DNA of 46,096 nt from a virus, in IMG/VR virus record IMGVR_UViG_3300028027_000086, positions 1 through 46,096 of that record; one strand, 5' to 3'. A program made the translations under genes and the position numbers. Positions within the stretch are counted from its first letter, which is position 1; each line of letters begins with the position of its first letter. Positions 1 to 46,096 of this stretch are shown here, in pieces. The notes below the pieces were generated by a model. The model worked only from the letters and a program-made list of their open reading frames with translations. It was not told the DNA's origin and searched no databases.

Positions 1-2
1 AC

Positions 3-1304
3 TTCTCAAGGTCTATTATTGATGTGATTGAAACAAGTTATTTTGAGAATAAATACTTCAAATTAATTATTCAAATGATTAAAGAGTATTATACAAAATA
101 CGAACACACACCAACCTTTGACACATTAGAACAAATCACAAAATCTGAGATACAACAACCTCTGGCAGCAAAAATCATTATTGACACCCTTAATAAAGTC
201 AAGGAATCGACTCTTGAAGGTGCGGAGTTTGTACAGGAAAAATCAATGAAATTCTGTAAACAACAAGAGTTACAGAAAGTAATGGTTAAAGCTCAAAAAA
301 TCATTGATACCGGTGAATTTGAGAGTTATGATACATTAGAGGAAATGGTAAGTAAAGCTCTTCAAGTAGGGGAACACGATAAGGGGACTGAAAGTGTTTT
401 TAGTAACTTAGATGATGTTTTAAACGAAGATTATCGTCATCCGATACCAATGGGTATTCCGGGTATCGATAGACTCTTAAAAGGAGGTCTTGCGAAGGGT
501 GAGATTGGTGTTGTTTTAGCACCAACAGGTGTTGGTAAGTCAACTTTACTGACAAAAATCTCAAATCACGCATTTAATTTGGGATACAATGTTTTACAAA
601 TTTTCTTTGAGGATAACCCAAAGATTATTCAACGTAAACACATTACATTATGGACAAAAATCCATCCGGATGAGTTGTCTTTAAAAAAGGATGAGGTAAT
701 GACTAAAGTGCAAGAGATTAAGGAGAAAATGCCTAATGAACTTATACTTAAAAAACTTCCATCTGATACCGTAACAATGATGCAAATTAAGAATCAAATT
801 AGAAAAATGATTTCTGAAGGAAACAAAATTGATATGGTATTATTAGACTACATTGATTGTGTAGTTCCTGATAAAAACTTGGGGGATGAATGGAAATCTG
901 AAGGTTCTGTTATGAGAGGGTTTGAGGCTATGTGTCATGAACTTAATTTAGTTGGATGGACGGCAACTCAAGGTAACAGAAGTTCAATTTCTTCTGATGT
1001 GGTAACTACCGACCAAATGGGTGGTTCTATCAAAAAAGCGCAGGTTGGACACGTAATCATTTCCGTGGCTAAATCTCTACAACAAAAAGAAATGAAACTA
1101 GCAACAATAGCAATCACTAAATCACGTATTGGTGATGATGGTGTTGTGTTTGAGAATTGTAAATTTGATAATGGTATGTTGGAGATTGACACAGAAAGTT
1201 CGGTAACGTTCTTAGGTCTTGAAGAACAAACAGAAGAAAGAAATAGACAAAGAATCAAAGATTTGTTAGATAAGAGAAAAGAAAAACAACAAACACAAAA
1301 TTAA
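3..1304 (+). CDS. gp41: Replicative DNA helicase, DnaB/T4 gp41-like (5' partial)
   Basis: Hexameric 5'-3' helicase that unwinds the fork and works with the primase encoded at 35738. The RecA-type core is visible. Counting from the GTG at 24, the Walker A loop (APTGVGKST) is near residues 166-174, a Walker B (MVLLDYID) near 271-278, and a [10 protein letters not shown] segment near 316 matches the sensor motif of the family. The N-terminal part is the helical linker domain. The frame is open to the window edge, so the GTG at 24 is probably internal and some tens of residues are missing compared with T4 gp41. Five bases separate it from nrdB, so it is likely co-transcribed with the reductase genes. 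Confidence 0.9.
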
Positions 1305-1309
1305 AAAAA

Positions 1310-2260
1310 ATGGAAGAAAAAATATTAAAAGAAAATCCGAATAGATTCGTGATTTTCCCAATTGAACATAATGATATTTGGGAATTTTACCAACAACATC
1401 AAGCGGCATTTTGGACAGCAGAAGAAGTAGATTTATCTAATGATATTAGAGATTGGGAAAATTTAACTGATAACGAAAGATTCTTTGTGAAGAATGTATT
1501 GTCATTCTTTGCTGCCTCTGATGGAATTGTTAATGAAAACCTTGCTGAAAATTTCTTAAAAGAAGTTCAATATCCTGAGGCTAAGTTCTTCTACGGATTC
1601 CAACTTATGGCTGAGAATATTCACTCTTTAATGTATTCATTATTGATTGATACTTATATTTCAGATGCTGATGAAAAAGACGAATGTTTCCATGCAATTG
1701 ATAAATTACCTGCGGTTCAAAAGAAAGCGAAATGGGCTTTGGATTGGATTGAAAATTCAACATTCCAAGAAAGATTAATCGCATTTGCAGCTGTTGAGGG
1801 TATTTTCTTTTCAGGTTCATTCTGTTCAATCTTTTGGTTGAAATCAAGAGGGATTATGCAAGGTTTATGTAATGCTAATTCATTGATATTCAAAGATGAG
1901 AATTTACATTGTGATTTTGCAATTCATTTGGTGAATAATCACTTAGAAAATAAACCAAGTGAAAAAAGAATTAGAGAAATCTTATTATCTGCATTGGAGA
2001 TTGAAAAAGAATTCATTACAGAATCTATACCTGTTTCATTAATCGGTATGAATTCAAATTTAATGAAACAATATCTTGAATTTGTAACTGATGGTTTATT
2101 AGTTAAATTTGGTTGTAAAAAACAATTTAATGTAGAACAACCATTTAAATTTATGGAACAGATAGCTGTTGAAACAAAAGGAAACTTCTTTGAATCAAGA
2201 ACTATGGAATACCAAAAGGCTAAATTAGGTGAGTCATTAACATTTACAGACGATTTTTAA
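1310..2260 (+). CDS. nrdB: Ribonucleotide reductase class Ia, beta subunit
   Basis: Small subunit of the aerobic reductase that makes dNDPs from NDPs. It holds the di-iron centre and tyrosyl radical. All expected ligands are seen: D71, E102 and H105 (ENIH), E163 (AAVEGIFF), and E197 and H200 (DENLH). The radical tyrosine is Y109, four residues after H105, as in E. coli. The C-terminus FTDDF is the usual docking tail for the large subunit. Length (316) is slightly short for the family. It precedes nrdA by one base, the reverse of the T4 order nrdA-nrdB. Cytoplasmic; supplies dNTP precursors for phage replication. Confidence 0.96.
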
Positions 2261-2261
2261 T

Positions 2262-4676
2262 ATGATGTCATTAAAGATAAAAAAAAGAGGGGGGGACGAA
2301 GTTTCGTTCAACCCCCAAAAAATTTACAATAGAGTTAAACGAGCGGCAAGAGGATTAAACGTAAATGCTGATGAGGTATTCATTAAGGTGATTACTTCAG
2401 TTCCAACTGAGGGTGTTATTACAACCAAAGAGTTGGATAAATTGGTTTATGAGATTGCTGCGGCATATACCGGAAGTCACCACGATTATTCAAGACTGGC
2501 GTCTTCTGTGGCTATTTCAGCATACCACAAAGAAACTGATGATAGTTTTTGTAATACAATGCACACATTACACGTTAATGGAATAATTAACGATAAGTTA
2601 ATGGAAACTATTGAAAAATATGGTTCAGAAAATATTGATTCTGTAATTAATCACGAGAATGATTACAATTTTGATTATTTTGCGTGGAAATCATTACAAG
2701 AAATGTATTTGTTGAAAACTCCTGAAGGTAGAGTAATTGAAAGACCACAACATATGTATATGAGGGTGGCTTTATGGGTTACTAAATCATTTGAACAAGC
2801 GGTTGAGTATTATCAATCATTATCAAATCAACTTATTTCTCCTGCAACACCAATTATGATTAATGCAGGAACTAAAACACCTCAACTTGCGTCTTGTGTA
2901 TTGAAATACAATCACGGAGATTCAAGAGAAGGGTTATTACAAACATTCAATGACATTTCAACATATTCATCTGATGCTGCTGGTATTGGGTTATGTATGT
3001 CTAACGTTCGTAGTAAAGAAAGTCGTATTAATTCATCAGGTGGATTCGCGGGTGGTTTATTAAAATACCTTAAGATTGTTAATGAAGGGTTAAGATTCTT
3101 TAACCAACAAGGAAGAAGACCCGGTAGTGCTGCTATCTACATTGAACCTTGGCATAAGGATATTATAGATTTATTGGATATTAAGAAGAATACAGGTGCT
3201 GAGGAGTTAAGAGCAAGAGATTTGTTTACATCTATATGGTTACCGGACAACTTTATGAACGCGGTTAAAGATAATAAGGATTGGTATTTATTCTGTCCTA
3301 ACGATATTATTAAAGCTGGTATTAAACCATTACAGGAAACTTATGGTGATGAGTATGAAGCAAATTATAACAAAGCGGTTGAGCTTGGTCTTGGTAAAAA
3401 AGTAAAAGCACAAACAATTTGGAACAAAATTATTGAATCTCAAGTTGAAACAGGTGTTCCTTATTTATGTTCTAAAGATAGTGCAAATAGAAAAACTAAT
3501 CATCAAAACATTGGGGTAATTAAACAATCTAACTTATGTAATGAGATTTACCAATATACTGATGAGAATACCACAGCAATCTGTACATTATCATCTATGG
3601 TATTGAAAAACTTTATTGTTAAAGGTGAGTTTGATTTCAAATTACTTTACAATGAGGTTAGAAAAGTTGTTAGAGCACTTAACAAAGTTGTTGACATTAA
3701 TAGTTATTCAACTGAACAAGGGAGAAAAGGTGGTTTAGAACAAAGAGCAATTGCTATTGGAACACAAGGACTTGCTGACGTATTCTATTTAATGGATTAC
3801 ATCTTCACGTCAGAAGAAGCGAGACAATTAAACAAAGAAATCTTTGAAACTATCTACTTCGCAGCAATCACTGAAAGTATGGAATTATGTAAATCAGGTG
3901 AATACAAACCATATAAATTCTTTAAAGGGTCACCAATGTCAAAAGGTATATTCCAATTTGATATGTGGGGATTAGATTATGAAGGATTAGGTAGAATGTG
4001 GGATTGGGATTCACTTAAATTAGAAGTGTCTAATCACGGGGTTTGTAACTCATTATTCACGGCTCAGATGCCGGTTGCATCTTCAGCTAAGATTACAGGT
4101 TCATTTGAAATGACAGAACCGGCTCACTCGGCATTATTTAACAGAAGAGTTGTTGGGGGAGAAATCTTAATTGTTAACAAATACTTAATTAATGATTTTG
4201 AGAAAATAGGTATTTGGTCTGAAGATTTAAAAAATGAGATTATTATGAATGAAGGTTCTATCCAAAATATTAACTTCAATCATTATCTTGACCCTGAAGA
4301 AAAAAACTATAACAAAAAGGTTAAAAGAATTGAACATTTAATTCCAAAATACAAAACTATTTGGGAAATATCTCAAAGAGAACTTATTGATATGGCAGCT
4401 GACAGAGCACCATTCATTGACCAATCACAATCAATGAACATTTATATGTCAAACCCAACATTATCAAAAATTTCATCATCACACTTCCATTCTTGGGGTA
4501 AAGGATTAAAAACTCTTTGTTATTATGTTAGAACTAAAGCGATATCTACCGGAGCAAAACACTTGGCGGTGGACATATCTAAAGTAGGTCAACCAAAACC
4601 AATTGAAAAACCAACAGTTGATTTAACACAAAAACCAACGGATTCCGAGTTTGAGTGTTTCGGATGTGGTTCTTAA
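2262..4676 (+). CDS. nrdA: Ribonucleotide reductase class Ia, alpha subunit
   Basis: Large catalytic subunit. An ATP-cone occupies about residues 4-95, so activity may be allosterically controlled. Active-site cysteines are C212 (LASCVL), C426 in SNLCNEI (thiyl radical site, with N424 and E428) and C441 (AICTLSS). The radical-transfer tyrosine pair is in LCYYVRT. The C-terminal shuttle pair C799/C802 ends the protein (ECFGCGS). Full length at 804 residues. Two ATGs lie in tandem at 2262 and 2265; either could be used. The gene follows nrdB directly and is closed by a hairpin terminator, so helicase-nrdB-nrdA looks like the end of one transcript. Confidence 0.97.
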   Translation: MMSLKIKKRGGDEVSFNPQKIYNRVKRAARGLNVNADEVFIKVITSVPTEGVITTKELDKLVYEIAAAYTGSHHDYSRLASSVAISAYHKETDDSFCNTMHTLHVNGIINDKLMETIEKYGSENIDSVINHENDYNFDYFAWKSLQEMYLLKTPEGRVIERPQHMYMRVALWVTKSFEQAVEYYQSLSNQLISPATPIMINAGTKTPQLASCVLKYNHGDSREGLLQTFNDISTYSSDAAGIGLCMSNVRSKESRINSSGGFAGGLLKYLKIVNEGLRFFNQQGRRPGSAAIYIEPWHKDIIDLLDIKKNTGAEELRARDLFTSIWLPDNFMNAVKDNKDWYLFCPNDIIKAGIKPLQETYGDEYEANYNKAVELGLGKKVKAQTIWNKIIESQVETGVPYLCSKDSANRKTNHQNIGVIKQSNLCNEIYQYTDENTTAICTLSSMVLKNFIVKGEFDFKLLYNEVRKVVRALNKVVDINSYSTEQGRKGGLEQRAIAIGTQGLADVFYLMDYIFTSEEARQLNKEIFETIYFAAITESMELCKSGEYKPYKFFKGSPMSKGIFQFDMWGLDYEGLGRMWDWDSLKLEVSNHGVCNSLFTAQMPVASSAKITGSFEMTEPAHSALFNRRVVGGEILIVNKYLINDFEKIGIWSEDLKNEIIMNEGSIQNINFNHYLDPEEKNYNKKVKRIEHLIPKYKTIWEISQRELIDMAADRAPFIDQSQSMNIYMSNPTLSKISSSHFHSWGKGLKTLCYYVRTKAISTGAKHLAVDISKVGQPKPIEKPTVDLTQKPTDSEFECFGCGS

Positions 4677-4685
4677 TAAGAATAT

Positions 4686-4717
4686 AAATCACGATTTAGG
4701 TCGTGATTTTTTATTTT
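4686..4717 (+). terminator. Rho-independent terminator after nrdA
   Basis: A perfect 9-base-pair stem (AAATCACGA at 4686-4694 with TCGTGATTT at 4701-4709) and a 6-base loop are followed by a T-rich run to 4717. It starts nine bases after the nrdA stop and separates the DNA-metabolism transcript from the baseplate operon. Confidence 0.85.
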
Positions 4718-4720
4718 GGG

Positions 4721-4757
4721 GGTATTTATAAAAAATAATTACGACACTATATTTATA
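4721..4757 (+). promoter_or_regulatory. Candidate phage late promoter before gp25
   Basis: Two copies of TATTTATA lie between the nrdA terminator and the gp25 start: one inside GGTATTTATAAAAA from about 4722, and one at 4750-4757 within the near-palindrome CTATATTTATAG, three bases before the ATG. The same motif precedes other structural units on both strands. The promoter role is inferred from position only. Confidence 0.45.
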
Positions 4758-4760
4758 GAT

Positions 4761-5219
4761 ATGGCAGATGGAAAAACATATGGTATTAATTTCCCTTTTA
4801 GGGATTCTTATGATGGGAAGTATTTAGACCTTTCTAATGATAGTGCTGAAGAAACTAGAACAGACTTAATACATTTATTATTAACTAGAAAAGGAAGTAG
4901 ATATTTTTTACCCGATTTTGGAACAAGATTGTATGAGTTTATTTTTGAACCATTAGATGGTCCAACTTTTTCAGATATCGACGCTGAAATTAGAGACGCG
5001 GTTGAAGAATATATACCCGGAATAACAATAAAAAATATAAGTATTACGGCAGCATCAGATGGTGAGGAGGATAAAGGTACTTATATTGACCAATACGATA
5101 CTCGTGTCTATAGAGTACCGGGTATTGGAACTAAAGAACATACTGCAAAAGTAAAAATAGATTATCAACTAAATAACGACGTGTTTAACGCTAGTGATTT
5201 TGTAATCCTAAATATTTAA
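4761..5219 (+). CDS. gp25: Baseplate wedge protein, T4 gp25-like
   Basis: Small wedge protein of the gp25/GpW lysozyme-like family that helps connect the baseplate to sheath assembly. The family core is seen as LLLTRKGSRYFLPDFGTRLY followed by EFIFEPLD, about residues 34-62. The length of 152 residues fits the family. The reading frame extends upstream to a TTG at 4716, but that start falls in the terminator T-run, so the ATG at 4761 is preferred. First gene of the baseplate operon, six bases before gp6, the order expected of contractile tails. Confidence 0.88.
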   Translation: MADGKTYGINFPFRDSYDGKYLDLSNDSAEETRTDLIHLLLTRKGSRYFLPDFGTRLYEFIFEPLDGPTFSDIDAEIRDAVEEYIPGITIKNISITAASDGEEDKGTYIDQYDTRVYRVPGIGTKEHTAKVKIDYQLNNDVFNASDFVILNI

Positions 5220-5225
5220 AAGAAT

Positions 5226-7064
5226 ATGGCAAATAAAAAAATATCGTATACTACGAGAGATTTCCAATCAATTAGAACTGAATTAATAAACTTCACTAGA
5301 ACTTATTATCCGGATTTAGTTGACAACTTTAATGATGCAAGTGTATTCTCTGTATTATTAGATTTAAATGCTGCGGTTACTGACAACCTTCAATTTAATA
5401 TTGATAGAAGTATTCAGGAAACTGTATTACAATATGCTCAACAAAGGTCGTCAGTTTTTAATATCGCCAAAACCTACGGATTAAAAGTTCCGGGTCAAAG
5501 ACCATCAGTTGCGTTAGTTGATTTTTCAATAACAGTACCTGCGTTCGGTGATAAAGAAGATTTAAGATATTGTGGTATATTACGTAGAGGGTCTCAAGTA
5601 AATGGTGCTGGTCAAGTATTTGAAACGGTTTATGATATTGATTTTTCGTCACCCACAAATGCTGAAGGATTTCCAAACAGATTAAAGATACCAAATTTTG
5701 ACTCTAATAATAAATTATTGAATTATACGATAACTAAACGAGAAACTATTGTTAATGGTATTACCAAAGTTTTTAAGAGAGTTATTACCGCAAATGATGT
5801 AAGACCATTCTTTGAATTATTTTTACCTGAAAAGACTGTTTTAGGGGTTACCAGTGTATTATTAAAAGATGGTACACAATATGCAAATGTCCCTTCAAAC
5901 CAAGAATTTTTAGGTGTCGAGAACAGATGGTTAGAAGTGCAAGCTTTAGCACAAGATAGAGTGTTTGTCGAAGACCCAACCAAAGTTTCAGATAACCCGG
6001 GAATTAAAGTTGGTAGATATGTTGCGACATCAACTAAATTTATTACAGAATATACACCTGAAGGTTTCTTCAAACTAACATTTGGTGGTGGTAGTCAATC
6101 GGCTGACGAACAATTAAGAGAATTTGCTCGAGATGGTAAGCCATTAAATTTATACAAATATTCTAATAACTTTGCTTTAGGTAGTACTTTAAAACCTAAC
6201 TCAACTCTATTTGTTCAATATAGAATTGGTGGTGGAACAGGAAGTAATTTAGGTGTCGGAGTTATAACTCAAATAGGTACAGTTTCATTCTTCGTGAATG
6301 GACCATCGGAATCTGTAAACACAACTGTTGTTAATTCATTAAGATGTAATAATGTGACTGCGGCGATTGGTGGGGCTAATTATCCAACAACAGAAGAAGT
6401 TAGAAATTTAGTATCATATAACTTTACCGCTCAAAACAGAGCCGTTACTGTTAATGATTATGAATCAATTATTCGAACAATGCCATCACAATTTGGTGCA
6501 CCGGCTAAAGTTGCTATTACTGAAGAAAATAATAAGATTAAAGTTCAAATGTTATCTTATGATGAAACCGGTAGATTAACTGAAATAGTGTCTAATACAC
6601 TAAAGAATAATGTTGCGAATTACCTATCAAATTATCGTATGATTAATGATTATGTGTCGATTGAAAGTGCTAACGTTATTGACTTGGCCATTAATGTTGA
6701 TGTGGTATTAGATAATTCACAAAATCAAGGTTCAATTATTTCTCAAGTAATTAATATAATAACTGATTATTTTGACCCAACAAACCAAGAAATGGGTAAA
6801 AATGTTAATGTATCGGAATTAAGAAGATTAGTGCAAAGTGAAAACGGGGTAATTTCAGTTTCAGACATGACATTCTTCAATAAAGTTGGGGGACAATATT
6901 CTTCTTCTCAGACATCACAAAGATACATTGATTCTGAAACTAAACAAATTGAATTAGTTGATGATACAATTTTTGCAGAACCAAGACAAGTGTATCAAGT
7001 TAGATATCCTAACAAAGACATTAATGTTAGAGTTAAAAATATTAAAACAGTTAATTTCTCTTAG
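5226..7064 (+). CDS. gp6: Baseplate wedge protein, T4 gp6-like (baseplate J family)
   Basis: Major wedge subunit that forms the inner baseplate ring. The N-terminus (ISYTTRDFQSIRTELINFTR, then YYPDLVDNFNDASVFSVLLD) is typical of gp6 homologues in T4-like phages. The segment around residues 370-430 (NYPTTEEVRNLVSYNF, then AQNRAVTVNDYESIIRTMPS) is the conserved baseplate-J signature. The length (612) is close to T4 gp6. It follows gp25 directly. No signal peptide or membrane segment is seen, as expected for a virion protein assembled in the cytoplasm. Confidence 0.9.
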   Translation: MANKKISYTTRDFQSIRTELINFTRTYYPDLVDNFNDASVFSVLLDLNAAVTDNLQFNIDRSIQETVLQYAQQRSSVFNIAKTYGLKVPGQRPSVALVDFSITVPAFGDKEDLRYCGILRRGSQVNGAGQVFETVYDIDFSSPTNAEGFPNRLKIPNFDSNNKLLNYTITKRETIVNGITKVFKRVITANDVRPFFELFLPEKTVLGVTSVLLKDGTQYANVPSNQEFLGVENRWLEVQALAQDRVFVEDPTKVSDNPGIKVGRYVATSTKFITEYTPEGFFKLTFGGGSQSADEQLREFARDGKPLNLYKYSNNFALGSTLKPNSTLFVQYRIGGGTGSNLGVGVITQIGTVSFFVNGPSESVNTTVVNSLRCNNVTAAIGGANYPTTEEVRNLVSYNFTAQNRAVTVNDYESIIRTMPSQFGAPAKVAITEENNKIKVQMLSYDETGRLTEIVSNTLKNNVANYLSNYRMINDYVSIESANVIDLAINVDVVLDNSQNQGSIISQVINIITDYFDPTNQEMGKNVNVSELRRLVQSENGVISVSDMTFFNKVGGQYSSSQTSQRYIDSETKQIELVDDTIFAEPRQVYQVRYPNKDINVRVKNIKTVNFS

Positions 7065-7100
7065 TAATTTATTTTAAAATTTATTGAATTATCTTTTGAA

Positions 7101-7122
7101 AATAGTATATAAACTATTTATT
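7101..7122 (+). promoter_or_regulatory. Candidate late promoter before the 1774-residue gene
   Basis: The 71-base gap after gp6 contains TATTTATT at 7115-7122, 13 bases before the ATG at 7136. A small inverted repeat (AATAGT at 7101-7106, ACTATT at 7113-7118) overlaps it. The motif is one base off the TATTTATA seen before other structural units. Function is inferred. Confidence 0.35.
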
Positions 7123-7135
7123 AAAAAAGATTATT

Positions 7136-10100
7136 ATGTCCAATTCATTTAGAATACGTACTGAGCCTGGTGTTGATAAATCACTTAATGTCTTGATAGA
7201 CCAAGAATTTGAGTATTTAGAAATATTATCTCTAAAATTATTACAAAGTCAAATATATACTAGACAATGCTCAGATTACGGGGTTATTGTGGGTAGAGTA
7301 AGTGTGAACAATGGTTTTGGTATTCCAAATGCTAAAGTGTCTGTGTTTATTCCATTAGATGCTCAAGACGAACTTAATCCTGTTGTGTCTGATTTATATC
7401 CTTATAAATCATTAACAGATTTAAATGAAGATGGTTATCGATATAATCTATTACCATATGTTAAATCACATTCCGGACATAATCCTACAGGAACTTTTTT
7501 TACAAGAGAAAATGTTTTAACAGACCCAACATTAATTCAAGTATATGACAAATATTACAAATACTCTACAGTAACCAATTCTAGCGGTGACTATATGATT
7601 TTTGGTGTACCTACCGGAAGTCAAACAGTTGTTGTTGATATTGACTTATCAGATATTGGGGAATTTTCATTATCACCTCAAGATTTAATTAGAATGGGAC
7701 TTGCAACACCAACTCAAGTTGCGGGTATAAACTTTAAGTCTTCAACAAATTTAAACTCATTACCTCAAATTATTACTATTAATAGAACTATTGAAGTTGA
7801 ACCTTTATGGGGTCAACCTGAAATATGTAATTTGGGTATAACAAGAACTGATTTTGACTTATCTAATGAATCTGGAATTGATATTAGACCAACAGCTATT
7901 TTTATGGGTTCTATTGTTTCGAGTAACGATGATGAAGCTCTTCCAAGAACTTGTAAACCTAGACTTAAATCCGGTTCACAATGTACCTTAGTTACAGGTC
8001 CGGGTGAAATATTGGCAATAAGACAAACTATTTTTTTAGATGCTCAGGGTAAACCAATTTTAGAAACGGTTGATTTAGAAGAAGGTGGTCAAGTTATTGA
8101 TGACAACGGTACTTGGTTAGTTGATGTGCCAATGAATTTAGATTATTTAGTAACTAATGAGTTTGGTGAACAAGTTATATCTGATGACCCTAAAAAAGGT
8201 ATTCCGACTAAAGGTAAATATCGATTTAAAGTTAAGTGGAATCAATCACCATCATTGTCTGAAACAGTTAAACGAGGGTATTTTTTAGTACCAAATATTA
8301 AAGAACATGGATGGACTTCATCAAATACCGACCCAAATTCAACTTTTAAACATAAGTCATATGCGTTTAGTTTAGATTGGGATGATTATGTTGATTTTCA
8401 ATCGGCAATTGATTGTACTGACACATTTTATCTAATGCAATTTAACAAAGTTTATACTGTCTCACAATTGGTTGACCAATATAGAAAAGGGTACTTAAAT
8501 AACCAATTTATTGGTATTAAAAATATTTTAGATGAATCTTGTGAAAGTGAGAATAATAAGTTCCCAACGAATGATGGTGTTTTTAGATTTGATTTGATTT
8601 ATTTTTTATTTTGGATAATGTTGTTTTTATTCAGACCTGTCTTTATATCATTAATACCTGTTATTCATATCCTTTGGTTTGTTCTTAAAATTTTGGCTAT
8701 AATATTAACAGTTATTATTTATGCGATAATGACTATAGTAATTATTATATGTAATATATTAAGAGCAATTATTGGTGCTTTAGCTAATTTACCTCGTTGG
8801 TTAGGTGGTAGATTTTTTCAAAGGTTAAAAGACCAACTTAATTGTCCAACATTTGCAGATGTTAACAAAATTGTTAGTGATATTCTTTCATTCCCTGATA
8901 AATTAAAAAATATAAAAATACCTAATTTATCTTATCCTGAATGTTCTTTTTGTGATTGTGGTGATAATGGTGATTTACCTAAAGACGAACCTGGTGTTGA
9001 ACAATTAGCTGTTGATACTACAGATGTGACAACAGTTGAAGGACCTGGTCTTTCATTATTAACACCATTTCAAATATTTACTCAATATAACATTAATAAA
9101 AAATTTAGTGGTACTACCGGTTCACCAAATGTTTATACTACAGACTCTGTATATCAAACATTATTTGCGGGGAACGCTTTAGGGTATGAGGCGGAAGATT
9201 CTTTAACTGTTTCAACAAGAGTTCCGGGGTTATTTATTACAACAAATAATGATGAAGCTCCAAATGCTGGTACAGACCCTACTGACCCTGAATTTGCGTA
9301 TTTTACCTCAAGTTTAAGTGTCCCTGAAAGATTAAACTTATTTAATACTAAAGCAAAATATTTTAATGAAACACCTAATAATCCGGGTGGAGGTGTTAAT
9401 AGAATTAAAGTAACATTTCAACCGGATTTAAATAATCCTGTGACTAAATATCATTATGATAATGTTATAGCGATTGTTTGTACTCCAAGTGCAACCAATT
9501 TAGAATCAGGTACAATGTTATCTTTTCAAGATTTTGCATTTTCTAATGATATTAATGTAATTAATACCGGAACAACTATAAACGAATATGGTACAAATAC
9601 CATAACAGGTACAACGATAAACACTGGAACTACAAGTAATCCTGCGTCAATATCAATATATTATGCTAATCCTGATGGGTCGGGTAATGTCACTACACCG
9701 GTAAATTATCAAATTGTTGCTGATGCTGATGATGCTCTATATGCTAAATTTCCTATGGATATTGAATATTATCAAGTTATTACCGGTATGACATATTCTG
9801 AATATAGTGGAATGTGTAATAATAACTCTATTTCAGTAATAGGTGATTGGAATAATAATAATTCATTTAATAATAGGTTTTTAAGTAACGATATGAGATT
9901 TTATCGTGTAACACAACCTCAAGAAGATGAATTTAATCCAAGTCCATTTAATTGTGGTAAAAATTTATCGTGGTCTACGGTAGAAAGATTTTTTTCACCG
10001 ATAGATTATTATAAATCAATTGATAGACAAAAAGTAATATTTTTGGTTAGAGGTGTTGACCCTAATTCTACGAGAACAAAAGTTCGTTATGATTTAAGTA

Positions 10101-12460
10101 GATTATTTGGGTATGATTTTAATAATTTATCAACAATAGTTGAAGGAGATAAATTTAAATTAAACTATCCTATTCAGGGTGGTTTAAATTGTGTTAATCA
10201 TCAAACTTCTAATAATTTAAATGTTAATTATTATTTTGATTCATTTCATTTTGAACCTTCGTTAACCCCACCACCCGTTCCAAATACCGCGGCAACATTT
10301 GGGTTTAGTTCATTTACGTCTAATTTACAAACATATTATTCTAATTTAGACACAACAAATGGTAGTTTTACACCCGGACAAAGTGCTCCAACATTATCAT
10401 CTGTAACATTCCCATCATCTTCTGTGTCTAGAGTGGTTGATAGTTATACTAATGATGTTGCTCCACCATTTTTGATTGCTCCAACATCAATTGGTACTCA
10501 GGGTTGGAATGGTTTTATTGTTGAGTGGGATATGCAATATACTTATGATATTAATTGTCAATTTCTTTTTACTTCAAATCAAAAAGCTTATGATAGAAGA
10601 AGCGGAACACTTAATGCGACCCCAAATGACAATCGAGGATATTACCCTAAAGAGATTGTTGAGGGAGGGTCAATGTTTTATCAAAGAATAAATGTTAATC
10701 AAACAACAGGTGCTGGAGATGGTTCAGTTTTACTCCAAAATGTTTATTACGCTCCAAAATATTTTAGTGGAGTTACTCTTGATTACCAATTAAATAGCGG
10801 TAATCCTAAAAAGATAATAATGAGGTCAGATAGATTACCGACATCAACATTAGTACAGAATAATTTAAATAATAGTTTCCCATTACATACTAATACTAAT
10901 TTTTCAATTTTTATTGTAACGGATGATGGTGCGGCAATTAATCAAAATGTTGGTAGTACAGGTTCTGCAGATTTATTTCAAGGTGAAGGTGGTGCATTTG
11001 TACCTGATGCTGACGAACCGTCGGTTGTTAATCAAATTTTAGAATCTTTTAATTGTGGTAGTATGGCGCCATTAGGTTGTTATTATAGTGAAGAACCTTC
11101 TCCTGGTAAATATAATTTAAAAATTAGAGATAAAGGTAATGATTGTTGGAGTTTTGGTAGTGGTAAGGTTAAATTCGATGGAGGATGTTATATATTAATA
11201 ACTCAGCCGATAATTTCGTTATTAAATGGTCAAGATTTTCAAATTGTCTTTGAATGGACAAATAGAATACAAGTAATGTTTGGTGCGTGTAGAAATGTGT
11301 TTTCTCACTTATTTACAAACAATTGGATTAATGGTACTCTTTATTCTTTTTCGTTTTCTAATGATGTATTCTTTGATAGTTTAAATAGACCTCAAAGTAA
11401 CATTTGTGACGATAATATCTATTTTGACCAAGTTACTAATAATTTCTATTATAGAAGTAGTCCTTGGAATGATAGTACTTCTGAATTTGTTGGTATGGAT
11501 AGACCTGAACCTAATTCATTTGTACGTGGTATATTTGGTGGTTATGGTGGTAATTTTACAAATTTAAAATATCCAACAACTATTATGGATTTAGGACCAA
11601 GAAATTTATATTTACAAGAATTAGTAATGTCTGATGATTTTGATGGGTATGTGGCTAATCGATTAAATACCACAACTTATGGGGATGTGTCTGAATTATT
11701 AAATCTTTTAATTATTACAAGATTAGCGAGTCCTGGGTTTTTAACTAGAATTGGGGTTACCGGTGTTGGTATCCTATCATTTTTTACAAGAACTAAACTT
11801 ATGATTGATGGTGATTACGCTCAAATGATTGCTATTAATTCTGAATTATCGGTTGCTCCGTTTCAATCAATAAATTATCCTGATAACCCTATTGGACAAC
11901 AAAACCCAATATATTATAACCCTTCAAGTGATATTAATGATGTGGTGTTTGGGGTTTTCTTTTCTTCTGATACTCAAACACGAGATTTTATATCTCCAAA
12001 AAGAACAATTATTGACCCTGATGGACTTGTTACGGACAATTGTACTTTTAGTTATTTTTCGGTGTTTACTCAAGAAGTTCCATTTTACCAATGGAATATA
12101 AAAGGTCAAGATACTGCTAGTATTTTTGGGTCACAAGAAAATGAATGGTATTCAACACCATTAAACGGGTCGGCATTTTTTAGTTATCCATATCAATTAT
12201 TAGATAGAACTGAACCTTCATCAAGATATATGAGAACATCCCAAAATCCTGAAAATAAATATTTTAAAGGTTATATTTATTCTGTTTATCCTGATGGTAC
12301 TTTAAATCCGAATTTTAACTCAATCGATTCAAATTCATATAACGATAGATTGTTTAATACCGGTGCACCGTTTTATTTTTATTTTGGGTTGAAAAAAGGT
12401 AAATCGGCATTTGATAGATTTACAACTAAATGGTTAGATACAACAACAACAATATACTAA
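7136..12460 (+). CDS. Giant baseplate/tail structural protein with internal hydrophobic segment
   Basis: Not assigned to a named family; its place after gp6 is where T4 has wedge protein gp7, which is only a positional hint. The N-terminal ~180 residues resemble a carboxypeptidase-regulatory-like fold: VGRVSVNNGFGIPNAKVSVF near residue 50, and NSSGDYMIFGVPTGSQTVVV near 150. Residues about 485-551 are almost wholly hydrophobic, enough for three or so membrane spans, with an amphipathic segment and a Cys-rich patch (ECSFCDCGD) after them. The remaining ~1150 residues are Asn/Ser/Thr-rich and beta-like. Hydrophobic helices are unusual in a baseplate protein. At 1774 residues it is the longest gene here. 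Confidence 0.7.
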   Translation: MSNSFRIRTEPGVDKSLNVLIDQEFEYLEILSLKLLQSQIYTRQCSDYGVIVGRVSVNNGFGIPNAKVSVFIPLDAQDELNPVVSDLYPYKSLTDLNEDGYRYNLLPYVKSHSGHNPTGTFFTRENVLTDPTLIQVYDKYYKYSTVTNSSGDYMIFGVPTGSQTVVVDIDLSDIGEFSLSPQDLIRMGLATPTQVAGINFKSSTNLNSLPQIITINRTIEVEPLWGQPEICNLGITRTDFDLSNESGIDIRPTAIFMGSIVSSNDDEALPRTCKPRLKSGSQCTLVTGPGEILAIRQTIFLDAQGKPILETVDLEEGGQVIDDNGTWLVDVPMNLDYLVTNEFGEQVISDDPKKGIPTKGKYRFKVKWNQSPSLSETVKRGYFLVPNIKEHGWTSSNTDPNSTFKHKSYAFSLDWDDYVDFQSAIDCTDTFYLMQFNKVYTVSQLVDQYRKGYLNNQFIGIKNILDESCESENNKFPTNDGVFRFDLIYFLFWIMLFLFRPVFISLIPVIHILWFVLKILAIILTVIIYAIMTIVIIICNILRAIIGALANLPRWLGGRFFQRLKDQLNCPTFADVNKIVSDILSFPDKLKNIKIPNLSYPECSFCDCGDNGDLPKDEPGVEQLAVDTTDVTTVEGPGLSLLTPFQIFTQYNINKKFSGTTGSPNVYTTDSVYQTLFAGNALGYEAEDSLTVSTRVPGLFITTNNDEAPNAGTDPTDPEFAYFTSSLSVPERLNLFNTKAKYFNETPNNPGGGVNRIKVTFQPDLNNPVTKYHYDNVIAIVCTPSATNLESGTMLSFQDFAFSNDINVINTGTTINEYGTNTITGTTINTGTTSNPASISIYYANPDGSGNVTTPVNYQIVADADDALYAKFPMDIEYYQVITGMTYSEYSGMCNNNSISVIGDWNNNNSFNNRFLSNDMRFYRVTQPQEDEFNPSPFNCGKNLSWSTVERFFSPIDYYKSIDRQKVIFLVRGVDPNSTRTKVRYDLSRLFGYDFNNLSTIVEGDKFKLNYPIQGGLNCVNHQTSNNLNVNYYFDSFHFEPSLTPPPVPNTAATFGFSSFTSNLQTYYSNLDTTNGSFTPGQSAPTLSSVTFPSSSVSRVVDSYTNDVAPPFLIAPTSIGTQGWNGFIVEWDMQYTYDINCQFLFTSNQKAYDRRSGTLNATPNDNRGYYPKEIVEGGSMFYQRINVNQTTGAGDGSVLLQNVYYAPKYFSGVTLDYQLNSGNPKKIIMRSDRLPTSTLVQNNLNNSFPLHTNTNFSIFIVTDDGAAINQNVGSTGSADLFQGEGGAFVPDADEPSVVNQILESFNCGSMAPLGCYYSEEPSPGKYNLKIRDKGNDCWSFGSGKVKFDGGCYILITQPIISLLNGQDFQIVFEWTNRIQVMFGACRNVFSHLFTNNWINGTLYSFSFSNDVFFDSLNRPQSNICDDNIYFDQVTNNFYYRSSPWNDSTSEFVGMDRPEPNSFVRGIFGGYGGNFTNLKYPTTIMDLGPRNLYLQELVMSDDFDGYVANRLNTTTYGDVSELLNLLIITRLASPGFLTRIGVTGVGILSFFTRTKLMIDGDYAQMIAINSELSVAPFQSINYPDNPIGQQNPIYYNPSSDINDVVFGVFFSSDTQTRDFISPKRTIIDPDGLVTDNCTFSYFSVFTQEVPFYQWNIKGQDTASIFGSQENEWYSTPLNGSAFFSYPYQLLDRTEPSSRYMRTSQNPENKYFKGYIYSVYPDGTLNPNFNSIDSNSYNDRLFNTGAPFYFYFGLKKGKSAFDRFTTKWLDTTTTIY

Positions 12461-12461
12461 T

Positions 12462-14315
12462 ATGGGAAATAGAATTGATACTAGAGTAATTTTAGGTTCT
12501 TTACGATATAAATCGGCACCAGATACTAATCTGATGTTTAATGTTCCTTTAGTTCAAACAGCTCAAATGAATGTTGAATTTGATAGGAATATTGATGTTA
12601 GTTTAGAACAAGTGTTTGATGATGAAAGACAAAAATCTGATATCTTTAGACCTACTTGTAAATTTTCATTATTATTTGATAATTCGTATACTGGTAGTAC
12701 AAATTACCAACCGTTTGAAAATAATTTATATTACGTTAATGAAGCTCAAGCGGCTATAAATAATTGTCCAATTAATCTTAACGTCGCTTGGACAGGATTA
12801 CCTCAATATAATGAATTTGATTTTATTAGAACTGATTATGATGTTCCGGGTTATACTCAACCACCATATAATCATTTAACTTTTGTTAGTAAAAGTGCTT
12901 CAACATATAATTGGAATCATTTTATAAGTTATCCTTTTGAAAATGATTATCAAAAACAATTACAAGCGGTTACCAAAATAGCGTCAATTTCAAACGCAAT
13001 AACGTTAGATTGGGTTGCGTCAGATGGAATACCATTTGTTATTGAAAATAATGACACAACAGTTTATAATGGTAGAAACATTATAAAATTTACCTGTCCT
13101 ATGAAACACGGATTAACTCCGGGTGAATTTGTTAAATTAAGTTTTGGTTACAACAATGTGGATACATTTGAAGTATATAGTTTAGGTGACGGAAAATATG
13201 AGAGTGATTTATATATTTTTAACATTTTTAATGTTGGATTTACGGGAACTACATTTACAACAGGAACAGAAGGAACATTTAGACGAATTATAAATAATGA
13301 TAACCCAAACGATACTATTTCAACATATTATGTTAGAAGACATAAAATATTAACAAATCCTGAAAATGCTATTTTAGTTAATGCGGGGTTTGACCAAAAT
13401 ATTTTTGGAGTTAAACGAAAATATGAAAGTAGTGGTTTTACACCAAACAGAATTGCTAGAGTTTCAATAAAAGAAGGGGCTCAATCTTATACATTATCAT
13501 TTGATAAAGATGTTAGAATTAATGATTTAATTGATAATCAAAAAAGACCATTAACTGAATTATTCTTTACAACAATTTGGAAAGGTTATTTTGGTTATAT
13601 GTTTGGTAGATTAATAGGGCCGGGAATGGGGTATCAAGGTATGAAATTTGGGTATGATTTTAATTTACCGTTAAATCCTCAAACTAAATTACCGACTGAT
13701 TGGTGGAGTGAGGCTGAAAATTTGTCAGACACAAACATTCCTATAGACACATATGTAAATACAACGTTAGGGCCAAATGGATTACCATTAGGAGAGTATA
13801 ATGGTGCTCCAATAGTTTTCACATACAATAGGTCTTTAAAAGAAGGTGATACGTTAGATGGTGATTACTGTGAATGGAATAATTTTGAACAAACTGAAAG
13901 AGTTATATCTAATTTATACCATAAAATAACGTATAATGCTAAAGTATTTAACATTGGACGACCAATTAGTTCAACAGGTTATAGAATGTCATTGACAAAC
14001 CCGTTTGGTTATTATTATCAACCGCATAATTCTTTAACAATACGACAATTCTCAGATTATATTGAGGAGGGTAATAAGAAAAATGTTGTGGATGTGCCTA
14101 ATTATGCGTATTACTCCCCAAGTAAAGATACTTTTTTATGGAAAGATTTATATAGTTATGGGTTTGTTGACTCTAATGGTATTGGGGTTAATTATCCATT
14201 TTTAAATGGTGCTCATTACCCTTATGATAATATTATTTTTAGAATAATACCGGAAGGTACTAATTATAATGAACAGATAATAACCGCAGAACCAATAATA
14301 GACGATTGTGAGTAA
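12462..14315 (+). CDS. Tail/baseplate structural protein, unknown family
   Basis: Translationally coupled to the gene before it (one-base gap). The 617-residue product is rich in Tyr, Asn, Phe and Thr with no signal peptide or membrane span. It contains many short beta-prone segments, such as FSLLFDNSYTGSTNYQPFEN near residue 67. A central part (about 95-300) could be an inserted beta domain. Its place between the giant protein and several other structural genes makes a wedge or baseplate-rim role likely, but no family motif was recognised. Confidence 0.6.
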   Translation: MGNRIDTRVILGSLRYKSAPDTNLMFNVPLVQTAQMNVEFDRNIDVSLEQVFDDERQKSDIFRPTCKFSLLFDNSYTGSTNYQPFENNLYYVNEAQAAINNCPINLNVAWTGLPQYNEFDFIRTDYDVPGYTQPPYNHLTFVSKSASTYNWNHFISYPFENDYQKQLQAVTKIASISNAITLDWVASDGIPFVIENNDTTVYNGRNIIKFTCPMKHGLTPGEFVKLSFGYNNVDTFEVYSLGDGKYESDLYIFNIFNVGFTGTTFTTGTEGTFRRIINNDNPNDTISTYYVRRHKILTNPENAILVNAGFDQNIFGVKRKYESSGFTPNRIARVSIKEGAQSYTLSFDKDVRINDLIDNQKRPLTELFFTTIWKGYFGYMFGRLIGPGMGYQGMKFGYDFNLPLNPQTKLPTDWWSEAENLSDTNIPIDTYVNTTLGPNGLPLGEYNGAPIVFTYNRSLKEGDTLDGDYCEWNNFEQTERVISNLYHKITYNAKVFNIGRPISSTGYRMSLTNPFGYYYQPHNSLTIRQFSDYIEEGNKKNVVDVPNYAYYSPSKDTFLWKDLYSYGFVDSNGIGVNYPFLNGAHYPYDNIIFRIIPEGTNYNEQIITAEPIIDDCE

Positions 14316-15108
14316 TAAATTTAGATTTGTAATCCCTAATGATGAACAGTACATTCTTTTACCGATTGAACTGAAATGGGATATGTACGGACAGGAAGAT
14401 AGTATTGAACTTTATGAAGAAGACGTTATAAAGGACATAATTGGTGTTGCTGAAGATTTTGAATTATTAAGATTTTCACATAAACCATATAATGATGATA
14501 CAAAAACCGATGTAAAATATGATTTTTATTTTTATAGTGGTAATGTTAATAATGTGACTACTGCGACTAGTAATGATTGGGTAAATAGTTACCTACCTGA
14601 AGGATTTGATAAAAGTGAAATTTATTATTATGAAAAACCTTTTACAAAATCGTTTTTCAAGTTGGATTTTTACGATACTATGGATGGTAAATCTCAAACT
14701 AATTATTTTACAATAATAATACCGGTTCAACAAGGGTTTACTGAATCAGTAACTTTGTCACCATATATTCCGGATGTTTTGATTAAAAAACCGTCATATA
14801 AATTAGATTTTGTTGGTGATAAGGAAGGATTTTTCATTTATTGGTTAAAAAATATTAAGTTTTATAATTTAACGACTTTTTATATGAGTGCTAAGTTTTT
14901 TGATGGTAAATTGGGTGTTTATGTTAAAATGATGAAAATACCTCAATCATCTCCATTGATTCCGAGTGTGTTTCAATTTGATTCAAAATATTTTTATTAC
15001 AAAGTTAATTTAGACTATGTTAATAAAACCTACGAAATCTTGGATGATTTAGATGTTAGGGTGGGAACTACTAGTTCCATAAAATGGTATGAATATATTA
15101 ATCCATAA
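14308..15108 (+). CDS. Structural protein of the baseplate operon, unknown
   Basis: 266 residues, not recognised. It begins at a GTG that overlaps the previous gene by eight bases; no in-frame ATG lies nearby, and the coupling supports this start. The sequence is aromatic-rich (Tyr and Phe) and beta-like (for example DFYFYSGNVNN, FTKSFFKLDFYDTMDG), with no Cys clusters, membrane spans or enzyme motifs. Its stop overlaps the ATG of the next gene (TAATG), so it is part of the same operon and presumably a small tail or baseplate component. Confidence 0.6.
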   Translation: MSNKFRFVIPNDEQYILLPIELKWDMYGQEDSIELYEEDVIKDIIGVAEDFELLRFSHKPYNDDTKTDVKYDFYFYSGNVNNVTTATSNDWVNSYLPEGFDKSEIYYYEKPFTKSFFKLDFYDTMDGKSQTNYFTIIIPVQQGFTESVTLSPYIPDVLIKKPSYKLDFVGDKEGFFIYWLKNIKFYNLTTFYMSAKFFDGKLGVYVKMMKIPQSSPLIPSVFQFDSKYFYYKVNLDYVNKTYEILDDLDVRVGTTSSIKWYEYINP

Positions 15109-16334
15109 TGAGTGCAAATACGTATCGTATAAGAATATCACCTGAAGTAATTAGTGGTGATGTTTTTAAAATTAATTATATCGGAAATCCATATATTGAG
15201 GAACAAAAAATACCATTTTGTTGTGATATCTATACTCGTGAGGTAACCAAATATATTGATGGGAGTGCTTATGTATATTCATCAATGACTCAAATATTAA
15301 CAGGTGCGACAGGAACGACAGCGACCTCTAATATTTCAAAATCAACACTCAAACCAGGGACATCATTATTAACGGGTTTAACTATTCCAATATTAATTAC
15401 TGAAAATACGGTTGATGTTGGGTATTATTCGGTGTTTGATGGAATGATAGTCCAACAAGAGGTTATGACTAACTTTTTGTTCTCTGCGAATACAGATGCT
15501 CCATATACATACAATTTTTATAATACTTCAGATGTTGAATTTAAAAAATATTTAGAGTTTTCATCTTATGAAATAGATTGGGGTGATGGTTCGCCAAAAC
15601 AAACTGTTACAAATTTTAGTCCTAATTTTTATTCGCATCCATACTCACAACCCGGTGAATTTACAATTAGTATGTCAGGTATGAGTCCGTGGGGTTCTAA
15701 TGTAGTGAAGAAAACGGTTACAGTACCATTTACTGATGTTACCATATTAGACCCTAAAGGAACAACTTGTTTTACTCCAATGGGTGGTAGTTGGTCGGCA
15801 ACACCAATTTGTTATGATTTTATTTATAGTGGGGATGCTAGTTGTGATACATATCAAAGTGGTATTAACCCTTATTTAACAGTACCTTTAGTTGTTAGTG
15901 GATATACCCAATCATCAGTGGCTGATTTAAGAGTTTATGGTAAAAAGGCCAATTTAGATGATGGGTATTACAACATTGGTGTTCAGGTAACGGGTACGAC
16001 CGGTGTTGTTGGGACTTATTGGGGTGGAAGAACAAGTGGTAGTCAATTATACACTGGGTATACAATTAATGGAGTTGATTACTATGATTATAGTGATGGT
16101 ACAACACTCTTTGTAGTTAGTGGTGTAACACCAATAGATACGGTATGTGAACCAATTGTAAAAAATGAGGCATTATTAAACGTAATTGATGAGCCAGAAG
16201 TTCAATCCAATGTATTTATAGAGAGAGGAAAAGTTTCCGCATTAGAATCGATGGAAAGATTAGGGGAAGTAGATAATTTAGGTGACCTTGAAAAATATGG
16301 TTACAAATTTTTTAACATAATAAAAATAGATTAA
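15108..16334 (+). CDS. Structural protein with PKD-like domain
   Basis: 408 residues. A PKD/Ig-like domain is visible at about residues 150-205: YEIDWGDGSPKQTVTNFSP, then FYSHPYSQPGEFTISMSG. The WGDGS and H-Y-x-x-PGxFT pattern is classic for PKD folds, which mediate protein or glycan contacts. The C-terminal 45 residues (FIERGKVSALESMERLGEVD, then a YGYKFFNIIKI tail) look like a short conserved docking tail. The start overlaps the preceding stop. Likely an exposed baseplate or fibre-attachment protein. Confidence 0.68.
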   Translation: MSANTYRIRISPEVISGDVFKINYIGNPYIEEQKIPFCCDIYTREVTKYIDGSAYVYSSMTQILTGATGTTATSNISKSTLKPGTSLLTGLTIPILITENTVDVGYYSVFDGMIVQQEVMTNFLFSANTDAPYTYNFYNTSDVEFKKYLEFSSYEIDWGDGSPKQTVTNFSPNFYSHPYSQPGEFTISMSGMSPWGSNVVKKTVTVPFTDVTILDPKGTTCFTPMGGSWSATPICYDFIYSGDASCDTYQSGINPYLTVPLVVSGYTQSSVADLRVYGKKANLDDGYYNIGVQVTGTTGVVGTYWGGRTSGSQLYTGYTINGVDYYDYSDGTTLFVVSGVTPIDTVCEPIVKNEALLNVIDEPEVQSNVFIERGKVSALESMERLGEVDNLGDLEKYGYKFFNIIKID

Positions 16335-16343
16335 AATAATAAT

Positions 16344-17258
16344 ATGGCAACAGGAACATACGGTACAATAAGACCCGCAGATGTATCACCGGAAGATGTG
16401 GACATCATTCTTAATTATACACCATCAAGAGATGAAACAGATAATTTTGTATTAACAAAGTTAGATGCTGTGTCAATATTAAGACCTTATTTTAATAATC
16501 AAGAAACAAGTTCAAGTCCTAACCCTAATGTTGAAATATTAGGTGGGTTATACAATTTAAGACTGCCTGCGGAACAATTTAACCAATTAGGTATCTACAC
16601 CTTATATATTAGACCAGCGGAGATTAGAACGAGTATATTAGATTGTGGTGTTTTATCATCATTACCTAATGTAAAAGGGATTGTGATTGATTTGAACAAT
16701 GTCCCAACTCAATTTAGAAATAAATTTGTTAATCAAGGTTTAGTTGGATTTAGAATTGAATACTTAAACTCTGATGGAACAAAAATACCTAATTTCTTTA
16801 GAATTGTTACATCATCATTCTTTTGTGAACCAGTTGTTCAAAATTTAACAAATACATCACAAAAAGCTATAAGATATAGATATACTGATAACAATACAAA
16901 TTTAATCTTTTGTACGGTTTCTCCGTCGTCATCTCCGACAAACAAACCAAACGCAACACCATATATTGGACAGCCAAATCAAAATATTATAATGTCTAAT
17001 ACCTTCTTTAATCCTATTACACTTGATATTGAAATTGCGGACCAAGATTTCTCAACATTGGCAATCGCTCTTTATGGTAATCAAACTAAATCTATGGATG
17101 ACGGTATCTACACTATTTACGATGCAAATAATAACATTTACCAACAATATAACTTATACGAAATTAGAGACCAATTTAATACGTTGTTATATGAAGTTAG
17201 ACAAAATAGAGGTGATAATATTGATTTTAGTAAAAACTTTACAAACATAACTGAATAA
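16344..17258 (+). CDS. Structural protein of the baseplate operon, unknown
   Basis: 304 residues, no recognised family. The N-terminus (ATGTYGTIRPADVSPEDVDI) reads like a cytoplasmic virion protein without signal peptide. Residues 60-150 are hydrophobic/beta alternating (YTLYIRPAEIRTSILDCGVL). A Ser/Pro-rich loop (SPSSSPTNKPNATP) lies near residue 195, and the C-terminal part is polar. It shares its last base with the next ATG (overlap at 17258), so the two products are probably made in balanced amounts. Confidence 0.58.
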   Translation: MATGTYGTIRPADVSPEDVDIILNYTPSRDETDNFVLTKLDAVSILRPYFNNQETSSSPNPNVEILGGLYNLRLPAEQFNQLGIYTLYIRPAEIRTSILDCGVLSSLPNVKGIVIDLNNVPTQFRNKFVNQGLVGFRIEYLNSDGTKIPNFFRIVTSSFFCEPVVQNLTNTSQKAIRYRYTDNNTNLIFCTVSPSSSPTNKPNATPYIGQPNQNIIMSNTFFNPITLDIEIADQDFSTLAIALYGNQTKSMDDGIYTIYDANNNIYQQYNLYEIRDQFNTLLYEVRQNRGDNIDFSKNFTNITE

Positions 17259-20200
17259 TGGCGTTACAAAAATTTACATGTCCTCCACAAGGTCCATCCG
17301 GTGCAAGTTCATTCTCTGATGATTTAGTTGGTTTCCAATTAGTCACTGGGGGTGGTTTGACGCAAGGTAATTTTGAATTTGTGACTTCTTTTAATGAGAA
17401 AACTAATAGAACCTTTAGTACAGGGACATTTTCTGACCCAATTAGTTTAGAAGGTTTAGGGTTAGATAGTACCATTCAATCAAGAACGATTTTTGAAAAT
17501 AATTTTAAAGTTTATCCAAATTTTGATTTAAGTCAAATTACCAATTTTACTCAATACGGGTCTTTAGTTAAAAGGTTATCAACATCTGTTGAGGTAATTA
17601 TTTCTAAATTCCCTGCGGCTCTTGAGGCGACGGTTATGGGTGAAAATTATGTTAAAGGTGAAACCGCAACAAATATAACTTATAATGAGATTGATAATAT
17701 AACTAGTTTTGATTTAGATGTTTCTCGTTTAAGAAATCCATTTGCAATTGATTTTACTGTAAATTCAACAAGAAATATCCAATTAAAAGAAATTGAAGTG
17801 TCTCCGCTTAGAGACATGACGGTTGAATATGCTAATTATAGTTTATACTATAATGGTAATGGATATAATGTAACTGCAATTATTCCTACAACATCTTTAA
17901 CATCCGGAACTTTAAACATAAGTGTTAGTGGACATCCATTTCCATTTCAAACAGTTACTTTTGATGATTTGGTAATTAGACCAAATGACTATGAAGTTAA
18001 TAGAATTTTTAATGAAGATTTAGATGAGGTTGAAAATTTCTTATTAAATAGAAATATAACTCCAAAATACACCGCTAATTTTAATGTACCAAGAGATGCT
18101 GAAGATGGTACTTATTTTACTTCACAAGAGTTTGTAACATTCCCATTAAATGGTTCTTGGAATCTTGATATCGTAACAAATGCTTTTACAAATTATTTAG
18201 TTCAGTTAAATGATATTGGAGCGTCAATGGATGAGTATAAAACAAACATTATTGCGAGATTTTTAACAACGGGAGCTTTCCAAGAATTTGACACGATAGG
18301 TCAAAAAATGGAAAAAGTGTTGCAGATTTATGGTAGAAGTTTTGACGAAACAAATAAGTTTATAAGTGCATTAGCGTTTATGAACTCAGTACATTATAAT
18401 CCAGGTGATGATATTCCATCTCAATTACTTAAAAATTTGTCACAAACATTAGGTTGGCAAACAAATATGTCACCGGTATCTACTGATGATTTTTTAAGTT
18501 CGGTATTTGGTCAAAGAAATACCGATAGGTCTCAATATCCTGGAGTATCAGATGCCACAACACCTGATGAATTAAATTATCAATATTATAGAAATTTAAT
18601 ATTAAATTCTGCTTACCTGTTCAAATCAAAAGGAACAAGAAAGGCTATTGAAACTTTAATGGCGTTAATTGGTGCACCTGATGCTTTGATTGAATTTAAT
18701 GAGTACATTTACTTAGCCGACCAAAGAATTAATGTTAATCAATTTAATACTCAGTTTGCTCAAATATCAGGAGGTACTTATACTCAAGAATTACCAACAC
18801 TTGAGGCGGGTAATACCTATAGATTTAGAAATGATGAATATACAGGATTTACAACAACATCAGTAATTCAAGATGTTAATATAACCAAAGATGAGTATCC
18901 AATGGATGAGTTTGGTTTCCCTAAAGCACCGGCAAATACCGAAGATTTTTTCTTTGAAAAAGGTAGTGGATGGTTTGAACAAACACCAAAACATAGAGCC
19001 CCTGAAGAAGTAAGTTACACCAATAGTGTATTTACAGGAGCAAACCCTAACTATCAAACAGTTTTGACACCATATAGTTATGGTCAAGAATATTTTGATA
19101 GATTTAGACAATTCCCTTTTATGAATTTAGGGTATAATCTAACACAAACTATTGATAATAATAAAAGTTGGGTTGATACCGAAGTTGGGGTACGTTCAAA
19201 TTTAGATGGTGGTTATAATGCTTTATATTATACAACAAATGATGCGTTAGTTCTTAACGCCAAAAATACTGATTTATTTTTAAATCCGGCACAAGGTTTA
19301 TCATATGATGTGTGGACAATGTCGAGAGAATATAATTTCCCAATACCTAATGAAGGTTTAAATTATGTTCAACCAACTTATTGTGACCCAAACCCTGTTT
19401 CTAATTATCCAATGAGAGGTGGGGTGGATTGGACTGAAATAAATCCACAACCAAAACGTAAAACATTCTTTGAGTTTGCCCAAACATTTTGGAAAAACAT
19501 GATTAATGTTAGAAATAGACAATTTTCAACTGATGGTAAGACTATGGGATATCCAACTCTTCAGTCAATTTATTGGAAATATTTAGATGCTCAAAAATTA
19601 GCCGGAGTACCTGATGGTAGTTTCAACTATACTAACATGATTGAATATGTTGATGGTATGGGTGATTATTGGGTACGACTTGTGGAACAAATGATTCCTG
19701 CAAGTACTATTTGGAATACAGGGGTTAAATACGAAAATTCTATATTCCATAGACAAAAATTTGTTTGGAGAAGACAAGAAGGATGTCAATTAATTCCGGT
19801 GCCATGTAACCCATGTTCAATGATTAGTAATATTTTTACATATGATTGTTACGTTCAATCAACACAATGTTCTATTTATCCATGGCAGACTAATCCACAA
19901 TTACAATCATTTAGTGCGGTATTAGGTTATTTATTAGGTAATTATTTAACTTCACAAGGTTATGAATTAAATGATTGTTTACTGAACACCTTAAAGAGTA
20001 CTTGGTATGTTGTGTTAAGTTTAGACGATGTTGAAATCATTCAATATCAATTTTTCACAGGTATTGGATATCTTAACACTGGTTTGAGTTCACCAACAAC
20101 AGACCAATGGACTACCGCCTTAGAAAATGCCTTGAATGGTTTAGATTTGTATGGTTATGAGTATATTTTAAATGATACCGATGTAGTTGTTTATAGTTCA

Positions 20201-20275
20201 ATTTGTTCGGTTAATGATGTGGGTATCAATTTTAAATTGAATGTTGGAATAAATTTTGAAATTTTATGTAATTAA
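17258..20275 (+). CDS. Large tail protein with P2 gpI-like segment
   Basis: 1005 residues. The middle, about 330-480, contains helical segments. Among them, YYRNLILNSAYLFKSKGTRK followed by AIETLMALIGAPDALIEFNE resembles the 'long Lys-Gly-Thr-Arg helix' region of P2 gpI-like baseplate proteins that link fibres to the baseplate. Repeated beta-like domains lie before it (about 95-280). The last ~100 residues form a domain that seems to recur in the next gene. No membrane span or signal peptide. It overlaps both neighbours by one base. Probably a fibre-anchoring baseplate protein; the family call is tentative. Confidence 0.6.
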   Translation: MALQKFTCPPQGPSGASSFSDDLVGFQLVTGGGLTQGNFEFVTSFNEKTNRTFSTGTFSDPISLEGLGLDSTIQSRTIFENNFKVYPNFDLSQITNFTQYGSLVKRLSTSVEVIISKFPAALEATVMGENYVKGETATNITYNEIDNITSFDLDVSRLRNPFAIDFTVNSTRNIQLKEIEVSPLRDMTVEYANYSLYYNGNGYNVTAIIPTTSLTSGTLNISVSGHPFPFQTVTFDDLVIRPNDYEVNRIFNEDLDEVENFLLNRNITPKYTANFNVPRDAEDGTYFTSQEFVTFPLNGSWNLDIVTNAFTNYLVQLNDIGASMDEYKTNIIARFLTTGAFQEFDTIGQKMEKVLQIYGRSFDETNKFISALAFMNSVHYNPGDDIPSQLLKNLSQTLGWQTNMSPVSTDDFLSSVFGQRNTDRSQYPGVSDATTPDELNYQYYRNLILNSAYLFKSKGTRKAIETLMALIGAPDALIEFNEYIYLADQRINVNQFNTQFAQISGGTYTQELPTLEAGNTYRFRNDEYTGFTTTSVIQDVNITKDEYPMDEFGFPKAPANTEDFFFEKGSGWFEQTPKHRAPEEVSYTNSVFTGANPNYQTVLTPYSYGQEYFDRFRQFPFMNLGYNLTQTIDNNKSWVDTEVGVRSNLDGGYNALYYTTNDALVLNAKNTDLFLNPAQGLSYDVWTMSREYNFPIPNEGLNYVQPTYCDPNPVSNYPMRGGVDWTEINPQPKRKTFFEFAQTFWKNMINVRNRQFSTDGKTMGYPTLQSIYWKYLDAQKLAGVPDGSFNYTNMIEYVDGMGDYWVRLVEQMIPASTIWNTGVKYENSIFHRQKFVWRRQEGCQLIPVPCNPCSMISNIFTYDCYVQSTQCSIYPWQTNPQLQSFSAVLGYLLGNYLTSQGYELNDCLLNTLKSTWYVVLSLDDVEIIQYQFFTGIGYLNTGLSSPTTDQWTTALENALNGLDLYGYEYILNDTDVVVYSSICSVNDVGINFKLNVGINFEILCN

Positions 20276-23262
20276 TGGCTTGTAGTTTATCTTATATATT
20301 AACTAGTTTATCGGGAGATTGTGCTAATTCTAATTTAGGAGGGTTTAGTATTGATATAACAGGAACTGCTCCTGATTATTCTATTCAGTGGGTTAATCCT
20401 GCGTTAGGTACTATTGTTTTAGGTGCTGGTGTAACTGGTTATACGGCTACCACATTATCGGCAGGAACATATTCGTTTAACATTCTTGACTCTTGTTCAC
20501 CAACAAACACCTCGTTACCGGTAAATATTAATATTTCTAGTGGTACTTGTGTGAGTATTATAGGAATTGACAATACAACGTGTAATGTCAGTAATGGTTC
20601 TATAACAGGGCAAACATCTAATTTTTATGGTATAGGTAGTTTTAGTTTATATGAAACTACCGAAGGTTTTATTAGTTCAGGTACATCATTTAGTAATACA
20701 TATACTTTTACAGATTTATCACCGGGTATTTATTACATAATTGCAGATGATGGTGGTGGATGTAGCGGACAAAGTGAGACTACAATAATACAATCATCAA
20801 CTAATATTGATTGGGGGTTTTATACTGTAATGGATTCCGGTTGTGCAAATGTTGATTCGGGTAAAATATACATAACAGGATTAACAGGAACGCCACCATT
20901 TACTTATTTATGGTCTAATGGTGAAACAACTGATTTTATTACAGGATTAACCGCAGGTAGTTATTCAGTACTTGTTACGGATAGTTTGGGATGTACATTA
21001 TCTAAATCTGCAACAGTAACTCAAGTTGACCCATTAGGGTTTGGTTCATTTACAGTTGTACCACCATCGTGTTTTAGTAATAATGGTGAGGTAACCCTTA
21101 CTATAACAGGAGGTACAGGTCCATATTATTATTCAGCTTCGACAGGTGTGATTGATGTCTCATTTAGTACTTCTCAAACATTTTATAATATAGGTGGAGG
21201 TCCTTTCTCAGTTCAAGTTACTGACGCTGCTTTATGTAAAATAACACCAACGACAACAATAATACCACCAAATGGTTTTAATATAGTTAGTGTTACAACA
21301 ACTAATTCAAATTGTGGTAATAGTGATGGTAAAATAACTATTAATATATCTGATGGTGCTTTACCATTTACTTACACATTAACTAATTCGTTAGGTGATA
21401 GTGAAGTATATACAAATAATTTTAGAAATTGGGTTTTTAGTAATTTAGCGTCTGACACATATACATTAACAATTTCTGATAATGGTGGTTGTACTTATGT
21501 TAGTTCACCTATTTCTATAAATAATACCCCTTTATTTACGTTTACTGCGGATACAACAGGTACTACTTGTAATTTAAATAATGGTTATGCCACCATTACA
21601 GTATCGGGTGGGACACCACCTTATACCTATACTATTGGGAGTCAATTTTCTTACGAATCTTTTCAAACACCATTAAGTGCTTATACTTTTGATAATTTAT
21701 ATTCGGGGGCATATTCTTTAACTATTACTGAATCAACTCCAAGAATAATTTGTAGACAAACATCAAGTTTTGAGATAGACCCATCAAATGACGTTGATTT
21801 TATGTTATCAGGTACTGATGCTAACAATGGTAATGATGGTACAGTTTCGGCATATATTACAAATGGAACTCCACCATTTACATTACTGTGGAGTAATAAC
21901 GTAAATAGTCAAACAGGGTATTATTTAACTAACTTAAGTGCCGGTACATATAGTTTACAGGTTACAGATAGTAATGAATGTGTTAAAACTAGAGAAGTAA
22001 CAATAAATGGGTTTGATTTGATTTCATCATTTCAAACATTTAATATTTGTGATAGTGAATTTGAAAATATTGGAGAATTAGTTAAAAAAGGTCCAAAAGA
22101 AATGTTAAATGAAGGTTTTTATGATTTAACCTCTGGTTTTACAAATTGTATACTTAATCAAGCTATATTTAATATTGTCGTTCAAATAGGTGAAATTACC
22201 AACATTTCTCAATTATACATCAGTAATGGGTTAAATGATTATCCAACCGATGATGAATATTTTGACTCTTTAGTTACCTTAATTGAAACTTTTGACCAAG
22301 TGGCTCAAGTTAATATAGACCCTTTAAACAATGGTATCCAAATTATTGCTAAATGTGAAGAACAATACTTAGTTGCAACTGATGTTAGTGTTGATATGTT
22401 TATTGAATATAATATATCATGTCAATATTGTAGTTTACCACCAAGTCAGACACCAACTCAAACACCGACAAAAACACCAACACCAACACCAACATCAACC
22501 CCAAATGCGTCACCAACCCAAACACCGACACAAACACCTACAGTCACACCAACTCAAACACGAACACCTACACCAACACCAACACATACACCAACTCCAA
22601 CATCTAGTGGCGCTCCATTATGGTATTTATATCAATCATGTTTATTAGTCGATGGTGAGTCACAATATATATTACAACCTGTTTTAGTGTTAGATATATT
22701 AAATATTGGTGATGTATTTTCAGGTATTATCGGTGGAAAACCAAGTTGTTGGATATTAAAAGCTATTTATAATGGTCAACCATCATTACCTTGGTTAAGT
22801 CCATTAGTTTCTAACAATAATGAATTTGATTCAGTAAGTAATACAAATTATGGTAGTGTAGACCAAAGAGGTTGTGAATTATGTGAGAAAGGTAATGAAG
22901 AGATTGAAGAACCAACAAATAATTTCCTTGTTAGTGTTGTTAAATCTAACGTTGAAATTACTGAAATTTCACCACCATTTTACATAATTGATGCTTTATC
23001 TAATTTCCCGGCAACTGTATCATCAACTATATTTGGTGTTCATACGGGACTTCTTAATCAATCGTTAACAGTTACAATTTTTTCAAATATTAATCAAACT
23101 GTTTGTGTTTCATTAATCGTTGATGGTGTAATAATTGAGTCTCAAACAGGGTCATTCTTATTGCAAGCGGGTGGAACATACGTAGATGTGGAATTTAACG
23201 GTGTAACAGTTTCCCCAAATTCAACTTTAGAAATTTTCATGACAGGTGGTGATTGTCTATAA
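20275..23262 (+). CDS. Adhesin-like tail fibre with SprB-type repeats and Thr-Pro linker
   Basis: 995 residues. About seven repeats of 70-90 residues fill positions 1-585. Each carries a core like GTPPFTYLWSNGETTDFITG followed by LTAGSYSVLVTDSLGC, the pattern of the SprB repeat found in Bacteroidota gliding adhesins. A paired domain follows (about 590-720), then a linker of repeated TPTPT/TQTPT units (about 724-778), then a C-terminal beta domain that could bind a receptor. The gene ends the baseplate operon just before a terminator. An exposed receptor-binding role is inferred; the repeats may mimic or derive from host surface adhesins. Confidence 0.72.
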   Translation: MACSLSYILTSLSGDCANSNLGGFSIDITGTAPDYSIQWVNPALGTIVLGAGVTGYTATTLSAGTYSFNILDSCSPTNTSLPVNINISSGTCVSIIGIDNTTCNVSNGSITGQTSNFYGIGSFSLYETTEGFISSGTSFSNTYTFTDLSPGIYYIIADDGGGCSGQSETTIIQSSTNIDWGFYTVMDSGCANVDSGKIYITGLTGTPPFTYLWSNGETTDFITGLTAGSYSVLVTDSLGCTLSKSATVTQVDPLGFGSFTVVPPSCFSNNGEVTLTITGGTGPYYYSASTGVIDVSFSTSQTFYNIGGGPFSVQVTDAALCKITPTTTIIPPNGFNIVSVTTTNSNCGNSDGKITINISDGALPFTYTLTNSLGDSEVYTNNFRNWVFSNLASDTYTLTISDNGGCTYVSSPISINNTPLFTFTADTTGTTCNLNNGYATITVSGGTPPYTYTIGSQFSYESFQTPLSAYTFDNLYSGAYSLTITESTPRIICRQTSSFEIDPSNDVDFMLSGTDANNGNDGTVSAYITNGTPPFTLLWSNNVNSQTGYYLTNLSAGTYSLQVTDSNECVKTREVTINGFDLISSFQTFNICDSEFENIGELVKKGPKEMLNEGFYDLTSGFTNCILNQAIFNIVVQIGEITNISQLYISNGLNDYPTDDEYFDSLVTLIETFDQVAQVNIDPLNNGIQIIAKCEEQYLVATDVSVDMFIEYNISCQYCSLPPSQTPTQTPTKTPTPTPTSTPNASPTQTPTQTPTVTPTQTRTPTPTPTHTPTPTSSGAPLWYLYQSCLLVDGESQYILQPVLVLDILNIGDVFSGIIGGKPSCWILKAIYNGQPSLPWLSPLVSNNNEFDSVSNTNYGSVDQRGCELCEKGNEEIEEPTNNFLVSVVKSNVEITEISPPFYIIDALSNFPATVSSTIFGVHTGLLNQSLTVTIFSNINQTVCVSLIVDGVIIESQTGSFLLQAGGTYVDVEFNGVTVSPNSTLEIFMTGGDCL
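22444..22605 (+). repeat. Thr-Pro coding minisatellite (ACACCA/CCAACA units)
   Basis: About 160 bases of imperfect 6-base units (CCAACA, ACACCG, ACTCAA) encode alternating Thr-Pro with Gln/Ser/Lys variants. Similar tracts, in the opposite orientation on the plus strand, lie in the fibre genes at 25.7 kb and 34.6-35.2 kb. Such DNA can change length by slippage. Confidence 0.85.
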
Positions 23263-23267
23263 TAAAA

Positions 23268-23297
23268 AACCCCTCCGTTAAGAGGGGTTATTTTTTT
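23268..23297. terminator. Bidirectional terminator between convergent operons
   Basis: An 8-base-pair stem (AACCCCTC at 23268-23275 with GAGGGGTT at 23282-23289) is flanked by an A-run on the left and seven Ts on the right. It can therefore end transcripts from both the tail operon (plus) and the resolvase-containing operon (minus). It fills nearly the whole gap between the two genes. Confidence 0.9.
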
Positions 23298-23895
23298 ACC
23301 ATATTTTTTCTTGTTTCATATGACCGATGACGCAACAATAAGCATCTGTTTGGTCAAAGTTTTCTTTTTTCAGGGTATTGTTTCGTGTGTATAACCAAGT
23401 GATTTGAGGTTCTCTTTTGGCTATCAACTCCCATATAATCATTTTCTTGTCAATGTCTTTAGGAAGTCCTCCGAACAATACGTATTTACCTTTATCGTTT
23501 AATTGAGTTAACTCCGGAAAAGCAAACTTACGAGAATTGTATGTTGATATAAAATCAGGTACAACGCCTAACACATCATATATTTCTTTTGTGACTAAGG
23601 TATTAAATCTTAATAAAGTTTGAACTGTGTAGACATTGTTTGAGTTTAATAAAGGTTCTTCTATAATCACTTTAGTAATACCCATATCTTTATATTCTAA
23701 AAGTTTGGTTCTAAAGATTTGACCCTTTAGAAGTAATTCTTTTATCTTATTTTCTTCTTTTGGTTTTGGGATAGGTGATATGTGAGTTAATTCAAGTAAT
23801 TCTTGACTTTGTATATCAAATAGTGCCCAACCAATTGTTTTAGTACTAACATCTAATCCCAAAACTTTAGGACTTTCTTTAAGAGTTTTTTTCAT
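23296..23895 (-). CDS. RuvC-like Holliday junction resolvase (RNase H fold)
   Basis: 199 residues. The RuvC-type acidic residues are in place: D15 in LGLDVSTKTIGWALF, E79/E80 in KVIIEEPLL, and D181 and D184 in NFDQTDAYCC (the D-x-x-D that ends the RuvC active site). It probably resolves branched recombination intermediates before packaging, the task of endonuclease VII (gp49) in T4, which is of a different fold. The spacing fits the RuvC superfamily, including the poxvirus A22-like branch. It is the last gene of the minus-strand fibre operon, away from the other recombination genes at 36-44 kb. Confidence 0.85.
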   Translation of the reverse strand: MKKTLKESPKVLGLDVSTKTIGWALFDIQSQELLELTHISPIPKPKEENKIKELLLKGQIFRTKLLEYKDMGITKVIIEEPLLNSNNVYTVQTLLRFNTLVTKEIYDVLGVVPDFISTYNSRKFAFPELTQLNDKGKYVLFGGLPKDIDKKMIIWELIAKREPQITWLYTRNNTLKKENFDQTDAYCCVIGHMKQEKIW

Positions 23896-23901
23896 ATTTT
23901 A

Positions 23902-26403
23902 TTAGAAATCAAATTTAACCAAAAACTGTTGAATCCCTTGTCTTAACACAGGAGATTGTAGCTTTGATATAATCATAAGATTCATATCAGAATCGTAAAG
24001 ACCAATTTCAGTAATATATGAATTAGTACCTTTAGTCCATGTTGGGTTTGAGGTTGATTGAAATTCTGCTTGACCAAGATTTATTTTATATTTCATTTCA
24101 TAAATGGTTGCCTCAATATCTGTTTCTAATGAACCATAGAAATAATATTCGTCACCAAAATTTAATGAAGGTGTTGTTGTTCCGTTAGGAACTAAAGGAA
24201 TAAAATCATTTAAATTATAATCGTCAGCTGCAGCATAATTCTCTTCAGTAATGGTAAATGTTGTTCCTGTTAAACTATCAACAGTTAAATACCCATTTAT
24301 TGTTGTTGCACTTATTTGAGGTGTAAAATCAATTATTTTCCATTCATCCGGGTCAGGTCTTCCTGTACCAACAACTTTTTGACAAATAACTTGGAAAGTG
24401 TCGGCATAAAACCCTGTAATTAAGTCACAGGAAGGACATAGAGTTGTTGTTGTGGTTGTGGTTGTGGTAGTTGTTGTTGGAATTAACGTTGGTTGATTTA
24501 AACAAGGGAACTCGGCACCAAATCTAATAGATACGTTTTGCTCGGTTAATGAACCACACGACACGTTTGGTCCTTGAATTTTAGTATAATAATTACAATG
24601 TAATGAATTGGTGAATATATCCGTATTACTAAATCTGTAAGTTACATACATATATTCGGTATCGGCACTTAATATACCATTAACCGTTGGTTGATTATTC
24701 TCAACAACACAAGTGTTTGGTGTTGTTAATGAAATTTTAGGTGCAGGTAATGTCCAATTACGATTTGATTTGTAAGACATTGCTGCAATTATTTCTTCAT
24801 CATCAATTACAATAATTTGTGAGTCAGGAAATACTTTACCAATTCTATTTGGTAGACCATTACTCTCGTTAACATTATTATCCCATAGATTATAATATCT
24901 AATACCCGGGTTATTCATATCAGGGTTTTTAGTTGAATAAATGTAGTGAGGTGTAAATAATAAACTTTCTCCGGTGTTTGAAACTAAATCTTCAAATCCT
25001 GGTGGGTCAACCCAAAACGTTTGTCCTTTGCAACATTCAGGATTCTTATGCCACATAAGCCATGGTAAATGTAATTTGAAATTACGGGCTTCACCTGTTG
25101 TGTCTGTAGGATTATTAGGGTCGTAAGGTTCAAAGGCAAATTTCTCACCATAAAAGAAATCAATTGATTGGTTAGTATAGTGAATAATAGCGATAGCTTT
25201 TTGTTCACTAGGTTGAACAATTACTGATTCATTAAATGAATTATAATAATAAACAACACTACTATCTGTTTGACCACTATCAGACATATATCCAAAATAT
25301 TCTTTACTACCTAAATAAGAAGCTGAACCAAAATATTGGTAACCTTTATAAGTAGATTCATATAATCCTGCAGGATTTTCCGACCAAGGAATATTCATAT
25401 TCCAAATTTTAACATCAGATTCGTCAGTACTACACAACGATTCAAAGTTAATAACATTTTGATTCCAATGAGAACTTGGTGTGATACTATCATATAGTGT
25501 AGTCATATTCGGTGGGTATACTAATACTCTAGCAAAACATCCACTTGAAAAGTTTGAAAAATCAGGTGTTGGTCTATCTAATGTGTAATTACCCAAACAA
25601 ATATCCACAATTTTATAAGTCATCATTGGATAACAACTACTCATAGACATCTCACAATTAGGTGGTGTTGGTGTTGGAGGTAGTGGTGTAGTACAACAAG
25701 TAGACGATGGTGTTGGTGTAGGTGTCGGTGATTCACATAAATACGATGTTTGTGTTATTGTTGGGGTTGGGGTTGGTGATGAATTAAATGATGGTGTGAC
25801 TGTAGGTGTTGATGTTGGAGTAGGTGTTGGACCTGGCTCACAATAACAATTATATTCACCTTGACCATCATAGTATATTGTTACAAAATCACCAACAGCT
25901 GGTAATCTTACAATATCTGAATTACATCCTGAATATACTAATTGAATAACACTACCGCCTGTTAATGTAGACATATCTACAAGGTAGTTAGAGTTTATAG
26001 TATATTGGCTATTAGTTAAGGCACTCCAAGTTATAGTTGTTGCAGTTGTATTACCGGTGAAAAACCCTCTCATTGCGGCTCTATTATAAACTGCTTGAGG
26101 AACTGATGCCATATATGGGATTCCATAAGTGTTACCGGTTATTCCATCAACATAGTATGGGTATTTAACATTTTGTTTATTATTTTCAGGTGCTCCTGTT
26201 GAATTTTGAGCATTAAATGCTGGTTCAAGAATGTTTGTAGATGTTTGATTATAAGGTGTTCCAGTTAATGTGTTATAAGACACCTCACTATCACCTACTT
26301 GAAAATAAGAAATGTTAAAACTACCTTGTGATAGTTTCTGTCTTGCGGTATCGGTTAGTCTTGTACTAAGTAAACCTTGTGTATTTTTTAATATGTATCC
26401 CAT
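23902..26403 (-). CDS. Tail fibre protein with linker repeats
   Basis: 833 residues. The N-terminus (STRLTDTARQKLSQGSFNIS, then YFQVGDSEV) and the C-terminus (ITEIGLYDSDMNLMIISKLQ) together look like the two halves of a phage fibre N-terminal domain (DUF3751-like), with about 700 residues of extra domains between. Two Pro-rich blocks (TPTPTSTPTVTPS, TPTPTITQT and similar) lie at about 190-250. A run of 12 Thr lies near 650, followed by CPSC. The middle is beta-like and Cys-containing. It starts at the ATG at 26403, just inside the TATTTATA motif, and ends six bases before the resolvase. Likely attached to the baseplate as an appendage. Confidence 0.7.
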   Translation of the reverse strand: MGYILKNTQGLLSTRLTDTARQKLSQGSFNISYFQVGDSEVSYNTLTGTPYNQTSTNILEPAFNAQNSTGAPENNKQNVKYPYYVDGITGNTYGIPYMASVPQAVYNRAAMRGFFTGNTTATTITWSALTNSQYTINSNYLVDMSTLTGGSVIQLVYSGCNSDIVRLPAVGDFVTIYYDGQGEYNCYCEPGPTPTPTSTPTVTPSFNSSPTPTPTITQTSYLCESPTPTPTPSSTCCTTPLPPTPTPPNCEMSMSSCYPMMTYKIVDICLGNYTLDRPTPDFSNFSSGCFARVLVYPPNMTTLYDSITPSSHWNQNVINFESLCSTDESDVKIWNMNIPWSENPAGLYESTYKGYQYFGSASYLGSKEYFGYMSDSGQTDSSVVYYYNSFNESVIVQPSEQKAIAIIHYTNQSIDFFYGEKFAFEPYDPNNPTDTTGEARNFKLHLPWLMWHKNPECCKGQTFWVDPPGFEDLVSNTGESLLFTPHYIYSTKNPDMNNPGIRYYNLWDNNVNESNGLPNRIGKVFPDSQIIVIDDEEIIAAMSYKSNRNWTLPAPKISLTTPNTCVVENNQPTVNGILSADTEYMYVTYRFSNTDIFTNSLHCNYYTKIQGPNVSCGSLTEQNVSIRFGAEFPCLNQPTLIPTTTTTTTTTTTTLCPSCDLITGFYADTFQVICQKVVGTGRPDPDEWKIIDFTPQISATTINGYLTVDSLTGTTFTITEENYAAADDYNLNDFIPLVPNGTTTPSLNFGDEYYFYGSLETDIEATIYEMKYKINLGQAEFQSTSNPTWTKGTNSYITEIGLYDSDMNLMIISKLQSPVLRQGIQQFLVKFDF
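24442..24480 (-). repeat. Poly-threonine trinucleotide tract
   Basis: On the plus strand a GTTGTT/GTGGTT run encodes a run of 12 consecutive threonines in the 833-residue fibre. It forms a short flexible linker just before a CPSC motif, and could vary in length by slippage in steps of three bases. Confidence 0.8.
25660..25837 (-). repeat. Thr-Pro coding minisatellite in the 833-residue fibre
   Basis: Interrupted GGTGTT/GGAGTA units over about 180 bases encode several short Thr-Pro runs separated by Cys/Ser-containing spacers. They are related to the tracts in two other fibre genes in this window and would be inverted relative to the copy at 22.5 kb. Confidence 0.8.
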
Positions 26404-26404
26404 G

Positions 26405-26418
26405 TGATATAAATATTC
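26405..26418 (-). promoter_or_regulatory. Candidate late promoter of the 833-residue fibre gene
   Basis: The minus strand reads GAATATTTATATCAC directly before the ATG at 26403, with TATTTATA at plus positions 26408-26415, four bases from the start codon. If it acts as a -10 element the message would be leaderless or nearly so. The motif recurs before other fibre genes. Confidence 0.4.
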
Positions 26419-26434
26419 TTATTTTTTTTTATTT

Positions 26435-27487
26435 TTAATTAACGCTAATTATTTGTACACGACAACATCCACAACCGGATATCGTTGCATTACCAATACT
26501 AAATGAATCTTGACTTGATGTATAAGTACAAGGTGTTAATGGTTCGTTTTGTGTAATTGTTGTTGTTGTGTTTAATATTATTGAATCTGAATTTGTGAAA
26601 GTTAATGTCTCCCAACTTTCAGTATAAAAATCAATATAATTTGTTAAATTTTGACATCCTTGAATTGGGTTATAATTTGTGTTTGATGTTGTTGTCCCTG
26701 TAGTTGTAACAGTTATTGGTGTATTATTTTTAGTTAATATTGTATTAGTAGTCAAAGTGGCTGTTGATGCACTTGGTGAATAATTAAATTGATTATTATG
26801 ATAAATATTAAAACTAATAGTTGTTCCACTTGGTAATTCAGGTGTAACACTAACGGTTGTTGTATATTGATTAGTTAATGTCGTATTATTATTTACCGGA
26901 TTTGTTGATGTGGTTGTTAATTTTAAACTGTACAATGTTGGTGGTGCCGGTTCATTTAACGTCACGTTATTACTATTTGTATTTCCACTTAAATCAATAA
27001 CTTTAATACTGTATATCCCCGAACATAAATTATTAAAAATTGGAGAATTAGAATATGTTACACCATTATCTATTGAGTATTGGTATGGAGGATAACCACC
27101 TGATGCAGTAATCATTAAATTACCATCACATGTACATATTGGTTGATTAACACTATATGTTAATGAGTTAACACCTAATGGATTACAAACACCTTCATTT
27201 ACTACTACAGTTCCATTGGCTCCTAATATGTACCAAGAGTTAAGTGGGGGTACTGAAGATGGTAATGATGAATACATAGAATATGATAAGTTACCACCAT
27301 TTAATTTCCATCTATTTAATGATGAGTCCCAATTAATAATGTAAGTATAATCGTCAGATACCCATTGGTTGAATCCTTCATTATCAGTACCGTAAGGATT
27401 GAAATGAATTTGTAGATTATTTATACTTGAATTTAAACAAAAATCGTATTCTGTCTCCATAGTTAAGTTGTTGAAGTTAATTGACAT
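26435..27487 (-). CDS. Adhesin-like protein with SprB-type repeat
   Basis: 350 residues. One clear SprB-like repeat lies at about 120-185 (ITASGGYPPYQYSIDNGVTY, then NLCSGIYSIKVIDLSG). Residues 1-95 form a compact domain ending in YILGANGTVVVNEGVC. The C-terminal half is very Thr/Asn-rich and ends with a Cys cluster (SGCGCCRVQIISVN). The start ATG at 27487 lies inside the preceding gene (25-base overlap), so the two are translationally linked. No signal peptide is seen, so the product is presumably a virion appendage rather than secreted. Exact role unknown. Confidence 0.62.
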   Translation of the reverse strand: MSINFNNLTMETEYDFCLNSSINNLQIHFNPYGTDNEGFNQWVSDDYTYIINWDSSLNRWKLNGGNLSYSMYSSLPSSVPPLNSWYILGANGTVVVNEGVCNPLGVNSLTYSVNQPICTCDGNLMITASGGYPPYQYSIDNGVTYSNSPIFNNLCSGIYSIKVIDLSGNTNSNNVTLNEPAPPTLYSLKLTTTSTNPVNNNTTLTNQYTTTVSVTPELPSGTTISFNIYHNNQFNYSPSASTATLTTNTILTKNNTPITVTTTGTTTSNTNYNPIQGCQNLTNYIDFYTESWETLTFTNSDSIILNTTTTITQNEPLTPCTYTSSQDSFSIGNATISGCGCCRVQIISVN

Positions 27488-28023
27488 GTTGTTGTTGCGG
27501 TAAAATCACCCCAATAATCTATAACTGTTACAGGGTAAGACCCAACAGATAAGTTCATAACAGCCGGACTAATGTTTCCTGATATACTACCACCCCAAAT
27601 ATATTTGTATGGTGGTGTTCCACCGGTTATGGAAACAGAAACTCTTCCATCGTTTGATGTTGATGTAGAAGGGTTAATTGAATCACATTCAATGGTCATT
27701 GGAAATATTGTAATTACGTCACATTCGTTAGATTGAACATATGTAATTGCTGGTTGTGGAGGAGGTGGTGGAAAACAACTATAAGCGTTCTCCAAACAAT
27801 CTTGACAATTTGAATATAATGCCACAGTCGTTTTACTTCCATCATAAATTAACGACCCTGATGGGATTGGACCTTGTATTAAATAAGCACATCCACTAAA
27901 TGAAGGGGTTTCAACGGAATAAACCTTACCTAAAATAGGTGAAGGTAAAGTAATATCATTTACTCCGAAATAATTATCGGATTCATTAAATTTGACGCAA
28001 CATGTTTGAAAATAATATATCAT
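27463..28023 (-). CDS. Small SprB-repeat protein
   Basis: 186 residues. The N-terminal ~100 residues form a Cys-containing domain (YYFQTCCVKFNESDNYFGVN, and a CQDCLENAYSC pair that could bind metal or form disulfides), followed by a short PPPPPQP linker. One SprB-like repeat ends the protein: ITGGTPPYKYIWGGSISGN, then LSVGSYPVTVIDYWG. It lies between the glycosyltransferase and the 350-residue adhesin. A TATTTATA motif 21 bases upstream suggests its own transcription start. Likely a fibre or fibre-tip subunit. Confidence 0.6.
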   Translation of the reverse strand: MIYYFQTCCVKFNESDNYFGVNDITLPSPILGKVYSVETPSFSGCAYLIQGPIPSGSLIYDGSKTTVALYSNCQDCLENAYSCFPPPPPQPAITYVQSNECDVITIFPMTIECDSINPSTSTSNDGRVSVSITGGTPPYKYIWGGSISGNISPAVMNLSVGSYPVTVIDYWGDFTATTTCQLTSTT

Positions 28024-28040
28024 TATAATGTTTTTCTGTT

Positions 28041-28054
28041 ATACTATAAATAAT
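28041..28054 (-). promoter_or_regulatory. Candidate late promoter of the 186-residue gene
   Basis: The minus strand carries ATTATTTATAGTATAA, with TATTTATA at 28045-28052. It shares the 14-base core TATTTATAGTATAA exactly with the site before the 898-residue fibre gene. It overlaps the glycosyltransferase stop codon and lies 21 bases from the ATG. Confidence 0.5.
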
Positions 28055-29024
28055 CCTTTATTTGTTTTTTAACCAAAGATTTCATAACATCTACATATTT
28101 TTTTGTAGAACTTTGAGAACTAACATAATCAAAAAAGTTAATATCCTCTTTTAATTTGTCTAATGGATTAATATCAATAAAATCTCCTTTATAAAATTTA
28201 TCTTGTTTTTGGTTACCGGTTACTCCTGCCATATGAAGAATTGGTTTATCTTCATATATTTGTATTGAATCTGTTGCCCATGAAAAATCTAATTCAGGTG
28301 TTATTCGAGTTTCAATTCCATGTAACCATAAGTTCCATAATAATGACCACATCTCGGCTGTCCAAAATTGAATCTCACCAGGACTTATCGGGAATCTTTT
28401 TTGGTAATCTAACATTTGGTCATATAACGGAACACAATCTGCATAAATTTTTTCCCATAATAACCAATCAGTGTTTTTAATTATATATTGTCCACCACCT
28501 GAATTTTCTTGATTACATTCGATACACTCAACTGAAACACCTATAACGTCAGCCATTTCTTGAATTAATTGACCTTTACCGGATGTTGGGTGTGCATTTT
28601 CATAACGATTACAACAATCCATAATATATTTGTAACCAATATAACCTATCGTATCGGATAGATATGTAATATCGTCATTAAGTAAACTATCGAAATTTGG
28701 CAATTTTCTGAATATAATATCAGAATCGTGTAAGAAGAAACATTTACCATGTTCAGGAAAATCTTTTAACCATTTTGATATTAAAAAAGGTTTAACTGTT
28801 GGTATATAATGTTTTTGAGGTCTGTCGTCAATATAATGATAAACATTAACCCCTAAATCTTTAATTTTTAAAGATTCTTCAGTTGGTTTACCATCTTCAC
28901 TTATTATCCCAAGTAATACGTGTATTTGATTGGGGGGTATTCCGTGTTCAATAAAGTTATGTATATACACCATTATTTGCCAATGGAAATATGGTACATC
29001 AGGTTGTGCTGTAACAAAAATCAT
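28044..29024 (-). CDS. Glycosyltransferase, HPAT/SGT1-like (putative O-glycosylation of fibres)
   Basis: 326 residues, GT-A-like. A DxD-type metal motif HDSD (99-102) sits in CFFLHDSDIIFRKLPN. GGGQYIIKNTDWLLWEKI (176-193), EMWSLLWNLWLHGIETRIT (224-242) and PILHMAGV (261-268) follow in the order of the plant hydroxyproline O-arabinosyltransferase / serine galactosyltransferase families. Those have EPDHIIVKPIPN, VIVKKDALKKIAP, EMYAYAVSSALHG and IIHYTYG at matching places. The plant enzymes modify Ser/Hyp-rich extensins. Here the gene lies among fibre genes rich in Thr/Ser-Pro linkers, so those linkers are candidate acceptors. No membrane span or signal peptide, so it would act in the cytoplasm. 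The family likeness is read by eye and acceptor and sugar are unknown. Confidence 0.68.
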   Translation of the reverse strand: MIFVTAQPDVPYFHWQIMVYIHNFIEHGIPPNQIHVLLGIISEDGKPTEESLKIKDLGVNVYHYIDDRPQKHYIPTVKPFLISKWLKDFPEHGKCFFLHDSDIIFRKLPNFDSLLNDDITYLSDTIGYIGYKYIMDCCNRYENAHPTSGKGQLIQEMADVIGVSVECIECNQENSGGGQYIIKNTDWLLWEKIYADCVPLYDQMLDYQKRFPISPGEIQFWTAEMWSLLWNLWLHGIETRITPELDFSWATDSIQIYEDKPILHMAGVTGNQKQDKFYKGDFIDINPLDKLKEDINFFDYVSSQSSTKKYVDVMKSLVKKQIKDYL

Positions 29025-29045
29025 AATAATTAAAACGTTTTTAAT

Positions 29046-29062
29046 TAAATATAAATGACAAT
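29046..29062 (-). promoter_or_regulatory. Weak candidate promoter of the glycosyltransferase gene
   Basis: The minus strand reads CATTTATATTTAATT, one base from the TATTTATA motif (plus 29050-29057), about 25 bases before the ATG at 29024. It lies in the 78-base divergent gap shared with the small plus-strand gene. Weak support. Confidence 0.25.
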
Positions 29063-29090
29063 CAAATGTAATAAATGGTAAAGATGATGA

Positions 29091-29098
29091 TATTTATA
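29091..29098 (+). promoter_or_regulatory. Candidate late promoter of the small plus-strand gene
   Basis: TATTTATA lies at 29091-29098, four bases before the ATG at 29103. This is the same geometry as at gp25 and at the 833-residue fibre, and it supports the small gene being real and expressed in the plus direction inside a minus-strand region. Confidence 0.42.
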
Positions 29099-29102
29099 TA
29101 AT

Positions 29103-29282
29103 ATGAAACTGATTAGAACAATATCAAATTTGGTTACAGAATCTAAAAGAATTTACGAAGAAGCCTGTGAAAAAGGTGTCAACGAAAAAGAATTAGATAG
29201 ATTAGAAAAAAACTACAATGAATCTTTAAAACTTTTAAGATTGTATGAGGGTTTGAATAAATCAAATAAAGAAATATCTTAA
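29103..29282 (+). CDS. Small helical protein, unknown
   Basis: 59 residues (starts MKLIRTISNLVTESKRIYEE and continues charged to a C-terminal NKSNKEIS), too short for usual gene finders. It reads as one or two amphipathic helices rich in Lys, Glu and Leu. It is the only plus-strand gene within the minus-strand fibre island. Its stop TAA shares bases with the stop of the convergent 898-residue fibre gene (TTAA at 29279-29282). A TATTTATA motif immediately upstream and the good start support it as real. A DNA-binding or assembly-chaperone role is possible but unproven. Confidence 0.55.
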   Translation: MKLIRTISNLVTESKRIYEEACEKGVNEKELDRLEKNYNESLKLLRLYEGLNKSNKEIS

Positions 29283-31975
29283 GGTACTATACATAAAGAA
29301 CTTCCTATTCTATACACAGAACCTGAAGGTAATCCTGCTCCACTTGTTGGAATATTCATAATTGATAAATTATTCACAAATGTTGAATAATTTCTATTTG
29401 CGGTTATATTTGTACCAATTACCATAGCATTTGCGTAATTTGTAATTGTGTTACCAAATCCACCTAAAATGGCTGAATTAGTTGTTGTTCCACCTGAAAT
29501 TAAATTTTTATAACCACCACCAATAGTTACGTCACACCCTGATGCGGTATTCTGTCTTCCACCACCAATAAAAGAATTAGGGCATTGTGTGGTATTAAAA
29601 CCACCCCCACCTATTGTTGAACGATAACCACTGGCACAATTATTAGAACCACCACCGATTACGGAATCTCTACATATTGAATTATTTTCTCGACCACCAC
29701 CAATAAATGAATATTCTCCGGATGAAAGATTACATCTACCACCACCAATTGTTGAATCTTGACCTGATGATGTGTTACATCTACCACCTGAAATTGTTGA
29801 ATTATTTCCTGATACAAGATTACATAAACCACCACCAATTGATGAATAGCTTGTTGTTATACAATTCTTTGAACCACCACCAATAGATGAAGCGATTCCT
29901 GACGAAATATTACAAAAACCACCAGAAATAGAAGAACTGTTACACCTTGATTGATTACTTTGACCACCCCCAATAAATGATGTAGTTCCTGATGCAACAT
30001 TACAAATTCCACCTCCAATAGTTGACCAACAACCTGACGATGTGTTAATACTACCACCGCCTATAACTGAGAAACAATTACTTGATGTATTTCCTGAACC
30101 GCCAACAATAACTGAAAAAGAATTACTTGATGTATTCTTACACCCACCACCAACAAATGAACAATAACACGCAATATTACATATTCCTGTACCAATGAAT
30201 GAAACAGTTCGTGCCCGATTACAAAATCCATTTGATATTGTTGAATAATTATCACAAGAAATATTATTACCACCTCCGACAACAATTGCACTATTTCCAC
30301 AAGCACAGTTATTGGCACCACCAACAACAATTGCACTGTTACCATAAGTTGTGTTAGATAAACCTCCACCAATAAAAGAATAGTATCCGTACCCAACACA
30401 ATTATTACAACCACCAACAATCGATGAATATTTGGTGTAATATGAAGATATACCATTAGATTGACCACCACCAATTGTTGAAAACATACTTGATACGGTA
30501 TTTCCTGAACCTCCAACAATTAACGAACAACTTGAACATATAGTATTACGTGTACCACCACCAATAAAAGTAGATGATTCACAAGAGGTGTTACAATATC
30601 CACCACCAATTACTGATAAAGAACTGTATAGTGACATATAATTGTATTGACCACCACCGATGAAGGATGTTCCACCACAAGTACAATTAGCTTTTCCACC
30701 ACCTATTGTTGAGAAGGCTCTTAATGATTGATTTCCCTGACCACCACCAATCATTGACGATGGTTCAGAAATATAGTTAGATTTACCACCACCAATAATT
30801 GAACAACCACCTGTTGGTCCAACAACATTTAAAGCACCACCACCAATAAACGCGAAACATTCTGATACGGTATTACCTGTACCGGCTCCCACAAATGAAA
30901 AGTCCCCTGAAGCAATGTTTTTAAAACCACCACCAATGAAGGAAGTAGTTCCACCACTAATAGTGTTTTGATAACCGCCACCAATAAATGAATACCTACT
31001 TGAGTTAGTGTTGTATTCTCCACCAACAATAGAAGAATAACAACCTGTTGCAATATTATTACCACCACCACCAACAAAACCAAAACAACAAGAATGATTT
31101 TTACAACCGGCACCAATAAATGAAAATCCACAAACACAATTTTGAAATCCCCCACCAATTGATGAGTGATTACCACCGGCAATATTATATTGACCACCAC
31201 TAATTGTGTTTGTTGTGCCTGAGGTTATGTTAGAAACCCCACCACCAATTGTTGATTGACTACCTGATGAAATATTACATCTACCTCCAGATATTGTTGC
31301 GTATGAGCCTGAGATTGAATTTTGTAGTCCACCACCTATGAACCCAAAACAACATGAAATGTTTTGACGACCACCAGCAATTGTTGAAAACCCATTAAAT
31401 GTTGAATTACATCCACCACCACCAACAAATGAATGAGGCCCTGAAGCGGCATTTTTACAACCACCACCTACTGTTGAATAATAATTTGACGAAATATTAT
31501 TATCACCACCACCAATGAATGATAGTCTACCTGAAGAGGTGTTAGAACAACCACCACCAACAGTTGAAGAAAAACTTCCTGATATATTACAACGACCACC
31601 ACCTATTGTTGAGTAACAACCGGAATTAGTGTTTTTATAACCACCTCCAATGAATGAATGTGTCCCACCACTAACTATATTTTGTCGTCCACCAACAACC
31701 ATTGAATTGTTTGTTGTTGCTGAGTTTGAATATCCTCCTAAAGCTCCGGAATTATTACCTGATGCAAGATTATTAACATCTCTTCTTATAGATGAGTTAA
31801 CACCTGTTCCACTAACAATAACAACAAATGGTGAACCACTAATTGCTTCATCAATGGTTGATTTATAAGATGAACCGGCAGCGTTTTGGGTAGGATTATT
31901 AGTATCAACAATATGGATTAATGTTTGACTAGTTGTAAAACCTGATGGTGAATATGTTCTTTGAGTTAAAATCAT
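29279..31975 (-). CDS. YadA-like beta-roll fibre with IGGG repeats
   Basis: 898 residues. Nearly all of it (about 70-855) is a 15-residue repeat of the form S-x-IGGG-x-x-N-x-x-S-G, for example SFIGGGYKNTNSG or STIGGGRCNISGS. Roughly 50 copies are present. This matches the left-handed beta-roll heads of trimeric autotransporters such as YadA (Hep/Hag repeats), which form long trimeric rods. Cys is unusually common inside the repeats (CNISCCFGF, RCNISSG). The C-terminal SGAGLPSGSVYRIGSSLCIV resembles closing segments of phage fibre proteins. No signal peptide or membrane anchor, so it is a virion fibre. Receptor binding is inferred. It stands alone with its own motif upstream. Confidence 0.8.
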   Translation of the reverse strand: MILTQRTYSPSGFTTSQTLIHIVDTNNPTQNAAGSSYKSTIDEAISGSPFVVIVSGTGVNSSIRRDVNNLASGNNSGALGGYSNSATTNNSMVVGGRQNIVSGGTHSFIGGGYKNTNSGCYSTIGGGRCNISGSFSSTVGGGCSNTSSGRLSFIGGGDNNISSNYYSTVGGGCKNAASGPHSFVGGGGCNSTFNGFSTIAGGRQNISCCFGFIGGGLQNSISGSYATISGGRCNISSGSQSTIGGGVSNITSGTTNTISGGQYNIAGGNHSSIGGGFQNCVCGFSFIGAGCKNHSCCFGFVGGGGNNIATGCYSSIVGGEYNTNSSRYSFIGGGYQNTISGGTTSFIGGGFKNIASGDFSFVGAGTGNTVSECFAFIGGGALNVVGPTGGCSIIGGGKSNYISEPSSMIGGGQGNQSLRAFSTIGGGKANCTCGGTSFIGGGQYNYMSLYSSLSVIGGGYCNTSCESSTFIGGGTRNTICSSCSLIVGGSGNTVSSMFSTIGGGQSNGISSYYTKYSSIVGGCNNCVGYGYYSFIGGGLSNTTYGNSAIVVGGANNCACGNSAIVVGGGNNISCDNYSTISNGFCNRARTVSFIGTGICNIACYCSFVGGGCKNTSSNSFSVIVGGSGNTSSNCFSVIGGGSINTSSGCWSTIGGGICNVASGTTSFIGGGQSNQSRCNSSSISGGFCNISSGIASSIGGGSKNCITTSYSSIGGGLCNLVSGNNSTISGGRCNTSSGQDSTIGGGRCNLSSGEYSFIGGGRENNSICRDSVIGGGSNNCASGYRSTIGGGGFNTTQCPNSFIGGGRQNTASGCDVTIGGGYKNLISGGTTTNSAILGGFGNTITNYANAMVIGTNITANRNYSTFVNNLSIMNIPTSGAGLPSGSVYRIGSSLCIVP
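29440..31765 (-). repeat. 45-base coding tandem repeat (IGGG units)
   Basis: The 15-residue repeat unit of the YadA-like fibre gives an approximately 45-base periodicity, about 50 units with diverged sequence. The recurring plus-strand core is CCACCACCAATNNNTGA. Units are protein-coding and not CRISPR-like. The array is a candidate for length change by recombination between units. Confidence 0.85.
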
Positions 31976-31988
31976 TGGTTTTTGTTTT

Positions 31989-32002
31989 ATACTATAAATA
32001 GT
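31989..32002 (-). promoter_or_regulatory. Candidate late promoter of the YadA-like fibre gene
   Basis: The minus strand reads ACTATTTATAGTATAA, a near-perfect palindrome around TATTTATA (plus 31993-32000), 17 bases before the ATG at 31975. It is the best copy of the motif and matches the site at 28045 over 14 bases. Confidence 0.5.
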
Positions 32003-32005
32003 TCA

Positions 32006-32311
32006 TTATTGGAAATCGTATATTACAAAATCCATAAATTCAAAATATTCGTAATCTTGGAATTGTTTTGGAACTGGTGGTAATAAATTACAATATACCA
32101 CTTCAAATCTTTCACAACCATCACCATAGATAACTTTAATACCTACTGCGGCCACATTATTAAATTGTTGTGGTAATACGATAACATTGTCAGGAGGTAC
32201 TGATGTAGTGATTGTGGCAATTAAAATACATTGGTTACCATATACATCACACGCATAAATTGTATACGGAAAGTTTGAACCTGTGATTGATTGTATGTTA
32301 ATTGCTGTCAT
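32006..32311 (-). CDS. Small adhesin-module protein, paralogue of the 35437 gene
   Basis: 101 residues. The core (INIQSITGSNFPYTIYACD, then VGIKVIYGDGCERFEV) lines up with the 71-residue product at 35437: [16 protein letters not shown], then [16 protein letters not shown]. So the two are paralogous single beta modules with a SprB-like flavour. This one has a C-terminal tail ending EYFEFMDFVIYDFQ. It lies three bases after the 734-residue gene's stop, within the same operon. Possibly a fibre cap or connector; role unknown. Confidence 0.55.
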   Translation of the reverse strand: MTAINIQSITGSNFPYTIYACDVYGNQCILIATITTSVPPDNVIVLPQQFNNVAAVGIKVIYGDGCERFEVVYCNLLPPVPKQFQDYEYFEFMDFVIYDFQ

Positions 32312-32314
32312 ATC

Positions 32315-34519
32315 TTAAAAAGTATATAATGGATTTGGTATTCCGACTATTGAACCATTGACAACTGTTACGACAGTATCAGGGTAATTTGTTGAGGTTC
32401 TGACACCATTAACAATTGGGTTTGCTTTAATTGTGTAAGTGTTATTTGCCCCTCCTTGTGTTATTTGATAATCGTAAACATAAATTAATTGTGATTGAAA
32501 CTGAGTATTAGGGTTTGTTGTTATACCTTTAGAACTAAAATCACATGTTTGTGAAGATAACGCAGGTATTGGTGTATATGGTGAACTACTTCCTGAAAAA
32601 GGTAGTGTAGAATTTAGAGAATTATTAAATCCATATGAACCTTCTACAATTCCTGTAAGACTATTTGACGTTGATTTACTTACATACCAATATATACTTA
32701 CCGGGTCAATATATCTTGAACCAACATTAGACGTAATTGTTCGGTTATTAGTAGTTCCAGTAGATGATGTGTTAACATCATTTACAATTGTGTCTACAGA
32801 AGAAGAACAACCAACATCACAATTAGTAAAATTCATATTATTTTGTATTGTTGGCATTGGGATTCTTAACGTGTAATTGTTTGAGGTTTGACCCGTTGTA
32901 ATAACACTTGAGAAATGAATATTATATTGTAATTCAGTAGTTCCGTCACCACAAGTTTGATTACCGGATGAGTTAGGAATCGAGAGTTCACCGTATTTGT
33001 AATAATCAATATTTGTTGAATCATTTATCCATCCAGAAGCTGATTTTTTAGATTCATAAGATGTTTTATACGATATTAAATCATTTAAATCCGTGAACGT
33101 CATATCAATAACACCTTGTAATCCACTAACCGTTTTTAAAAATGATATTGTACCATTTGAACTAGGTGTGAAACAAGTTGGGGTTTGATAACCATTTCCT
33201 GCTTTACCACATTGGGTGTAATTAATTCTTGTTTGAATATTACGAGTAATTAGTGATGTTATATTACTACCAAGAACGCTTCCAAAATAATTTGAACCTG
33301 AGTTGGTAGTTGTAACCATGTATTTGTAAATGTCTGAAGATGTTATTTGATTTTGAGTACATGCTGACAAATCAAAAACAATTGTATTCAGTCCACAAGT
33401 TCCTGAAATATTAGTTATTGATGATGTTTTTATTTTGTATGGTGTGTTTAAATAATTGTCTAAACATAATGAACAATCAAAAGTGTTTAAACAAGTGAAA
33501 TAAAAATCCCAATTTGTTGTTGGATTATTTGGGTTTGGAATTACTTCTAAAATAAGATAATCACCTGAATTTATAGTTAAATTACTTAAATCAGTTACTT
33601 TAGAAAGATAAGACGTGTTAGTAGGTGTTGCGGCAGATTTAGGTAATGTTAGTAAAGATAAATTAGATGTGAATTGGGTTGAAAATGCACCTATTGTTAT
33701 AAATTCTAATATAATTGGTTCACTATATGATGAGCCGTAAAATGTTATTTTAAGTGTGTCAGGTACACTTTCACCATTAAATTTCCACGCAAAATAATTT
33801 GTTGTTACATCAAGTTCAAAGGTTGAATTTAAAGTTAATGGTGTGACACCTTCTGATGCTCCGGCAAAATTAACTCTATGAGTATAATCACCAACTACAG
33901 TTCCGTTATCACAAGTAAAAGGGAAGACTTCAACAGTTGTTCCGTTAAAACATTCTAATTCTGATTGAATGTAACCTGTTCCACCTGTTTGAGAAAAATC
34001 AAGACCGTTTAGTTTTACTTTATCAATTACGGGAATATAAACCCCCGATGGTTGCATAGGAGAATTTATACCTGTTAATGGATGCGTAAAATCATACGGT
34101 GAAAATTCATTTCCAAATCCTGAAGTAAATGCTATATTTGTTGTTGAATTAGGGCCATACCAAAATATTTTATAATCAGATATTTCAGTATCACAACTAC
34201 CGGTTAAATTTCCGGCGACTATTCGACCAATATTTGTTGTTTCATAATCGTCAAAATATAAATCACATGTGGTACACAAATCATTAGATAACAATTCAAT
34301 TGTTGCGCAACATTTAGTAAATGTATCAATTATTTTTATAGATGTTGTCCCATTAGGTACATTACCCATGATATATGGACAATTATCAAATAAATCATCA
34401 TAACTAACATTCGTTTGAAATGCGTTAAAATATTGGTCAACGTTAGAATAAATGTTAAATGTTCCTCCTAAAGCGACAGTACCGGAATTGGTTAAACAAG
34501 TTGATGCTGAAAATGGCAT
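32315..34519 (-). CDS. Large adhesin-like fibre protein
   Basis: 734 residues. The first ~15 residues (MPFSASTCLTNSGTVALGG) resemble those of the next gene upstream ([19 protein letters not shown]), so the two share an N-terminal attachment module. Several beta-like segments with paired Cys occur (CCATIELL, CTTCDLYFDDY, CSLCLDNY). The protein is Thr/Asn/Ser-rich throughout, with no membrane span or signal peptide. No catalytic motif was found. It is flanked by other fibre-type genes and is probably an exposed appendage subunit. Confidence 0.6.
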   Translation of the reverse strand: MPFSASTCLTNSGTVALGGTFNIYSNVDQYFNAFQTNVSYDDLFDNCPYIMGNVPNGTTSIKIIDTFTKCCATIELLSNDLCTTCDLYFDDYETTNIGRIVAGNLTGSCDTEISDYKIFWYGPNSTTNIAFTSGFGNEFSPYDFTHPLTGINSPMQPSGVYIPVIDKVKLNGLDFSQTGGTGYIQSELECFNGTTVEVFPFTCDNGTVVGDYTHRVNFAGASEGVTPLTLNSTFELDVTTNYFAWKFNGESVPDTLKITFYGSSYSEPIILEFITIGAFSTQFTSNLSLLTLPKSAATPTNTSYLSKVTDLSNLTINSGDYLILEVIPNPNNPTTNWDFYFTCLNTFDCSLCLDNYLNTPYKIKTSSITNISGTCGLNTIVFDLSACTQNQITSSDIYKYMVTTTNSGSNYFGSVLGSNITSLITRNIQTRINYTQCGKAGNGYQTPTCFTPSSNGTISFLKTVSGLQGVIDMTFTDLNDLISYKTSYESKKSASGWINDSTNIDYYKYGELSIPNSSGNQTCGDGTTELQYNIHFSSVITTGQTSNNYTLRIPMPTIQNNMNFTNCDVGCSSSVDTIVNDVNTSSTGTTNNRTITSNVGSRYIDPVSIYWYVSKSTSNSLTGIVEGSYGFNNSLNSTLPFSGSSSPYTPIPALSSQTCDFSSKGITTNPNTQFQSQLIYVYDYQITQGGANNTYTIKANPIVNGVRTSTNYPDTVVTVVNGSIVGIPNPLYTF

Positions 34520-34529
34520 ATTTAAATTT

Positions 34530-35435
34530 TTAAGTTTTATTATACATGTATCCTTCTAAACCACAATCGATACATTCCGAAGGCATTCCCGAAGGTGTTA
34601 CTGTAGGTGTTGGTGTTGGTGTTGGTGTATTAATTTGTGAACAGAAAATACAATCACCTAAATTAGAAAAACCATACGGTCCTGTAATTAATGTTATTTC
34701 ATCAATACCTATTGTATTATTGTTTACACCAACATAAGAAATACACGATATTTCACTATTAACATTTGCCTGATAAACTTCAAATTTAGTTATGGTGTTT
34801 CCGGTAGGTGTTATGATTTGATTTGTTGTGTAATACATCTTACCATTATAACAATCTTGGAATTGATAACTATATGGGCAAATAATACTATCATCAATGG
34901 TATTAAAACTAACTGAACCGTCAAAGGTGCAATCACGAGAAATTTGTGGTGATGGTGTAGGTGTTAATGTTGGTGTTGGTGTTGGTGTTGGACTTACACT
35001 TTGTATTGTTGCGCTAATAACGACATTACAAGGGTTCGTTGGTGTTGGAGTAGGTGTTGGTGTTACAGAAGTTGTTGGTGTTGGTGTGGGTGTTTGAGTT
35101 GTCTGAAAATCACAATCAAAAAACGCCGAAAAATCTAAACTAGAACAATTTTGTGTTGGACTCGGAGTTGGTGTTGGACACGCTCCACTAGAAAAATAAA
35201 CATCATCTAAATCCGGACATGGGTTAAAACAAGGCGATTGACCTGATAAATCACAAGTCCCCCCTGTTACGGTTGATAAACACCATTGAGTTGTTCCGGT
35301 ATTATAGTAAATAACTAATCCATTAGTTTGACCGGTCCAATATAGTTGAGAATTGTATGTTCCTGCACTAAAATAAACATCGTCAAATGTTGGGTAACCT
35401 GTGTTAGATAAGCAATATGATGAACTACAAGGCAT
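34530..35435 (-). CDS. Fibre protein with N-terminal module and Thr-Pro linkers
   Basis: 301 residues. It opens [20 protein letters not shown], like the 734-residue protein. A repeated short element, DDVYFSAG near residue 18 and DDVYFSSG near 77, frames a small beta domain. Three Pro-rich linkers follow ([19 protein letters not shown] near 116, [14 protein letters not shown] near 149, [12 protein letters not shown] near 272), with a beta domain between. It ends near [14 protein letters not shown]. The linkers make it a likely glycosylation target of the enzyme encoded at 28044. Structural role inferred from sequence and neighbours. Confidence 0.62.
34594..35180 (-). repeat. Four Thr-Pro coding minisatellite tracts in the 301-residue fibre
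   Basis: Tracts of GGTGTT/GGTGTA units lie at about 34594-34629, 34947-34991, 35035-35098 and 35155-35180 on the plus strand, encoding Thr-Pro runs on the minus strand. They resemble those at 25.7 kb and, inverted, at 22.5 kb. Confidence 0.8.
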
Positions 35436-35436
35436 A

Positions 35437-35652
35437 TTATAATGTTAAATTTAAAATTGATTCACAATTATTATCATCAATAACTTTTAGGTTAAAAGAT
35501 GTTAATGAACTCCAAATAGGTGGTATTATCACATTATATGGAAACGTTGAAATTGTATCTATATAGATTGATAAAGTAATTGGATTATCGCACAGATAAA
35601 TCTGAAATGGTGATGTTCCGGTAATATTACTGATTGTTATTTGTGTACTCAT
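35437..35652 (-). CDS. Small adhesin-module protein, first gene of the minus-strand operon
   Basis: 71 residues, a single beta module ([19 protein letters not shown], then [13 protein letters not shown]). It is a shorter paralogue of the 101-residue product at 32006. The gene lies at the head of the minus-strand operon, with a TATTTATT motif 16 bases upstream, and is one base away from the 301-residue gene. No signal peptide or membrane segment. Perhaps a small fibre subunit or assembly partner of the larger fibre next to it. Confidence 0.52.
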
Positions 35653-35664
35653 TTTATTATGTTA

Positions 35665-35678
35665 TCTCAATAAATATA
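35665..35678 (-). promoter_or_regulatory. Candidate late promoter of the minus-strand fibre operon
   Basis: The minus strand reads ATATTTATTGAGATAAC (TATTTATT at plus 35669-35676), 16 bases before the ATG at 35652. The gap also holds the divergent host-type promoter of the primase gene, so this 85-base region would fire leftward late and rightward early. Confidence 0.4.
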
Positions 35679-35701
35679 ATGGGAATGAAAAACTTGTGAA
35701 G

Positions 35702-35733
35702 ATTGACTGTTATAATATTTTTTCTTATCTTTG
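35702..35733 (+). promoter_or_regulatory. Bacteroidota-type promoter of the primase operon
   Basis: ATTG (35702-35705), a 20-base spacer and TATCTTTG (35726-35733) match the Bacteroidota primary sigma consensus TTTG-N19-21-TAnnTTTG with one mismatch in the upstream box. The ATG at 35738 is four bases downstream, so the message may be leaderless or have a very short leader. It suggests host RNA polymerase starts the replication operon. Confidence 0.68.
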
Positions 35734-35737
35734 CTGT

Positions 35738-36637
35738 ATGTCAGATGATGCCGAAATTTTATTAGAAATACTACACGATATATTAGGGGATGAAAAACTT
35801 CACTATGAATCAAAAGGTCAAATATCTTTTGATTGTCCAATATGCGATGAAGACCAACACAAAGGAAACCTTGAAGTGAATTACTTTGAACACGTTTATA
35901 AATGTTGGAGTTGTGGTGATGAAAATAATACAAAAGGACCACTTGGTAAACTAATTGACAACTTTGGGGATAAGAAACAAAAGAAAATTTATAACTTACT
36001 TCAACCTGAAAACCATAAACCAAAAGAGAAACGTAAGGATTACTTAAAGTTACCAACAGGATTTACTTTATTTAAAGATAGTAGTTTGGTTTATCCGGTT
36101 CGTCGTCAAGCGTATAATTACCTTAAACAACGTGGGATTACCGATGAGATTATTGAGAAGTATGGTATCGGATTCTGTGATACAGGTGCGTTCTCAGGTA
36201 GAATCATTATACCATCATATGATGGTAAGAATAATTTAAATTATTTTATTGCTAGAAGTTGGGACTTAAACTCAAGAGCAAAATATAAAAATCCGGAAGC
36301 ATCCAAGGATGAGATAATATTTTTTGAGAATACTATCAATTGGAATGAAGACATTCATCTTTGTGAAGGAGCATTTGATGCTATCTTCCTACCAAATAGT
36401 ATTGCTATGTTGGGAAAACATATGTCGGAGTTATTACTTAATACATTATATGAGAAGGCGAATGGTAATATAATCATTTGTTTGGATAGTGATGCTTGGG
36501 TGGATGCTGTTAAATTATACCACAACTTAAATGGTGGTAGATTATATGGTAAAGTTAAAATAATAAAATTAACGGGTGATGCCGATGTTGCCGATTTAAG
36601 GGGCGACATTAGTAATTACTTTTATAAAATGAAATAG
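35738..36637 (+). CDS. gp61: DNA primase, DnaG/T4 gp61-like
   Basis: 299 residues. A zinc finger (C33, C36, C56, C59 in CPIC and CWSC) at the N-terminus and a TOPRIM-type catalytic region (LCEGAFDAIF, and LDSDAW with the DxD pair) identify a primase that lays RNA primers for lagging-strand synthesis. It is shorter than cellular DnaG, as is T4 gp61. The frame extends upstream to a GTG at 35696, but that would place the start inside the promoter, so the ATG at 35738 is chosen. It would pair with the gp41-like helicase at the left edge. First gene of the replication/recombination operon. Confidence 0.88.
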   Translation: MSDDAEILLEILHDILGDEKLHYESKGQISFDCPICDEDQHKGNLEVNYFEHVYKCWSCGDENNTKGPLGKLIDNFGDKKQKKIYNLLQPENHKPKEKRKDYLKLPTGFTLFKDSSLVYPVRRQAYNYLKQRGITDEIIEKYGIGFCDTGAFSGRIIIPSYDGKNNLNYFIARSWDLNSRAKYKNPEASKDEIIFFENTINWNEDIHLCEGAFDAIFLPNSIAMLGKHMSELLLNTLYEKANGNIIICLDSDAWVDAVKLYHNLNGGRLYGKVKIIKLTGDADVADLRGDISNYFYKMK

Positions 36638-37501
36638 ATGATAGATTTAAATGATGTTGCAAAAGAAATAAGGGGGTTGTTAGATAAGAGAAGAGAAGAA
36701 CTTGAACTAACATTCGTTGAGGACACCCACACTTATTTTATGAAGGATGTTAATGGTGTGATGAAAAGTGATTTTCCATCGGTGAGTAAGGTAATCAAGT
36801 ATTTCTATGAGGAATTTGATAGTGAAGGTATATCATTCAAGAAAGCCAAAGGTGACGTGTTTGTTCAACAACAATTATTAGAAGAGTGGAAGGCAGCCGG
36901 TGATTACGCAACCAATATGGGTAGTAGAGTTCACTATTTGTTGGAGAAAAAAGTTATTGATATGTTTGGTGGTTATAAAGATGTAAGACAGCCAATATTT
37001 GAATGTGATTTTACTCAAGTATTAAAAGGTGACTCAATGGTATCTGCCGGAACAGCATATCTAAACCTTATGGTTGATAGAGGGGCTGTTTTATTAGATA
37101 CTGAGATTGTATTGGGTGACCCTGAATTAGGTTATACAGGACAACCGGATAAGGTGTGGTTAATAATGAATAAAGAACAAACTGAATTTGGGTTGGTGAT
37201 AACTGATTGGAAATCAAACAAGCCGAAGAACTTTGAGGAAACTCATTTTACTACAAGAATGAAATACCCATTTCAAAAACACCCAAACAACGCGTTGGGT
37301 CACTACTTTACCCAATTACCTTTTTATGGTAAACTTCTTCTTAAAATGTTACAGGGAACTAAATATGAAAACATGAAATTATTTGGATGTATAATTGTCT
37401 TGGTAAAAGAAACTGGTGAGTATGAAGAGTTTCGAGTACCAAAGGATGTGATTACAACTATATTGGATATGGATATGAAAAAGTATTTGACAAAGAAATA
37501 A
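36638..37501 (+). CDS. PD-(D/E)XK exonuclease, RecB/Cas4-like
   Basis: 287 residues. Motifs in order: H99 (GSRVHYLLE), E156 (LDTEIVLG), D171 (YTGQPDKVWLI), and D190/K192 (VITDWKSNK), the H...E...D...DxK layout of RecB-family nucleases. It directly follows the primase (no gap), so it is expressed with replication genes and probably trims DNA ends in recombination-dependent replication. No helicase or iron-sulphur Cys cluster is visible, so a Cas4 role is less likely. A DNA-degrading role against the host chromosome is also possible. Confidence 0.78.
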   Translation: MIDLNDVAKEIRGLLDKRREELELTFVEDTHTYFMKDVNGVMKSDFPSVSKVIKYFYEEFDSEGISFKKAKGDVFVQQQLLEEWKAAGDYATNMGSRVHYLLEKKVIDMFGGYKDVRQPIFECDFTQVLKGDSMVSAGTAYLNLMVDRGAVLLDTEIVLGDPELGYTGQPDKVWLIMNKEQTEFGLVITDWKSNKPKNFEETHFTTRMKYPFQKHPNNALGHYFTQLPFYGKLLLKMLQGTKYENMKLFGCIIVLVKETGEYEEFRVPKDVITTILDMDMKKYLTKK

Positions 37502-37529
37502 AAAATAATTAAATTTAAAATAAAAACGT

Positions 37530-37745
37530 ATGGACGATTTATTAAAACCAAAGATTGATTTAAAGCAACAACCAACATTAGTATGTGAAGAATGTGGTGG
37601 GATGTACTTCAAAGAAGTTGTTATGATAAAAAAAGTTAACAAATTGTTAACAGGAAGTTCGGAAGATACTATTGTACCTTTCCCAACTTACAGATGTGAT
37701 GATTGTGGTCACGTAAATGAAGAATTTAAATTATTTGATAAATAA
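37530..37745 (+). CDS. Small zinc-ribbon protein
   Basis: 71 residues with two CxxCG knuckles (CEECGGMYF and CDDCGHVNEEF) about 30 residues apart, a compact zinc ribbon of the kind used for DNA, RNA or polymerase binding. The ATG at 37530 is preceded only by A/T-rich sequence. It overlaps the next ATG by its stop (TAATG). Lies between the nuclease and gp47-like genes; a regulatory role in transcription or recombination is possible, but the sequence does not say which. Confidence 0.6.
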   Translation: MDDLLKPKIDLKQQPTLVCEECGGMYFKEVVMIKKVNKLLTGSSEDTIVPFPTYRCDDCGHVNEEFKLFDK

Positions 37746-37933
37746 TGAAAATAGTTAAACGAAATGAAGTTTGTGGTGTCTGCACCGCAACGTTGTGGTG
37801 GATACCAGCATTAACCTATTTCAATCTGAAGATGGTTAATATAATATCTCCCAGTAAAGAATGGGTATGGTGGGTTGCAATCCCGGTTATGTTTTTAATT
37901 TGGGTATTATTAAATTGGAAAATAAAAAAATAA
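37745..37933 (+). CDS. Small membrane protein
   Basis: 62 residues with two hydrophobic stretches: ATLWWIPALTYFNL (about 19-32) and VWWVAIPVMFLIWVLLNW (about 41-58). A CGVC pair sits near the start, and Lys-rich ends flank the segments. Likely an inner-membrane hairpin. Phages encode such proteins to alter lysis or exclude superinfection, but nothing here decides a role. Coupled to the zinc-ribbon gene (TAATG) and two bases before the gp47-like gene. Confidence 0.5.
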   Translation: MKIVKRNEVCGVCTATLWWIPALTYFNLKMVNIISPSKEWVWWVAIPVMFLIWVLLNWKIKK

Positions 37934-37934
37934 A

Positions 37935-38720
37935 ATGATAAAAAAATTAGTTCACTTTAGTGACTTACACATACGATTATTCAAAGACCACGATTTATAC
38001 CGTGGAATCTTAAATAATATGTTGGAACAATTCAGAGAAATTGCTCCGGACAGGATTGTCTTCACAGGAGACTTAGTTCATTCCAAAAACCAAATGACTC
38101 CGGAACTTATTGAGTTTGTTGCTTGGATTCTTACAGAATGTTCTCAAATAGCCAAAACTATAATCATAATTGGAAACCACGACTTCTTGGAGAGCAACTC
38201 TTCAAGGTTGGATGCTCTTACACCGGTAATTGATTCATTAAAGAATGACAACATTGTTTATTTGAAGAACAGAGGTGAATACGAGGACGAAAATGTTGAT
38301 TGGGTGGTGTATTCATTACTTGACCATAACATTCCACCTGAGATTGAAAAAACGGGTAGGTTAAAAATTGGTTTATTTCACGGGCCAGTTCAGGGATTAA
38401 CAACTGACATTGGATATAAGTTTGAAACCGGGTTTGAAACGGATAAGTTTGACGGATGTGATTTGGTATTATGTGGAGATATTCACAAAAGACAAATCTT
38501 TAACATCCCGGGTGGAAAGAAAGCGTATATGGTGGGTTCAACAATCCAACAGAACTATGGTGAGACAATAACCAAACACGGATTCGGAATCTATAATCTT
38601 GAGACAGATGATTATTCATTTGTTGATTTGGATAATCCAAAACCTTTCTTATCATTTAAGATGAAATCATTTGATGATATAATAAACGGAACAGAAAAAC
38701 TTGTTAACAGCGGAAAATAA
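37935..38720 (+). CDS. gp47: SbcD-like nuclease, T4 gp47 family
   Basis: 261 residues. Metallophosphoesterase motifs: D10/H12 in FSDLHIR, GD at 45-46 (FTGDLVHS), N81/H82 (IIGNHDFLE), then LFHGPVQG and CGDIHKRQ. It forms the Mre11/Rad50-like complex with the SbcC-like product at 41972, which processes DNA ends for recombination-dependent replication. Length fits viral gp47. The next gene's ATG overlaps its stop (38720). In T4 gp47 and gp46 are near-adjacent; here they are separated by eight small genes. Confidence 0.88.
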   Translation: MIKKLVHFSDLHIRLFKDHDLYRGILNNMLEQFREIAPDRIVFTGDLVHSKNQMTPELIEFVAWILTECSQIAKTIIIIGNHDFLESNSSRLDALTPVIDSLKNDNIVYLKNRGEYEDENVDWVVYSLLDHNIPPEIEKTGRLKIGLFHGPVQGLTTDIGYKFETGFETDKFDGCDLVLCGDIHKRQIFNIPGGKKAYMVGSTIQQNYGETITKHGFGIYNLETDDYSFVDLDNPKPFLSFKMKSFDDIINGTEKLVNSGK

Positions 38721-39136
38721 TGAAAAAATATAGTGATTATCCGGAAAACGAAAACCCTTGGGTTAAATATAAAATTATCGTTCCTACTGAAGAAGACAGA
38801 CAAGAGTTGATGAAAGGGTTTGAACATTTCCATTATTCTGATGTTGATACCGAGAATATAGTTGTTAATCAATTAATCCACGAATATCTTGATGAGGAAC
38901 GAATGGAAGGTGCTAAAAACAATATTATCGTTGATTCGGTGTTATATAATAAATTAACAAACAATTTAATAGGTAGAACACTTGATTTAGATTTGGGGTC
39001 TACACCGGTTAATGTTTCTATAAAAGAAATTACCGATACCAAAGTTATTGTGGAATATAATCGTTCAACTCCAGGAAGAACTGAAGAGTTTAATATTGGT
39101 GATTTTGAGTATTTCAGTGGATTAAAAATTAAATAG
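38720..39136 (+). CDS. Unknown protein of the replication operon
   Basis: 138 residues, acidic (many Asp/Glu), no recognised motif. The N-terminus (MKKYSDYPENENPWVKYKII) starts on the stop of the gp47-like gene (overlap of one base). The second half (LDLGSTPVNVSIKEITDTKV, then FNIGDFEYFSGLKI) reads as beta-rich. No membrane or Cys features. It could be a recombination or replication accessory factor, but nothing more can be supported. Confidence 0.5.
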   Translation: MKKYSDYPENENPWVKYKIIVPTEEDRQELMKGFEHFHYSDVDTENIVVNQLIHEYLDEERMEGAKNNIIVDSVLYNKLTNNLIGRTLDLDLGSTPVNVSIKEITDTKVIVEYNRSTPGRTEEFNIGDFEYFSGLKIK

Positions 39137-39138
39137 AA

Positions 39139-39396
39139 ATGGGAAATCTTAGACAATCAATGACTGATTCTGAATGGAACGAAATGGAACATGAAATTCA
39201 GAGAGAAAAAAAATTAGGAAAACCGGAACACGGATATATTGGTATTTGGGTGGATAAACTAACAATCAAACAATTGAAAAAACTTAAAAATAAGTTGAAA
39301 AAATGTGGTATTGATAGTCACGATTGTTCCAAAGTTAACCAATGGATAACTTATAACGAAAACAAAGAACGTGAGTCAAATCAAACTAACGACTAG
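39139..39396 (+). CDS. Small basic protein, unknown
   Basis: 85 residues, Lys-rich and mostly helical, with a stretch KLTIKQLKKLKNKLKKCGI that could form a basic amphipathic helix for nucleic acid contact. The ATG at 39139 is two bases after the previous stop. Its end overlaps the GTG start of the next gene by 26 bases. No family recognised. Confidence 0.48.
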   Translation: MGNLRQSMTDSEWNEMEHEIQREKKLGKPEHGYIGIWVDKLTIKQLKKLKNKLKKCGIDSHDCSKVNQWITYNENKERESNQTND

Positions 39397-40042
39397 TCAA
39401 TTAAAATCTGTACAAGAATATTGTAAATTAAATAAAATTGAATATGTCGACAATTTTATCACAAAATGTTTTGCGTCCGGATTTAGTATTGAAAAGTACG
39501 GGTTACTTGGTGAAGATTCAGAAAAACCGGTAGAGATTGAAATTATCAAAGAAATACGGGTTGAAGTTCCGGTTGAAGTCATCAAGGAGGTTGAAAAAAT
39601 TGTTGAAGTTGTTAAGGAAGTTCCGGTCGAAACCATCAAAGAAGTTGAGGTCATCAAATATGTTGATAGAGAGGTGGTTAAGGAGGTTAAAGTGGAAGTT
39701 CCTGTCGAAAAAATAGTATATATTTACGACAAAAAAGAAGAAGAAAGTGTCACAAATTTAGACAATATTTGTGACAAACCTGAACCAATAATAGTAGAAA
39801 AAATAGTTGAAGTTATTAAGGAAGTTCCGGTTGAAAAAATAGTAGATAAAATTGTCGAAGTTGAAAAACCAAATGATAAGGTATTACTTCTTCAAGAAAC
39901 TTTACAGACATTAAAAAAAGAATTATCTTTAAAGAACTCAAGAATTGAAGAACTTGAAGAAAAAAATAAACTATTAGAATCCAATAAATTAAGTCAAGGT
40001 GCTGTATACCTTAAAGGTTCTAATTTAAATGAAATGATGTAA
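39371..40042 (+). CDS. Repetitive Val/Lys/Glu-rich protein with coiled-coil end
   Basis: 223 residues. A compact head (residues 1-50) is followed by repeats built from units like EVPVEVIKEVEKIVEVVKEV and EVPVEKIVDKIVEV (about 55-175). These alternate Val and charged residues as in extended beta or coiled structures. The last 45 residues (LLQETLQTLKKELSLKNSRI) are a clear coiled coil. Starts at a GTG, and no ATG is near. Such repeats occur in structural or scaffold-like proteins. The role is unknown; a spacer or oligomerising protein is plausible. Confidence 0.5.
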   Translation: MSQIKLTTSQLKSVQEYCKLNKIEYVDNFITKCFASGFSIEKYGLLGEDSEKPVEIEIIKEIRVEVPVEVIKEVEKIVEVVKEVPVETIKEVEVIKYVDREVVKEVKVEVPVEKIVYIYDKKEEESVTNLDNICDKPEPIIVEKIVEVIKEVPVEKIVDKIVEVEKPNDKVLLLQETLQTLKKELSLKNSRIEELEEKNKLLESNKLSQGAVYLKGSNLNEMM

Positions 40043-40043
40043 T

Positions 40044-40322
40044 ATGGAAAATTATTATTTAGATATAAGAGTTAGTGGTGGTAAGGAAGAAATACAAGAA
40101 TTACTTGAATTACTAACGAAGATACAAATTTTAGGGTCAATAGGTTCTAATAGGACTATTCCGGTAACGGTCGATGGTGATGGTAGTGCCAGACTACGTT
40201 TTACTACTACCTCAACGGAAGAAGACCAAATTGAAAAAATAAAAGAATTTCGTTCTATCCAAAAATTCATAAGTGAAGTTGAAGAAGGTGGTGAAATAAG
40301 CGAACATTATATAGGAGAATAA
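40044..40322 (+). CDS. Small acidic protein, unknown
   Basis: 92 residues, Glu-rich, alpha/beta-like (YYLDIRVSGGKEEIQELLEL at the start, IPVTVDGDGSARLRFTT in the middle). The alternating pattern and length suggest a small ferredoxin-like or ACT-like fold, but no family was identified. The ATG follows the previous gene by one base and its stop is one base before the membrane protein gene, so it is co-transcribed with both. Confidence 0.48.
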   Translation: MENYYLDIRVSGGKEEIQELLELLTKIQILGSIGSNRTIPVTVDGDGSARLRFTTTSTEEDQIEKIKEFRSIQKFISEVEEGGEISEHYIGE

Positions 40323-40323
40323 T

Positions 40324-40668
40324 ATGGAAATTTTAGTATGGGTTATATTAAGCTACGGGCTTATGAACATTATGGTATTCGGGTCAATATTTCAAGGACT
40401 CAGAAATTTCTTCCAAGTTTGGGGAGATAATAAATTATTACCATTTAATGGTATTGCACATTTCATTTCAGGAATATTGACTTGTCCAATGTGTTTTTCA
40501 ACTTGGGGTGGATTTATTTTGTCTTTAACAATTTTTTCACCTACACTTACATTGTTTGGAACACCTATTTGGATAAGTTGGTTCTTTGATGGAATTTTAT
40601 CATCAGGTGCTGTATGGGCGATAAACGCAATAGTTGAATGGTTTGAAGAAAATAGACCAACTAAATAA
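40324..40668 (+). CDS. Membrane protein, DUF1360-like
   Basis: 114 residues with about three hydrophobic spans: WVILSYGLMNIMVFG, SGILTCPMCFSTWGGFILSL, and a third near ISWFFDGILSSGAVWAIN. The LTCPMCFSTWGGF motif is like the CPxC...W motif of DUF1360 proteins, which are small inner-membrane proteins of unknown function. The start ATG lies a base after the previous stop. Role in the phage cycle (membrane alteration, exclusion) is guesswork. Confidence 0.58.
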   Translation: MEILVWVILSYGLMNIMVFGSIFQGLRNFFQVWGDNKLLPFNGIAHFISGILTCPMCFSTWGGFILSLTIFSPTLTLFGTPIWISWFFDGILSSGAVWAINAIVEWFEENRPTK

Positions 40669-40669
40669 T

Positions 40670-41191
40670 ATGGAAAATAAATTAGGTAATTTTATAATTA
40701 AGTATCTACAAGACAAAACAGAAACAAGAAAAATAATCAAGTGTGACGATTTTTTCCAATTACTTGATAATATGTCTATTACTGATGATAGTGATGAAGT
40801 TGTTAATATCATCTATTACTTGGAAGATAATAAAATAGATATTAATTTTCACGGGGCAAACACTCAGAATTTTTATACTAGATATAGAAATATTGAAAGA
40901 AAAGTTCAGATGTCTAAAATGTTAAAAGGGTCTAAACCGGAAGTTCAGAAACTAATTGAAAAAGTTGAAAATATTAATATTAAAGAAAGACCGGATTGGT
41001 TGGAATTTTATAGAAATGATGATGAAGATTCTGAACTCGGTAATTATACAACATCAGATAGAGATAGAAATTTAGGTAAAGATATTCTTGATAAGCTAAC
41101 TAATGAAATTAAGGAAAAAATTAATAATGAACCTGGAATAACTTTAGAAGAAATCCGAGAACAAATGAATAACGAAATAAATAACAATTAA
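40670..41191 (+). CDS. Unknown helical acidic protein
   Basis: 173 residues from the ATG at 40670; the frame is open upstream to a TTG at 40634, which lies in the previous gene. Glu/Asp/Asn/Lys-rich, mainly helical, with no Cys, membrane or catalytic motif. The C-terminal 40 residues (LGKDILDKLTNEIKEKINNE) look coiled-coil-like. Runs directly after the membrane-protein gene in a tight operon. Possibly an oligomerising or DNA-associated factor; unassigned. Confidence 0.48.
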   Translation: MENKLGNFIIKYLQDKTETRKIIKCDDFFQLLDNMSITDDSDEVVNIIYYLEDNKIDINFHGANTQNFYTRYRNIERKVQMSKMLKGSKPEVQKLIEKVENINIKERPDWLEFYRNDDEDSELGNYTTSDRDRNLGKDILDKLTNEIKEKINNEPGITLEEIREQMNNEINNN

Positions 41192-41203
41192 ATAAATACA
41201 ATT

Positions 41204-41467
41204 ATGCCAAAGTCAAAATTACGTGGTGGTGCAAAGGCACACAAAACAAGAGTTACACACAGAAACAACACTATTAAAGGGTTAAGAAAAAAAGCTCAAA
41301 AAGAGTTTAATGAAATGTTTGAGAAACAAATGGAAGAGTTGAAGGCTCAATACAAAAATGAGAATGGTGAAACAATGGAATTAAATGCTGAAGTTCTTGG
41401 GGAATCAAGTGAAATTAATGTAAATGACGCTGAGGTTGTAACTCCTGAAGTTGAAGATGAGAACTAA
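41204..41467 (+). CDS. Small protein, basic N-terminus and acidic C-terminus
   Basis: 87 residues. The first ~35 are basic (MPKSKLRGGAKAHKTRVTHR, then NNTIKGLRKKAQ), like a nucleic-acid-binding arm. Residues 36-60 form a charged helix and the last 30 are acidic (VNDAEVVTPEVEDEN). No recognised family. Its stop overlaps the ATG of the kinase gene by 11 bases, so the two are coupled. Confidence 0.5.
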   Translation: MPKSKLRGGAKAHKTRVTHRNNTIKGLRKKAQKEFNEMFEKQMEELKAQYKNENGETMELNAEVLGESSEINVNDAEVVTPEVEDEN

Positions 41468-41966
41468 GATAGTATCCGCGTTTCCCGGTGTAGGAAAAAC
41501 AACTTACCATAAAAATAATCCTAGTACCACTTTGGATTCCGATTCAAGTAAATTTAGTTGGGTTGTTAATGAGAATGGTGAAAAAGTAAGAAACCCTGAG
41601 TTTCCACAGAACTATATTACCCATATCAAAGAGAATATTGGTAAATACAAATACATCTTTGTTTCTTCACATAAAGAAGTGAGAGATGCTTTGTTAGACA
41701 ACTGTCTATACTTTTACTTGGTTTATCCGGATGACAGGAGAAAAGAAGAGTTTATCCAAAGATATAAAGATAGAGGTAATGATGAGAACTTTATTAAATT
41801 AGTTGATTCTAAATGGGATGAATGGATGTCAGAATACTATTGGATGGATAGAGGTTGTGAAAAACTAACAGCATATGATGGTTGGAATTTAGATACTGTA
41901 TTGGAAGCTCAAGACAGAAGAGATGGTGGTGATGTCATTCAAGAAGAAGTAGAAGAACTGAATTAA
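41457..41966 (+). CDS. P-loop kinase-like protein (putative nucleotide or polynucleotide kinase)
   Basis: 169 residues. A Walker A loop AFPGVGKTT lies at residues 8-16, right after the first strand. It is followed by a LID-like region (YPDDRRKEEFIQRYKDRGND) and an acidic helix (LVDSKWDEWMSEYYW). The size and layout fit the adenylate-kinase-like P-loop fold that phages use as dNMP or end-repair kinases. Starts at the ATG at 41457; an in-frame TTG at 41451 is less likely. Coupled to the previous gene and five bases before the SbcC-like gene. Substrate not determined. Confidence 0.62.
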   Translation: MRTKIVSAFPGVGKTTYHKNNPSTTLDSDSSKFSWVVNENGEKVRNPEFPQNYITHIKENIGKYKYIFVSSHKEVRDALLDNCLYFYLVYPDDRRKEEFIQRYKDRGNDENFIKLVDSKWDEWMSEYYWMDRGCEKLTAYDGWNLDTVLEAQDRRDGGDVIQEEVEELN

Positions 41967-41971
41967 AACAA

Positions 41972-44338
41972 ATGGATTTATTTAATCCCCCAATAGAATT
42001 TAATTATACAATAATGGAAGATATAAATATTGTAAACTTGGATAATCCTTACTTACAGGTTGTATGGGAGGATTATGCCGAGAATTTTACACAAGAAAAA
42101 ATTAAGAGTGTTCGTCATTACTTTCAAAAGAAGTATGAAACAACCAATGTTAATGTAATTACAAAAACAAAGGTTGCCCAAGACACCACACATACCGTAG
42201 ACATATCCTTTAACATCTTGGATGAGAATTATCAATTAGAGTTGGTTCGTTCATTCTTGGAGTCAAAAGGGAATATGGAACACTACGATGATATCTACCA
42301 ACTTAATAGTATTGTAGATAACAAATTATTACAAGACCAAACCGATGCCACTCCGTTTAAGAGATGGTACATTAAAAACATTGAGTTCTCAAACTTTTTA
42401 TCCTATGGTGAGAATCAGAAGATAGATTTTGAAAAGTGTGATGGAATTACGGTTGTGGAGTCAAACCCGCCTAACTTTGGGGGTAAGACGGTTCTGACCG
42501 TGGATTTACTTATGTTCTTATTCTTTAATGAGACAACCAAGACATCTAAAGCTGAAGAGATATTCAACAGATTCACTGAGAGAAACAAAGTTGCGGTTAA
42601 AGGTGAAATTACAATCGATGGTGAGGAGTATATTATATTGAGAAATATTGAGAGAAAGTTATCAAAGAAAAACGAATGGAATGTTAAAACTGAATTGGAC
42701 TTCTATAAAAGATTGTCTGATGGTAGTTTACAGAACTTCACCGGAGAACAACGAAGAGAGACTGAGGCGTTTATCAAAACATCTATCGGGACTAAAGAGG
42801 ATTTCTTAATGACCATCCTAACGACTGCCACCAACTTGGAGGAACTAATTGATGCTAAACCTACGGCAAGGGGTCAAGTTCTTTCAAGGTTTATGGGGTT
42901 GGATTTTCTTAAACGTAAGGAAGAAGCGGCTAAAGAAATTTATAGTGACTTCTCAAAAGGAATGTTATCAAACATTTATAACTCGGAACAACTTAAGACA
43001 GATAACCAAACTAACCAAGACACAATTAATACTCTAACAGAGACTAATCTTGCGTTGGAAACACAATTGGATGATGTTAAAGGTAGAATTGTTAAGGGTC
43101 AGGAATATCGTGATGGGTTGTTAAAATCAAAACACAATATTGATAATGAACTTTTAATGGTATCTCCGGATAAAGTTCAAGAAGAGATTAATGGGTTAGG
43201 TTTACAAAAAGCTAAATCAATTTCGGATAGAGATAATGTTAAAGTTGTTAAACCATCAGAGTTTTATCACGAAGACCAACATGACCATGTTAAGAAGAAC
43301 ATTCAGGATATGTTAAAAGAACAGGCGGAAAACAATGCCAAGATTAAAAACATTGAAGAACTTAAAAGTTCTGTTGAAGGTGGAATCAAATGTGAACATT
43401 GTGGTATTGAACTTATGAACGCTGCGATTACCAATGCTAAAATTGGGGAACTTGCTGGTTTTATCACACATAAAGGTCTATTAGAGGGGTTAATGCAGGA
43501 TTTAACCATCAAAGAACAAGGTTTTGTTAATCTTAAAAAAGAATTTGATGAGTATGAGAAAAACAAACTTATCAGAGAGAAATATGAATTGAGTGTTGAA
43601 TCATTCCAATTAAAGATTGATGCGTTAAAAACCAAGTTGGATAGATATTCGGAAGTTCAGGATAAGATTAATGAAAACAATAAAATTGACGGGTTGATTA
43701 TCAAAGCGGGAATTAGAATTGATGAACTTGAGGGAGAGAAGAAAACCATTGAGAATAGTATTACAAATAATACATTTCAAATTACAACTCTTACAACCAA
43801 GATAAATGCTAATTTAGAAACAATTAGAAAAATCGCAGAAGAGGCCGAAAGAGAAAGAATTTATAAAATCTATTTGGAAATCTTCGGTAAGAATGGTGTG
43901 ACCAAACTTATTATGAAGACGATGATGCCACTTATTAATAGTGAACTTCAAAGATTGTTAGAGGATAGTTGCCATTTCAGATTGGAAGTTAAGATTAATG
44001 ATAAGAATGAAGTTGACTTCCTTATGATTGATAACAATACTCAAGTTGAGAAACCAATGGCTTCAGGTTCAGGATATGAAAGGTCAATAGCTTCACTAGC
44101 GTTAAGAGCGGTTTTAAGTAAAATTTGTTCATTACCAAGGGCTAATGTTGTTGTTTTTGATGAGGTATTTGGAAAGATGTCCAACGACAACTTGGAGATG
44201 GTATCGGAGTTCTTTAGTAAGATTAAAGAATATTTTGAGAAAATATTTGTTATCACACACAATCCATTAGTAACAAATTGGGCTGATAATGTGGTAAGAA
44301 TCAGAAAAGAAGAAAATATAAGTTATGTTTCCCAATAA
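41972..44338 (+). CDS. gp46: SbcC-like ATPase, T4 gp46 family, with N-terminal extension
   Basis: 788 residues. ABC-type halves flank a long coiled coil with a zinc hook (C474/C477 in KCEHCGIEL). The distal ABC signature is GSGYERSIASLALRAVL (near 698) and Walker B with D-loop is VVVFDEVFGKMS (near 728). The P-loop ESNPPNFGGKT (163-173) is degenerate: the first Gly of GxxxxGK[ST] is replaced. About 130 extra residues precede the usual N-terminal strand (IKNIEFSNFLSYGENQKIDF). It partners the SbcD-like product at 37935 in end processing. The start ATG lies five bases after the kinase gene. Confidence 0.9.
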   Translation: MDLFNPPIEFNYTIMEDINIVNLDNPYLQVVWEDYAENFTQEKIKSVRHYFQKKYETTNVNVITKTKVAQDTTHTVDISFNILDENYQLELVRSFLESKGNMEHYDDIYQLNSIVDNKLLQDQTDATPFKRWYIKNIEFSNFLSYGENQKIDFEKCDGITVVESNPPNFGGKTVLTVDLLMFLFFNETTKTSKAEEIFNRFTERNKVAVKGEITIDGEEYIILRNIERKLSKKNEWNVKTELDFYKRLSDGSLQNFTGEQRRETEAFIKTSIGTKEDFLMTILTTATNLEELIDAKPTARGQVLSRFMGLDFLKRKEEAAKEIYSDFSKGMLSNIYNSEQLKTDNQTNQDTINTLTETNLALETQLDDVKGRIVKGQEYRDGLLKSKHNIDNELLMVSPDKVQEEINGLGLQKAKSISDRDNVKVVKPSEFYHEDQHDHVKKNIQDMLKEQAENNAKIKNIEELKSSVEGGIKCEHCGIELMNAAITNAKIGELAGFITHKGLLEGLMQDLTIKEQGFVNLKKEFDEYEKNKLIREKYELSVESFQLKIDALKTKLDRYSEVQDKINENNKIDGLIIKAGIRIDELEGEKKTIENSITNNTFQITTLTTKINANLETIRKIAEEAERERIYKIYLEIFGKNGVTKLIMKTMMPLINSELQRLLEDSCHFRLEVKINDKNEVDFLMIDNNTQVEKPMASGSGYERSIASLALRAVLSKICSLPRANVVVFDEVFGKMSNDNLEMVSEFFSKIKEYFEKIFVITHNPLVTNWADNVVRIRKEENISYVSQ

Positions 44339-44346
44339 AAAAACAA

Positions 44347-44976
44347 ATGGTTAAATATGTAGAAGAAAACAAAGAAAGTATTATTGAGTTTATACGTAAC
44401 GGACTATTATTTAATGGTCAAGATAATAATGAATACATTACGGTTTGGAAAGAATATGAACATCAAGGATGTGAGTTATTTTTAGAATATTTAAATGGTA
44501 AAATTGAGTTTACATTTATAAAGGCTAAGAAAAAAAGTGTTTATCCCGAAATTATTATTATACGTGAAGATAAAAAATATGCTTTTGATTTTAAAGTTTC
44601 TGTTGATACCGCAAATCCTCAATATGATATTGCAAGGTTAGATACTTTTGAAGAACGAATGAAAAAATATGATGAAGAATTTGAGATTATAATTAAGTAT
44701 AATATTGTTCATGGTGTTGTTGATATTTTTATTGAAAAAATAAAAGATGTGATTGGTTATAATAAATTATCTAAAGGTGTTAAGTATAGACCTTACGATG
44801 GTAAAGTAAGACCAAAAACGTGGGATGATTTTAAAGATGGTAAAACATATTTTGAAACTCACGAAGATTTATTGAAGGGAATTAAAAATTCAAAAATCAA
44901 AAGAAATAGAGATTTATTTGAAACTTGGAAAAAAGAATTTTCAAGTGAGGATATTAAATTAATTATAGGGGAATGA
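44347..44976 (+). CDS. Unknown, possible PD-(D/E)XK-like domain
   Basis: 209 residues, mixed alpha/beta and rich in Lys, Asp and Glu. A strand pair YPEIIIIREDKKYAFDFKVS, near residue 62-81, has the D-F-K arrangement that PD-(D/E)XK nucleases use (E...DxK), and an Asp-rich helix follows (TANPQYDIARLDTFEERM). The evidence is weak: no full motif set and no close family. The ATG lies eight bases after the gp46-like gene. Alternative: a replication accessory protein. It overlaps the next gene by four bases. Confidence 0.4.
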   Translation: MVKYVEENKESIIEFIRNGLLFNGQDNNEYITVWKEYEHQGCELFLEYLNGKIEFTFIKAKKKSVYPEIIIIREDKKYAFDFKVSVDTANPQYDIARLDTFEERMKKYDEEFEIIIKYNIVHGVVDIFIEKIKDVIGYNKLSKGVKYRPYDGKVRPKTWDDFKDGKTYFETHEDLLKGIKNSKIKRNRDLFETWKKEFSSEDIKLIIGE

Positions 44977-45500
44977 AACAACTTAATTATACAAAAAAAG
45001 GGGAGGTACACACTCCCCTCCTTTATTGGAGAACTGATGATAAGACCACTGTGGCAATCTATCAGGGTGAGAGAGGTGAAAATCCGGAACTTGATTTTAT
45101 TGTTAAGTACAAAGAAGATGGAAAACGATTAAGAATGCCGTCACACACTCATTGGATTGTTGATTTATTAGTTAAGGCGGAATATAATAAAGAGTTATTA
45201 TTATTGTATGTAAATAATTTAATTGAGCTTTATGACAATACCACTCCATTTTCAAGTCTTGAGGAAAGAAACGGTTATGAATTAAAGTTTGTGAATGTGA
45301 TGAATTTAAGGTATAATGATTTAAATAATCACGGTTATTACACTATTTCAACCCTTACATCGTTCATTGAATTGTTTTCTTTATGTGAAAAACAAACTAC
45401 AGGTGCGTTCATGTTCAAGGGGTTATTAACCTTGATAAAAGAATATTGTGAAGGGAAGAAAGATTTTTATCAAATTGTTGGATATTCTAAAAGAGTTTAA
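44973..45500 (+). CDS. Unknown protein
   Basis: 175 residues. The middle is helical (HWIVDLLVKAEYNKELLLLY, then YVNNLIELYDN). The C-terminus contains a short hydrophobic stretch but no membrane anchor. No recognised motif. It starts with ATGA overlapping the previous stop and ends where the next promoter begins. It could be a late accessory protein of the replication operon; nothing further is supported. Confidence 0.45.
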   Translation: MKQLNYTKKGEVHTPLLYWRTDDKTTVAIYQGERGENPELDFIVKYKEDGKRLRMPSHTHWIVDLLVKAEYNKELLLLYVNNLIELYDNTTPFSSLEERNGYELKFVNVMNLRYNDLNNHGYYTISTLTSFIELFSLCEKQTTGAFMFKGLLTLIKEYCEGKKDFYQIVGYSKRV

Positions 45501-45509
45501 TTACCTTTG
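45477..45509 (+). promoter_or_regulatory. Bacteroidota-type promoter of the last gene
   Basis: GTTG (45477-45480), a 21-base spacer and TACCTTTG (45502-45509) match the Bacteroidota primary sigma consensus. The ATG at 45541 is 31 bases downstream, a normal leader. With the site at 35726 it is the second host-type promoter seen before plus-strand genes of the replication block. Confidence 0.6.
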
Positions 45510-45540
45510 TAACATAATTTATAATATTAACGTATAACGT

Positions 45541-46096
45541 ATGGATGGATTAACCAAATACATTTTATTTGTCTTTGCCAAAAATGACAACCCAAAAGAA
45601 TTTACTGAACAAATTGCCGAAGAATTATGTGTTATTTCGGACACCCCACATCTTAATTTTTATTTTGGACCTGAATCGTCAGTGTTCACCATTACAACAT
45701 TAGATTCCTATGAGGATGTAAAAGATTATGTTGATATGATTTTAGGTATTGGTGAAATTATGTATATATTATTACCATACACATCTGACAAAATGTCATA
45801 CGGTTTACCTAAAAAAATATCGGAACACCTTTTTAATGATGGTGTTGGTGACTATATGTCAGGAAAAACTCAAAAAATTGAGGAAAAAGATGATGAGGTA
45901 CGAAATATGATAAGAAACAAGATTCGTGAAGAATTTTTCTTGGATTTAACCGGATGGAAAGATATTGATGACTTTCCTAAAGATAATATTATAAAAACTA
46001 AAAAAAGTCCTACCTTTGACGAACTATTTGAAAAGATAGCGGAGTCGGGTATTGAATCGTTGACTCCTGAAGAATTAGTAACGCTTAACCAATATT
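45541..46096 (+). CDS. Unknown protein, C-terminal helical tail (3' partial)
   Basis: An ATG at 45541 opens a frame that runs off the right edge (185 codons, no stop). The first ~95 residues form an alpha/beta domain (LTKYILFVFAKNDNPKEFTE, then VFTITTLDSYEDVKDYVDMI), and the middle is charged. The visible end reads FDELFEKIAESGIESLTPEE, then LVTLNQY. It resembles the short helical tail 'ILDKI...G..SLT.EE...L' seen at the C-termini of many Bacteroidota proteins (DUF6576-like). No enzyme motif. A host-type promoter precedes it, so it is probably an early or separately controlled gene. Confidence 0.6.
   Translation, partial: MDGLTKYILFVFAKNDNPKEFTEQIAEELCVISDTPHLNFYFGPESSVFTITTLDSYEDVKDYVDMILGIGEIMYILLPYTSDKMSYGLPKKISEHLFNDGVGDYMSGKTQKIEEKDDEVRNMIRNKIREEFFLDLTGWKDIDDFPKDNIIKTKKSPTFDELFEKIAESGIESLTPEELVTLNQY

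Follow-up and report, generated by a model that had tools for sequence, protein, structure and literature searches.

A Bacteroidota-type promoter abutting a phage primase gene, and two promoter-to-ATG registers that predict leaderless transcripts in its phage family

The window, by which we mean the whole stretch of 46,096 nucleotides that was analyzed, contains an 85-nt gap (35653-35737) between the start codons of two divergent genes. The minus-strand gene on its left, 35437-35652, is the end of a structural block. The plus-strand replication block on its right begins with a DNA primase gene (ATG at 35738-35740), followed by an exonuclease gene and then by SbcD/SbcC-like genes. Between the divergent genes, the segment 35702-35740 reads ATTG-N20-TATCTTTG-N4-ATG, the four nucleotides that separate TATCTTTG from the primase ATG being CTGT. 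An earlier, sequence-only reading of this DNA had recognized here a match to the consensus of the host primary sigma factor, four bases from the ATG and at the head of the replication block. This recognition was correct on both counts: the coordinates can be read directly, the motif is conserved in relatives, the -7 element agrees with the TAHHTTTG box of Bacteroidota sigma-A promoters, and the -33 element, ATTG with a 20-nt spacer, has three of the four letters of TTTG and falls within the TTTG/TTG, N19-21 pattern. By its sequence, this is a true promoter of the Bacteroidota sigma-A type, and it heads the primase/exonuclease/SbcD-SbcC block (Table 1).

Table 1. Promoter elements, boxes and genes located in the window
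Feature	Position	Strand	Basis or remark
TATTTATA, 3 nt before ATG 4761, short register	4750..4757	+	gp25-like baseplate gene 4761-5219
TATTTATA, 4 nt before ATG, short register	26408..26415	-	gene 23902-26403 (833 aa)
TATTTATA, long register, 21 nt	28045..28052	-	gene 27463-28023
TATTTATA, 4 nt before 59-aa ORF 29103-29282	29091..29098	+	between two minus-strand genes
TATTTATA, long register, 17 nt	31993..32000	-	gene 29279-31975
TATATTTAT element of divergent structural gene 35437-35652	35670..35678	-	window and relatives
Conserved box ACTTGTGAAG (ACTAATAAAG in sister clades)	35692..35701	+	centre -41.5 from predicted primase start
-33 element TTG of primase promoter	35703..35705 (ATTG 35702-35705)	+	sequence; TTG-N20 or TTTTG-N19 here in close relatives
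-7 element TATCTTTG	35726..35733	+	sequence and relatives; agrees with F. johnsoniae TAHHTTTG (PMC6847099)
Predicted transcription start, first base of start codon	35738	+	4 nt past -7 element; register statistics
DNA primase, first gene of replication block	35738..36637	+	phrog_47, E 6.4e-42
Second host-type promoter TTG-N21-TACCTTTG, leadered	45478..45509	+	heads gene adjoining RpoD-like sigma in relatives
First gene of sigma operon, cut by window end	45541..46096	+	DUF6576 match below cut-off

The spacing of this promoter has a consequence that had been missed. In F. johnsoniae, as reported in PMC6847099, the -7 box has the consensus TAHHTTTG and lies at -12 to -5, and for 241 of the 434 candidate promoters the gap between box and transcription start measures 4 or 5 nt. 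Applied to the window, this rule places +1 on the A of the primase ATG, so that the primase mRNA should be leaderless. The same spacing recurs genome-wide in related contigs.

Ninety-eight primase relatives were confirmed and 80 kept, on contigs of up to 318 kb (the window is a 46-kb virus record). The ATG was resolved in 71 of the 80 loci; the other nine (L073-L081), in which no in-frame ATG was found, were dropped. In 40 of the 71, a mere 4-5 nt separate the full -33/-7 motif from the primase ATG (21 at 4 nt, 19 at 5 nt), and 14 of the 32 distinct upstream sequences carry it at one of these distances. Five loci have the motif in a long register, 14 or 16 nt before the ATG. From 26 the strict motif is absent, and some of these show near-matches at the same place by eye.

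The gap holds a further conserved box, ACTTGTGAAG. A loose form of its pattern was found in 53 of the 80 relatives, and this conservation could mean that the primase promoter is under activator control. One could then envision a middle-type promoter, dependent on a phage or host activator bound at ACTTGTGAAG, and the primase operon would not be immediate-early. The box does persist where the -7 box decays, ten relatives having it without a strict -33/-7 motif. However, all 53 relatives with the box also carry the divergent ATAAATATA, upstream of which it lies, and it may serve that side of the gap; furthermore, it is not a repeated element, being present in 0-2 copies per contig. We regard activator dependence as unlikely, though worth keeping in mind.

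Distances (d) from box to called start were collected for host-type motifs within 45 nt of a start in seven related contigs (1.67 Mb; the window, G002 and G007 were left out and G009 was used minus its last 302 bases), the starts coming from a simple custom ORF caller that prefers ATG. The motif heads 144 starts, with d of 4-6 nt in 32, 7-11 nt in one and at least 12 nt in 109; in two it overlaps the start. The -7 box alone precedes 40 starts at d=4 in these contigs and the reversed box none. Independently of gene calls, an ATG lies at offset 4 from 27 of 245 full motifs, against 0-6 at neighboring offsets. The short-register starts are all ATG (32/32, and 144/144 for the TATTTAT[AT] class described below), a figure to be read with the preference of the caller in mind. 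Short-register and leadered genes differ at -3, where an A is a positive translation determinant in F. johnsoniae: it is found in 6 of 32 and 57 of 109 host-type genes, respectively (p=0.001); in the TATTTAT[AT] class the counts are 73 of 144 and 177 of 280 (p=0.016), again lower in the short register. Leadered host-type genes also have A at -11 to -13 in 70-89% of cases. This A-rich signal, present in F. johnsoniae genes as well, may explain the avoidance of 7-11 nt. The box itself dictates that short-register genes lack A-6 and the signals further upstream, so this absence carries no weight.

Orthologues tend to keep their register. Among reciprocal-best pairs of less than 75% identity, both members with a host-type motif, eight are short/short, 38 long/long, five mixed and six long/intermediate; the pairs are not independent, and the 32 short starts represent only 21 families. 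The start calls look equally good in both groups, since alignments begin no more than 6 residues from both starts in 53 of 78 cases for short host-type genes and 107 of 169 for leadered ones. An in-frame start codon is also present upstream in 7 of 32 host-type and 20 of 144 TATTTAT[AT] short-register genes, and another ATG falls within codons 2-16 in 4 of 32 and 26 of 144. Names could be given to three host-type short-register families: primase and SmpB, each short in three contigs, and a D12 DNA methyltransferase, short in one; of eight such genes searched against Pfam, three passed the cut-off (SmpB, D12 methyltransferase and, narrowly, Peptidase_M20).

The sequence-only reading had set the primase gene, with almost no leader, against the structural genes and their different box. 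As far as leaders are concerned, this contrast does not hold: short and long registers both occur among the genes behind TATTTAT[AT] boxes. In the seven contigs the box lies within 45 nt of 453 starts, at 3-5 nt in 144, 6-11 nt in 18, at least 12 nt in 280 and less than 3 nt in 11. Orthologue pairs below 75% identity comprise 79 short, 192 long, 45 mixed and 8 with an intermediate member. In the window, the gp25-like baseplate gene is in the short register, as it is in four of six other family members; gene 23902-26403 has this register in six of seven others, and the 59-aa ORF 29103-29282, probably a real small gene, in three of five. Ten short-register genes of the class gave a single PHROGs match, of unassigned function. 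The names structural and late are applied to the class because of the baseplate and structural-block genes of the window, and late expression is presumed from the structural genes that follow the boxes there.

The closeness of TATTTAT[AT] to many ATGs, its AT-rich composition and the fact that a clear -35 element was not seen raise the question of whether, at 3-5 nt, it is a translation signal and not a promoter, in which case only the host-type class would be leaderless. This seems improbable to us. The same box stands 12-22 nt before 206 starts with runs of A at a fixed offset: each of offsets 3-5 past the box is an A in 86-90% of these leadered genes (80-81% over all 280), and in short-register genes it is the ATG that occupies these offsets. 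Moreover, TATAAATA, the box of T4-type late promoters, is found 3-5 nt before only one of 90 starts.

T4-type late promoters resemble the TATTTAT[AT] class in having a single AT-rich box before structural genes, and five relatives encode a weakly late-sigma-like protein. They differ from it in the box, which here reads TATTTAT[AT] on the sense strand, and in that roughly one start in three here lies 3-5 nt away. Identity with the T4 type was rejected on the counts for the two boxes at that distance, 1/90 for TATAAATA and 144/453 for TATTTAT[AT].

Returning to the primase, its reading frame is open upstream past a GTG at 35696, both in the window (35696 to 35738) and in representatives of nine of the ten nearest relatives; L002-L008, L010 and L011 have no in-frame stop within 90 nt. 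The window by itself would thus leave room for a longer primase protein. The promoter could then be real and the primase nevertheless be translated from the GTG, on a longer transcript that begins further upstream and has a leader. We give this idea very little credit. In L009, whose protein is 93% identical, a stop codon in frame lies two codons ahead of the ATG, and 30 of the 32 distinct upstream sequences have such a stop within 63 nt. The residues directly past the ATG are conserved in closer relatives (in an alignment cut at the ATG), and only 85 nt lie between the two divergent start codons.

A scan of the window for TTG-N19-21-TANNTTTG, which the sequence-only reading had proposed, gave 11 matches (7 plus, 4 minus), near the 6.2 (sd 2.0) expected from second-order Markov sequences; one match is followed by N4-6-ATG, with 0.34 expected. 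By themselves the window statistics prove little and do not establish the site. It stands above chance because the motif is conserved before primase in relatives and because, in seven of the nine related contigs, TTTG-N18-21-TANNTTTG is clearly more frequent than the same pattern reversed (28-61 versus 1-20; for instance, 54 versus 6 in G001 and 61 versus 20 in G005). The excess is missing in G007 (12 versus 9) and G009 (11 versus 12). Mostly intergenic matches make up 35 of 90 in G001 and 44 of 100 in G005, as compared with 2 of 47 and 1 of 38 when the pattern is reversed. Chance occurrence in an AT-rich genome, for which the near-random count in the window might be invoked, can be dismissed in view of the conservation in relatives and the genome-wide positional signal. 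An E. coli sigma-70 scan of 30000-46096 was uninformative (105 sites versus 83, sd 11, in shuffles), and Megablast of the same segment against phage records gave no match.

A Bacteroidota host, proposed earlier from the promoter, is well supported by sequence comparisons of ribonucleotide reductase (RNR) and of a relative's sigma factor, though not every pointer agrees, the phage matches of primase and sigma being mixed. For the RNR small subunit the best plasmid match is a Hymenobacter gene, at 61.5% identity, and the runner-up reaches 43%; the large subunit is closest to Cellulophaga and Tenacibaculum phages. The phage records nearest the primase include a Microcystis phage beside Flavobacterium phages. 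Genome contigs lend no support to the host assignment, as none of the seven loci found in the primase alignment scan is from Bacteroidota. The best of them (46%) belongs to a Prochlorococcus single-cell assembly; this relative, L173, is possibly phage DNA caught with the cell.

The second match, reported earlier at 45477-45509, is indeed present (TTG 45478-45480, 21 nt, TACCTTTG 45502-45509), and it is leadered, being 31 nt from the ATG at 45541. The gene that begins there was matched in 39 of 80 loci; 18 of the matches begin at residue 1, and in those 18, by eye, the ATG follows TANNTTTG at a distance of 30-31 nt. All seven contigs checked have a gene of 177-196 aa directly followed by a sigma gene of 265-271 aa, and in six of them (not G009) the first gene is preceded, at 18-31 nt, by a long-register host-type promoter. 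In closer relatives this first gene is clearly homologous to the gene of the window; G005 and G008 lie outside that comparison. The synteny with G006 predicts a sigma gene immediately past the end of the window. A Sigma70_r2 protein scored above cut-off in all nine contigs, and regions 1.2, 2 and 4 are present in both sigmas tested. For the G001 sigma, the eight best plasmid-borne matches are all Bacteroidota RpoD/SigA (38-42% identical), and the best phage records are entries for Enterococcus phages and gut samples (37-38%). The presence of a host-type promoter on a phage RpoD-like sigma operon suggests a cascade from host sigma to phage sigma. Five contigs have a protein of 248-249 aa that weakly resembles a late sigma (phrog_234; of the two tested, one gave E 0.0012); the 249-aa protein of G001 (28630-29379), weakly gp55-like, is a candidate late sigma.

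No RNAP beta family match was found in any of nine relatives, some perhaps incomplete, and early transcription of the primase operon by host polymerase is likely. The further claim that this polymerase is unmodified was overstated, as relatives encode the RpoD-like sigma and five of them the gp55-like protein. Thus, from the earlier interpretation, the Bacteroidota sigma-A-type promoter and the host phylum stand and the leader contrast falls, timing and an unmodified polymerase being matters of deduction.

We put at about 75% the probability of the following reading: a sigma-A promoter, a leaderless primase operon and two family-wide registers, with a sigma cascade suggested. Host RNA polymerase would start the primase/replication operon on the A of AUG, and ribosomes would enter the resulting leaderless mRNA through its 5'-terminal AUG. 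The phage family would use two box-to-ATG registers, one of about 3-6 nt (leaderless) and one of at least 12-14 nt (leadered), the latter long enough to accommodate the A-rich signal that Bacteroidota mRNAs have at -11 to -13, and would do so under both host-type and TATTTAT[AT] boxes. Host sigma would act first, followed by the phage RpoD-like sigma made from the operon of the second promoter. The promoter, its conservation, the two registers and the operon order in relatives are read from sequence; the position of the transcription start, leaderless translation, the timing of expression and the identity of the factor that reads TATTTAT[AT] are inferred.

How far these registers are peculiar to the phage family was judged from host and phage controls. 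In 1.2 Mb of Prevotella, treated by the same method as the phage contigs, the short register accounts for 4 of 45 host-type promoters versus 32 of 142 in the family (p=0.05), and the -7 box alone gives 18 of 159 versus 49 of 239 (p=0.02); a first control of 400 kb had given 2 of 20 (p=0.25). The short register thus occurs in hosts also, about half as often, and the enrichment over host is modest. Isolated Bacteroidota phages yielded 2 of 52 versus 32 of 142 (p=0.0013; pT24 1/36, Larrie 1/11, crAss001, 60 kb, 0/5, immuto, 50 kb, 0/0), and these low counts indicate that the short register is not general among Bacteroidota phages. In immuto, phiST, RM378 and Colly_1 the full pattern shows no clear excess over its reverse. 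For TATTTAT[AT], the short register (d 3-5; 144 of 453 in the family) is rarer both in Prevotella (3 of 34, p=0.003) and among the phage isolates (1 of 27, p=0.0009), differences that are not significant when d=3 is placed outside the short bin (p=0.15 and 0.23).

The host-type promoters of these phages are like the sigma-ABfr promoters (TTTG / TAnnTTTG) described for Bacteroidota in their boxes, their spacing and the 4-5 nt to the predicted start (PMC6847099, PMC9723704, PMC7366714). They differ in being used by phages and in the frequency of the short register, which is commoner than the 5.5% of leaderless mRNAs reported in the F. psychrophilum host map or the approximately 3.7% of 5'UTRs shorter than 10 nt reported in B. 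thetaiotaomicron, though measured differently. In F. johnsoniae, 87% of transcripts with a probable promoter are reported to have leaders of more than 10 nt (PMC6847099). Lambda is named for leaderless mRNA in PMC3160421, and the AR9 paper states that phage transcripts "are often leaderless" (PMC5312081). The present arrangement is like these known cases in having the start codon at the 5' end, here as a prediction, and unlike them in that the register recurs across many genes, goes with either type of box and is kept between orthologues. Leaderless phage transcripts are thus already known, and the feature described here is an enlarged, conserved version of a known class. Among the best-ranked literature matches, none was found that describes such registers for Bacteroidota phages.

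Three of the nine related contigs encode bS21 (G001:44411, G002:27723, G003:272389), which fits the bS21-encoding jumbo phages described from freshwater by Chen et al. (2022, PMC9723584); those myophages have Bacteroidetes hosts and genomes of up to 331 kb. In the main text of PMC9723584, the terms promoter, leaderless and sigma do not occur. Phage IF3 was found in none of nine contigs. As a reason for leaderless genes, bS21 was not retained, no link being shown: G004 and G005 have short-register genes and no bS21 match.

Ribosomes of Bacteroidota do not use Shine-Dalgarno pairing. It is tempting to speculate that a family of giant Bacteroidota phages has two translation classes set by promoter spacing under both kinds of box, and that of the genes with such promoters about one in five to one in three, primase and SmpB included, are translated by direct AUG entry; we would give this even odds. 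If so, direct AUG entry would be a route that a phage could favor when remodeling host ribosomes (some relatives have bS21, and no link was found). The registers turn a single promoter guess into a testable genome-wide rule, with predicted 5' ends for about 176 starts in seven contigs (32 host-type, 144 TATTTAT[AT]). The rule helps in annotating start codons and small genes and ties host-type promoters to the phage-sigma operon; if confirmed, it would define a phage family with systematic leaderless translation in both promoter classes.

Some observations on translation-related genes may be added. Phage SmpB is encoded in five of nine contigs (G001, G003, G004, G005 and G008; for example, L101:3549-3989). 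ARAGORN, run on G001, G003 and G005, reported tRNAs and no tmRNA. Large tRNA arrays, with 18-23 tRNA calls, are present in three giant relatives (L087-L088, L111-L112 and L116).
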